DNA of 45,056 bases from Alphaproteobacteria bacterium (GTDB taxonomy: Bacteria > Pseudomonadota > Alphaproteobacteria > SHVP01). The notes under the pieces were generated by a model, which saw only the letters and a program-made list of their open reading frames with translations, did not search any database and was not told where the DNA came from. The stretch is from contig VGES01000027.1 of NCBI GenBank assembly GCA_016869765.1, positions 1-45,056 on the forward strand, written 5' to 3'. Position 1 is the first letter of the stretch. Every line of letters begins with the position of its first letter. A program made the translations under genes and the position numbers. Below are positions 1 through 45,056 of the stretch, in pieces.

Positions 1-496
1 GGCGGCCAGCGAGCGCATCAACGCGAGCGTGCCACAGGTCGAGGGCGGGATGCGATCGTTCAGGTTCACACGGGAAATCGCAGCCGATCCACAGGGCCGA
101 CAACGAAGAACCAGAACGAGATCCGCGCTGGGCTTCCTAGTTTCCACATTCACATAGCCGCCAGGAGAGCCGCGAGGCACCGGTCAGGACCCCGGTCCAT
201 GTCATCTTCTGCCGAATAGCGGCCCCAGGCCTCATCGAGGTTGTGCGGGTGCTGCCTCACGAGCACAGGGAACCCAGCCGTCACGTGGCTGAGCCGCCGG
301 AGTGATTTGCGCCGCCCGCTCGCTTGTCGGCCCTACTCCGCGGCCAGCACCACCGCGGGGTGACGGGGAATGCGGACCTACGTGGTCGCGGAGCGGCGGT
401 GCGCCGCCGCAGATGCAGTGCGGTGTAGGTTGAGACGTGGGTAACCTGGCATGACCGCATCTAATGCACTGTAAATAAGAGGTATTTCAATTTTTC
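1..496. other. Intergenic stretch with no recognisable gene
   Basis: No open frame of convincing length or composition is visible on either strand. A frame from base 2 to about 163 stays open but ends early and matches nothing I recognise. The stretch lies on the 3' side of the tRNA-Ser gene, a common site for integrated elements, but no integrase, direct repeat of the tRNA 3' end or transposase is visible inside the window. It may be the eroded end of an element that extends to the left. Confidence 0.4.
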
Positions 497-586
497 TGGC
501 GGATGGGGTGGGATTCGAACCCACGAAAGGCTTGCGCCTTTGCCGGTTTTCAAGACCGGTGCTTTCAACCACTCAGCCACCCATCC
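497..586 (-). tRNA. tRNA-Ser (anticodon UGA), CCA end encoded
   Basis: The reverse complement folds into a class II tRNA. The acceptor stem GGATGGG pairs with CCCATCC, followed by discriminator G and an encoded CCA. The D-arm contains GCTGAGTGGTTGAAAG. The anticodon stem ACCGG/CCGG(C) encloses TTGAAAA, giving anticodon UGA. A long variable arm (AAAGGC...GCCTTT) and a T-arm with TTCGAAT follow. The long variable arm and the anticodon identify a serine tRNA reading UCA/UCN codons. The mature tRNA body is 500-586 and the CCA is at 497-499. It is transcribed away from the MFS gene. Confidence 0.97.
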
Positions 587-710
587 CAATCAGGACGACT
601 TAACAGATGCGACCGCACCGACAAAGGGCCAAGTCGGCGATCAAATCGCTGCGCGTGTCGGGCCGATGACCTAAGATCGCGGCGGCGGTGCAGCCGCCTT
701 CGAGGGATAC

Positions 711-2108
711 GTGGAAACGCAAAGGGTCGCGACCACCACGGTGCTCGGGCGGGCGCCCGCGAGCCGCCTGGGCCAGTTCAGCTGGGCGTTGTTCGACTGG
801 GCCAACCAGCCCTATTTCACCCTCATCCTGACGTTCATCTTCGCGCCATACTTCACCTCGGTCGTGGTCGGGGACCCGGTCCGCGGCCAGGCGTTGTGGG
901 GTTACACGTTGGGGATCGCGGGGGTGGCGATTGCGCTCCTGAGCCCCGTCCTAGGCTCGATCGCCGATGCCTGGGGACCGCGCAAGCCCTGGACGCTCGG
1001 CCTTCAGGTCATCCTGATCGCGTCCTCCGCCGCGTTGTGGCTGGCGCGCCCCGGCGACCCCGCGGTGATCGCACCCATCCTTGTCGCCGTGACTCTCGCC
1101 TCGGTCGGTGCCGAATTCTCCATCGTGTTCAACAACACCATGCTGCCGAGCCTTGTCGCCGCAGAGCGACTGGGACGCCTCAGCGGTTACGCGTGGGGTC
1201 TCGGCTACGCAGGAGGGCTGGTGGCGCTCCTCGTCCTATTGTTCGCCTTCAACCTTCCCGCCGAACCGCTGTTCGGGCTCGATCGCGGGGCGCACGAACA
1301 CGACCGGATCGTCGGTCCCTTTACCGCGATTTGGCTCGCGCTGTTCGTCCTGCCGATGCTGTTGTTCACGCCCGACGTGCCGCGCTCCGGCCGCCCGATA
1401 GCGGTGGCCGTGCGCGAAGGCCTCCACGAATTGCGCCGGACGGTTGGCCGCCTGCCGCACTATCGCAACTTCGGTCGCTACCTCATCGCCTACATGCTCT
1501 ACATCGACGGCTTGAGCGCGGTGTTCGCCTTCGCCGGGATCTACGCCAACGGAATCTTCGGCTGGACGACGACACAACTCGGCATTCTTGGCATCATCCT
1601 GACGGCGTTTGCCGGGCTCGGCGCCGTCGTGGGCGGACAGATCGACGACCGCCTCGGCTCGAAGCGCACCGTGATGATCGGCGTCCTTGGCGTTGCGTTG
1701 GGGTTGCTCGGCACCTTGTCGATCGCGGTCCCGGTCCCAGGCTCGGGGCAGGGCAGTATCCTGTTTCTGTTCGACGCGGTCGCGCCGCGACCCGGCGACG
1801 GCCTGTTTTCGACTCTGGCCGAGCGCATTTTCTTGGTGTTCGCCATCGTGATGGGCTTATCCGCCGGGCCGATGCAGGCCGCGAGTCGCACGTTGATCGC
1901 GCGCCTCGTGCCGAGCGCCAACGTCGGGCAGTTCTACGGGATGTTTACCCTGTCGGGGAAAGCGACCGCGTTCGTGGCGCCGCTCGTGATCGCGGCGGTG
2001 ACCGCGGCGACCGGCAGCCAACGCTGGGGTATCGCCGCGATCCTGGTGTTTCTCGCCGTCGGCTTCGTCCTGCTCCGCGGCGTGCGCGAGGAGCGGACCG
2101 AGCGTTGA
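711..2108 (+). CDS. MFS transporter, UMF1/Atg22-like family
   Basis: A 465-residue polytopic inner-membrane protein with about 12 hydrophobic segments. Near the N-terminus (residues 24-36) it carries the S-W-A-L-F-D-W-A-N-Q-P-Y-F signature typical of the UMF1 (unidentified major facilitator 1 / Atg22-like) family of predicted effluxers. Further signs are a G-D-R-L-G-S-K-R-like loop about two thirds along and a G-P-x-Q-A-x-S-R motif in the C-terminal half (around residues 384-391), both usual in this family. I chose the GTG at 711 because GAGGG lies just upstream and the hydrophobic signature starts soon after; there is no nearer ATG. The substrate is unknown. It stands alone, convergent with the small minus-strand gene that ends 4 bases away. 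Confidence 0.85.
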   Translation: METQRVATTTVLGRAPASRLGQFSWALFDWANQPYFTLILTFIFAPYFTSVVVGDPVRGQALWGYTLGIAGVAIALLSPVLGSIADAWGPRKPWTLGLQVILIASSAALWLARPGDPAVIAPILVAVTLASVGAEFSIVFNNTMLPSLVAAERLGRLSGYAWGLGYAGGLVALLVLLFAFNLPAEPLFGLDRGAHEHDRIVGPFTAIWLALFVLPMLLFTPDVPRSGRPIAVAVREGLHELRRTVGRLPHYRNFGRYLIAYMLYIDGLSAVFAFAGIYANGIFGWTTTQLGILGIILTAFAGLGAVVGGQIDDRLGSKRTVMIGVLGVALGLLGTLSIAVPVPGSGQGSILFLFDAVAPRPGDGLFSTLAERIFLVFAIVMGLSAGPMQAASRTLIARLVPSANVGQFYGMFTLSGKATAFVAPLVIAAVTAATGSQRWGIAAILVFLAVGFVLLRGVREERTER

Positions 2109-2111
2109 CGC

Positions 2112-2405
2112 CTACTTCTTGGCGGGCTTGGCTTCGGCCTTCGCGTCCTTTTCGGCTTTCTTGGCCGCCGGATCGTTGCGTTTCATGATGCCGCGATCGA
2201 TCAAGCGTTGCGTCATCTGTGCCATGGCCTGCTGCATCTGCAGGTAGGCGTCGCGCGACAACACGAGGCGATGGCTGAACTCCCGGCGCGGCCGCTTCTT
2301 GTCGCCTTCGCCCTCCGAGCCTTGGCTGAAGCGGAAGAAGTCGATCCGAATCAAGCCGTTGACGAAGCTGGTGTCGGCGACGCCATCACTGAATACGTGG
2401 TCCAT
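2112..2405 (-). CDS. Small basic protein of unknown function
   Basis: This encodes about 97 residues. The first third has alternating hydrophobic and polar residues (F-V-N-G-L-I-R-I-D-F-F), which looks like a beta-rich core. A helix-prone middle (V-L-S-R-D-A-Y-L-Q-M-Q-Q-A) follows, then a Lys/Ala-rich tail that is probably disordered. This resembles short DUF3467-type proteins in layout, but I cannot assign the family. The frame continues upstream to 2471. I prefer the ATG at 2405 because a GAGAG purine run precedes it by about 7 bases and the conserved-looking sequence begins there. It is divergent from the Tim44-like gene and convergent with the MFS gene. Confidence 0.6.
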   Translation of the reverse strand: MDHVFSDGVADTSFVNGLIRIDFFRFSQGSEGEGDKKRPRREFSHRLVLSRDAYLQMQQAMAQMTQRLIDRGIMKRNDPAAKKAEKDAKAEAKPAKK

Positions 2406-2584
2406 GGATTGCTCTCGTGTTCGAAGGCCGTTGACGGCGAAGGGAATAGTCGAGTTTGGCGGCGGCGACAACCACCACCGTCACTATTGGCGATTGACTT
2501 CTGCCAATGCTAGACCATTTGACAGGGACGGTGCCGCCGACACAATAGGCGGAGTCTGGTGATTTCTCTGGCGGGGACGAGACG

Positions 2585-3610
2585 ATGAAGAATCGGAAGG
2601 GTTGGCTGGTTCTGGCGTTGGCGGCCATCATTGCGGTAGCGCCGGCCTTGGCCGAGGCGCGCGGCGGTGGTGGCAAGAGCGTCGGGACACGCGGGGCGCG
2701 AACCACCCAGAGCGCTCCGGCGACTCCGACTGCGCCGGCGGCTCGTCCGGTTGAGCGCACAGCCACCCCGGCGCCACAACAGGCGGCTCCATCGCCCAAT
2801 CGCCCGGCCCAGGCGGCGCCGGCCACGCGTCCGAATGCGCCCACCCCGGCGCCCCAGCGATCGTTCATGGGCGGGCTGATGGCCGGTTTGATCGGCGCGG
2901 GCCTCGTCGGACTGTTGCTTGGCAGCGGCCTCGGTTTCGAGGGTCTGTCGGGTTTTCTGGGCATGGTGCTGCAACTCGCGTTGATCGGTGGCGTGATCTA
3001 CCTCGTGATGATGTGGTGGCGGCGCCGTCAGGCGGGCAACGGCAACCGCTATGCCTACGCTGGGTCGACCGCTAGTGGCCCTGCGGGCGGTCGCGACATC
3101 GAACCGACGCTCCACGAACGGACGACTGAAGCGACGGGACGGACGATCGACATGGCACCGCCGGACGCCGCGCCGATTCCGGCCGAGCCCGTCCGGCAGG
3201 ACGATCTCGGAATCACCAAGGACGACTACGAGGTGTTCGAGCGTCGTTTGATCGAGATCCAGACAGCGTGGAGCCAGGGCGACGTCGGCGCGCTGCGTTC
3301 GATGATGACCGAAGAGATGCTCGGCTATTTCACCGAGGAACTGACGGCCAACGCCGCCAAGGGAATCGAGAACCGGGTCGAGGACGTGCAACTGCAGCAG
3401 GGCGACCTCGCCGAGGCTTGGCGCGAGGACGATCGCGAATACGCGACCGTCGCCATGCGCTGGAGAGCGCGCGACTACGCGCTGCATTCCACCGATGGCT
3501 CGTTGGTCGAGGGGGATCGCGACCAACCGAGCGAGGCCACCGAAGTGTGGACTTTCGTGCGGCCCAGCGGCGGCGTTTGGGTCCTGTCGGCGATCCAGCA
3601 GGTCCGCTAG
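2585..3610 (+). CDS. Tim44-domain membrane-associated protein
   Basis: A 341-residue protein. Residues 1-25 form a signal peptide or anchor ending near A-L-A-E-A-R. Residues 27-90 are a low-complexity Ala/Pro/Thr linker. Residues 93-145 contain one or two Gly-rich hydrophobic segments (G-G-L-M-A-G-L-I-G-A-G), followed by the basic stop M-W-W-R-R-R-R. Residues from about 205 to the end match the Tim44-like fold: a short conserved helix, D-Y-E-V-F-E-R-R-L-I-E-I-Q-x-A-W, then alternating strands ending in W-T-F-V-R and W-V-L-S-A-I-Q-Q. Bacterial members are inner-membrane proteins of largely unknown role. The stop overlaps the stop of the convergent TRAP permease gene. An RBS-like GGGGACGAGACG precedes the ATG. 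Confidence 0.85.
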   Translation: MKNRKGWLVLALAAIIAVAPALAEARGGGGKSVGTRGARTTQSAPATPTAPAARPVERTATPAPQQAAPSPNRPAQAAPATRPNAPTPAPQRSFMGGLMAGLIGAGLVGLLLGSGLGFEGLSGFLGMVLQLALIGGVIYLVMMWWRRRQAGNGNRYAYAGSTASGPAGGRDIEPTLHERTTEATGRTIDMAPPDAAPIPAEPVRQDDLGITKDDYEVFERRLIEIQTAWSQGDVGALRSMMTEEMLGYFTEELTANAAKGIENRVEDVQLQQGDLAEAWREDDREYATVAMRWRARDYALHSTDGSLVEGDRDQPSEATEVWTFVRPSGGVWVLSAIQQVR

Positions 3611-5553
3611 ACGGTCGCGACGGTCGCCGTCGGCACCTTGGCGCCGGGGTTGGCGCCGTGATGTGCCCTCTGCCAAATCCACACGGCAACACCGACCGCG
3701 AGCCCGCCGAGATCGGTGTAGATCTCGGGAATCATCAGGGCGATCGCCGCGGCGAACAGGACGACTCGCGGAGCGCGCGCGAGCGGTCCGTTGAGCCAGC
3801 CTTCGGTCGAGGCGGCGAGCAGGAACACGCCGATTGCCGCCGAACTCGCTGCGTGGATGACGGACCAGGTGTCGCCTGAGCCGAGGAGGGCCGGGCTATA
3901 GAAAAACATGAACGGGACGATCAGCGTGGCGAGGCCCATCTTCACCGCTTTCCACGATGTCTCCCACGGGTCGGCCCGGGCCATCGTCGCCGCCGCCCAG
4001 GAGGCGATGGCGACCGGTGGCGTGATCGCCGACATCACCGCAAAATAGAAAATGAACATGTGGGCGACCAGAGGCTCGACGCCCACCTTGATCATGCCCG
4101 GGGCTAGCACGGAGGCCCCCACTGCGTAGGCGGCGGTCGTCGGCATGCCCATGCCGAGGATGACGGCGACGACCATGGCGAAGAGCATCACCAGGATTTG
4201 GCTCTCGCCGGCGATCGACAGCATGAGAATCCCGAAACGGCCGCCGATCCCGGTGAGCGCGATGATTCCGGCGATGATTCCCGCGCAAGCGCAGACGGCG
4301 ATCAGCTGTAGGCACTCGCGCGTCGTGTCGTTGAGCGCCCCCAGTATTTGGCGGATGCCCATGCGCGTGTCCTGAGCGAACCAACTCACGACAACCGCGG
4401 CGATCATGCCGATGCCGGCGGCGCGAAACGCCGACTGGCCGTTCAAGAACCCGAAGATCAGGAGTCCGATCGGCAACAGCAGATACAGCCGGATCAGCAT
4501 CGGCAGCAGGCGCGGCAGTTCGTTCAGCGGCAGGCCGCGTAGACCGCGGCGGACCGCGTGCAAGTCACAGTGGGCGTAGCAGGCGATGTAGAACAAGAGG
4601 CACGGGATGATCGCCGCGTAGGCGATGTCGGCGTAGGGCTTGCCGAGGATCTCGGCCATGATGAACGCGCCGGCCCCCATCACGGGCGGTGTCAGTTGAC
4701 CGCCGGTCGAGGACGTCGCCTCGACCGCACCGGCCGTGGCGCCGTCGTAACCCACCCGTCGCATCATCGGGATGGTGATCGAACCCGAGGCCGCGACGTT
4801 GGCGACCGAGGACCCGCTGATCGTGCCGAACAGGACGCCCGACACCACGGTTGCCTTTGCCGGCCCGCCGCGCGCCCACCCGACCAGCGCCACCGCCAGG
4901 TTGTTGAAGTAGTCGCCCGCCTTCGAGCGGTTCAGGAACGCGGCGAAGGCCACGAACATGATGATGAAGGTCGAGGACACCTCGAGGGTGAGACCGAACA
5001 CACCCTGGTCGCTGAACACGTAGGTGAAGAAGCGTCCGATCGAGTAGGGGCGATGGTAGAGGATTCCCGGAAGATGCTGGCCAAACAGCCCGTAAGCGAT
5101 GAAGACAAGCGCGATGATCGTGAGCGCCATCCCAGCCGCGCGCCGCGAGAACTCGAGCACGAGGATCGTTCCGACAAGCCCGACGATCAGATCCCCGGTC
5201 GTAAACAGCGCGCCGGCGCGGAACTGCAGTTCGCGCAGATTGAGCCAGATGTAGATCGTGCAGCCCAGCGTGGCCGCGATCAGCAGCCAGTCGTACCACG
5301 GGATGCGATTCAGGCGGGCGCGACGGCTGGCGGCGATCAACATGAAGCCGATCGCACTGCCCCATCCGAAATGGATGGCGCGATAGAGGATCGCGTCGAG
5401 CGGATAGAAGTTGAGCGCGATGAGGTGAAAGGCTGCGAAAGCCACACACAGCGCGTAGACGGCGGTGGCGCCCAGTCCGGAAAGTTTCCGCCGCGTGCCG
5501 CCGAACTCTTCTTCGGTCGGCAAGGTCTGGACGGTACCGGCGGTCGTGCTCAT
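3607..5553 (-). CDS. TRAP transporter fused permease (small + large subunit)
   Basis: A 648-residue inner-membrane protein corresponding to the fused DctQ/DctM type found with TAXI binding proteins. Residues 25-150 contain about five membrane segments (the small-subunit part). Residues from about 190 on form the large-subunit part, with its hallmark loops: G-T-I-S-G-S-S-V-A-N-V-A at 243-254, E-A-T-S-S-T-G-G-Q-L-T-P-P-V-M-G at 278-293, and a later G-M-G-M-P-T-T-A-A-Y repeat of the same motif. It catalyses Na+ or H+ driven uptake of an organic anion delivered by the binding protein encoded just upstream at 5599-6558. The two genes are 45 bases apart with a stem-loop between them. No strong Shine-Dalgarno is seen before the ATG. 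Confidence 0.93.
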   Translation of the reverse strand: MSTTAGTVQTLPTEEEFGGTRRKLSGLGATAVYALCVAFAAFHLIALNFYPLDAILYRAIHFGWGSAIGFMLIAASRRARLNRIPWYDWLLIAATLGCTIYIWLNLRELQFRAGALFTTGDLIVGLVGTILVLEFSRRAAGMALTIIALVFIAYGLFGQHLPGILYHRPYSIGRFFTYVFSDQGVFGLTLEVSSTFIIMFVAFAAFLNRSKAGDYFNNLAVALVGWARGGPAKATVVSGVLFGTISGSSVANVAASGSITIPMMRRVGYDGATAGAVEATSSTGGQLTPPVMGAGAFIMAEILGKPYADIAYAAIIPCLLFYIACYAHCDLHAVRRGLRGLPLNELPRLLPMLIRLYLLLPIGLLIFGFLNGQSAFRAAGIGMIAAVVVSWFAQDTRMGIRQILGALNDTTRECLQLIAVCACAGIIAGIIALTGIGGRFGILMLSIAGESQILVMLFAMVVAVILGMGMPTTAAYAVGASVLAPGMIKVGVEPLVAHMFIFYFAVMSAITPPVAIASWAAATMARADPWETSWKAVKMGLATLIVPFMFFYSPALLGSGDTWSVIHAASSAAIGVFLLAASTEGWLNGPLARAPRVVLFAAAIALMIPEIYTDLGGLAVGVAVWIWQRAHHGANPGAKVPTATVATV

Positions 5554-5566
5554 ACCAGGAAACGAC

Positions 5567-5591
5567 AGGGCCGGTCTTTCGGACCGGCCCT
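5567..5591 (-). terminator. Stem-loop between TRAP binding protein and permease genes
   Basis: The 10-base arms AGGGCCGGTC and GACCGGCCCT are separated by five bases. There is no T-run, so it is not a classical intrinsic terminator. It sits just behind the stop of the binding-protein gene, where it could protect that mRNA end or reduce readthrough, so that more binding protein than permease is made. The role is inferred. Confidence 0.5.
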
Positions 5592-5598
5592 CGATCGC

Positions 5599-6558
5599 CT
5601 ATCGCAGGTTCTGCGGGATCTGGATGCCCTTTTCCGTGAAGTACTTCACGGCGCCGGGATGAAACGGCAGGAACGAATTGCGGTTCCAGTTGGCGGCGAT
5701 CGTTTCGACGGCCGCTGCGTGGCCTTTGACCATCGCCGGATTGTTGTCGAGCACGGCCTTCGTGATGCGATAGGCGACGTCGTCGGATAGTTCCTTGTGG
5801 GCGACGAAGAAGTTGTAGAGCCCGAGCGTCTTATGGTCCTCGGTCATCGACTTGTAGGCCGACTTCGGGACGACCGAATCCGACAGCTCGGGGATTTTCT
5901 GCTTGAGCGTCGCGATCTCCTGCCCAGTGAACGTGAAGAAGCGAACCGGGCGCTGGGCTTCGATCTCGGTGTAGCTCGGGATCGGCACGCCGGCGGCAAA
6001 TGGGAACGCGGCGATCAGGCCGTCACCCAACTGGTTGGCCATGTCGGCGGCCGAGCCGTTGCGTACCGTGACCTTGAGGCCGAGGGCGTCGAACATCAGC
6101 GGGAAATAGGTGCCCGGCGTTCCCGCCGCGGGGCCGACGCCCACCGTCTTGCCGTTGAGGTCGGCCACGCTTTTGACGCCGCTGCGTTCCGTCGCAATGA
6201 AGTGGAACGGCGTGTCGTACATCGGGAACAGGGCCCGGAAGTTGCGCATCTGCTTGCCCTGGGTCCATGTGCCCTGGCCATTCCAAGCTTGCAGGGCGAC
6301 GCCCATGGTGGTCATGCCGATGTCGATGTCCTTGGACTCGAGCAACAGGATGTTCTGATTCGGGCCTTGGGTCTGCTGCGTCGAAACCGGGATCTTGATC
6401 TGCTCGGTGAGCAGGCTGGCGACGACACCGCCGTAGATCGCGTAGGTCCCGCCGACAGAGGCGGTGCCGAGGGTCAGAGCCTTGGGATCGGCGGCATGTG
6501 CAGCGCCCGCCAGACTGACCGCGAAAACGGCCGCAGTGATCGAACGTACGAAGGACAT
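5599..6558 (-). CDS. TAXI-family TRAP transporter substrate-binding protein
   Basis: A 319-residue periplasmic protein with a signal peptide (residues 1-22, ending A-H-A-A). The mature start L-T-L-G-T-A-S-V-G-G-T-Y-A-I-Y-G-G is diagnostic of the TAXI (TRAP-associated extracytoplasmic immunogenic) family, as are D-I-D-I-G-M near residue 80 and G-K-T-V-G-V-G-P-A-A-G-T near 135. It should capture a small organic acid for the adjacent fused permease. The frame extends to 6576. I chose the ATG at 6558 because GGGAGA lies 6 bases upstream, inside the longer frame. It is the first gene of a two-gene operon, divergent from the hydrolase operon at 6751. Confidence 0.93.
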   Translation of the reverse strand: MSFVRSITAAVFAVSLAGAAHAADPKALTLGTASVGGTYAIYGGVVASLLTEQIKIPVSTQQTQGPNQNILLLESKDIDIGMTTMGVALQAWNGQGTWTQGKQMRNFRALFPMYDTPFHFIATERSGVKSVADLNGKTVGVGPAAGTPGTYFPLMFDALGLKVTVRNGSAADMANQLGDGLIAAFPFAAGVPIPSYTEIEAQRPVRFFTFTGQEIATLKQKIPELSDSVVPKSAYKSMTEDHKTLGLYNFFVAHKELSDDVAYRITKAVLDNNPAMVKGHAAAVETIAANWNRNSFLPFHPGAVKYFTEKGIQIPQNLR

Positions 6559-6631
6559 AGGTATCTCCCGTGACAATGGTCCGTTGGGGCAATAGTGGAG
6601 GGGCCCCCCAGGCGGCGCAAGGCCACGACCG

Positions 6632-6649
6632 GGACATTCGACAATGTCC
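6632..6649. promoter_or_regulatory. Inverted repeat, possible operator in a divergent promoter region
   Basis: GGACATT-CGAC-AATGTCC is a perfect 7-base inverted repeat with a 4-base spacer. It lies between the divergent TAXI gene (start 6558) and hydrolase gene (start 6751). The size and position fit a dimeric regulator site. No regulator gene is encoded nearby and no convincing -35/-10 pair was found, so this is a candidate only. Confidence 0.35.
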
Positions 6650-6750
6650 GACTTCCCGCCTGGGTTGCCGGCGCGGCGGCCGACGGGCGCTGGCCTGGCC
6701 CTCGCGACCGCGGCGATCCCGTACTAGCATCGACCGGTCGAGGGGGATCC

Positions 6751-7593
6751 ATGCGCGAAGGACGCTTCCACACCAGGGATGGGCTGTCGCTCTACTATCG
6801 CGACTATGGCGATCCGCGCGCGGCCAAGATCCCGATCCTGTGTTTGGCGGGCTTGAGCGGCAACTCCCGATCGTTCGAGGATTTCGCCGAGCGCTGGTCC
6901 AAGAACCGGCGCGTGGTCGCGATGGACTACCGCGGCTGTGGCCGTTCGGAATACGACCGTCACTACAAGAACTACCGCTTCGATGTGAATGCGCTCGATG
7001 CGCGCGCCCTGCTCAACCACCTCGGAATTCGCGAGGTCATCATCATCGGGACGTCGCTTGGCGGAATGGTGGCGATGGAGATCGCGCACACGACCAAAGG
7101 GCTGCTCAAAGCCGTCATTCTCAATGACATCGGTCCCGAGGTGACCAGCGGGGCACGCGGGCAAGTGCGCAACTACCTCGACATTCCACCGGATTTTCCC
7201 GATTGGCTCGAGGCAACGACCATGCTTCGCCGCATGCGGGAATCCGAGCTGCCGGGCCTCGATGGAGCACAATGGTTCAAGCGGGCCCGCCAGGTTTTCG
7301 TCGAGAACGAGGACGGCCGCGTGCGCTTCGATTTCGATCCCGGCATCACGCGCGAGTATCGGGAACGCAACTACTCCTCGGTCAGTTGGGAACGCTTTCG
7401 CGCCATGCGCAACATTCCGGTGATGACCATCCGCGGCGCTCTGTCGATCATCCTGCCCGCCGATACGTTCGCCAAGATGGCCGCCGAGAAGCCCGACATG
7501 GTGAGCGTGCTCGTGCCCAATCGCGGCCATGTGCCGCTCCTGGATGAACCGGAGTGTGTGGCAGCATTCGAGGCCTTTTTCGCGCGGGTTTGA
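6751..7593 (+). CDS. Alpha/beta hydrolase
   Basis: A 280-residue cytoplasmic alpha/beta-hydrolase-fold protein. The nucleophile elbow is G-T-S-L-G-G at 100-105 (Ser102). The strand-6 region R-G-C-G-R-S is at 61-66, and His260 in N-R-G-H-V-P-L-L-D-E-P is the expected catalytic base. The usual acid in the R-G-A-L-S-D-I-L type loop reads R-G-A-L-S-I-I-L (228-235), so the canonical Asp position is Ile. Asp238 or another residue may serve instead. I chose the ATG at 6751 because GAGGGGG lies 6-8 bases upstream; the frame is open further upstream without a better start. It is the first gene of a plus-strand operon with the flavoprotein gene (3 bases apart) and two ABC ATPases. That context suggests ester or amide cleavage of an imported compound. 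Confidence 0.85.
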   Translation: MREGRFHTRDGLSLYYRDYGDPRAAKIPILCLAGLSGNSRSFEDFAERWSKNRRVVAMDYRGCGRSEYDRHYKNYRFDVNALDARALLNHLGIREVIIIGTSLGGMVAMEIAHTTKGLLKAVILNDIGPEVTSGARGQVRNYLDIPPDFPDWLEATTMLRRMRESELPGLDGAQWFKRARQVFVENEDGRVRFDFDPGITREYRERNYSSVSWERFRAMRNIPVMTIRGALSIILPADTFAKMAAEKPDMVSVLVPNRGHVPLLDEPECVAAFEAFFARV

Positions 7594-7596
7594 GTC

Positions 7597-9000
7597 ATGG
7601 CAGTGCTGTCGGCGTCCGGTCGCCGTTTCGAAACCGAGGTTCCGGTCCTGATCATCGGAGCCGGGGCTTGTGGACTGTGCGCCGCGCTCGCGGCCCACGG
7701 GCAGGGCGCCGACGTCCTCGTGGTCGAACGTGATCCGACGCCGTCGGGAAGTACCGCGTTGTCCTCGGGCCTCATCCCGGCGGCGGGGACCAAGCTGCAG
7801 CGCCGTCACGGCGTCGAGGATACACCCGCACAATTGGCGGAAGAGATCCTTGCCAAGGCCAAATACCAGACCGACGCGGCGATGGTCCTGACGATCGCCA
7901 AGGCCTCCGCCCGCACGGTCGATTGGATCATGGACGACCTCGGGGTCAAGCTCGAATTGCTGACGTCCTTTCTCTATCCGGGGCATCAGCGTCACCGCAT
8001 GCATGGACCGCCGAACCGGACCGGAGCCGAACTCGAAGGCGGTCTGCTGGCGGCGGTCGAGCGACGGGGCCTCGATCTCGTACCGGGGGCTACCGCGGTC
8101 GATCTCTATGTCGAGGACGATGAACGGGTGCGCGGCATTGCGATCCAGCGTCCGGACGGCCGTCGCGAGGATATCGGCTGCGCGGCCCTGGTCCTGGCTT
8201 GCTCGGGCTTCGGCGGTAACGCGGACATGGTGCGCGAGTACATTCCAGCCATCAAAGAGGCGATGTATTTCGGCCACGTCGGCAACAAGGGCGATGCCGT
8301 TCGTTGGGGCTTGGCCCTCGGTGCGGCGGTCGCCGACATGGCGAGTTACCAGGGGCACGGCGCCGTCGCCCATCCCCACGGCATTCCGATGTGGGACACC
8401 ATCACGGTCGGGGGCTACCAGGTGAACCTGCGCGGCGAGCGTTTCTCCAATGAAGAGAGCGGTTACTCCGAGCAGGCCCTCGAGGTGCTGCGCCAGCCCG
8501 ATCACGTCGTGTGGAACATCTACGACGAACGCGGGCATGCCATCGGCTCCGAATCGATCGAATATCGTCGCGGCGTCGAATTGGGCGCGGTGCGACGGGC
8601 GGAATCGGTTTCAGACCTGGCGCGCGTCACAGGGCTACCGTCGGCGGCGCTGGCGGCGACTATCGCCGAGGTCGAAGCGATGGCCGCGGGAACCAAGTCC
8701 GATCGCTTTGGACGCGACTTCACGCTCAAGCCAGCCCTCAAGCCGCCGTACTACGCGGTCAAAGTGACCGGCGCGGTATTTCATACGCAGGGGGGGCTCG
8801 TGGTCGACGAGCGCGCCCGTGTGCGCCGCAGGGACGGCCGTCCTTTGCCGAATTTGTTTGCCGGCGGCGGTGCGGCGCGTGGGCTCTCCGGACCGGCCGA
8901 CTGGGGCTATTTCTCGGGTTCGGGACTCATGATGGCCACCAACCTCGGTCGGTTGGCCGGAGAAGCCGCGGCCGCCCTCGCCGGGCGGTCAGGGCGCTGA
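7597..9000 (+). CDS. FAD-dependent oxidoreductase, fumarate-reductase/ketosteroid-dehydrogenase type
   Basis: A 467-residue flavoprotein. Residues 16-45 form the Rossmann dinucleotide fold (I-I-G-A-G-A-C-G-L, ending with E-R-D). A second FAD contact is [12 protein letters not shown] near 50-61. The C-terminal FAD-binding element [16 protein letters not shown] is near 428-443. The middle contains the capping domain expected of FAD_binding_2 proteins, with F-H-T-Q-G-G-L near 395. Members reduce or desaturate C-C bonds of acids, steroids or tricarballylate-like compounds. The substrate is not predictable here. It lies 3 bases after the hydrolase and abuts the ATPase gene at 9003. Confidence 0.88.
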
Positions 9001-9002
9001 CC

Positions 9003-9989
9003 ATGGCGCTCCTCTCGGTTCGGGGACTGAAGACGCAATTCGCCCTCCGCGACCGCACGATCACGCCGGTCGACGGCGTCGATCTCGAGGTCGAGCCCGG
9101 CGAGACAACGGCGATCGTGGGCGAGAGCGGCAGCGGCAAGAGCGTGTTCGCGCTTTCGATCATGCGGCTCCTGCCGACACCCCCGGCGACGATCACCGGC
9201 GGACAAGTGCTGTTCGAAGGACGCGATCTCCTGACGATGGATGAGCGCGACCTGCGTGCCGTGCGCGGCGCCAAACTCGCGATGATCTTCCAGGAGCCGA
9301 TGACGGCGCTGAACCCGGTGCTCACCGTTGGCCGCCAACTGACCGAAGCCATGGAGCGTCATCGCGGCTTGACGCCCCGTCAGGCCACGGCGCGCGCCGG
9401 CGATCTCCTGAAGATGGTCGAGATCCCGGATGCGGCGGCGCGCCTGCGCGCTTTTCCCCATCAGTTCTCGGGCGGCATGCGTCAGCGCGTCATGATCGCG
9501 ATGGCGCTGAGTTGCGAGCCGCGCCTGGTCATTGCCGACGAGCCGACGACGGCGCTCGATGTGACCACGCAGGCCGAGATCCTGGATCTGGTGCGCCGGC
9601 TATGCCGCGACACGGGCACCGCGATGATTCTGATAACCCACGACCTCGGGGTCGTCGCGCGCTACGCTTCGCGGGTCAACGTCATGTACGCCGGTCGTTT
9701 GGTGGAGCAGGGGCCGGCCGAAGCGCTCTATGGGCGGCCGCTTCACCCGTACACCCGCGGGCTCCTGGCCTCGGTGCCGCGGGTCGATCGGCCTTTGGCC
9801 AAACTCCAACCGATCAAAGGCACGCCGCCCGATCCCGCCAAACTTCCGCCCGGGTGCGCCTTCGCGCCGCGGTGCGAACTGGCGATCGAGCGTTGTCGCG
9901 GCGAGCGACCCGGGCTCGAATTGTTGTTGGATAACCGCCGGGCCGCGTGTTGGCGGGCGACCGAAGTCCTGGCCGAGGCTTCACCATGA
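9003..9989 (+). CDS. Peptide/opine-type ABC transporter ATPase (DppD-like)
   Basis: A 328-residue ABC ATPase. Walker A is G-E-S-G-S-G-K-S at 40-47. The signature S-G-G-M-R-Q-R is near 157 and Walker B L-V-I-A-D-E-P near 175, followed by the H-loop T-H-D-L-G near 209. The C-terminal oligopeptide-transporter extension carries H-P-Y-T-R-G-L and a Cys-containing segment C-A-F-A-P-R-C. It pairs with the next ATPase to energise import through a DppB/DppC-type permease pair. No plus-strand permeases follow, so the likely partners are the convergent minus-strand permeases at 10987-12751. The frame is open upstream, but the ATG at 9003, right at the flavoprotein stop, is where homology starts. Confidence 0.93.
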
Positions 9990-10990
9990 GCGGCGTATTC
10001 GTCGAGGTCGAGTCGCTGACCAAGGCGTTCCCCATCACCGCGGGCCTGATGCGCCGCAAGGTGGGCGAGGTGCGGGCCGTCGACGAGGTCAGCCTTTCCA
10101 TTCGGCGTGGCGAGACTTTGGCGCTCGTGGGCGAGAGCGGGTCCGGCAAAACGACCCTTGCGCGCGCCATTCTGCACGTCGAACCGGCGACGAGTGGGCG
10201 GGTCGTGTTCGATGGCACCGATCTCGCCGCACTCGATGCCGGGCAACTGCGGGCGATCCGCCGGCGGTTGCAGATGGTGTTCCAGGATCCCTACTCTTCG
10301 CTCAACCCGCGCATGCGCGTGGGTGCCATCATCGCCGAGCCGCTAGTCGTTCACGGCTTGCGCTCGGGTCGCGCCGCCATCGATGAAGTGCGACGCCTGC
10401 TCGCGCTGGTCGGGCTGCCACCCGATGCGGCGGAGCGTTTCCCGCACGAGTTCAGCGGCGGCCAGCGTCAGCGGGTGGGGATCGCGCGGGCGCTTGCGGT
10501 GACTCCCGATTTCATCGTCGCCGATGAGCCGGTGTCGGCGCTCGACGTCTCCATCCAGGCGCAGATCCTGTCGCTCCTCGAGGAACTGCGCGAGCGCCTG
10601 AAGCTGACCTATCTCTTCATCGGACACGATCTCGCGGTGATTCGCTATATCGCGACGCGGGTCGCGGTCATGTACCTGGGGCGGATCGTCGAGATCGCCG
10701 ATCGTGATGATCTGTTCGCGCGGCCGCGCCACCCCTACACGATCTCGCTGCTCTCGGCGGCGCCGGTGCCCGATCCGAGAATCGAAGCGACGCGCCAGCG
10801 CCTGGCGCTGAAGGGGGAAATTCCGAGTCCCGTGGCGCGTCCCGCGGGTTGTGCGTTTCACCCGCGCTGCCCCTTGGCTGTCGATCGCTGCCGCCGCGAA
10901 CGCCCGGATTTGTCCGGTGATCGGCATGCGGTAGCCTGTTGGCGCTCGGACGAGGCCCCGGCGCTCTTGGCGGCGGCTTCGCCGCGCTAG
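9986..10990 (+). CDS. Peptide/opine-type ABC transporter ATPase (DppF-like)
   Basis: A 334-residue ABC ATPase, the second of the pair. Walker A is G-E-S-G-S-G-K-T near residues 50-57. The Q-loop is M-V-F-Q-D-P-Y-S-S-L-N-P, characteristic of DppF/OppF proteins. The signature is S-G-G-Q-R-Q-R, Walker B is F-I-V-A-D-E-P, and the C-terminal extension has R-H-P-Y-T and C-A-F-H-P-R-C. The start ATG overlaps the previous stop (ATGA), so the two ATPases are translationally coupled. The stop codon overlaps the stop of the convergent permease gene (shared CTAG). Confidence 0.93.
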   Translation: MSGVFVEVESLTKAFPITAGLMRRKVGEVRAVDEVSLSIRRGETLALVGESGSGKTTLARAILHVEPATSGRVVFDGTDLAALDAGQLRAIRRRLQMVFQDPYSSLNPRMRVGAIIAEPLVVHGLRSGRAAIDEVRRLLALVGLPPDAAERFPHEFSGGQRQRVGIARALAVTPDFIVADEPVSALDVSIQAQILSLLEELRERLKLTYLFIGHDLAVIRYIATRVAVMYLGRIVEIADRDDLFARPRHPYTISLLSAAPVPDPRIEATRQRLALKGEIPSPVARPAGCAFHPRCPLAVDRCRRERPDLSGDRHAVACWRSDEAPALLAAASPR

Positions 10991-11868
10991 AGATTGCGCA
11001 GTCGCGGATCGAGGCGATCGCGCAACCAGTCGCCCAGGATGTTGATGCTCAGCACGGTCAGCATGAGGGCGATGCCGGGGAACGTGCTGATCCACCACGC
11101 CTGATCGAGGTAGGAGCGACCGTCGGCGATCAGGGTACCCCACGACACGACCGCCGCCGGCATACCGACGCCGAGAAAACTCAGGCCGGCCTCGAAGATG
11201 ATCATCTGCGGCACGGCGAAGGTGGCGACAACGATCAGCGGTGTGACGGCGTTGGGCAGCACGTGACGCAGCATGACGCGGGCGGTCCCACACCCGACGA
11301 CGCGCGCCGCGACGACGAACTCGGCGTCGCGCAGCCGCAGGGTTTCGGCGCGGATGACGCGCGCGTAGAGCGGCCAGCTCGTGACGATCAACACCACGAT
11401 GACGTTGGTCAGGCCACGGCCCAGGATAAACATGATCGTTATGGCCAGGATGATGAACGGGAACGCCATCTGGACGTCGACTAGACGCATCACGATCTCA
11501 TCGGTCCAACCACGAAAGTAGCCAGCGAGAAGGCCGATCGCGGTTCCGATAAGCCCGGCTCCCGCCACCGAAGCAAGCGCGACCACGAGCGAGATGCGGG
11601 CGCCGTGGAGGATGCCGCTCCACACGTCACGCCCGAGCGCGTCGGTACCGAGCAGGTGGGCGTTCGCCCCCAGGCCTTCGGGCGCCGTCAGGCTGTCGAG
11701 AATCCGTCCATCTCGCGGATCGAACGGGGAGAGCCATGGCGCGCCGATTGCGGCGATCACAAGCAGGACAAACACGCCGAACGCCACGGCCGCTGGGCCA
11801 TGGATGGCCCAGCGCGAGCGTCGCGTGCCTCCCTCAGCTGTAACGGATACGCGGGTCAAGCCACGCAT
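10987..11868 (-). CDS. Peptide/opine-type ABC transporter permease (DppC-like)
   Basis: A 293-residue inner-membrane permease. It has one N-terminal membrane segment (about 25-48), then H-L-L-G-T-D-A-L-G-R-D-V-W-S near 90-105, the marker of DppC-type proteins, and five further segments. The cytoplasmic EAA-type loop (A-A-R-V-V-G-C-G near 190) contacts an ATPase. The only reasonable start is the ATG at 11868, which overlaps the upstream permease gene by 35 bases. It is the last gene of the minus-strand operon: binding protein, hairpins, permease, permease. The ATPases are on the opposite strand, converging at the stop. Confidence 0.92.
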   Translation of the reverse strand: MRGLTRVSVTAEGGTRRSRWAIHGPAAVAFGVFVLLVIAAIGAPWLSPFDPRDGRILDSLTAPEGLGANAHLLGTDALGRDVWSGILHGARISLVVALASVAGAGLIGTAIGLLAGYFRGWTDEIVMRLVDVQMAFPFIILAITIMFILGRGLTNVIVVLIVTSWPLYARVIRAETLRLRDAEFVVAARVVGCGTARVMLRHVLPNAVTPLIVVATFAVPQMIIFEAGLSFLGVGMPAAVVSWGTLIADGRSYLDQAWWISTFPGIALMLTVLSINILGDWLRDRLDPRLRNL

Positions 11869-12751
11869 AGAGAAGGTCCGCTAGAAGGTTGATCCCGACC
11901 ACCAGCATCGCAATCATGAACACGCCGGCTTGGATGATCGGAAAGTCTCGCTGCCCGATCGCTTGAATCATCAGCCGTCCGATGCCGGGCCAAGCGAACA
12001 CCGTTTCGACGATGACCGCACCCCCCATGAGAAGCCCGAAATCGACGGCAAGCACGGTGACGATCGGCACGACGATGTTGCGCAAGGCGTGGCGACGCAG
12101 CACGAGCCCCTCCGGAAGGCCCTTGCTGCGGGCCGTGGTCACATACTCGCGGGACAGCACGTCCAGGAGTTCGGAACGGATCAATCGCGTGAGACGTGCC
12201 AGCGAGAATAATCCGAGGGTGAAGGCCGGCAGCACGAGATGCGCCCAGCCGCCGTAACCTGCCGACGGCAGAAGATGCAGTTCGACGGCCATCAACAGAA
12301 TGAGCATGAGGCCGAGCCAGAAGCTCGGGATCGACTGGCCGATCAGGACGAGCGCCATCGCCGCTCGATCGAGCAGGCTGTCGCGGAACAACGCCGAGAG
12401 GCCGCCGACCACGAGCGCGACGAGCAAGGAAAACCCGAGCGCGGTCGCGGTGAGGAGGAGGGTGGCCGGAATGCGTTCGACGACCAGGCCGAAGGCCGAG
12501 GTCAATTGCCAAGGCGAACGACCGAAGTCCCCTTGGATCGCCTGCCCGAGGAAACGGAAATACTGCTCGGCGATCGAGCGATCGAGCCCGAGCGAGGCCC
12601 GGAGTTCCGCGATGTCCTTCTCGCCCATGCCCGGCTGGATCATCAAGGACACCGGATCGCCGGTGAGGCGCGCGAGCACGAAGATCGTGGTGACGACGCC
12701 GAAGACGACGATGGCGGCGGTCAACAGTCGACGGGCGACGAAGGTCCACAT
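11834..12751 (-). CDS. Peptide/opine-type ABC transporter permease (DppB-like)
   Basis: A 305-residue inner-membrane permease with six predicted segments. The N-terminus M-W-T-F-V-A-R-R-L-L is a typical DppB start (arginine-rich, then TM1). The periplasmic stretch G-L-D-R-S-I-A-E-Q-Y-F-R-F follows. The EAA loop is E-Y-V-T-T-A-R-S-K-G-L with L-R-N near residues 210-235. An upstream in-frame ATG at 12817 would run the coding sequence through the intrinsic terminator at 12773-12800, so I prefer 12751. No clear Shine-Dalgarno precedes it, which may mean low translation relative to the binding protein. Confidence 0.9.
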   Translation of the reverse strand: MWTFVARRLLTAAIVVFGVVTTIFVLARLTGDPVSLMIQPGMGEKDIAELRASLGLDRSIAEQYFRFLGQAIQGDFGRSPWQLTSAFGLVVERIPATLLLTATALGFSLLVALVVGGLSALFRDSLLDRAAMALVLIGQSIPSFWLGLMLILLMAVELHLLPSAGYGGWAHLVLPAFTLGLFSLARLTRLIRSELLDVLSREYVTTARSKGLPEGLVLRRHALRNIVVPIVTVLAVDFGLLMGGAVIVETVFAWPGIGRLMIQAIGQRDFPIIQAGVFMIAMLVVGINLLADLLYAWLDPRIRYS

Positions 12752-12772
12752 ACGAGAGGCAATCCAACGCAA

Positions 12773-12800
12773 GAAAAACCCCTCCGGTGACCGGAGGGGT
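12773..12800 (-). terminator. Intrinsic terminator/attenuator between binding protein and permease genes
   Basis: On the minus strand, arms ACCCCTCCGGT and ACCGGAGGGGT are separated by a single base (an 11-base inverted repeat), followed by a run of five T. It lies after the binding-protein gene and 22 bases before the permease start. Most transcripts should stop here, with readthrough supplying the permeases. Confidence 0.85.
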
Positions 12801-12848
12801 CGAGAACGAGCAACCAAGGCCTCGGCAGCACGATGCTCGGGAGCGACC

Positions 12849-12877
12849 GCCCCTTTCCCCGCTCGGGAAGAGGGGCG
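12849..12877 (-). other. Second hairpin directly behind the binding-protein stop
   Basis: CGCCCCTTTCCC and GGGAAGAGGGGCG form an almost perfect stem with a five-base loop, starting 10 bases after the stop of the binding-protein gene. It has no T-run. A likely role is protecting the 3' end of the binding-protein mRNA upstream of the terminator at 12773-12800. Confidence 0.5.
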
Positions 12878-12886
12878 GCCCCCAGG

Positions 12887-14410
12887 CTATTTCCGTTGCA
12901 GGTCCTCGGCGTAGAAGAAGTCGCCGGGATCGGCCTTCCACGAGTACTTATTACTCACGCCCCACAAGGCCAGCGGTTCGTACAAGAACAGCTTCGGCGC
13001 TTCTTTGTTGATGATCGCGTTGACCTCGTTGAACAGAACCTTGCGCTTGGCGAGGTCGAGTTCTCCTTCCGCCTGCTTGAACAGCGTATCGAGGCGATCG
13101 TTGGTGTAGAAGCTCCAGTTGAAAATGCCCTTCGAACCGTACAGGTCGGGCTGCAACATCTCGACGTCGGGACCCGCCGCCGAGTAGATCAAGAACATGT
13201 CGCCGGCATCTTTTCGCTGGTTGGCGACGTTGAAGAGCTTCGCCGACATCTGGCTCCACTCTTCGTCGATCACGTTGACGTTGATGCCGACAGCCTTGAG
13301 GTCTTGGGCGACGGCCAACGACACTTCCTTGTGCAGCGGCACGAGACCCGAGGCTTGAAGCGAGATCGTCGGGTTCGACACGCCTGCCTCCTGTAGCAGG
13401 GATCGTGCCTTTGCCGGATCATACGCGTAGGGCTTGATATCTGGGTTGAAGCATACGGTCCCGTCAGCGCAGGCCTGGCTCGTCACCTTGCCGTACCCGC
13501 GGAGCAGTTTGTCCACCAACGCCTGTTTGTTGACCGCGTAGTTGATCGCCTGACGGACCCGCACGTCGGTGAGCGGCGCGCGGTTGTTCATCAACCCGAT
13601 CCACACCGGCTGGGCGCTCGATGGACCGGCGACGATCGAGGCCTTGCCCGAGCGTTCGACTCGTTCGGCCTGAATCGGCGGGATCCCGGCGATGACGTCA
13701 GCCTCGCCATTAATGAGCGCGGCGATGCGCGTGCCGTCGTCGGGAATGACCCAGAACACGACCTTGTCGGCCTTGGGCTTGCCACGCCAGAAGTCGCCGT
13801 TGGCCGCCAACGTGACACGATCGCCCTTCTTCCAGCTCTCCAACTTGTAGGCGCCCGTGCCGACCGGTTCCTGGCCGAAGCGTTCGACGCCGACTTCCTG
13901 GTAGTACTTGGCTGGGACTGCGAACAGCGTGTCGCCGATCATCGGCAGCACCCAGGCGTAGGGGGCCTTGGTGACGAGATCGACGGTATTGTCGTTGACG
14001 ATCTTGGCCTCGGCGAAAATTCGGCCGAACGCCCCGGCGTTGCGCGAGGGTGCCGACGAGTTGGCCTGCAGCGCGACCTTGATCGACTCGGCGTTCATCG
14101 GCTCGCCGTTGGTGAACTTGACGTTGCGGCGCAGGTGGAAACGCCACGTGTTGGCGTCGACCTGCTCCCAACGCTCGGCCAGCACCGGAACCGGATTGTT
14201 GGCGACGTCATAGGCCATCAACGAATCGAACACATGCTTCCATACCCGCCGCTGGTACTTCTGGGTGTTCTGAGTCGGGTTGAGCGTGGTGATGTCGTTG
14301 TTGTGCGCGATGGTGACCGTGCCGAACGATTGGGCATCGGCTCCATTTGGTACAAGTAGCGCGGCCGCGACCAGGGCCGCCACCGCAGCCGAACTTTTCA
14401 AACGATTCAT
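12887..14410 (-). CDS. Peptide/opine-type ABC substrate-binding protein (SBP family 5), copy 1
   Basis: A 507-residue periplasmic protein with a Sec signal peptide (residues 1-26, ending A-D-A). The mature sequence has the family-5 pattern: D-I-T-T-L-N-P, then V-F-D-S-L-M-A-Y-D, L-A-E-R-W-E, W-R-F-H-L-R-R-N-V-K-F-T-N-G-E-P, and later R-V-R-Q-A-I-N-Y-A-V-N. It binds a peptide, opine, sugar or other organic solute for the permeases at 10987-12751. The Shine-Dalgarno GGGAGGG lies 4 bases before the ATG. It is first in its operon and followed by two hairpins. It is clearly more distant from the two later family-5 proteins (15371, 17575) than those are from each other. Confidence 0.93.
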   Translation of the reverse strand: MNRLKSSAAVAALVAAALLVPNGADAQSFGTVTIAHNNDITTLNPTQNTQKYQRRVWKHVFDSLMAYDVANNPVPVLAERWEQVDANTWRFHLRRNVKFTNGEPMNAESIKVALQANSSAPSRNAGAFGRIFAEAKIVNDNTVDLVTKAPYAWVLPMIGDTLFAVPAKYYQEVGVERFGQEPVGTGAYKLESWKKGDRVTLAANGDFWRGKPKADKVVFWVIPDDGTRIAALINGEADVIAGIPPIQAERVERSGKASIVAGPSSAQPVWIGLMNNRAPLTDVRVRQAINYAVNKQALVDKLLRGYGKVTSQACADGTVCFNPDIKPYAYDPAKARSLLQEAGVSNPTISLQASGLVPLHKEVSLAVAQDLKAVGINVNVIDEEWSQMSAKLFNVANQRKDAGDMFLIYSAAGPDVEMLQPDLYGSKGIFNWSFYTNDRLDTLFKQAEGELDLAKRKVLFNEVNAIINKEAPKLFLYEPLALWGVSNKYSWKADPGDFFYAEDLQRK

Positions 14411-14425
14411 GAGACCCTCCCAGGT

Positions 14426-14440
14426 GAGACATCGAGTCTC
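14426..14440. promoter_or_regulatory. Short inverted repeat in the 5' leader of the binding-protein gene
   Basis: GAGAC-ATCGA-GTCTC lies just upstream of the Shine-Dalgarno of the minus-strand binding-protein gene (start 14410). It could be a small operator or an mRNA hairpin near the ribosome site. The arms are only 5 bases, so chance is possible. Confidence 0.2.
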
Positions 14441-14476
14441 CAGAAGGCGTAAGTGTTAGTCAATCGCGAGGCGGCC

Positions 14477-15261
14477 TGACCGGGTGTTTTTGGGCCAGGC
14501 TGACCGAGATAATCAGCTTGGAAAGGTCACGTTGGCGTCCGAATACGGGCGCTACGGCTACCGCCGGATCACCGCATTGCTCCGGTCCGGCGGCTGGCAC
14601 GTTGGCAAGGACCGGGTCCGGCGCATCTGGCGCCGAGAGGGCCTGAAAGTGCCGAGGAAGCAGCGTCCAAAGGGACGGCTGTGGCTGAACGACGGCTCGT
14701 GCGTTCGACTGCGACCGGAATATCCCACGCATGTCTGGAGCTACGACTTCGTCTCGGCGCAGACGCATAACGGACGATCGGTGGGCTGCTGACGTTGATC
14801 GACGAGTACACCCGAGAGTGCCTGACGATCCGGGTAGCGAGGCGGATCAACACCTTCGGCGTCATCGAGACGTTCGCCGATGCGATGCTGGAGCACAGCA
14901 TACTGGCCCATATACGATCCGACAGCGGCCCGGAGATCACGGCCAGGGTCGTAGGGGACTGGCTTGCCCAAATCGGCTCGAAGACGCTGTTGATCGAACC
15001 CGGGAGCCCTTGGGAGAACGACTACTGCGAAAGCTTAACGGCAAGCTTCGCGACGAGCTGCTCAACGGCGAGATCTTTTGCAATCTGAAGGAGGCCAAGA
15101 TCGTCATCGAGCAATGGCGCCGACACTACAACGAGAAGCGGCCACACTCCTCGCATGGATATCGGCCGCCGGCGCCGGTGACGTTCGGCAAAATCCACCC
15201 CCTCGAACGGGCACCAGCCATGCAGTGGTCTCTCACTCGGCTTGGTTCAAGATCCCGGTCA
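14477..15261 (+). mobile_element. Internally deleted IS3-family element
   Basis: The element is about 785 bases, bounded by imperfect inverted ends. The left end begins TGACCGGGTGTTTTTGGGCC and the right end, read inward, begins TGACCGGGATCTTGAACC. The first eight bases are identical. It contains the 3' two thirds of an IS3-type orfB but no orfA, so it is shorter than the usual 1.2-1.5 kb. No target duplication is evident next to the ends. It separates the first importer operon (minus) from the plus-strand supercluster. Transposition in its own right is not possible. Confidence 0.6.
14530..15230 (+). pseudogene. Frameshifted IS3-family transposase (orfB) remnant
   Basis: Three successive frames carry one transposase. 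The first reads Y-G-R-Y-G-Y-R-R-I-T, R-R-E-G-L-K-V-P, then W-S-Y-D-F-V (first catalytic Asp). The second reads L-I-D-E-Y-T-R-E-C-L, then H-I-R-S-D-S-G-P-E (second Asp) and P-G-S-P-W-E-N-D-Y-C-E-S (catalytic Glu). The third reads L-N-G-K-L-R-D-E-L-L-N-G-E-I-F and R-P-H-S-S-H-G-Y-R-P-P-A-P. The breaks near 14783 and 15035 each look like a single-base deletion. All three DDE residues survive, but no full protein can be made. The N-terminal part and the upstream orfA are missing. Confidence 0.88.
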
Positions 15262-15370
15262 GGTCAGAGGCGCAGGGCCCATGCGCGGCGCGCATGGGTG
15301 AGGGGTGGCTGCCCGTCAGGACTGATTGGCGGGGCGGGGCTACATTATCCGAGCCAACGGGGGGCGAACA

Positions 15371-16945
15371 ATGAATATGGGTGCGCGGATAGTCGGCGCC
15401 GCTATGGCGGTTGCCTTAGTTTCTGGTTGGGTTTTGTCGAGTGCTCTCGCACAGAACACATTGGTCGTTGCGGGCGTGGCGACCGCCGCTAATCTCGACG
15501 GCGACATCACTCAGCCGGGAACCATCGAGACAGCGGTCAATGTCTATGAGGGCTTGACCAAGTACGCAACGCGGCGCACCGCCGACGGAAGGATCGAGGT
15601 CGACCCGTCGCGGATGGAGCCGCACCTCGCAACCCAGTGGGAAGTGTCACCCGACGGGCGGGTCTACACCTTCACGTTGCGCCGTGGGGTCAAGAGCCCG
15701 TTTGGCAACGAACTCACGGCTGATGACGTGGTGTTCGGTTGGCAGAAGTCGCAACACCAGAAACAGTTCGGCTCATTCATCATTCGCGTCGGCCGTGCCG
15801 TCAACGTCGAAGCGGTGGCTCGCGACAAGGTTCGTTTCACGCTCGAGACGCCGAATCGCGTCTTCCTCGGCGCAGCCTATACGTATGCACCGGGTATCTA
15901 CGATTCGGTCGAGGCCAAGAAGCACGTCGCCGACGACGATCCGTTCGCGGCCAAGTGGCTCGGCAAGAACACCGCCGGCTACGGCGCCTACCACGTGATT
16001 TCCAGCAAACCGGGCGAAGGCATGGTGTGGGAAGCGAACCCCAACTATTTCGAAGGGGCTCCTTTCTACAGTCGCATCGTCTATCGTGAGATTCCGTCGG
16101 CCGCAAACCGGGTGGCACTGATCAGGAGCGGCGCCGTGCAGTGGGCCGAGGATATCCCGCTGCAGCAACTCGTCGATCTCCGCAACGATCGGAACGTCAA
16201 GATCGAGTCGGTGCCCGGGACCGGCAGCGCCGAAGTGCGCATGAACCCGAAGTTCAAGCCGTTCGACGACGTCCGGGTGCGCCGAGCGATCGTCATGGCA
16301 ACCGATTTCAATGGAATCGGCAGCGCGGTCTTCCGCGATGCCGGCACCCGCGTACGTTCGATCATTTCACCGGCGTTCCTCGGCCATGCCGAGACCTACA
16401 CCTACGAAAACAACGTCGAGCAGGCAAAGAAGCTGCTCGCCGAGGCTGGTTTCCCGAGCGGTCTCAACATCGCGCTGGAGTACAGCAATCGCTATTGGTG
16501 GGAGGAGGGACTCGCGGTCCAGATGAAGAACTCGCTGGCCACCGCTGGAATCAATCTCGATCTAAAGCGCATCACCGCGACCGAAATGGTCAACCGTCGG
16601 GTGGCCGGCACGACGTCGCTGCCGTTCTTCACCATGTCGATCAATTCATTCGTTCTGGAACCGTCTTACCTCTTGCTCGCTGTCGCGCACTCGAAGGGAA
16701 TTGCCAACTACAGCGCCTACTCCAATCCGGAGATCGACGCCGTGATCGACGAAATGTTCGTCGAGCGGGACGACGCCAAATACCTCGCACTGGTCAAGAA
16801 AGCGCAGGAAATCCACGCCGCCGACGCAGCCTACGTCAACACGTTCTATCCCGGCACCCACGCAGTCATGGCAGCGTGCATCAGTGGCTGGCTATGGCAG
16901 CCGCACGAGCGCACGGTGTTCAAGAACCTGCGCTGTAATCGCTGA
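15371..16945 (+). CDS. Peptide/opine-type ABC substrate-binding protein (SBP family 5), copy 2
   Basis: A 524-residue periplasmic protein with signal peptide 1-27 (ending S-S-A-L-A-Q). Family-5 features include E-T-A-V-N-V-Y-E-G-L-T-K-Y near residue 55, L-A-T-Q-W-E-V-S-P-D-G-R-V-Y-T-F, D-D-V-R-V-R-R-A-I, and the tail G-W-L-W-Q-P-H. It is a clear paralogue of the protein at 17575: both share the P-G-T-G, R-M-N-P and D-L-K-R-I motifs and the same C-terminal ending. It lies just after the IS remnant. Its own permeases are not adjacent, so it probably feeds the permease pair at 19181-21078. The start ATG at 15371 follows a G-rich stretch. Confidence 0.9.
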   Translation: MNMGARIVGAAMAVALVSGWVLSSALAQNTLVVAGVATAANLDGDITQPGTIETAVNVYEGLTKYATRRTADGRIEVDPSRMEPHLATQWEVSPDGRVYTFTLRRGVKSPFGNELTADDVVFGWQKSQHQKQFGSFIIRVGRAVNVEAVARDKVRFTLETPNRVFLGAAYTYAPGIYDSVEAKKHVADDDPFAAKWLGKNTAGYGAYHVISSKPGEGMVWEANPNYFEGAPFYSRIVYREIPSAANRVALIRSGAVQWAEDIPLQQLVDLRNDRNVKIESVPGTGSAEVRMNPKFKPFDDVRVRRAIVMATDFNGIGSAVFRDAGTRVRSIISPAFLGHAETYTYENNVEQAKKLLAEAGFPSGLNIALEYSNRYWWEEGLAVQMKNSLATAGINLDLKRITATEMVNRRVAGTTSLPFFTMSINSFVLEPSYLLLAVAHSKGIANYSAYSNPEIDAVIDEMFVERDDAKYLALVKKAQEIHAADAAYVNTFYPGTHAVMAACISGWLWQPHERTVFKNLRCNR

Positions 16946-16952
16946 GCCCGAC

Positions 16953-17459
16953 GTGGACCGGCGCGGCCCGCTGGCGGACGTGGTCGCGCGCGGTGGCGCG
17001 GTGCGTCGTGCCACGCTTTTCGTGCGCGACATGGCGAGGTCGGTGGCGTTCTACCGCGGCGTGTTCGGGCTGGAGATCTATGCGAATCGCGTGTTCAACG
17101 TCGTACCTGGTGGCGCGTTTCCCGCCGGCCAGGCCGGCCGCGCCGGAAAAGGGGAACTCACCATCCTCAAGGGCCGCGATCCGTTGGTCGGGATGATCGG
17201 GCTTCTGAGCTACCGCGACCCTCCGCTCACTGAGCCGCCGGTCAGCGAGCGCCTGGGGCGCGGCAGCGTCGTACTGGTCATGCAGGTGCCTTCGGCCGCC
17301 GAAGCGGCGGCAAAGGTAGCGGGGTTGGGCGGCGCGGTGGTCATGGCGCCACAGCACGGCCAGAACACGGGCGACCTCGACGGCAACCGCATCCCGTCCG
17401 AGGTGTTCTATGCCAGGGACCCGGACGGCCATTTTCTCGAGGTGTTCGAGGCGACTTGA
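16953..17459 (+). CDS. VOC (glyoxalase/dioxygenase) superfamily protein
   Basis: About 168 residues. Two beta-alpha-beta-beta-beta modules are recognisable: A-T-L-F-V-R-D-M-A-R-S-V-A-F-Y-R-G-V-F-G-L at the start, and F-Y-A-R-D-P-D-G-H-F-L-E-V-F-E at the end. The latter contains the metal-ligand Glu typical of glyoxalase I-like proteins. Members include lyases, isomerases, ring-cleaving dioxygenases and resistance proteins, so the reaction is open. A GTG at 16953, 7 bases after the binding-protein stop, is the most likely start; GTG codons at 16980 and 17001 are alternatives. It sits between two paralogous binding-protein genes. Confidence 0.8.
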   Translation: MDRRGPLADVVARGGAVRRATLFVRDMARSVAFYRGVFGLEIYANRVFNVVPGGAFPAGQAGRAGKGELTILKGRDPLVGMIGLLSYRDPPLTEPPVSERLGRGSVVLVMQVPSAAEAAAKVAGLGGAVVMAPQHGQNTGDLDGNRIPSEVFYARDPDGHFLEVFEAT

Positions 17460-17574
17460 TTGGCCGTGGGCAAGCTACTAGTTGAAATGTCGGTGTGGGT
17501 CGGGGGATGATCCCGATCATAAGCGTCAGGCCCTCGACTGCCTGATCATTCGTTCTCGACCATGGGAGGTATTC

Positions 17575-19158
17575 GTGTCGATTCGCTCAGCACTCTTGTC
17601 CGCAGTAGCCGGTGCCGCGCTGGTAGGCGCGAGCGGGCTGGCCGCTGCCCAGGACCGCACGTTCATTTTTGCGTCCGTGTCGACCCCGGTCGGATTCGAC
17701 ACCGATCGTTGGCTGTCGGGCACGCTCGAGTCGGCCGTCAACGTCTATGAGGGTTTGACCAAACACGGTGTCAAGAAAGACGCGTCGGGGCGCGACGTGA
17801 TCGATGCCGACAAGGTCGAGCCGCACATGGCCGAGAGCTGGACCCAGACCGAGGGCGGCAAGGTCGTCACGTACAGGATCAAGAAGGGCGTCAAGAGCCA
17901 CTTCGGCAACGAGTTGACGGCACACGATGTCGTCAACTCCTGGGACATGGCGCGCGATCGCAAGCTGGTCGGCAATTTCATGATCACCGTCGGCCGCGTC
18001 GCCAAGGTCGAAGCGGTCTCGGACTCCGAGGTCAAGTTCACACTCGGAACGGGCAACAACATCTTCCCGCGCATTCTGACCACGATTTTCCCGGCGTTGA
18101 TCGATTCCAAGATACAGAAGGAAAACGCGACCGCCGACGACAAGTGGGCGACCAAGTGGCAGGAGAAGGCGACCGCGGGCTTCGGGCCCTACCACCTCGA
18201 GTCGGTGAAGGCTGGTGAGGGTGCAACATTTATCGCCAACCGGAACTACTTCGCCGACAAGCCGTATTACTCCCGTGTCGTGTACCGCGAGGTGCCCTCG
18301 CCGGCCACTCGCGCGGCGTTGGTCAAGAGCGCGCAGATTCACTACGCCGACCAAATGCCGATCCAACAGCTCGTGGATCTGATCAAGGATCGCAACGTCA
18401 AAGTCGACAGCGTACCGGGCACAGGTGCGGCGACATTGCGCATGAATCCCAACCTGAAGCCGTTTGACGACATCCGGGTGCGGAAAGCAGTGCAACTGGC
18501 CTTCGACTACGAGGCTGCGGGCGAGGCCGTGTTCCGTGGGCTTGGCGAGCGTTCGTGGTCGATTCTCGCGCCGGCGCACGGTGAGGCCTACATCGAGTCG
18601 CAGAAGGTCAACACGGATCTGGCTGCGGCCCGGAAACTGCTCTCCGAGGCTGGTCACGCCAACGGCATCGACATTCAGCTCGAGTACACCGACAATTGGT
18701 GGTGGGAAGAGTCGCTCGCCATTCAGGCCAAGGATGCGCTCGCCAAGGCCGGCATCCGCGTCGATCTCAAGCGCATTCCGCGTACCGAGATGAACTCGCG
18801 TCGGGCGATCGGCAAACGCGATCTGCCGTTCTTCCCGCACTTGGCCAACGCCTTCGTTCTGGCGCCGGCCTATGCGTTCTACCTCAGCGCGCACACCCAA
18901 GGGTCCTCGAACGTCAACGACTACAAGAGTCCGGAGTTCGACCGTATCGTCGACGAGATGATCGGCGAGACGAATCCGGCTCGCGCGAATCAGCTGTCGC
19001 ACGAAGCCCAGCGTATTCACGCCAACGATTCGACGTTCGTCATCTCGCACTTCCCGAAGACCTACGCGGTGACGGTGCCGTGCATCACCGGCTGGCTCTG
19101 GTATCCGCATGATCGCTTGGTGTGGAAGCATCTGAGCTGCACGGAGCGTCGCGGCTGA
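17575..19158 (+). CDS. Peptide/opine-type ABC substrate-binding protein (SBP family 5), copy 3
   Basis: A 527-residue periplasmic protein with signal peptide 1-26 (ending L-A-A-A-Q-D). It has E-S-A-V-N-V-Y-E-G-L-T-K-H near residue 58, V-K-S-H-F-G-N-E-L-T-A-H-D-V-V, D-D-I-R-V-R-K-A-V and the tail G-W-L-W-Y-P-H. I chose the GTG at 17575 because a strong GGGAGGT lies 4 bases upstream and the signal peptide begins there; a longer frame to 17482 adds a non-signal-like leader. It is followed after 22 bases by two permease genes and is the best candidate for the cognate binding protein of that importer. Confidence 0.92.
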   Translation: MSIRSALLSAVAGAALVGASGLAAAQDRTFIFASVSTPVGFDTDRWLSGTLESAVNVYEGLTKHGVKKDASGRDVIDADKVEPHMAESWTQTEGGKVVTYRIKKGVKSHFGNELTAHDVVNSWDMARDRKLVGNFMITVGRVAKVEAVSDSEVKFTLGTGNNIFPRILTTIFPALIDSKIQKENATADDKWATKWQEKATAGFGPYHLESVKAGEGATFIANRNYFADKPYYSRVVYREVPSPATRAALVKSAQIHYADQMPIQQLVDLIKDRNVKVDSVPGTGAATLRMNPNLKPFDDIRVRKAVQLAFDYEAAGEAVFRGLGERSWSILAPAHGEAYIESQKVNTDLAAARKLLSEAGHANGIDIQLEYTDNWWWEESLAIQAKDALAKAGIRVDLKRIPRTEMNSRRAIGKRDLPFFPHLANAFVLAPAYAFYLSAHTQGSSNVNDYKSPEFDRIVDEMIGETNPARANQLSHEAQRIHANDSTFVISHFPKTYAVTVPCITGWLWYPHDRLVWKHLSCTERRG

Positions 19159-19180
19159 GCAGAGCCGTACGAACCGTGAG

Positions 19181-20197
19181 GTGACGCTCCGTCAGTTTCT
19201 GCTGCGTCGCGTGTTGTTGGTGATCCCGATCCTGTTTGGGATCACCTTCATCACGTTCATGCTCGTCCGGGTCGGTGACCGCGACCCGGTGGCGATGCTG
19301 GCCGGGCCGCTGGCCGATCGCCAGACTCTGGCGACGCTGCGGACGGAGATGGGCTTGGATCGCTCGTTTTGGGAACAGTTCGCGATCTACGTCGGGAAGC
19401 TGATCCAACTCGACTTCGGCAAGTCCTGGGAGTCGAACAACCCGGTCATCGTCGATATCGCCAACCGCCTTCCGGCCAGTCTCGAACTCTTGCTGATTGC
19501 GATGCTGATCGGCGCGGCCGTTGGAATTCCTGTCGGGTTGCGCTCGGCGCAGCGGCCGAACGGCGCGTTCGACCAAGCAGCCCGCTTCGTGTCCCTGCTA
19601 GGCTTCTCGGTGCCGACCTATTGGTTCGCACTGATGGGCATTTTCATTTTTTTCTTCAAGCTCGGCTGGGCGCCACCGCCGATGGGACGAATCGGGCTCG
19701 ACGCCATTCCGCCTCCCGATGTCACCGGCAGCTATTTCATCGATAGCCTGCTGGTCGCCGATTGGTCGGCGGTGCATTCCTCGGGGACGCGGTTGGTGTT
19801 GCCGGTCCTGATTTTCTCGGTCATCGTCGCGGCCCCCATCATCAAACATACCCGCGCGATTGCCCTCGAAGTCCTGTCGAGTGACTACATCCGGTACGCG
19901 CGCGCCTCCGGGTTGAGCCCGTTCACCGTCCGCCGTATCGCCCTACGCAACGCCTTTACGCCCGTCTTGACCTTCGTCGCCAGCGAGCTCACCGGCCTCT
20001 TGGCCGCCGTATCGCTGCTCGAGTTCATTTTCGCGTGGGGCGGCATGGGGCAATGGGGTCTCAACGCCATTCTCAACTCCGATTTCGCCGCCGTGCAGGG
20101 CTACGTGTTGACGCTCGCTTTGTTCTCGGCGGTCATCTACGTCATGGTCGACATAGCAGTGCTGATGCTCGAACCGCGAAGTGCGTTGAAAGCATGA
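19181..20197 (+). CDS. Peptide/opine-type ABC transporter permease (DppB-like)
   Basis: A 338-residue inner-membrane permease. The N-terminus R-Q-F-L-L-R-R-V-L-L-V-I-P is a typical DppB start. G-L-D-R-S-F-W-E-Q-F follows, and D-F-G-K-S-W near 80. The EAA-type loop is S-D-Y-I-R-Y-A-R-A-S-G-L near 235-246, with the usual L-R-N-A. About six membrane segments are present. Start is the GTG at 19181. It overlaps the next permease by ATGA, so the pair is translationally coupled. Confidence 0.93.
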   Translation: MTLRQFLLRRVLLVIPILFGITFITFMLVRVGDRDPVAMLAGPLADRQTLATLRTEMGLDRSFWEQFAIYVGKLIQLDFGKSWESNNPVIVDIANRLPASLELLLIAMLIGAAVGIPVGLRSAQRPNGAFDQAARFVSLLGFSVPTYWFALMGIFIFFFKLGWAPPPMGRIGLDAIPPPDVTGSYFIDSLLVADWSAVHSSGTRLVLPVLIFSVIVAAPIIKHTRAIALEVLSSDYIRYARASGLSPFTVRRIALRNAFTPVLTFVASELTGLLAAVSLLEFIFAWGGMGQWGLNAILNSDFAAVQGYVLTLALFSAVIYVMVDIAVLMLEPRSALKA

Positions 20198-21078
20198 CCG
20201 CGGTCGCGACCACCGAGGCGACGCGACCGCGGATCGGTTCTCGACTGCTCGGGGTGATTCGTCGCAGTCCCACGTTCGCGGTGGGTTTCACGATCGTCGG
20301 CTCGTTCGCGGTCCTGGCGATCCTTGCGCCGTTGATCGCGCCCTTCGGGGCGATCGAGGCCTATCCGTTCGAGGTCCTGCGCAGTCCGGACGGCAAATAC
20401 CTCTTCGGTTCGGATGGCAACGGCATGGACGTGTTCTCGCGCGTCATCTATGGCGCGCAGTATGCCTTCGGAATCGCGGTGCCGGCAGCGATCCTGATGC
20501 TCCTGATCGGGGTGCCGTTCGGCCTTTACGCGGGTTATGTCGGCGGCCTGACCGACGAGATTTTGCTTCGCATCATGGACGTCGTGCGATCGTTTCCATC
20601 GATCGTGCTCGCCCTGGCGGTCGTCGCTGCGACGGGGCAATCGGTGGTCAACGTCGTCCTCGTCATCGGCCTTCTCGACTCGCCGATTTTCGCCCGCATC
20701 GTGCGCTCGGAAGTGTTGGCGTTGCGCTCGAGCCCGTTCGTCGAGGCCGCCGTGGCCGCGGGCAATCCGACGTGGCGGATTCTGTTCGTCCATTTGCTGC
20801 CCAACGCCATACGCGGGGCAACCGCGCTCATCGCCGTTCGAATGGCCTGGGCGGTCCGCATCAGCGCAACGCTGGCCTTCATCGGAGTCGGTATTCAACC
20901 GCCGACGCCGGAGTGGGGCGCGATGATCCGCCAAGGGGCGGAGTACATCATCAGTGGCGAATGGTGGGTGGCGACCTTCCCGGGCTTGGCCCTGGTCGGC
21001 GTGGTGCTCGGGTTCAATCTGCTGGGCGATGGCCTCCAGGACCTGCTCGATCCCAAGCGACGGACGGCAGCGCGATGA
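20194..21078 (+). CDS. Peptide/opine-type ABC transporter permease (DppC-like)
   Basis: A 294-residue inner-membrane permease. The marker Y-L-F-G-S-D-G-N-G-M-D-V-F-S-R is at about 69-83. The EAA loop is V-E-A-A-V-A-A-G near 182, and the C-terminus is L-G-D-G-L-Q-D-L-L-D-P. The ATG at 20194 overlaps the DppB-like stop, and its own stop overlaps the following ATPase start (ATGA). It works with the products of 17575, 19181, 21075 and 22051 as one importer. Confidence 0.93.
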   Translation: MTAVATTEATRPRIGSRLLGVIRRSPTFAVGFTIVGSFAVLAILAPLIAPFGAIEAYPFEVLRSPDGKYLFGSDGNGMDVFSRVIYGAQYAFGIAVPAAILMLLIGVPFGLYAGYVGGLTDEILLRIMDVVRSFPSIVLALAVVAATGQSVVNVVLVIGLLDSPIFARIVRSEVLALRSSPFVEAAVAAGNPTWRILFVHLLPNAIRGATALIAVRMAWAVRISATLAFIGVGIQPPTPEWGAMIRQGAEYIISGEWWVATFPGLALVGVVLGFNLLGDGLQDLLDPKRRTAAR

Positions 21079-22061
21079 GCCTGCTCGAGGTGGAGAACCT
21101 CCACACGCACTTCATCACGCGCGACCTCGGCAACCGCATTCGGGTCGCGACGGCGCTCAACGGCGTGTCTTTTGCCGTCGGTGAAGGGGAAGTCGTCGGA
21201 ATCGTCGGGGAAACCGGGGCCGGAAAGTCGCTGACCGCAATGTCGGTCATCGGGCTTCTGCCCCCAGCCGCCAAGGTCGTGGCCGGCACGGCGCGCTTCG
21301 CCGGAGACGATCTGCTGGCGATGTCGCCGGCGACGCTCAATCGCCTGCGCGGCGATCAGATCACGCTGATCGTCCAGTCGCCCAAAACCTCGCTCGATCC
21401 GCTCAAACGGATCGGGGATCAGCTGGTGCGAATCCAGAAGGCCCATCGCGCGGTCTCCGATGACGAGGCGCGCCGCAACGCGGTCGAGATGCTGGCGACG
21501 GTCGGGATTCCCGATCCCGAGCAGCGCGCCCGCGCGTGGCCGCACGAACTGTCGGGCGGCATGGCGCAACGGGTGTTGATCGCCATGGCGCTCGTCAACG
21601 GGCCGCGACTGCTCATCGCCGACGAACCGACGACCGGCCTCGACGTCACGGTGCAGGCCCAAATCCTCGATCTGCTGATGGAACTGGTACAGGCGCGCCG
21701 GCTCGCGGCGATGATCATCACCCACGACCTCGGCATCGTCGCCCACTATTGCCATCGCATGGCGGTCATGTTCGCTGGTCGCATCGTCGAACAAGGCAAG
21801 GTCGCCGACATCTTCAAGCGGCCGGCCCACCCGTACACGAAAGCCCTCATTGCCTCGACGCCCAAGCAGATTGCGGCTCGCGGTTACGCCAAAGTGGGTG
21901 GTTTGCCACCCAACCTCTACGCATTGCCGAGTGGCTGTCACTACCGGGATCGTTGCCCCGAAGCGGAGGCGGCCTGCACGACGGAACCCCCGCTCGTGAC
22001 GGTACGTGACGGGCAACGGGCGCTTTGCCACGTCGTGGCGCGGGGGACCCGTGTCCAGTAG
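21075..22061 (+). CDS. Peptide/opine-type ABC transporter ATPase (DppD-like)
   Basis: A 328-residue ABC ATPase. Walker A is G-E-T-G-A-G-K-S near 48-55. The Q-loop region reads L-I-V-Q-S-P-K-T-S-L-D-P, the signature S-G-G-M-A-Q-R and Walker B L-L-I-A-D-E-P. The C-terminal oligopeptide extension has A-H-P-Y-T-K-A-L and C-H-Y-R-D-R-C. The start ATG at 21075 overlaps the permease stop. It is translationally coupled at both ends. Confidence 0.93.
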   Translation: MSLLEVENLHTHFITRDLGNRIRVATALNGVSFAVGEGEVVGIVGETGAGKSLTAMSVIGLLPPAAKVVAGTARFAGDDLLAMSPATLNRLRGDQITLIVQSPKTSLDPLKRIGDQLVRIQKAHRAVSDDEARRNAVEMLATVGIPDPEQRARAWPHELSGGMAQRVLIAMALVNGPRLLIADEPTTGLDVTVQAQILDLLMELVQARRLAAMIITHDLGIVAHYCHRMAVMFAGRIVEQGKVADIFKRPAHPYTKALIASTPKQIAARGYAKVGGLPPNLYALPSGCHYRDRCPEAEAACTTEPPLVTVRDGQRALCHVVARGTRVQ

Positions 22062-23079
22062 CGCCCCGCTCGTGACGGTCGAAGGACTGGTGAAGCACTT
22101 CCCCGGGCCGCGGGCCGGTCAGGTGATTCATGCCGTGAACGGCGTGTCGTTCGCCATGACAGCGGGTGAGACGGTCGGTCTGGTCGGCGAAAGTGGATCG
22201 GGCAAGAGCACCATTGGTCGTGCCGTCGTCAAATTGATCACCCCGACCTCGGGCAAGATCGTGTTCGACGGACAGGACGTTTCGAAGACCAGCCCGCAGG
22301 CGGCCCGTCCACTGCGGGATCGCATGCAGATCGTGTTTCAGGACCCTTACGGGGCCCTCAATCCGCGCATGACCGTGGGCAACCTGATCGGTGAGTTGCT
22401 CAAGTTGCACACCGAACTCGATCGCGAGGCGCGGGCCGTCAGGGTCAGGGAGATCGCCGACCAGGTTCGGCTGAGCGCCGAACTACTCACACGTTTTCCG
22501 CACGAACTGTCGGGCGGTCAGCTCCAGCGCGTATGTATCGCGCGCGCCATTGCGACCCGGCCAAAGCTGATCGTGCTCGACGAACCGACCAGCTCGCTCG
22601 ACTTGTCGGTGCGCGCCGGAATCCTCGAACTGCTGCGCGACCTGCAGCGCGACACCGGCGTCGCGATGCTGTTCATTTCCCACGACCTCGACACCGTTCG
22701 CCTGGTCAGCCATCGAATCCTCGTCCTCTACCTCGGTATGGTCGTCGAAGAGGGGCCATCGGCGAAAGTATTCGAACACCCCGTCCATCCATACACCCAG
22801 TCGCTGCTGTCCGCCCACCTCCCGCCGGATCCGGATGAACGCTTGGCACGCCATGTTTTGAGCGGCGAGGTTCCGAGCGCGGTCCGTTTGCCCAGCGGGT
22901 GCCCGTTTGCACCACGATGTCCGATCGCGATGCCGGTGTGCAGCCAGGCGCGTCCCGCCATGGAGATGCCGGCCACAGGACATCAGGTCGCATGCGTCCG
23001 GGTAAAGGACGGCAGCTATCGTCTTCCCGACAGCGCACGTCGCAACGTCGGCGATTCGGTTTCACACGCGAGGGGATAA
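22051..23079 (+). CDS. Peptide/opine-type ABC transporter ATPase (DppF-like)
   Basis: A 342-residue ABC ATPase. Walker A is G-E-S-G-S-G-K-S near 48-55. The Q-loop is I-V-F-Q-D-P-Y-G-A-L-N-P, the signature S-G-G-Q-L-Q-R and Walker B L-I-V-L-D-E-P-T-S-S-L-D. The C-terminal extension has V-H-P-Y-T-Q-S-L and C-P-F-A-P-R-C. I chose the GTG at 22051 because GGGGGACC precedes it; it lies inside the end of the DppD-like gene. The next gene starts 2 bases after its stop, linking this importer to the catabolic genes downstream. Confidence 0.92.
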   Translation: MSSSAPLVTVEGLVKHFPGPRAGQVIHAVNGVSFAMTAGETVGLVGESGSGKSTIGRAVVKLITPTSGKIVFDGQDVSKTSPQAARPLRDRMQIVFQDPYGALNPRMTVGNLIGELLKLHTELDREARAVRVREIADQVRLSAELLTRFPHELSGGQLQRVCIARAIATRPKLIVLDEPTSSLDLSVRAGILELLRDLQRDTGVAMLFISHDLDTVRLVSHRILVLYLGMVVEEGPSAKVFEHPVHPYTQSLLSAHLPPDPDERLARHVLSGEVPSAVRLPSGCPFAPRCPIAMPVCSQARPAMEMPATGHQVACVRVKDGSYRLPDSARRNVGDSVSHARG

Positions 23080-23081
23080 TC

Positions 23082-24005
23082 ATGGCTGGTGTAAAAGGAA
23101 CGATCGATATCGTGGTCAATCTGCGGACGCCGCGCGAAGTGTCCCGCGGCGAATCGCCGAGCGACGAGACCTTCGGCAAGCAGGTGCGCCAGACGAAGGA
23201 CACCCGTTCGGGAGTCACGATCGAACGCTACTTGAAAATGATGGACGCGGCCGGGATCGAACGGTCCCTATTGATCGCGGTTCGGGCCGGCGATCTGCGC
23301 GTCAAAGGTTCCGTGCACATCGCATACGAACGGGTGGCCGAAATCTGCAAGAAGTACCCCGATCGGTTCTCGGGCCTTGCCGGCGTCGACCCGACCCTCG
23401 GCATGCAACAGCTTCGGGAACTCGAACATGCCGTCAAGGAACTGGGTTTTGTCGGTGCGCACTACTATCCGCATTGGTTCGACCTGGCGCCGGACCATGC
23501 TTATGTCTTCCCGATCTATGCCAAGTGCATCGAACTCGATATCCCGATCATGATGCAGGTCGGTCACAATCTGATCTATCAGCGGGATCGCCGTCTACCA
23601 TCGGTCGGGCGTCCGATCACCTTGGATCGCGTCGCGATCCTCTACCCGGAACTGCGGCTCCTCGGCATTCATCTGGGGGTGCCCTGGACCGACGAGATGA
23701 TCTCGATGGCATGGAAGCACGAGAATATCTACATCGGCGGTGATGCCTACGCCCCCAAGCACTGGCCCAAACAGATCATTCACTACGCCAACACCTATGG
23801 GCAGGATAAGTTCCTGTTCGGCACCGATTGGCCGGTGATCGATCCGCTGCGGGCCGTGCGCGAGGTCGAAGAGCACGGCTATCGCCCAGGCGCCAAGCAG
23901 AAGATCATGCGCGACAACGCCTTGCGGGTGTTCAAGTTGCCCAAGGGTGGTCTCAAGTACACTCCGAAGGGCTGGTTGTCGGCCCTTTCCAACCCGTCGT
24001 CGTGA
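23082..24005 (+). CDS. Amidohydrolase_2 (ACMSD-like) TIM-barrel protein without the HxH motif
   Basis: A 307-residue predicted cytoplasmic TIM-barrel protein of the amidohydrolase_2 family (decarboxylases and hydrolases such as ACMSD). Family features are the L-A-G-V-D-P strand near 100, the strand M-M-Q-V-G-H-N near 160, L-L-G-I-H-L-G near 190, and F-L-F-G-T-D-W-P near 247, whose Asp normally binds metal. The N-terminal metal motif, usually I-D-x-H-x-H, reads I-D-I-V-V-N (8-13), so both His ligands are absent. Either metal binding is altered or the protein is not a standard metal enzyme. AGGGGAT lies upstream of the ATG at 23082. It opens the catabolic part of the operon. Confidence 0.85.
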   Translation: MAGVKGTIDIVVNLRTPREVSRGESPSDETFGKQVRQTKDTRSGVTIERYLKMMDAAGIERSLLIAVRAGDLRVKGSVHIAYERVAEICKKYPDRFSGLAGVDPTLGMQQLRELEHAVKELGFVGAHYYPHWFDLAPDHAYVFPIYAKCIELDIPIMMQVGHNLIYQRDRRLPSVGRPITLDRVAILYPELRLLGIHLGVPWTDEMISMAWKHENIYIGGDAYAPKHWPKQIIHYANTYGQDKFLFGTDWPVIDPLRAVREVEEHGYRPGAKQKIMRDNALRVFKLPKGGLKYTPKGWLSALSNPSS

Positions 24006-24014
24006 GGAATCGCC

Positions 24015-24848
24015 ATGGGACGTCCGCACATCGAGTGGCTGCAAACCCAGTTCGTGCCGTGGTCGCGTGGCGTTCCCGGCGGCATGCGCGACGACGTCGA
24101 ATCCAAGGTGATGTCGAGTGACTCCCCAGGCGACTCGAGTCGCCTGGTTCGCTATCCCGCGGGCTGGACGCGCGCACTGCCGGAGACTCTGGCCTGCGAT
24201 GAAGAGTTCTACGTGCTCGACGGCGAACTGACGATCAACGGCCGGCGTTACGGTCCCGACACCTACGCCCATCTGCCGGCGGGTTACGTCCGCCACCAGC
24301 AGGGGTCGGCCGGCGGCGCGGTGCTCCTGACGTTCTACTCAGCGACCGTATCCGCCGCGCCAAATCTCCCGGCGCCCGATCCGCGTCGCGTCGTCGAATT
24401 CATCGATGTGCATCAAGGCGAGTGGAACGCCGATCTCCAGGCGATGGGCTTGGCCGAGATTTCTCAGGGTTCGCGTATCCGTCTGTTGTTCAAAGACCCA
24501 GCCAACGGCGACATGACCTATCTGACGGCGGCGCCGGCGTTCAAGCACGAGACCCGACCCGAGACCCACCCTGTGGTGCAGGAAATCTACGTCCTGGCGG
24601 GGGAGGTCGCGGGCAATCTCGGGCTCGTCCATGCCGGCGCCTACTGCTGGCGACCACCCGAGGTCGTGCACGGGCCGTACGGCAGCAAGACCGGCGCGCT
24701 CTACCTGCTGCGCAGCGTGGGAGGTCCGTTGACCACCAAGCTGCGCGATCCGGTTCCGTACACGTATTATCCCGAACACCGGCCCGTGCTACCGCCGGAG
24801 TTCAAGAAGTACGGCGAAATCCCGATGCCGCGTCGACCGAGGTACTGA
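24015..24848 (+). CDS. Bicupin protein (DUF4437-like)
   Basis: A 277-residue protein with two cupin barrels. The first (about 40-120) includes C-D-E-E-F-Y-V-L-D-G-E-L and A-H-L-P-A-G-Y-V-R-H. The second (about 165-245) includes T-H-P-V-V-Q-E-I-Y-V-L-A-G-E-V and W-R-P-P-E-V-V-H-G-P. The E...G-E and P-x-x-x-x-H patterns keep potential metal ligands in both halves. Cupins of this size include dioxygenases, isomerases and acylesterase partners; no reaction can be assigned. It lies 9 bases after the amidohydrolase and 1 base before the first CoA ligase. Confidence 0.8.
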   Translation: MGRPHIEWLQTQFVPWSRGVPGGMRDDVESKVMSSDSPGDSSRLVRYPAGWTRALPETLACDEEFYVLDGELTINGRRYGPDTYAHLPAGYVRHQQGSAGGAVLLTFYSATVSAAPNLPAPDPRRVVEFIDVHQGEWNADLQAMGLAEISQGSRIRLLFKDPANGDMTYLTAAPAFKHETRPETHPVVQEIYVLAGEVAGNLGLVHAGAYCWRPPEVVHGPYGSKTGALYLLRSVGGPLTTKLRDPVPYTYYPEHRPVLPPEFKKYGEIPMPRRPRY

Positions 24849-24849
24849 G

Positions 24850-26409
24850 ATGGATTTGCAAACCGAACGTCCGGCGTCATACCGCGCAGTGACGATCGCG
24901 GAGGGGATCCGCACAGCGGCGGCGCGGGATCCCGATCGGCCGGCGCTCACCGAGGAGCGCCGCAGCACAACGTTCCGCCAATTGCTGGCGCGGATCAACC
25001 GGGTTTCCAACACGGTGATGGGCCTCGGGCTTCGCAAGGGCGATCACTCTGCGATCATGGCGCCGAACTGCTCGGAATACCTCGAAGTCACGGTGGGATC
25101 CGCGGAAGCCGGGGTTGCGCCCGCGATGGTCAACCCCCGGGCGACGGCGACCGAGCTCGGTTACATCTGTAACGATGCGGGTGCCCGCGTCCTGTTCGTG
25201 CACAAGGACGCCGAGGCGGTGGCGCGTTCGGCCGACCTGAAGACCGTCGAACGGATCGTGATCATCGACCGCAATGGCTCTGGCCCAGACGACTACGAAA
25301 CGTTGATTGCCCAGGGCAAGGACACCGCACCCAGCGTTGCGCTCGAAGAGTGGGACGTGTTCAGCGTACCCTACACCTCGGGAACGACCGGCCAGCCCAA
25401 GGGTGTGATGCTGTCGCATCGCTCGCGGGTCAATCACATGCTGTTCACGATGGCGGCCAACTATGGTTGCTATACGCCTGATGCGCGAGGCTTGGCCATG
25501 TCCCCTTTCTTCACCGGCGCGGGCTTCATCAACGCGTTGGCGCCGGCGTTCTTCGGCGGCACGACTCACATTCTGCCGCGTTACGAGCCGGAGGCCATGC
25601 TCAAGGCGGTGAACGAACAGCGCATTTCCAGCATGTTCATGGTGCCGACCCATTTTCACGCCATGTTCAGTCTCGGCGCCGAAAAACTGCGTCACTACGA
25701 CCTCAAGTCGCTCAAGGTGATCCATTCGAACGCAGCGCCGCTGCCGCAGGCGACCAAGGAGCGGATCGTCGAGTTCTTCGGCGACAACATCCTCTTTGAA
25801 TCCTATGGCTCGACCGAAACCGGCTCGTGCACGACGCTGCGGCCGCGCGATCAACTGCGCAAGCATCAGTGCGTCGGCCAACCCAACGTCGGGGTTTGGC
25901 TCGAGTTGCGCGACGAGGCGGGGGCATTGGTCCCACCGGGGATTGTCGGCGAGGTCTGGGTGAAGAACGCATGGCTGTTCAACGGCTATTGGAACAAGCC
26001 GGCCGAGACCGCGGAGGCCTACCGAAACGGTTGGGTGTCGGTCGGTGATCTCGGTCGCCTCGACGAAGAGGGGTACCTCTATCTCGTCGACCGCAAGAAG
26101 AATGTGATCATTTCGGGCGGGCAGAACATCTTCCCGCGTGAGATCGAGGAGCGGTTGCACCACCATCCCGCGGTCCTCGAAGCCGCGATCGTCGGCAAGA
26201 AGGACGACTATTGGGGTGAGGCCGTGAACGCCTTCGTGGTGCTACGGCCGGGAGCCCACCCAACCGCCGACGAACTCAAAACGTTCTGCGCCGAGACGCT
26301 GTCCCGCTACAAGTTGCCCAAGAATTTTCACTTCGTTGATGCATTGCCGCGCAACGCAGCCGGGAAAATTCTGCACCGCGAGTTGCGGGACCGCCTGAAC
26401 CGTTCTTAG
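24850..26409 (+). CDS. AMP-forming acyl-CoA synthetase/ligase, copy 1
   Basis: A 519-residue ANL-superfamily enzyme that would activate a carboxylic acid to its CoA thioester through an acyl-AMP. It has the P-loop Y-T-S-G-T-T-G-Q-P-K-G at 175-185, Y-G-S-T-E-T-G near 318, the hinge Y-L-V-D-R-K-K-N-V-I-I-S-G-G near 415, and the C-terminal catalytic Lys506 in A-A-G-K-I-L. All core motifs are intact. The downstream gene encodes a second ligase of the same type 2 bases away. Substrate could be a medium-chain, aromatic or branched acid released by the neighbouring hydrolases. Confidence 0.93.
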   Translation: MDLQTERPASYRAVTIAEGIRTAAARDPDRPALTEERRSTTFRQLLARINRVSNTVMGLGLRKGDHSAIMAPNCSEYLEVTVGSAEAGVAPAMVNPRATATELGYICNDAGARVLFVHKDAEAVARSADLKTVERIVIIDRNGSGPDDYETLIAQGKDTAPSVALEEWDVFSVPYTSGTTGQPKGVMLSHRSRVNHMLFTMAANYGCYTPDARGLAMSPFFTGAGFINALAPAFFGGTTHILPRYEPEAMLKAVNEQRISSMFMVPTHFHAMFSLGAEKLRHYDLKSLKVIHSNAAPLPQATKERIVEFFGDNILFESYGSTETGSCTTLRPRDQLRKHQCVGQPNVGVWLELRDEAGALVPPGIVGEVWVKNAWLFNGYWNKPAETAEAYRNGWVSVGDLGRLDEEGYLYLVDRKKNVIISGGQNIFPREIEERLHHHPAVLEAAIVGKKDDYWGEAVNAFVVLRPGAHPTADELKTFCAETLSRYKLPKNFHFVDALPRNAAGKILHRELRDRLNRS

Positions 26410-26411
26410 GT

Positions 26412-27959
26412 ATGACAGGCGAACGTCCTTCGCCGGGCCCCGAGCGCCGCCGGCGCGGCATAATCTTGACCGATGGTATTCGGGCCGCGGCTCGCCGTAC
26501 GCCGACCAAGGTGGCACTCGCCGAGGGCAGCCGACAACTGACCTACCGTCAGTTGATTGAGCGTGTCGACCGTGTCTCGCAAATGGCGGCGGCGTTCGGT
26601 TTGCCTGTGGGCGCCCGAGTCGCGCTGTTGGCTCCGAACAGCCTCGAATACATCGAGGTCGTCTGTGGTCTCGCGGCGGCGGCCCATCCGGTGGTCACCA
26701 TAGGACCCAACGCAAGTGTCCCCGAGATCGAATACATCCTCGGTCACGCCGAAACGCTCCTGCTGGTTGCGCATCCGGCGACCGAGCAGAAAGCACGTTC
26801 CGTACGCGGGCCGCATGGCGAGCGGGTCGTGATCATCGGGCCTGACTATGAGTCGCGACTGGCGTCCGTCCGCGCCAGCCCGCCGACGGCAGCGGTCAGC
26901 GAAGACGACATCTTCACGGTCCCTTACACCTCGGGCGCCACGGGGCGCCCCAAAGGCGTGATGCTGTCGCATCGTTGCCGAATCCTCACGGCGTTCGGGA
27001 TGGCCGCAGAACATGCCTGTTACTCGCCCGACGACCGAGCCCTAGCGACGACACCAATGTTCCATGGCTCTGGCTTTCTCATGGCATTTGCGCCGGTGTT
27101 CTTTGGCGGTTTTGCCGAGATTCTGCCGCGTTTCGAGATCGAGCAACTGTTGGCGGCGGCGGCGCGAATCAAGGCAACGAGTGTCTACATGGTGCCCACC
27201 CATTTCGCGGCAATGCTGGCCTTGCCCGACCACGGCCGCCGCCACGACATCGCGAGCCTGAAGACGGTGTTCTCGGGCACGGCGCCGCTCGCCCAGGCGA
27301 TGAAGGAACCGATCATCGAACGCATCGGCGAGGGGCGTCTCGTCGAGCGATACGGTTCGACCGAGGCCTCGATCGTCACCTGCCTGCGTCCCGTGGATCA
27401 GTTGCGCAAGATCCAGTGCGTCGGATTGCCGTTTCCCCTGACCGAAGTTCGCACCCTGGACGAGAACGGGGAGGAGTGCCCCGTGGGGGTCGTCGGCGAG
27501 CTCTACAGCCGCTCGCCGTTTATGTTCAGCGGCTACCTCAAGTCACCCGAGCAGACCGCCGCCGCATACCGGGGCGAATGGTTCAGCGCCGGCGACATGG
27601 CGCGCCGCGATGACGAGGGGTACGTCTATATCGTCGATCGCAAGAACGACATGATCATTTCGGGCGGCGAGAACATCTACCCGCGGGAGATCGAAGAGGT
27701 GCTGCTAGCCCATCCCTCTGTCGCTGAGGCAGCCGTGGTGGGCCTGCCCCACGACTACTGGGGTGAAGCGGTGACCGCGTTCGTGGTCGTCAAGACGGGC
27801 CACGATGTCGGCCGGGAGGCGCTCATGGCGCTATGCGAGGAACAGATCGCGCGCTTCAAACTTCCCAAGGAGATTCGTTTTCTCGAACGATTGCCGCGCA
27901 ACACGTTGGGTAAGGTGCTGCGTCGGGAACTTCGTGAAGCGAGCAAGGGCAAACCATGA
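26412..27959 (+). CDS. AMP-forming acyl-CoA synthetase/ligase, copy 2
   Basis: A 515-residue ANL-superfamily enzyme related to copy 1. The P-loop is Y-T-S-G-A-T-G-R-P-K-G at 172-182, followed by Y-G-S-T-E-A-S near 315. The hinge is Y-I-V-D-R-K-N-D-M-I-I-S-G-G near 410 and the catalytic Lys501 is in T-L-G-K-V-L. The middle loops (F-H-G-S-G-F and T-H-F-A-A-M) parallel those of copy 1 but differ in detail, so the two probably act on different acids or are subunits. The stop overlaps the hydrolase-fusion start (ATGA). Confidence 0.92.
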   Translation: MTGERPSPGPERRRRGIILTDGIRAAARRTPTKVALAEGSRQLTYRQLIERVDRVSQMAAAFGLPVGARVALLAPNSLEYIEVVCGLAAAAHPVVTIGPNASVPEIEYILGHAETLLLVAHPATEQKARSVRGPHGERVVIIGPDYESRLASVRASPPTAAVSEDDIFTVPYTSGATGRPKGVMLSHRCRILTAFGMAAEHACYSPDDRALATTPMFHGSGFLMAFAPVFFGGFAEILPRFEIEQLLAAAARIKATSVYMVPTHFAAMLALPDHGRRHDIASLKTVFSGTAPLAQAMKEPIIERIGEGRLVERYGSTEASIVTCLRPVDQLRKIQCVGLPFPLTEVRTLDENGEECPVGVVGELYSRSPFMFSGYLKSPEQTAAAYRGEWFSAGDMARRDDEGYVYIVDRKNDMIISGGENIYPREIEEVLLAHPSVAEAAVVGLPHDYWGEAVTAFVVVKTGHDVGREALMALCEEQIARFKLPKEIRFLERLPRNTLGKVLRRELREASKGKP

Positions 27960-29653
27960 AGATCAAAAAACACTTCGTCACCGTGGGACGGCGACGGATC
28001 CACTACCGGCGCACGGGGAAGGGGCCTGCGGTCCTCTTGCTTCACGCTTCGCCCGTTTCGAGCGAGGTCTTCGAGCTGCAGATCAGCCTGTTCGCCAAAC
28101 ACTTTACGGCGATCGCCATCGACACGCCGGGCTACGGCATGTCGGACCCGCTCAATCACCCCAAGCCCGAGATCGAAGATTTCGCTGATGCGTTGGCCGA
28201 GACCCTGGACGCGCTCGGTATCGAGCAGTGCGCCGTCTATGGGCGCCACACCGGGGGGTCGATCGCGGTCGAGTTCGCACGCCGCCATCCCAAGCGGACG
28301 GCGATGGCTCTGGCTGACGGCTATCCGATGTTCACAGCCGAAGTACGCGACGACTACCTCAAGCACTATCTTCCCGACATCACACCTCAGTGGGATGGGT
28401 CGCATCTCTCATGGTTGTGGTTCCGTTATCGCGAACAACACGTCTTCTGGCCATGGAACAAGCACGACGGCGCCCATCGCGCCGACCAGGACGTGCCCGA
28501 CCTCGCGTTCCTGCATCGTGGTGTAAAGGAGATGCTGATGGCGGGCAACGGCTACAAGGTGGCCTACTCGGCCGCGTTCCGGCACAACGGGCGCGAGGCG
28601 ATCGACCACCTTAGCGTTCCGGTTTGTTTCGGGGCGCGTCCGGGCGACTCGCAGTTTCGCACCCTCAAACGTTTTCCCGCCTCGGTTTGGACCCAGGAGG
28701 TCCCGCGCGACAAGACCGAAGCCACGCTCAAGGAACTGGAACTGCTGCTTCGTCACCCCGCTCGTGGCGACGCGCCGTCCGCGCCGAGCAAGGTCGGAGC
28801 GATTCCCGGTCGCGCCACGCCGCGCTACGTCGAGATCGAGGGCCGCCAGTTAATGGTGCGGCACTATCAGGAGCGGGGGGAGGGCACGCCACTCGTTGTC
28901 GTGCCCCCGCTACCCGGTTCGTCGCTGTTGTGCGAAAGCCTTGCCAAGGAAGCATCCCGTCACCGCCCCGTTTTCGCGATCGATCCCCCGGGCCACGGCG
29001 ATTCGGATGGGTTGCCGCGCGAGCGTCACGCCATCGAAACCTATGCCCTGGCCATTACGGCGACGCTCGGCGTGCTCGGGGTTCGCCGTGCGTATATTTA
29101 TGGCGCCAGTGTCGGGGCGGCGGTGGCCGTCGAAGTCGCGCGGCGATCGGACAAGTTGGTGGCTGGGTTGTGCCTCGAAGGGCCGATGGTCCTGACCGAT
29201 GCCGAACGCGCCGCGATGGCGCCACGCTGGGCGCCGTCGGCCGACCCGGTGTGGGATGGTCATCATCTGACGACCATGTGGCATCACCTGCGTGATCAGC
29301 AGCTCTTTTATCCGTGGTACGAGAAGACGCTGGCGGCAACCCGTTGGATCGAACCTGAACTAGATCCTAAGCGCCTCCACGCCCACGTGGTCGAGATGAT
29401 CAAACACCCCGAGTCCTTCAAACCCGCTTGGGACGCGGCGTTCGCCTTTCCGATGCGGCGACACTTGGCGGAACTCGCGACCCCGCTGTTGCTCGCGGTT
29501 CGCGACACCGATCCGTTCCGAGCCTGCTTCGATCACGCACGCGCCGTCGCGCCCCAGTCCAAGATTGCCCGTTTGTCGCCCGTTCCGGCGACTGCGGCGT
29601 CGGCGATCGAGGCATTCATCACGGACGTCGAAGACCAAGGAGGTCGACTATGA
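27956..29653 (+). CDS. Double alpha/beta-hydrolase fusion with non-canonical active sites
   Basis: A 565-residue protein with two alpha/beta-hydrolase domains in tandem. Domain 1 spans about 5-267 and domain 2 about 288-560, joined by a Pro/Ala/Ser linker (268-287). In domain 1 the nucleophile elbow is Y-G-R-H-T-G-G (95-101), with His98 where Ser is expected. In domain 2 it is Y-G-A-S-V-G-A (382-388), with Ser385 present. A catalytic His near the C-terminal end of each domain is not evident (domain 1 reads V-P-R-D-K-T, domain 2 L-S-P-V-P-A-T). The oxyanion regions are L-L-H-A-S-P and V-P-P-L-P-G. The protein is predicted cytoplasmic. It may be a binding or specialised lyase-like protein rather than a standard esterase. 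It overlaps both neighbours by ATGA. A related fragment lies at 44085. Confidence 0.85.
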   Translation: MKIKKHFVTVGRRRIHYRRTGKGPAVLLLHASPVSSEVFELQISLFAKHFTAIAIDTPGYGMSDPLNHPKPEIEDFADALAETLDALGIEQCAVYGRHTGGSIAVEFARRHPKRTAMALADGYPMFTAEVRDDYLKHYLPDITPQWDGSHLSWLWFRYREQHVFWPWNKHDGAHRADQDVPDLAFLHRGVKEMLMAGNGYKVAYSAAFRHNGREAIDHLSVPVCFGARPGDSQFRTLKRFPASVWTQEVPRDKTEATLKELELLLRHPARGDAPSAPSKVGAIPGRATPRYVEIEGRQLMVRHYQERGEGTPLVVVPPLPGSSLLCESLAKEASRHRPVFAIDPPGHGDSDGLPRERHAIETYALAITATLGVLGVRRAYIYGASVGAAVAVEVARRSDKLVAGLCLEGPMVLTDAERAAMAPRWAPSADPVWDGHHLTTMWHHLRDQQLFYPWYEKTLAATRWIEPELDPKRLHAHVVEMIKHPESFKPAWDAAFAFPMRRHLAELATPLLLAVRDTDPFRACFDHARAVAPQSKIARLSPVPATAASAIEAFITDVEDQGGRL

Positions 29654-31185
29654 CCACCATCGAGCGAATCGCTGCCGTCGTCGGGCGCGAGCATTGCATC
29701 ACCGACAAGGCGGAACGGGAGTTGATGTCCCAGGACATCTTTTTCTGGCCCGATGCCGTACTTGCCGAAGCGGTCGTGCGCCCGGCCGACACAGCGCAGG
29801 TCGCCGCAGTGATGAAGGCGGCACGGGAGGCCGGCCTATACGTCGCGCCACGAGGCGGGGGCATGTCCTACACCAAAGGCTACGTGCCGGAGCGAGCCGG
29901 GACCATCATGCTCGACCTGGGTCGGCTCAATCAGATCGAAGAGGTCAACGAGCAGGACCTATACATCCGGGTCGGCGCTGGATGCACGTGGGCTCAGGTG
30001 CGGGAGGCCTTGCAACCCCGTGGTTTGCGCACCGTGATCTCCGGCCCGATCTCAGGCGTGGTGTCGACGGTTGGCGGCGGTATGGCCCAGAACGTCCCGG
30101 GCTCCATGGACAACGTGTTGGGTCTCGAAGTCGTGCTCGCGGACGGTCGCGTGATCCACACTGGATCTTCGGGCGTGACGCGCACCAAGTCCGACTTCTA
30201 CCGTTACTACGGTCCCGACCTCACCGGGCTGTTCATGGGGGACACCGGAGCCTACGGCATCAAGACCAAGGTCACGCTGCGCATTCAGCCGATTCCGGCC
30301 GGGGCGGTATTCGCCTCGTTTTCGTTCGACACACTGAAGGACATGGCGCTCGCTATGGCGGGTGTGGCGCGTCTCGGCGTCACGAACAAGAGCTTCGGGA
30401 TGGACCCGCTCAAGAACCGCACCTCGACCAAAGTGAGCTTGATGGAGGGCGCCAAGACCCTGGGCGATGTCATTCGATCGGGTCGCTCGCTGACCGAGGG
30501 TTTGCGCGATTCGCTTCGCGTCGTGCGGGCCGGTCGTGGCGTGCTCGATGACGTCGAATGGTCCCTGCACCTCACCATCGAGGGCATCGACGAGGTTGCG
30601 GCCCAGTATGCGGCGGAATTGGCTCGACGGGTGTGCCTCGAACGGGGTCGCGAGATCGAACCGAGCGTCCCTATTGCGATGCGGGCGCGACCGTTTTCGA
30701 TCCGCGGGTTCCTCGGCCTCGAGGGCGAGCGCTGGGTTCCGGTCCATGCCATGTTTCCCTTGTCCCGAGTCGAAACAGCGGTCGATGCCGTTCAAGCGTT
30801 CTTCGCCGCGCGCAAGGACGAACTCGACTGGCATGAGATTCGCTACGCGTTTCTCTCGACTATCAATGGTCCCTATTGGTTGATCGAGCCGATGTTCTAC
30901 TGGTTCGACGAGATTTCACCCCTGCACCGACGCCACCTCGACGCGCAGAAGATCGCCAAGTTCGTCAAGGCCAAACCGAATCCTGATGCACGCGCCGTGG
31001 TTCAGCGCATACGCGCCGAGTTGCGTGATGCATTCTTCGATATCGGTGCTATTACCTCGCAAATCGGGAAGTACTACCGTCTGCCCGAGGCCATGGAGCC
31101 CGGCGCCTATCAATTGCTGACGGAAATCAAGGATCTGCTCGACCCGGATCGTCGCTTGAACCCCGGCAATCTCGGTTGGCGCTGA
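29650..31185 (+). CDS. FAD-linked oxidase/dehydrogenase (VAO/GlcD type)
   Basis: A 511-residue flavoprotein. The FAD_binding_4 (PP-loop) domain spans about 35-220. It includes V-A-P-R-G-G-G-M-S-Y-T, I-M-L-D-L-G-R-L-N-Q-I and V-G-A-G-C-T-W-A-Q-V. It also includes the glycine-rich S-G-V-V-S-T-V-G-G-G-M-A-Q, then G-L-E-V-V-L-A-D-G-R-V. The C-terminal substrate domain ends with L-L-D-P-D-R-R-L-N-P-G-N-L, usual in glycolate/lactate oxidase and VAO-family dehydrogenases. It probably oxidises a hydroxy acid or a phenolic alcohol. Start ATG 29650 overlaps the previous stop. It ends the first block of the supercluster, 80 bases before the next binding protein. Confidence 0.9.
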   Translation: MTTIERIAAVVGREHCITDKAERELMSQDIFFWPDAVLAEAVVRPADTAQVAAVMKAAREAGLYVAPRGGGMSYTKGYVPERAGTIMLDLGRLNQIEEVNEQDLYIRVGAGCTWAQVREALQPRGLRTVISGPISGVVSTVGGGMAQNVPGSMDNVLGLEVVLADGRVIHTGSSGVTRTKSDFYRYYGPDLTGLFMGDTGAYGIKTKVTLRIQPIPAGAVFASFSFDTLKDMALAMAGVARLGVTNKSFGMDPLKNRTSTKVSLMEGAKTLGDVIRSGRSLTEGLRDSLRVVRAGRGVLDDVEWSLHLTIEGIDEVAAQYAAELARRVCLERGREIEPSVPIAMRARPFSIRGFLGLEGERWVPVHAMFPLSRVETAVDAVQAFFAARKDELDWHEIRYAFLSTINGPYWLIEPMFYWFDEISPLHRRHLDAQKIAKFVKAKPNPDARAVVQRIRAELRDAFFDIGAITSQIGKYYRLPEAMEPGAYQLLTEIKDLLDPDRRLNPGNLGWR

Positions 31186-31265
31186 GGTTGCCTGTCGGGG
31201 GGGATCAGACTATCCTTCGCTCATACACAAGTCCGGACAAAGTTCGGCGTTCCCGGAGGAAAACC

Positions 31266-32318
31266 GTGAAGAAACAGACATTTTCGACATCCCGCCGAAC
31301 GTTGCTGAAAGGCGCCGCTGCAGCCGGGGTGATCGCCGGCTTCCCAGCGATCGTTCGCGCCCAGAACCGCGAGTTGGTGTTCAGCATTCCGGGCGGCATC
31401 TACGAGCAGAACTTCCGGCCACACGTGGTCGAGCCGTTCGAGAAGAAGACGGGGCGGAAGATCAGTCTTCAGTTTCAAGGCAGCAACGAGGTCTATGCGA
31501 AAGTCTTGGCAACGAAGGACGCGCCGGATTTCGACCTCGCCTTCCTGTCTTATCCATTGGCCATGTCGGCCAAGGACACGAAGGACGTATTCATCGATCT
31601 GCCGACGAGCCTTGTGCCGAACGCCGCGGACCTCGATCCGCTGTTCTACGACATCTATGACCGCAAGGCGGTCGGCTTCAACTATGCGCCCTATGGAATC
31701 GGCTTTCACGTCAATCACGTGAAGCCGGCGCCGACCTCCTGGCACGACCTGTGGCGCCCCGAACTGAAGGGCAAAGTCACGATCACCGATCTCTCCGGCG
31801 GCTTCGCGTTCGAGACGGTGGTGTTGGCGGCGCTGATCAACGGCGGCAGCATCGACAATCTGGAGCCCGGCTGGGAGGCGATGAAGCGCCTGAAGCCGAA
31901 CGTCTTCCGGTGGTACAAGAGCGCGCCCGAGGCTGCCCAGCTCTTCGAGCGCGAAGAAGCGTGGGCCGGCGGCTTGGCCTCTTCGCGTATCTACACGCTC
32001 AAGGACGCCGGCAAGCCGGTCGAATGGGTTGCGCCCAAGGAGGGCACACCCGTCGGTGTGCTGTCCTTCCATGTCCTCAAGAACTCGCGCAACCGCGATC
32101 TCGCCGTCGAATTCGCCAACTGGGCGATCAGCAAAGAACCGCAAGAAGGGTTCGCCAACGGGATCGAGTTCGGGCCGTGCAGCAAGAAGGCGGAACTCAA
32201 AGGACGCGCCAAAGAGCGCGTACCAGCCCACGCCCAACTCATGCGGATCGACTGGCCCAAGCTCGCCCCCAAGATGCGGGCGATGGACGAGCGCTGGCAG
32301 CGTGAGGTCGTCACCTGA
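31266..32318 (+). CDS. Polyamine-type ABC substrate-binding protein with Tat signal, copy 1
   Basis: A 350-residue extracytoplasmic solute-binding protein of the PotD-like family (SBP_bac family 6/8 fold). The N-terminus has the twin-arginine motif S-R-R-T-L-L-K (9-15), a hydrophobic stretch and a cleavage-like A-I-V-R-A-Q, so export should be by Tat. Mature motifs include F-S-I-P-G-G-I-Y-E, S-W-H-D-L-W-R-P-E-L-K-G-K and V-G-V-L-S-F-H. A strong GGAGG lies 6 bases before the GTG at 31266, which decides the start. It is followed by a hairpin and the double isochorismatase gene. The permeases and ATPase it serves are at 33725-36449. Confidence 0.9.
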   Translation: MKKQTFSTSRRTLLKGAAAAGVIAGFPAIVRAQNRELVFSIPGGIYEQNFRPHVVEPFEKKTGRKISLQFQGSNEVYAKVLATKDAPDFDLAFLSYPLAMSAKDTKDVFIDLPTSLVPNAADLDPLFYDIYDRKAVGFNYAPYGIGFHVNHVKPAPTSWHDLWRPELKGKVTITDLSGGFAFETVVLAALINGGSIDNLEPGWEAMKRLKPNVFRWYKSAPEAAQLFEREEAWAGGLASSRIYTLKDAGKPVEWVAPKEGTPVGVLSFHVLKNSRNRDLAVEFANWAISKEPQEGFANGIEFGPCSKKAELKGRAKERVPAHAQLMRIDWPKLAPKMRAMDERWQREVVT

Positions 32319-32331
32319 ACACCTAATATTG

Positions 32332-32358
32332 CGGCCGCCGGTTTCTCGGCGGCCGTTT
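32332..32358 (+). terminator. Hairpin with short T-run behind the binding-protein gene
   Basis: Arms CGGCCGCCG and CGGCGGCCG (9 bases, perfect) enclose GTTTCT and are followed by TTT. It lies 14 bases after the binding-protein stop and before the next Shine-Dalgarno. The weak T-run suggests partial termination or 3'-end protection rather than a full stop. Confidence 0.6.
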
Positions 32359-32377
32359 CAGCCTTGGGGGGGAAACC

Positions 32378-33715
32378 ATGACGGCCAAAGGACGGCAGCT
32401 GACCCTGCGTGAAAAGATCGATCCTGCGACGACGGCCCTTGTCGTGATCGATGTCCAGAACGACTTTTGCCACCCGCAGGGCTATCACGCCAAGGCGGGG
32501 GCCGACATGGCGATGATGCCCCCGATGGCTGCGGCGCTCGAACCGCTCGTCGCAGCCGCGCGCCGGGCGGGGACCCTGATCATTTGGGTCCGCGCCACCT
32601 ACGACGAGATCGTGCAGGGCGAACCGCTGGCCGAACAGCTTTCCAAGGGCGGCGTTTCACCGGTCCGGTGTGCCGAAGGGTCTTGGGGTGCCGATTGGTT
32701 CGACCCGATTCGCCCGAGCGAGGCGAAGAACGAGGTCGTCATTACCAAACATCGCTATAGCGCCTTCTGGGACACCGAGATCGATCTCTACCTGCGCAGC
32801 AACGGCATCAAGACGATCGTGGCGACCGGGGTAATCACCTCGGGCTGTGTCGAGTCGACGGCCCGGGATGCGTTCTTCCGCAACTATTTCGTCGTCATAG
32901 CGGGTGACTCGTGTGCGTCCTACGCCAAGGAGCGTCACGACGCATCGTTACGCAAGTTCGCGATGACCATGGGCGTCGTCACCGACTCCGCCACGATCGC
33001 CGAACTCTGGCGCGGCGCAGCGCCGGGGCTACGCGGGTGGCAGATCGAAGCCAAAAAAGCCGTCGCGCCGCGGACGTTCGAAGAGCTGATCGCGCCCGGC
33101 CGGACCGCACTCGTGATCATCGATATGCAGAACGACTTCTGCCATGCCGACGGCGTTATGGGGCAGAGCGGTGAGGGGCTGCAACACAACCGTTCAATTA
33201 TTCCCGCGATCGTAGGTCTGCTCGATCAGGCGCGTCGCACCGGGGCGATGGTCGTGCACGTCCAGGCGAGCTATGGCGACATGGTGGGCGGCCCGTCCTG
33301 GCTGTTCACGGTCGGAGAGACCAACTTGCGCCAGCAGTGCTGTCTACCGAACTCCTGGGGCGGCAGACAGGTCGATGAACTCCCGGTCAAAACCGGTGAA
33401 CCGATCGTGGTCAAGCATCGTTACAGCGCCTTCACCGACACGCGCCTCGACAACCTGCTGCGGTCGAACGGCATTCGGACGATCGTATGCGTCGGCACCG
33501 CTACACAAGCCTGCGTCGAGTCTACCGTGCGCGAGGGGAAACTTCGGGACTATCACGTCGTTGTGCCCTCCGATGCGGTGGCCGCTCGCGACCGCATGCG
33601 TGCGATGCACGATGCCTCGCTCGAGGTGATGGGACTCTATTTCGCGACGGTCGTTCCGAGTCGTCGCCTCGCCGAGGGTTGGTCAGGCTTCGGCCGCCGC
33701 GCTGCCGCAGAGTAG
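32378..33715 (+). CDS. Double isochorismatase-like cysteine hydrolase fusion
   Basis: A 445-residue protein made of two complete isochorismatase-like domains, about 15-215 and 235-430. Each keeps the catalytic triad. Domain 1 has Asp25 (V-I-D-V-Q-N-D-F), Lys124 (T-K-H-R-Y-S) and Cys157 (T-S-G-C-V-E-S-T). Domain 2 has Asp249 (I-I-D-M-Q-N-D-F), Lys346 (V-K-H-R-Y-S) and Cys379 (T-Q-A-C-V-E-S-T). Family members hydrolyse amides, carbamates, N-carbamoyl compounds or vinyl ethers. The usual enzyme is a single domain of 180-240 residues, so this is a fusion by duplication. It lies between a binding-protein gene and its permeases, suggesting that it acts on the imported compound. GGGGGGG precedes the ATG. 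Confidence 0.92.
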   Translation: MTAKGRQLTLREKIDPATTALVVIDVQNDFCHPQGYHAKAGADMAMMPPMAAALEPLVAAARRAGTLIIWVRATYDEIVQGEPLAEQLSKGGVSPVRCAEGSWGADWFDPIRPSEAKNEVVITKHRYSAFWDTEIDLYLRSNGIKTIVATGVITSGCVESTARDAFFRNYFVVIAGDSCASYAKERHDASLRKFAMTMGVVTDSATIAELWRGAAPGLRGWQIEAKKAVAPRTFEELIAPGRTALVIIDMQNDFCHADGVMGQSGEGLQHNRSIIPAIVGLLDQARRTGAMVVHVQASYGDMVGGPSWLFTVGETNLRQQCCLPNSWGGRQVDELPVKTGEPIVVKHRYSAFTDTRLDNLLRSNGIRTIVCVGTATQACVESTVREGKLRDYHVVVPSDAVAARDRMRAMHDASLEVMGLYFATVVPSRRLAEGWSGFGRRAAAE

Positions 33716-33724
33716 CGTTTCCCG

Positions 33725-34585
33725 ATGATGAAGACGCGGACCGCGCTTTTTTTCTTGACGCCCGCCGTCATGATCATGGTGGCGCTGCTGGTCATGCCGG
33801 TGGGCTACCTGGTGCGGTTCAGTTTTTTCGTGGGGCAGCAGGGGGCGCAAACGGCCGGCGGCTTCACGCTCGCCAACTACGCAAAGTTGCTCGGCGACTC
33901 GTTCTACCTCGGGATTCTCGGCAGGACGCTCTATCTGTCGCTGATCACGACCACGCTTTCGGTGCTCACCGGTTATCCGTTGGCCCACTTCATGTGGAAA
34001 ACCTCGAAGCGCTGGCGGGGCATGTTGACGATTCTCGTCCTTTCGCCACTGCTCGTCAGCATCGTGGTGAGCTCCTATGGCTGGATCGTGATCCTTGGCA
34101 ACCGCGGCGTCATCAACAACGCGTTGATCGGCCTCGGCCTGATCGACACGCCCGTGAAGCTCATGTTCACCAACATCGCGATCGTGGTCGGGCTGGTGCA
34201 CATCGTCATGCCATTCATGGTGTTGTCGATCTTGGCCGCGCTCGAACGCATCGATCCGTTATTGGCCGAAGCGGCGACGACGCTGGGGGCCAATCGACTG
34301 CGGACGCTGTGGCACGTGATCTTGCCATTGGCGCTCCCGGGGATCGGGGCGGGCACGACGATCGTCTTCAGTCTAGCGATGTCGGCCTATGTCACGCCGG
34401 CGGTGTTGGGCGGCAGTGGGCCCAATTTCATCACCACGCTCATCTATCATCAGTTCGTGACGCTGTTTAACTGGCCGTTCGGAGCGACGGTCGCAGCCCT
34501 GCTGTTGTCGGTGTCGGTCGGAATCGTGTTCTTCTATGTTCGCGTGCTGTCGCGCGTCGGTGCGCTCGGGGTTCAGGCCCGATGA
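33725..34585 (+). CDS. Polyamine-type ABC transporter permease (PotB-like)
   Basis: A 286-residue inner-membrane permease with about six segments. After TM1 comes a periplasmic loop with F-T-L-A-N-Y-A-K-L-L, usual for PotB-type proteins. The EAA loop reads L-A-E-A-A-T-T-L-G-A-N-R near residues 180-191. It starts 9 bases after the fusion stop; an ATG doublet at 33725/33728 makes the exact start ambiguous by one codon. It overlaps the next permease by ATGA. Confidence 0.92.
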   Translation: MMKTRTALFFLTPAVMIMVALLVMPVGYLVRFSFFVGQQGAQTAGGFTLANYAKLLGDSFYLGILGRTLYLSLITTTLSVLTGYPLAHFMWKTSKRWRGMLTILVLSPLLVSIVVSSYGWIVILGNRGVINNALIGLGLIDTPVKLMFTNIAIVVGLVHIVMPFMVLSILAALERIDPLLAEAATTLGANRLRTLWHVILPLALPGIGAGTTIVFSLAMSAYVTPAVLGGSGPNFITTLIYHQFVTLFNWPFGATVAALLLSVSVGIVFFYVRVLSRVGALGVQAR

Positions 34586-35361
34586 CACGGGCCTTTCACG
34601 TCTACATCGGCTTTTTGATCGTCTTCATCATGGCGCCGATCCTCATCGTGGCCGTGGTGTCGTTCAGCGGCGGCAAGGTGCCGGAGTTCCCGCCGAAGTC
34701 GTTTTCATTCCAATGGTACGACTACGCACTCAACTACTCTTTATTCACGCGTTCCGCCGTCAACAGCGCCTGGCTGGCGTTGATTTCGACCGTGATCGCA
34801 GCGCCGATCGCCGTGGCCGCGGCGTTGGCCATCGTGCGCAAGCGTTTCCCGGGCCGTGATGCGATCCAGACATTCTTGCTCGCCCCTTTGATCGTGCCAT
34901 CGATCGTCATCGGACTTTCGATCCTGCTCGGGTTCGCCACGGTCGGTATTCGCGACATTTTTTTCCGGCTCATCGGCGCCCACGTTCTGATCACGTTTCC
35001 CTACCTCGTGCGCACCGTGATCGCGTCGCTTTCACGGGTCGACGTCACCGTCGAGGAGGCAGCCCGAACCCTGGGCGCGAACAATTGGCGTACGTTCTGG
35101 CATGTGACCTTGCCTTTGATCCGCCCCGGGATCATCGCCGGCATGCTGTTCTCGTTCATCGTGTCGTTCGACAATGTCTCGGTTTCCCTGTTCCTGACGA
35201 GTGCGCGAACCAACACGTTGCCGCTCGCGATCCTGAGCTATGTCGAATTCAACTTCGATCCCTCGATCGCGGCGATCTCGACGATGCTGATCCTCTTCTC
35301 TTTGGGAGCGGCGGTGATCCTCGAACGCGTCGTAGGGTTGCGCAAGGTCTTGGGCGTATAG
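34582..35361 (+). CDS. Polyamine-type ABC transporter permease (PotC-like)
   Basis: A 259-residue inner-membrane permease. It starts with a hydrophobic segment and the typical S-F-S-G-G-K loop, followed by S-F-Q-W-Y-D-Y. The EAA loop is V-E-E-A-A-R-T-L-G-A-N-N near 154-165, and S-F-D-N-V-S-V-S-L-F lies in the later half. About six membrane segments. It forms the heterodimeric channel with the previous gene product and is followed 2 bases later by the ATPase gene. Confidence 0.92.
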   Translation: MTRAFHVYIGFLIVFIMAPILIVAVVSFSGGKVPEFPPKSFSFQWYDYALNYSLFTRSAVNSAWLALISTVIAAPIAVAAALAIVRKRFPGRDAIQTFLLAPLIVPSIVIGLSILLGFATVGIRDIFFRLIGAHVLITFPYLVRTVIASLSRVDVTVEEAARTLGANNWRTFWHVTLPLIRPGIIAGMLFSFIVSFDNVSVSLFLTSARTNTLPLAILSYVEFNFDPSIAAISTMLILFSLGAAVILERVVGLRKVLGV

Positions 35362-35363
35362 CG

Positions 35364-36449
35364 ATGACGACAGTCGAATTGAAGAAAGTTGCCAAACGCT
35401 ACGGGCAGACGGCAGCGATCGACGGCGTGTCGTTGGCCATCGCCAAGGGCGAGTTCGTCACCCTGCTGGGACCTAGCGGGTGCGGCAAGACAACGACGCT
35501 CCGGGTCGTCGCCGGCCTGGTCGAATCCGACGCGGGATCGGTGTCGCTCGGCAACATCGACGTGACGAACATTCCCACTCACAAACGCAACATCGGCATG
35601 GTGTTCCAGAGCCATGCGTTGTTTCCGCACATGACGGTGGAAGAAAACGTCTCCTTCGGCCTACGCATGCGCGGGGTTGCGGCCGATCAACGCTCGACCA
35701 ACATTAACCGGGCGTTGGAACTGGTGCGGTTGCCCGGGTTCAACGCGCGTTATCCGCATCAACTTTCTGGGGGGCAGCAACAACGGGTGGCCCTGGCGCG
35801 CGCCTTGGTGATCCAGCCAAGCGTACTTCTTCTGGACGAACCATTCGGCGCGCTCGACCGGAAACTCCGTGACACGATGCAGGTGGAACTGCGGGAACTG
35901 ACGCGTCGCATCGGTATCACGTCGATTTTCGTGACCCACGACCAGGAAGAAGCCCTGATCCTGTCGGATCGCATCGCGGTCATGAACATGGGGTGTATCG
36001 AACAACTCGGCACGCCGGCCGAAGTGTTCGAGCGACCGCAGACCAAGTTTGTCGCGGACTTCATGGGTGTTGCCAACTTCGTGCCGGCCAGCGTCCTCGG
36101 GTCCCGTGGGCCTCTTACCGCCCTCGACGCCGACGGCATTGCCGTCGAGAGCACGGATGCGATCCAAGCGGCAACAGGTGCCACGATTGAGGTCGCGTTG
36201 CGTGCCGAACACATCACGATCGGCGAGGGCGATGCAGGGACTTCGTCCAACAGCGTCGCCGGGAGTGTCGCCTCGGCGGTCTATCACGGCAATGCCTCGA
36301 CCTACGAGGTCATGGTTCCCGGGCGGAGTGGCCAGCGTCGATTGGTTGTGCGTGAAGCCAACCGCGGAGCGACGGGGGTGCGCTTTGCCACCGGCGCCAA
36401 AGTTGCCCTGTCATGGCCCTCCGGGGCCGTCAGGTTGCTCAGTCGTTGA
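35364..36449 (+). CDS. Polyamine-type ABC transporter ATPase (PotA-like)
   Basis: A 361-residue ABC ATPase. Walker A is G-P-S-G-C-G-K-T (35-42), the signature S-G-G-Q-Q-Q-R (near 134) and Walker B V-L-L-L-D-E-P-F-G-A-L-D (near 154). The H-loop is V-T-H-D-Q-E-E-A. The C-terminal part from about 270 is a TOBE-type domain with L-R-A-E-H-I. It powers import through the permeases just upstream. The frame is open further upstream, but the ATG at 35364, 2 bases after the PotC-like stop, is where the ABC domain begins. Confidence 0.94.
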   Translation: MTTVELKKVAKRYGQTAAIDGVSLAIAKGEFVTLLGPSGCGKTTTLRVVAGLVESDAGSVSLGNIDVTNIPTHKRNIGMVFQSHALFPHMTVEENVSFGLRMRGVAADQRSTNINRALELVRLPGFNARYPHQLSGGQQQRVALARALVIQPSVLLLDEPFGALDRKLRDTMQVELRELTRRIGITSIFVTHDQEEALILSDRIAVMNMGCIEQLGTPAEVFERPQTKFVADFMGVANFVPASVLGSRGPLTALDADGIAVESTDAIQAATGATIEVALRAEHITIGEGDAGTSSNSVAGSVASAVYHGNASTYEVMVPGRSGQRRLVVREANRGATGVRFATGAKVALSWPSGAVRLLSR

Positions 36450-36477
36450 ATCCAACCGGAAAGGAACGGGTGTACCG

Positions 36478-37548
36478 ATGAACAGAAAATCTCCGAAACA
36501 GGACGGAATGTCCCGGCGTACCATTTTGGCCGCCGGGGCGGCGACCGCTGGCGTCATTGCCGGCTTCCCCTATGTGACGCGAGCGCAGGCTCGCACGATC
36601 GTCAGCACGCTGTTCGGCGGCGTCTACGAGGAGCGCTACCGCGCGACGGTGCTGCAGCCGTTCGAGCGCAAGACCGGGGTCAAGTTCGAGTTCAAATACG
36701 GTGCGCCGGACGAGTGGCTGAATTCGGCGATCATCAACAAGGACAATCCCGAGATCGACCTGCCGTTCCTGTCGCTGCCGGTCGCCATGCGGGCGCTCAC
36801 GATTCCGGACCTGTTCCTCGACTTGACGCCGGAAATGATCCCGAACCTGAGAGACGTGCACCCGGCCTTCTACGACGGCTACAACAAGAAGGCGGTCGGC
36901 TTCAACTACATCGATTCGGGCTTCTTGTACCGCAAGGACCGCGTCTCCAATCCGCCGCGTTCCTGGAGGGATCTGTGGGATCCCCGCTTCAAGGGACAGA
37001 TCGTGTTGCCGGATGTTTCCGGCGGCACGTTCTACGAACTTGTCATGATTGCGACGCTGCAAAACGGCGGCAGTGAGACCAATATCACGCCGGGCATCGA
37101 AGCCTTGAAGCGGCTGAAACCCAATATCGTTCGCTGGTACAAAAGTGTGAACGAGGTCAGCGGCATCATCGAGCGGGGTGAGGCGTTGATTGCCGCCGGT
37201 TTCGCCGCGACGCGCGCCTACGCCATGGTCGATGCCGGTGCGCCGGTGGACTACATCGTGCCGTCCGACGGCGCGCCGATCGGCGTGCTTTCGTATCACG
37301 TGCCGATCAAGGCCAAGAACCGCAATCTCCTGCTCGAGTTCATTAACTTCGCGCTCGAGGTCGAGCAACAGAAGAACTTTGGTAACGCCATGCAATCGGG
37401 CATGGTCAATACCAAAACGGCCCTCGAGGACAAGGTCAAAGCGCGGACGGCGCCGCACGACAAGTTGCTGCGCCTCAATTGGCAGGCGATCCAACCCAAG
37501 TTCGGGGAGATCGCGGAACGTGTGACGAAAGAAGTCATTAGCGGTTAG
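36478..37548 (+). CDS. Polyamine-type ABC substrate-binding protein with Tat signal, copy 2
   Basis: A 356-residue paralogue of the protein at 31266. It has a Tat motif S-R-R-T-I-L (12-17) and V-T-R-A-Q-A near the cleavage site. Shared landmarks with copy 1 are G-G-V-Y-E, the P-F-E-R-K-T-G stretch, K-A-V-G-F-N-Y, S-W-R-D-L-W-D-P-R-F-K-G, L-K-R-L-K-P-N, R-W-Y-K-S and G-V-L-S-Y-H-V. It probably presents a different but related solute to the same permease. AAGGAA lies upstream of the ATG. A strong terminator follows immediately, so it ends the transport transcript. Confidence 0.92.
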   Translation: MNRKSPKQDGMSRRTILAAGAATAGVIAGFPYVTRAQARTIVSTLFGGVYEERYRATVLQPFERKTGVKFEFKYGAPDEWLNSAIINKDNPEIDLPFLSLPVAMRALTIPDLFLDLTPEMIPNLRDVHPAFYDGYNKKAVGFNYIDSGFLYRKDRVSNPPRSWRDLWDPRFKGQIVLPDVSGGTFYELVMIATLQNGGSETNITPGIEALKRLKPNIVRWYKSVNEVSGIIERGEALIAAGFAATRAYAMVDAGAPVDYIVPSDGAPIGVLSYHVPIKAKNRNLLLEFINFALEVEQQKNFGNAMQSGMVNTKTALEDKVKARTAPHDKLLRLNWQAIQPKFGEIAERVTKEVISG

Positions 37549-37560
37549 TCGGTTGCGGAC

Positions 37561-37599
37561 GAGCGACGAGGCCTCGGGCCTCGTCGCTCTCCTTTTTTT
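37561..37599 (+). terminator. Strong intrinsic terminator after the second binding-protein gene
   Basis: Perfect 12-base arms GAGCGACGAGGC and GCCTCGTCGCTC enclose a 5-base loop and are followed by TCC and seven T. It starts 13 bases after the stop of the binding-protein gene. The esterase gene ATG lies 10 bases beyond the T-run, so its Shine-Dalgarno is very close to, or made by, readthrough past this structure. Confidence 0.92.
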
Positions 37600-37608
37600 G
37601 AGGTCGCG

Positions 37609-38742
37609 ATGGTGACGGTCGAGGGGACGTGCGATCCCAAGTTCGAACGGGTCCGGGAGGCCTTCGCCGGGAACTTCCGCTCTGGTGACGAGGTCGGAGC
37701 GGCGGTAGCTGTCATGGTCGACGGCCGCATGGTGGTCGACCTTTGGGGCGGCGTGCGTGACCAAGCGAGCGGCGCCATATGGCAGCGCGACACGCTCGCT
37801 TGCATGATGTCGGTGGCCAAGGGGGTGACGGCTACGTGTATGGCGATGCTGTTCGATCGTGGGCTGCTCGATCTCGAGGCTCCGGTCGCGCGCTACTGGC
37901 CCGAGTTCGCCAGGAACGGCAAGGACGCCGTCACCGTGCGCCAGATCATGAGCCATCTCGCTGGTATTCCGGTGACCGACGCCGCTCCCGAAAGCGCCAT
38001 CTACGATTGGCCGACCATGATCGCCGCGATCGAGGCGCAGCGGCCGATTTGGCAGCCGGGTTCGACCCAATTCTATCACTCGGCGACCATGGGCCATCTG
38101 ACCGGCGAAATTCTCCGCCGCATTACCGGAAAGACGATCGGCCGCTTCCTACACGACGAGGTCTGCGCCCGGCTCGGGGCGGACTATGCCATCGGGCTGT
38201 CGGAGGCCGACGTTGCGCGCTGCGCCACCATGATCCCGTCGGCCGGAAACGTCATTGGTCTTGCCAAGGCAGCTCCGCCGGACAGTCTCGAGGCTCGGAT
38301 GTGGCGGCCGCTGCCGGCCAGCGAGGATTTTAACTCCCGGCGCTTCCGCCAGGCGGAGATTCCAGCCTTCAACGGGCACGGTACCGCGCGTGGAGTGGCG
38401 ACCATTTACGGCGCGCTGGCCCGGGGCGGTGAACTGGGCGGGATACGCCTGTTGCGCCCCGAAGGTTTGGCCCCGTTCATCGCCGATCAACCCACCGGGC
38501 GACCGGTGGCGAGTGCCGTGCCGCTCCGCATGGGACTGGGTTTCATGTTGTGTTCGCCGCCCCATCGTCCGATGGGACCAAACCTGCGCTCGTTCGGGCA
38601 CACCGGGGCCGGCGGCGCCCAGGGGTTTGCCGACCCCGATGCCCGCGTCGGGTTTGGTTACGCATTGAACCGGATGCACGACGGGCGCGACGCCAGCCCG
38701 CGGGCGACGCGTATGATCGAAGCGACCTTCTCCTGCCTCTAG
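37609..38742 (+). CDS. Serine hydrolase, beta-lactamase/class C esterase fold
   Basis: A 377-residue protein of the EstB/class C beta-lactamase-like family. The catalytic S-x-x-K is S68-V-A-K71, the Y-x-S-like motif is Y156-H-S, and the third motif is G-H-T-G-A-G-G near 330, in place of K-T-G. There is no signal peptide, so it is likely cytoplasmic and an esterase or amidase rather than a resistance enzyme. The ATG at 37609 lies 10 bases after the terminator T-run, with GAGG upstream. It is followed 9 bases later by the acyl-CoA dehydrogenase gene, forming a two-gene unit that may depend on readthrough or an own promoter. Confidence 0.9.
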   Translation: MVTVEGTCDPKFERVREAFAGNFRSGDEVGAAVAVMVDGRMVVDLWGGVRDQASGAIWQRDTLACMMSVAKGVTATCMAMLFDRGLLDLEAPVARYWPEFARNGKDAVTVRQIMSHLAGIPVTDAAPESAIYDWPTMIAAIEAQRPIWQPGSTQFYHSATMGHLTGEILRRITGKTIGRFLHDEVCARLGADYAIGLSEADVARCATMIPSAGNVIGLAKAAPPDSLEARMWRPLPASEDFNSRRFRQAEIPAFNGHGTARGVATIYGALARGGELGGIRLLRPEGLAPFIADQPTGRPVASAVPLRMGLGFMLCSPPHRPMGPNLRSFGHTGAGGAQGFADPDARVGFGYALNRMHDGRDASPRATRMIEATFSCL

Positions 38743-38751
38743 GATTGCACC

Positions 38752-39894
38752 GTGGACTTCTCCATCAGCGACGAGCAAAGACTCATTCTCGATTCCGTCG
38801 ATCGTTTCGTGGCCCAGCATTTGCCCCCCGAGGAGGTGCGCCGCCGCGACCGCGCGCATGAACCACCCGATTTCCTCATCCCGCTCATGGGCGAGCAGGG
38901 GATGCTCGGCTTGCCTTTCGAAGAACGTTACGGCGGTTCGGGCCACGACTGGATCACGGTCGCTCTGGTTCAAGAGCGGCTCGGCTACTACGCGGCGACG
39001 GCAGCCTCGCTATTCTCGACCACCGTTTGCTTCGGTGGCATGTCGCTGATGACCTACGGCAGCGTGGCCCAGCGCGAGGAGTACATGCCGTTGCTGATCA
39101 AGGGACGGCTGCGCTTCGCCCTGGCCCTGACGGAGCCAGGAGCAGGCAGCGACGCCGGAGCTCTCACGACTCGGGGGTCTCCCGTCGATGGCGGCTGGCG
39201 CGTCAATGGGCGAAAGACGTGGATCAGTGCCGCCAACGTTGCGGACTTTCTGGTCGCGGCCTGCCGCACGGTGCCGGGTTCCAAAGGCAACGACGGCGTG
39301 TCGATGCTGATGATTCCGCGCGGCACGTCCGGGATCCACATGACGCAATTGGAGAAGGTCGGAAACAACTGCCTCACTTCCTGGGATATCGCGTTCGACG
39401 ATGTGTTCGTTCCGCGTTCCGCCCTGCTCGGTGAGGATGGGCGCGGGTTCCGCCACCTGATGCAGACGCTGCATTTCAGTCGCGCCGGCCAGGCCGCCAA
39501 CGTTATCGGGCAGTGCCAGGCGGTCGTCGACATGGCGGTGCGCCACGCCAAAGAGCGTGTGCAGTTCGGCCAACCGATCGGAAGATTCCAGGTCATTCAG
39601 CATCGCCTTGCCGACATGCAGACGCGCGTCGATCTGGCGCGGCTGATGCTCTATCGCTTGGCTTGGCTGATCGCGACTGGTCAGCGCTGTCGCAAGGAGG
39701 CTGCGCAAGCCAAGCTGGTTGCGTCGGAAACGCTGCAGTACGTTGTCGATCACGGCATGCAGATTCTCGCCAGCGCGGGTTATTCGCTCGACTCGGACAT
39801 GCAGCGAATCTGGCGCGACTCGCGCCTCTACACCTTCGGGGAGGGGACAAGCGAAATCCAACGCAACCTGATCGCGCGCGAGATCGGACTATAG
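38752..39894 (+). CDS. Acyl-CoA dehydrogenase
   Basis: A 380-residue flavoenzyme of beta-oxidation type. The N-terminal helical domain starts D-F-S-I-S-D-E-Q-R. The middle domain has A-L-T-E-P-G-A-G-S-D-A (near 126) and W-I-S-A-A-N (near 160). The C-terminal helical domain includes R-V-Q-F-G-Q-P-I-G-R-F-Q near 267. The catalytic base is probably Glu364 in G-E-G-T-S-E-I-Q. It would desaturate the acyl-CoA made by the two ligases, passing electrons to ETF. Start is the GTG at 38752, 9 bases after the esterase stop. It is the last intact gene of the supercluster. Confidence 0.93.
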   Translation: MDFSISDEQRLILDSVDRFVAQHLPPEEVRRRDRAHEPPDFLIPLMGEQGMLGLPFEERYGGSGHDWITVALVQERLGYYAATAASLFSTTVCFGGMSLMTYGSVAQREEYMPLLIKGRLRFALALTEPGAGSDAGALTTRGSPVDGGWRVNGRKTWISAANVADFLVAACRTVPGSKGNDGVSMLMIPRGTSGIHMTQLEKVGNNCLTSWDIAFDDVFVPRSALLGEDGRGFRHLMQTLHFSRAGQAANVIGQCQAVVDMAVRHAKERVQFGQPIGRFQVIQHRLADMQTRVDLARLMLYRLAWLIATGQRCRKEAAQAKLVASETLQYVVDHGMQILASAGYSLDSDMQRIWRDSRLYTFGEGTSEIQRNLIAREIGL

Positions 39895-39898
39895 GGCG

Positions 39899-40145
39899 AT
39901 GCCCAGGCGGTCCATCGCGGCGCTGTGGGCGCTCATGGTCTTCGTGGTCCCGGTGACGGCCGCCGGCGCCGATGGGCGAACGATCACGATCCAGTTCGAG
40001 AACGATCGCTTCGTCAATACCGATCGTCACCACACGCACGGAACCCGCGTGGTCTTCGCCGCTAGCCCGACGGTACCGAAATGGGCGCGTGAGCCGCTTG
40101 ATCTCATTCTCGATATCTCAGGGGTGCCCGACGCCCTGGGTCGCC
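39899..40145 (+). pseudogene. Truncated LpxR-like (DUF2219) outer-membrane protein gene
   Basis: The first about 80 codons encode a signal peptide (1-25, ending A-A-G-A-D) and the family signature I-Q-F-E-N-D-R-F, followed by T-D-R-H-H-T-H-G-T-R and W-A-R-E-P-L-D-L. This matches the N-terminus of LpxR-like lipid A deacylases, which are about 300-residue beta-barrels. After about codon 80 the sequence switches to unrelated, antisense material and stops at 40186. AGGGCG precedes the ATG, just 4 bases after the dehydrogenase stop. The rest of the barrel is absent from the window, so the product would be non-functional. Confidence 0.7.
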
Positions 40146-40370
40146 GGTGTGTTTGTTGGACGCTGCGTTCACCGTGGCGATCTTGAGCTGGCTCACCTGT
40201 GTCGCGAGGTCGAGGCCCGACACGGCCGAGGTCGGCGTCACGGTGATGGCGAGAATGCCCTGAACCGTGGCGTTCAGCGTGATATTGCCGGACGCTGCGG
40301 CGAGGGCGGGGCCCCCGAGTACGAGAACGGTTCCGAGGAGGCCGGCCATGATTTTGCGCGAGTTTTTCAT
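40138..40370 (-). pseudogene. Truncated secreted protein of unknown family
   Basis: It encodes about 77 residues: a signal peptide (1-27, ending A-L-A-A-A), then I-T-L-N-A-T-V-Q-G, V-T-P-T-S-A and L-K-I-A-T-V-N-A-A-S-N, a beta-rich secreted domain start. After H-T-G the frame runs into the antisense of the LpxR-like fragment and ends at 40104. The two truncated genes converge on the same point near 40140-40150. That indicates a deletion (or an assembly join) that removed the 3' ends of both. I do not recognise the family. Start ATG 40370 has only a weak Shine-Dalgarno. Confidence 0.6.
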
Positions 40371-40758
40371 AGTCACTACTCGTCGATGTCGGGCCTTAGG
40401 CCCTTGGCCTCAACGTCTCGGTTCATTCTCGATATGCGGCGTGCTGTTACGCCTGCGTCTTGTTGTTAACTAAGGGAGCAACCGACGTGCCAATGATGCT
40501 GCAGTGCGAAAAGCGTCAAGAATGGTGAATAATATTTATGATAAACAACATTATATCTTTTCCTCTTTATGTAGTTTCGAGGTCTACGTAAGCGTACGGA
40601 TTTGTCCTGCATTGGCACAATCGGGCGCGCCAAAACGAAACAATTGCGTCAAATTTGAACTAATTTTCTAGCAAAATCCCGGCATTCCCGGTCGCCGTCG
40701 GGGAGCGCGCGCGGCTTAGGGCGCTCGAACGATGAACGTCAGTTGGACGCCCGCGTTG
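40371..40758. other. AT-rich intergenic region
   Basis: No gene is visible. Bases about 40515-40680 are far richer in A and T than the rest of the window and include the minus-strand box TATAAT at 40555-40550, without a good -35 partner. A small hairpin GGGCC-TTA-GGCCC lies at 40391-40403. The stretch is upstream of the truncated secreted-protein gene and downstream of the frameshifted gene at 40759, so it may hold the promoter of the former or be a remnant of acquired DNA. Confidence 0.45.
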
Positions 40759-41168
40759 TTAACGTTTTGCGGTGGGGCACTCATGGTCAAGGCCCTTGCC
40801 CGCGCGGGCGGTCGGCCCCTCGGCGCGGCCGACGCGCTCCAGAACCGCTTGATTGCCACGGAACTGAACGGGACGGTCGTCGTAGCTCAATGCGAACTGG
40901 AAGGGATTGGCTTCCCCAGCGGCTGTGCTGACCAAAAGCAACTCGCAGCCAGCCGCGGCGTTGCTGAGGATGTCGAACACCGCGAGAACGGCGTTGACCA
41001 TGGATTGCCTCGGGTCCCAGCTGATGAACGAGGTCTGGGTGTGGAGCGAGAGCGTGGTCACGCCATAGACGAAGCCCGTGACCCGGGCAGCATCCTAACT
41101 GCTGGCCACGCCAGGTAGACGGTCAAAGCACCGGCCAGTATGGCAAACGCGGCACACGGCAGCTTCAT
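40759..41168 (-). pseudogene. Probable frameshifted small secreted protein gene
   Basis: The ATG at 41168 starts a signal-peptide-like sequence (M-K-L-P-C-A-A-F-A-I-L-A-G-A-L) that hits a stop at 41058. A second frame, from about 41095 to 40759, continues as R-V-T-G-F-V-Y-G-V-T-T-L-S-L, I-L-S-N-A-A-A-G-C-E-L-L-L-V and Y-D-D-R-P-V-Q-F. Third-codon positions in that frame are strongly G/C, as in real genes of this window, whereas the plus-strand frame over the same bases is not. This fits one gene broken by an indel near 41095-41100. The family is unknown. Confidence 0.35.
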
Positions 41169-41282
41169 CCCAGGGCCTGATCCTTTCGTCGAGACCTTAG
41201 GCAACCTTCGTGCGTCATGGACCGGCTCGTCAAAGGAGGGGAAGTGTCGCATGCTGCGATGGCGCGTTTCGGAGGGCGGGCG

Positions 41283-42152
41283 ATGAAACCTCAGCGAACG
41301 GGGCCTTTCCCGTATAGCCCCATGATTCGCCGACCCGTCCTCCGTTGGCCGGACGGTGCACGGCTGGCGCTTTGGGTCGTCCCCAACGTCGAGTTCTTCC
41401 ACCTCGATCAACCTGTTCCCTTCGGTGCGGGTGGGGTGCCCGACGTGCTGGGCTGGTCGCTTCGGGACTATGGCGCCCGGGTCGCGGTCTTCCGATTGAT
41501 GGATGTTCTCGAGCGCCATCGCATTCGTGCCACGGTCGCCCTCAACAGCGAGGTCTGCGACGCCTATCCCGCGATCGTCGAGGAGGGCCTGCAGCGCGGC
41601 TGGGAGTTCATGGCGCACGGGCAGACCAACTCGATCTACGTCGACGGCATGGACCAGGAGACCGAACGCCGATACATCGCCAGTGCGCTCGATCGCATTG
41701 CCGCAGCGACCAAACGTCGCCCAAGGGGGTGGCTCAGCCCCGGCGTGCGCATTACCTGGAATACGCTCGACATCCTGGCCGAACTCGGGTGCGACTACTT
41801 CTGCGACTACGTCAACGATGACCAGCCCTATCGCATGACCGCGAGCGGGCGCGCGGTCATGTCGATCCCATACTCCTCCGAAATCAACGATCTGCCGGCA
41901 TTCTTGCGCTACAACCGCACCGCCGAGGAATTCGCAGCGATGATCCGGCGCCAGTTCGATGTTCTCTACGCCGAGGGTGCGACGTCGGGACGGGTCATGG
42001 CGATCGCGCTGCACCCGTTCGTGATTGGCGTGCCGCACCGAATAGGTGCCCTCGACGCAGCCCTCGGCTATATCTGCCGTCATCCCGGCGTTTGGCGCGC
42101 CACCGGCTCTGAGATTGTCGATGCCTACAAGGCGACCACAACGTCATCCTGA
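41283..42152 (+). CDS. Polysaccharide deacetylase-family (PuuE/allantoinase-like) protein
   Basis: A 289-residue NodB-fold protein, closest in layout to PuuE-type allantoinases and imidase-like deacetylases. The N-terminus has W-P-D-G-A-R-L-A-L-W-V-V-P-N-V-E, then V-L-E-R-H-R-I-R-A-T-V-A-L-N-S near 85. G-W-E-F-M-A-H-G-Q-T-N-S (near 119-130) would supply a metal-binding His, and a later W-L-S-P-G and A-L-H-P-F complete the pattern. No signal peptide, so likely cytoplasmic C-N hydrolysis. I chose ATG 41283 because GGAGG lies 7 bases upstream; an ATG at 41217 is an alternative. It is followed 24 bases later by an isochorismatase-like gene. Confidence 0.85.
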   Translation: MKPQRTGPFPYSPMIRRPVLRWPDGARLALWVVPNVEFFHLDQPVPFGAGGVPDVLGWSLRDYGARVAVFRLMDVLERHRIRATVALNSEVCDAYPAIVEEGLQRGWEFMAHGQTNSIYVDGMDQETERRYIASALDRIAAATKRRPRGWLSPGVRITWNTLDILAELGCDYFCDYVNDDQPYRMTASGRAVMSIPYSSEINDLPAFLRYNRTAEEFAAMIRRQFDVLYAEGATSGRVMAIALHPFVIGVPHRIGALDAALGYICRHPGVWRATGSEIVDAYKATTTSS

Positions 42153-42176
42153 AAGAACCACACTGGGCGAGGATTC

Positions 42177-42917
42177 ATGACCGAGCGTATCTGGGACAAG
42201 TTCCTGACCGCCCGTGACAAAGAGGTTTTCGCCGCGTCCGGCTACGGGGCGAACGCCGGGTTCGGCAAGCGCCCAGTGCTACTCGTGATCGATGTCAATT
42301 ACGGGTTCGTAGGCGATCGTCCCGAACCGATCCTGGAATCGATCAAGCGCTGGCCGAATTCCTGCGGTGAAGACGGTTGGGCGGCGGTCCCCGTGATTCG
42401 GCGCCTGATCGACCAGGCGCACAACCAGGGAATTCCGGTCATCTATACGACGGGACGAACGCGCCCGGACCGCTGGGATCGCGGCAGCTGGTCGTGGAAG
42501 AACAGCCGCACGTCCCAGGCGCTGGCGCCGCAGCGCAAATCCAACCTCGATCCCAACACTATCATTCCGGAGTTGGCGCCGGCGGCCCACGACATCGTCA
42601 TCGACAAGCGCAAACCGTCGGGGTTCTTCGGCACCGATCTCCAGTCGTTCCTGACCCTGTTGCAGGCCGACTCGCTGGTGCTCACGGGAACCACGACGAG
42701 CGGCTGCGTCCGCGCGACGGCGATCGATGCTTTCAGTCTCAACTACCGCGTGGCGATCGTCGAAGACGGCTGTTTCGATCGCTCGCAGGCTTCCCACGCC
42801 ATCAATCTGTGCGACATGAACGCGAAGTACGCCGACGTCATCGCGAGCGAGGACGTGTTGCGCTTCTTCACGACGTTGCCGAGCGGGTTGTTCGAACTGC
42901 CGAGTGGCCGGATCTGA
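42177..42917 (+). CDS. Isochorismatase-like cysteine hydrolase (N-carbamoylsarcosine amidase type)
   Basis: A 246-residue single-domain hydrolase with an intact triad: Asp39 (V-I-D-V-N-Y-G-F), Lys144 (D-K-R-K-P-S-G-F-F-G-T) and Cys177 (T-T-S-G-C-V-R-A-T). The K-P-S-G-F-F-G-T and T-S-G-C-V-R-A-T motifs are typical of N-carbamoylsarcosine amidase-like members, which hydrolyse carbamoyl or amide groups. GAGG lies 5 bases before the ATG. Together with the deacetylase upstream, this suggests ureide or imide degradation. It is only distantly related to the double-domain protein at 32378. Confidence 0.9.
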   Translation: MTERIWDKFLTARDKEVFAASGYGANAGFGKRPVLLVIDVNYGFVGDRPEPILESIKRWPNSCGEDGWAAVPVIRRLIDQAHNQGIPVIYTTGRTRPDRWDRGSWSWKNSRTSQALAPQRKSNLDPNTIIPELAPAAHDIVIDKRKPSGFFGTDLQSFLTLLQADSLVLTGTTTSGCVRATAIDAFSLNYRVAIVEDGCFDRSQASHAINLCDMNAKYADVIASEDVLRFFTTLPSGLFELPSGRI

Positions 42918-42918
42918 A

Positions 42919-43926
42919 CTAGAAGCTACGTCCGCCGAGCTTGAGGAGGTCGTAGCGGCTGCCGGCCTTGACTTTGAAATCGACCGGCTTGCCGTCACGC
43001 ACCACCTTAAGGTCGACCACACTGCCTGCCGGGCCCTGACGCCAAAGCGTGCGCAAGAACTCATCTTGCGAGCGGACGCGGACCGGGCCGACACCGACGA
43101 TGACGTCGCCGGGCTTTACGCCGGCTTTGGCGGCGGGCCCCTGGGCCCACATCGAGGTGATGACGATCCCTTCGCGTCCCCAATCCTGGGTAAACAGTCC
43201 CATCCAGGGGCGGGAATCCCCGCTCGCGCGGCCGGCGCTGATCAGATCAGCCAGAATCGGTTTCAAGAGGTTGATCGGGACGAACATATTGCCCGGCGGC
43301 CCGCTCGACTGACCGGTGACGTTGCGCAACATCAGCGAACCGACCCCCACCAATTCTCCGCTCGGATTGATCAGAGCCGCGCCACCCCAGTCCGGGTGGG
43401 CCGGGGAGGTGAAGATCGCCCGGTCGACGAGATACTCCCAGCCACCGGTGAACGTGCGGCGTTCGACGACGCTGGCTCCGATCACCGATTGCCGGCCGCC
43501 GGCACCGGCGACCAAGACGTTGTTGTTTTCCGTGATCGTATCGGAGTCTCCGAGACGCATCGGCTTGACGCCAAGCGGGGCGAGGGCACGCACCAAGCCG
43601 AATCCCGAATCGTGGTCGTAGCCGACATACTCGGCTGGGATCGTTTTACCGCTATGCAGTTTCAGGGTGATCGCATCGGCCTCGATCATGAGATAGCCGA
43701 TGGTGAGCACGAGCCCTTGCGAATCGATGACGATCCCGTTGCCCTCCCGTCGGGTACCGAGCCCAGCCGCCGTCGCGGCGTCGCGCGGCACGTCGGCGGT
43801 GAGGCGGACCACCGCGGCCAAAATCTCGTCGGCTGTCTGGGCGCTCGTCCGACCGGAGGCTAAGCCCAAGACCAGTGCAGCTATAAGGAGGAATGTGGAG
43901 ACGCGCAGTCGCAATGCTCGGTACAT
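42919..43926 (-). CDS. DegP/HtrA-like protein with PDZ domain, catalytic triad lost
   Basis: A 335-residue exported protein with signal peptide 1-30 (ending T-S-A-Q). It has a trypsin-like double barrel (about 32-235) and a PDZ domain (about 240-325: G-I-V-I-T-S-M, G-P-A-A-K-A-G-V-K-P-G-D-V-I). The fold landmarks are kept, but the catalytic residues are not. The T-N-Y-H-V block reads T-I-G-Y-L (75-79), the T-D-L-A-V block reads S-G-F-G-L (107-111), and G-N-S-G-G reads P-D-W-G-G (178-182). It is therefore predicted to be a non-proteolytic chaperone or scaffold. It converges on the amidase gene, with stops 2 bases apart. Confidence 0.88.
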   Translation of the reverse strand: MYRALRLRVSTFLLIAALVLGLASGRTSAQTADEILAAVVRLTADVPRDAATAAGLGTRREGNGIVIDSQGLVLTIGYLMIEADAITLKLHSGKTIPAEYVGYDHDSGFGLVRALAPLGVKPMRLGDSDTITENNNVLVAGAGGRQSVIGASVVERRTFTGGWEYLVDRAIFTSPAHPDWGGAALINPSGELVGVGSLMLRNVTGQSSGPPGNMFVPINLLKPILADLISAGRASGDSRPWMGLFTQDWGREGIVITSMWAQGPAAKAGVKPGDVIVGVGPVRVRSQDEFLRTLWRQGPAGSVVDLKVVRDGKPVDFKVKAGSRYDLLKLGGRSF

Positions 43927-44084
43927 GGAGACCCTGTGAGGAGCGACGAGGCCTAAGCCTAGCGTCGTTTGCCATCGCTCGCCACGCCCGCGGCGCGACC
44001 CTCGCCAAGGCGTGATCCTCGGGGCCGGCTCTAGCGGCGGGGCGAGGGGGCGGCCTAAGCTCGTTTCGGGATGGGGAGGGAAGC

Positions 44085-44419
44085 ATGCGCATAGCCATCA
44101 AGCGACGTTTCGCGATCGTCGGATCGCGCGCGGTCCACTACCGGCGCGCGGGGAAGGGCCCCCGGTCGTCCTTGTGCACGGCTCGCCTTCGAGTTCGCGG
44201 GCCATGGTGGCGCTCGCAGAGCGGTTGGCCGATCGCCACACGGTTTTCGCGTTCGATTCCCCTGGGTTCGGCGAGTCGGACCCGCTCGATCTCGATCACA
44301 TCGAGATCGAAGACCTTGCCGAGGCCGTCGCCGCCACGATGCGGGCCCTGAAGATGCCGAAGTGCGCGGTTTTCGGGACGCACACCGGGGCCTGCATCGC
44401 GCTCGAGGTGGCGCGCCGA
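44085..44419 (+). pseudogene. Frameshifted, truncated alpha/beta-hydrolase gene
   Basis: GGGGAGGG precedes the ATG. Codons 1-25 (ending R-R-A-G-K-G-P) match domain 1 of the fusion at 27956. The homology then continues in another frame: V-V-L-V-H-G-S-P-S-S-S, G-F-G-E-S-D-P-L and the elbow C-A-V-F-G-T-H-T-G-A. The break is a run of five C near 44160, where six would restore the frame, so it is either a real mutation or a sequencing error. Homology ends at E-V-A-R-R (about 44419), where an anti-sigma-like sequence begins. The cap and C-terminal half are missing. Confidence 0.7.
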
Positions 44420-44982
44420 TGGTCGGGCGATACCGCTTCGCCTGGGCGGAGCGGTTGCTACCGATCGCGGCGACTCTGGCTCTGGTCGTGTTGAGCGGTT
44501 TTGGCGGTTGGTCGCTGCGCGACTGGGTGAAGCCCATGCCATCTGCTGCGCTTGTCGAGGCATTCCCCGACCGGGCTCGTGTGGCACACGCGGTCTACGT
44601 TCCAGAGCGCCGCCATGCGGTCGAAGTGCAGGCCGATGAGGCTCATCTGGTTCCGTGGCTTACCCATCGCCTCGGGACCCGGGTCACGATCCCTGACCTC
44701 GGGCCAATGGGGTTTCGTCTATTGGGCGGTCGGCTGATCCCGGGAGAGAAGGCTCCGGCCGCCCAATTCCTCTATGAAGATAGGGAGGGCCGGCGCGTGT
44801 CGCTGTACCTGCGGCACGGCGATACCGGAGGGCGGGACGCCGTCTTCAGCTTTGCCGCGAGCCAAGACACGGGCGTCTACGATTGGATTAAGGGCGCCGT
44901 CGACTATGCCGTCGTTGGTGGAATTGAACGCGACGAACTCCTGTCGCTTGCCAAGCTGGTCTACCACCAAGTCGGCCACTGA
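44419..44982 (+). CDS. Anti-sigma-factor-like membrane protein, N-terminal domain missing
   Basis: About 187 residues if started at ATG 44419. There is one membrane segment near 11-30 (A-E-R-L-L-P-I-A-A-T-L-A-L-V-V-L), followed by a periplasmic domain with R-L-L-G-G-R-L-I-P-G, A-A-Q-F-L-Y-E-D and the tail L-L-S-L-A-K-L-V-Y. This matches the C-terminal part of the transmembrane anti-sigma regulators usually encoded next to an ECF sigma factor. The cytoplasmic sigma-binding domain that should precede the membrane segment is absent and no sigma gene is in the window. The 5' part is replaced by the hydrolase fragment, so this is probably the remnant of a deletion. Its own start and expression are doubtful. 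Confidence 0.6.
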   Translation: MVGRYRFAWAERLLPIAATLALVVLSGFGGWSLRDWVKPMPSAALVEAFPDRARVAHAVYVPERRHAVEVQADEAHLVPWLTHRLGTRVTIPDLGPMGFRLLGGRLIPGEKAPAAQFLYEDREGRRVSLYLRHGDTGGRDAVFSFAASQDTGVYDWIKGAVDYAVVGGIERDELLSLAKLVYHQVGH

Positions 44983-45056
44983 CACACCAGACGTTGTCAT
45001 TCGCCTGATCGCTCGCTAAGAGAGCGGCATGCACGCGCTGGCGATAACGGTCGACT

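Follow-up and report, generated by a model that had tools for sequence, protein, structure and literature searches.

A two-domain alpha/beta-hydrolase-fold protein with histidine at the nucleophile elbow, from a large and apparently uncharacterised bacterial family

Few enzyme folds have been studied as thoroughly as that of the alpha/beta-hydrolases, and the locus analysed here raises the question of what such a fold does once a histidine has taken the place of the nucleophile at the elbow. A widespread family with a fixed elbow histidine and no canonical histidine would mean that a long-known scaffold has found a new solution. To address this question, we analyzed a 565-residue open reading frame (ORF; P0001) within a 45,056-nucleotide stretch of DNA from an uncultured alphaproteobacterium (hereafter, the window). 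An initial annotation had described the ORF as a double hydrolase-fold protein with an H-T-G elbow in its first domain and a G-A-S-V-G elbow in its second, and had suggested a non-classical role for it.

Architecture and genomic setting

Pfam, the sequence itself and a structural model agree on the two domains and on both elbow motifs (Table 1). The ORF begins with an ATG start codon, two stretches of it are matched by Abhydrolase_1 (PF00561; E 2.7e-26), and the AlphaFold2 model of the whole protein is confident in both domains (mean pLDDT 96.3, pTM 0.94), as is that of domain 1 modelled alone (mean pLDDT 94.2). In each domain the model places the elbow residue in the turn that joins strand 5 to the following helix: H98 lies between strand 92-97 and helix 99-110, S385 between strand 379-384 and helix 386-397. 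The two domains share 33% identity over 217 columns (E 3e-28), which identifies them as the result of an internal duplication rather than as unrelated genes that were joined. The initial annotation had also raised the possibility of a sequencing error joining two separate genes. The same two-domain open frame, however, is found at full length and at E 1e-50 or better in the ORF's own genome and in nine out of nine genomes of the same family, so that the fusion is not such an error; dozens of full-length relatives from independent genomes with the same architecture exclude it.

Table 1. Coordinates of the two-domain gene, its key residues and the surrounding cassette (window positions).
Feature	Position	Strand	Remarks
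Dpp/Opp-type ABC transporter (SBP_bac_5, two permeases, two ATPases)	17482..23079	+	
Amidohydrolase_2 (PF04909)	22899..24005	+	tentative start
Cupin	24015..24848	+	
Acyl-CoA ligase 1	24850..26409	+	
Acyl-CoA ligase 2	26412..27959	+	4-base overlap with ORF start
Two-domain alpha/beta-hydrolase-fold protein, 565 aa (P0001)	27956..29653	+	ORF, Pfam, AlphaFold2 model
Domain 1, residues 1-275, H-T-G elbow	27956..28780	+	
G96-R-H98-T-G100, elbow with His	28241..28255	+	H98 codon 28247-28249
His150, lid motif W-D-G-x-H-L	28403..28405	+	His in 108/119 two-domain relatives
Asp231, canonical acid position after strand 7	28646..28648	+	Asp in 108/119 first domains
Domain 2, residues 289-565	28820..29650	+	
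G383-A-S385-V-G387, domain-2 elbow	29102..29116	+	Ser not conserved
His437, domain-2 lid His	29264..29266	+	conserved
Asp519, domain-2 acid position	29510..29512	+	invariant in ten closest orthologues
FAD-linked oxidase (FAD_binding_4)	29650..31185	+	start overlaps ORF stop by 4 bases

The gene lies between an acyl-CoA ligase and a flavoprotein, as had been noted, and an ATGA overlap on either side of it (27956-27959, where the ligase stops and the ORF starts, and 29650-29653, where the ORF stops and the FAD-linked oxidase starts) fits translational coupling. The gene content of this conserved cassette points to the breakdown of an acid or ring compound taken up from outside. By sequence, the solved structures closest to its amidohydrolase are the uncharacterised BB4693 and LigW/resorcylate-type decarboxylases. 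The core of the cassette (transporter, amidohydrolase, ligase, two-domain gene and FAD oxidase) is also present, whole or in part, in other genomes, among them Polaromonas, Comamonadaceae and Aquibium, and relatives in Burkholderiales occur in a different setting, with an acyl-CoA dehydrogenase and another ABC ATPase. On a Variovorax plasmid, single-domain relatives have genes for an amidohydrolase, an AMP-binding protein and an acyl-CoA dehydrogenase as neighbours; on a Comamonas plasmid, an isochorismatase and two deacetylases join the same three. A paralogous cassette (L033, L081, L082) has a similar gene set and a two-domain protein with Lys98 and Ser231; its amidohydrolase is 74-77% identical to that of the window.

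Beyond the cassette, the window continues with genes for a polyamine-type transporter, a double isochorismatase, a beta-lactamase-like esterase, an acyl-CoA dehydrogenase, an allantoinase-like deacetylase and another isochorismatase. The isochorismatase-type hydrolase at 32378-33715 (+) likewise consists of two domains in tandem. An integrase core domain (rve_3; 14731-15492, +) that precedes the transporter genes may be the remnant of an insertion element. A tRNA-Ser (anticodon TGA) occupies 497-586 (-), and the ORF listed from 503 (+) starts within it.

Conservation, spread and origin of the family

To establish which residues the family retains, we compared 119 two-domain relatives, a set whose residue counts may still include some near-duplicate records. 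The elbow residue of the first domain is histidine in 112 of them, with lysine in four and arginine, aspartate and alanine in one each, such that it is basic in 117/119. Homologues with serine at position 98, which the initial annotation had named as evidence against its reading, number none out of 119, and cysteine is equally absent. The expected conserved two-domain family with a retained H-T-G motif thus exists. T99 is kept in 117/119 first domains and D56 in all 119. Asp231, which in the model follows strand 223-227, falls on the beta-7 acid position when aligned to solved esterases. When we looked for correlated change between position 98 and either position 231 or H150 on the tree, there were too few independent changes for a signal. 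By these counts, domain 1 of the family is strongly conserved around a new His/Asp pair. In the relatives, neither domain has a conserved histidine beyond the acid position; the earlier remark that domain 2 has no evident catalytic histidine is correct, but it applies to both domains.

The second domain follows a different course. Its elbow residue is most often glycine (35 of 119 second domains), histidine (29) or asparagine (23), followed by tryptophan and glutamine (10 each), with serine in only three. In orthologues of the window's protein, position 385 is mostly asparagine and in some cases glutamine, glutamate or glycine. Ser385, which had been put forward as a possible second catalytic residue, is therefore ruled out as a conserved nucleophile, and is by this comparison a lineage-specific state private to the window's protein. 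Along the path between the closest orthologues, domain 2 evolves about 2.5 times faster than domain 1 (0.86 versus 0.35). These data mark domain 2 as a decayed copy of domain 1 in which the elbow residue varies freely. Yet the lid motif G-x-H...W is retained in the second domains (H in 103/119, W in 112/119), and H437, like D519, is invariant among close orthologues. A drifting elbow alongside a kept lid motif and Asp519 indicates that domain 2 is under selection, although not as a classical hydrolase. The initial view that the triads diverge in both domains is imprecise, as only domain 2 drifts and domain 1 is conserved around its new pair.

The ORF fits the H-T-G family as we define it here, by a G-x-H-T-G elbow and an Asp at position 231. 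Its own genome (4.0 Mb, uncultured) encodes a dozen or so full-length paralogues with both domains, at identities of 33-53%, and 75 places in it, in roughly 50 proteins, match the domain profile at E below 1e-20. We observed that this extreme expansion of H-T-G paralogues often takes the form of tandem gene arrays (e.g. C10:55.9-61.6 kb). All nine genomes of the same family that we searched contain many two-domain relatives each. Among named genomes, scanned with a narrow profile, two-domain relatives occur in Alpha-, Beta- and Gammaproteobacteria, Actinomycetes and Marinimicrobia, including strains in culture (e.g. Aquibium carbonis and Rhizobium sp. Leaf306). The two-domain class is nonetheless patchy, with one other genome containing it among 298 sampled from the phylum. 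Distant single-domain relatives, of which some come from cultured strains, also combine H-T-G with an Asp at position 231; they are found in Comamonas endophytica, Variovorax sp. SRS16, Antarctobacter heliothermus and Novosphingobium humi, the last of which has two-domain forms as well. Near the end of the contig, the window holds a broken third H-T-G hydrolase copy (44090-44437, +), with a frame shift near its start and a stop about 116 residues in, which runs into an anti-sigma-factor-like ORF (44362-44982; named by eye). This broken copy may be either a decayed copy or an assembly junction.

We then asked how the tandem form arose, using a tree of 88 domains. In the window's class, first domains fall into one lineage and second domains into another, and the two mirror each other's branching, the pattern that a single ancient duplication should leave. 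Another two-domain class has H-T-G at the elbow of its first domain and, as a rule, also of its second, preceded by Tyr, Asp, Asn, Phe or Met. The two domains of this class group with each other with a support of 99, which points to an independent duplication. A single duplication for all two-domain members was rejected by AU tests under a simple model, in which either all first domains (p 0.00027) or all second domains (p 8.6e-35) were forced into one clade. The evidence for two independent tandem duplications within the family is good but not final, since the tree model is simple and the groups were named after related data had been seen. Overall, a fixed histidine at the elbow is the mark of a large, apparently uncharacterised protein family. 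Given that the histidine is family-wide, that serine occurs in none of the first domains and that the fusion is genuine, the non-classical role originally suggested for the protein is likely.

Candidate functions

As both the nucleophile and the canonical histidine are absent, a classical serine mechanism is excluded for domain 1. Since position 98 is almost always basic, His98 could instead serve as an acid/base together with Asp231 or bind an anion. We propose, with a probability of about 0.4, that domain 1 is active and that His98 has such an acid/base or anion-anchoring role rather than that of a nucleophile. The gene would then encode a catabolic enzyme of the transporter/amidohydrolase/acyl-CoA-ligase/FAD-oxidase operon. 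Domain 1, as its active half, would have kept the scaffold, the elbow turn and the beta-7 acid while giving up the nucleophile and the canonical histidine. His98, probably paired with Asp231, would act as a general acid/base or hold the anionic group of a substrate that may be a carboxylate, a CoA compound or a ring-opened intermediate. No acyl-enzyme would form, and the reaction could be that of a C-C or C-H lyase, a hydrolase or an isomerase. Domain 2 would be the product of an old internal duplication; having lost its elbow residue but not its lid motif, it would stand in for the second subunit of an ancestral homodimer. We infer the His98-Asp231 contact, catalysis, the reaction class, the dimer origin and the substrate; by standard geometry, a histidine at the elbow would reach further than a serine and could touch the beta-7 Asp directly. 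The Lys98/Ser231 protein in a paralogous and similar operon indicates that the His98-Asp231 pair is not indispensable in that context. More tentatively, the whole bacterial family may use a catalytic elbow histidine with the beta-7 Asp, as acid/base or as covalent nucleophile, having lost the canonical histidine and evolved the two-domain fusion twice, in one case with a catalytic and a decayed domain.

The absence of a conserved nucleophile and canonical histidine from both domains would also suit a non-catalytic ligand-binding or accessory protein, whose pocket would bind an acidic metabolite or a CoA ester on behalf of the ligase, the oxidase or a regulator. A basic elbow in 117/119 first domains, as for anion binding, and the tolerance of Lys98/Ser231 in the same type of cassette are in line with this idea. 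However, the operon is enzymatic, H98, T99 and D231 are held more tightly than plain binding usually needs, and some 75 such domains in one genome would suggest diversified chemistry. We regard a binding function as unlikely, though it is the strongest of the alternatives. A composite active site between the domains, formed by H98 and domain-2 residues (H437, D519 or the lid), is less probable again. It could account for the retention of the G-x-H lid and the W in both domains despite the decay of the domain-2 elbow, for the invariance of D519 and H437 in close orthologues, and for a tandem form that arose twice. The single-domain relatives, however, bear the same H-T-G/Asp set, which implies that the core site can do without domain 2, and the conserved lid may be structural only.

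H98, H150 and D231 might also form a 2-His-1-carboxylate metal site on the hydrolase fold, as the three residues occur together in 94/119 first domains. We consider such a metalloenzyme improbable, because position 150 is Gln, Tyr or Phe in most single-domain relatives and is Tyr or Phe in 10 first domains that retain H98 and D231. Finally, it is highly improbable that domain 2 does the hydrolase work through Ser385 as nucleophile while domain 1 is a pseudo-domain: G-A-S385-V-G does fit G-x-S-x-G and Asp519 is kept, but this serine is rare among second domains and replaced by Asn in close orthologues, no histidine follows the acid, and domain 2 is the faster evolving of the two.

The occurrence of His, Lys and Arg variants and of single- and double-domain forms in culturable bacteria makes the mechanism proposed for domain 1 directly testable. 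Its elucidation would help to annotate about 50 genes of one uncultured genome that would otherwise be just 'alpha/beta hydrolase'.

Comparison with known systems

The ORF shares with the alpha/beta-hydrolase superfamily the fold, the elbow turn, the beta-7 acid position and the lid after strand 6, and each of its domains superposes on solved members of the fold with VIA-align at Z above 24. Classical enzymes, by contrast, have Ser, Cys or Asp at the elbow, where domain 1 has His, and a single domain with a catalytic histidine after strand 8, where the ORF has two domains per chain and no such histidine. It is thus within the fold, yet fails two defining features of the classical enzymes. Among the matches listed by Foldseek and VIA-align there were only classical members of the fold, and an unlisted structure with an elbow histidine could exist. 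E-2-(acetamidomethylene)succinate hydrolase and the enol-lactonase PcaD act in ring catabolism and are regarded as classical triad enzymes. They are the closest solved folds of domain 1 (3kxp: Z 26.1, rmsd 3.1, 244 aligned; 2xua: Z 25.8, rmsd 2.5, 240 aligned), tied with many others and at 17-18% identity.

The C-C bond hydrolases HsaD, BphD and DxnB2 resemble the ORF in sequence, fold and pathway setting (ring-opened acids), but they use a Ser-Asp-His triad of which the ORF lacks both the Ser and the His. The ORF reaches the cut-off of none of the curated NCBIfam equivalogs, scoring 87.2 bits for PcaD (cut-off 255.85), 86 for HsaD (400) and 44.6 for BphD (462). Ndr (PF03096) matches the whole protein at 28.7 bits against a gathering threshold of 23.3 and domain 1 alone at 22.1, and Abhydrolase_1 scores far above it; matches in the viral library are to the generic hydrolase fold only. 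We found no structure, paper or curated model describing the H-T-G family, and open-licence papers searched for the H-T-G motif, an elbow histidine, tandem hydrolases and the gene cluster do not describe it.

A 2024 classification of alpha/beta-hydrolases always places serine at the elbow, describes Asp and Cys variants, reviews Ser-less enzymes of the same fold with an Asp/Glu-His dyad, and names no family with histidine at the elbow (PMC11878206). The Ser-less dyad enzymes provide a precedent for the fold working without a serine. In these enzymes the histidine is the canonical one after strand 8, whereas the sole candidate in the ORF is the histidine at the elbow.
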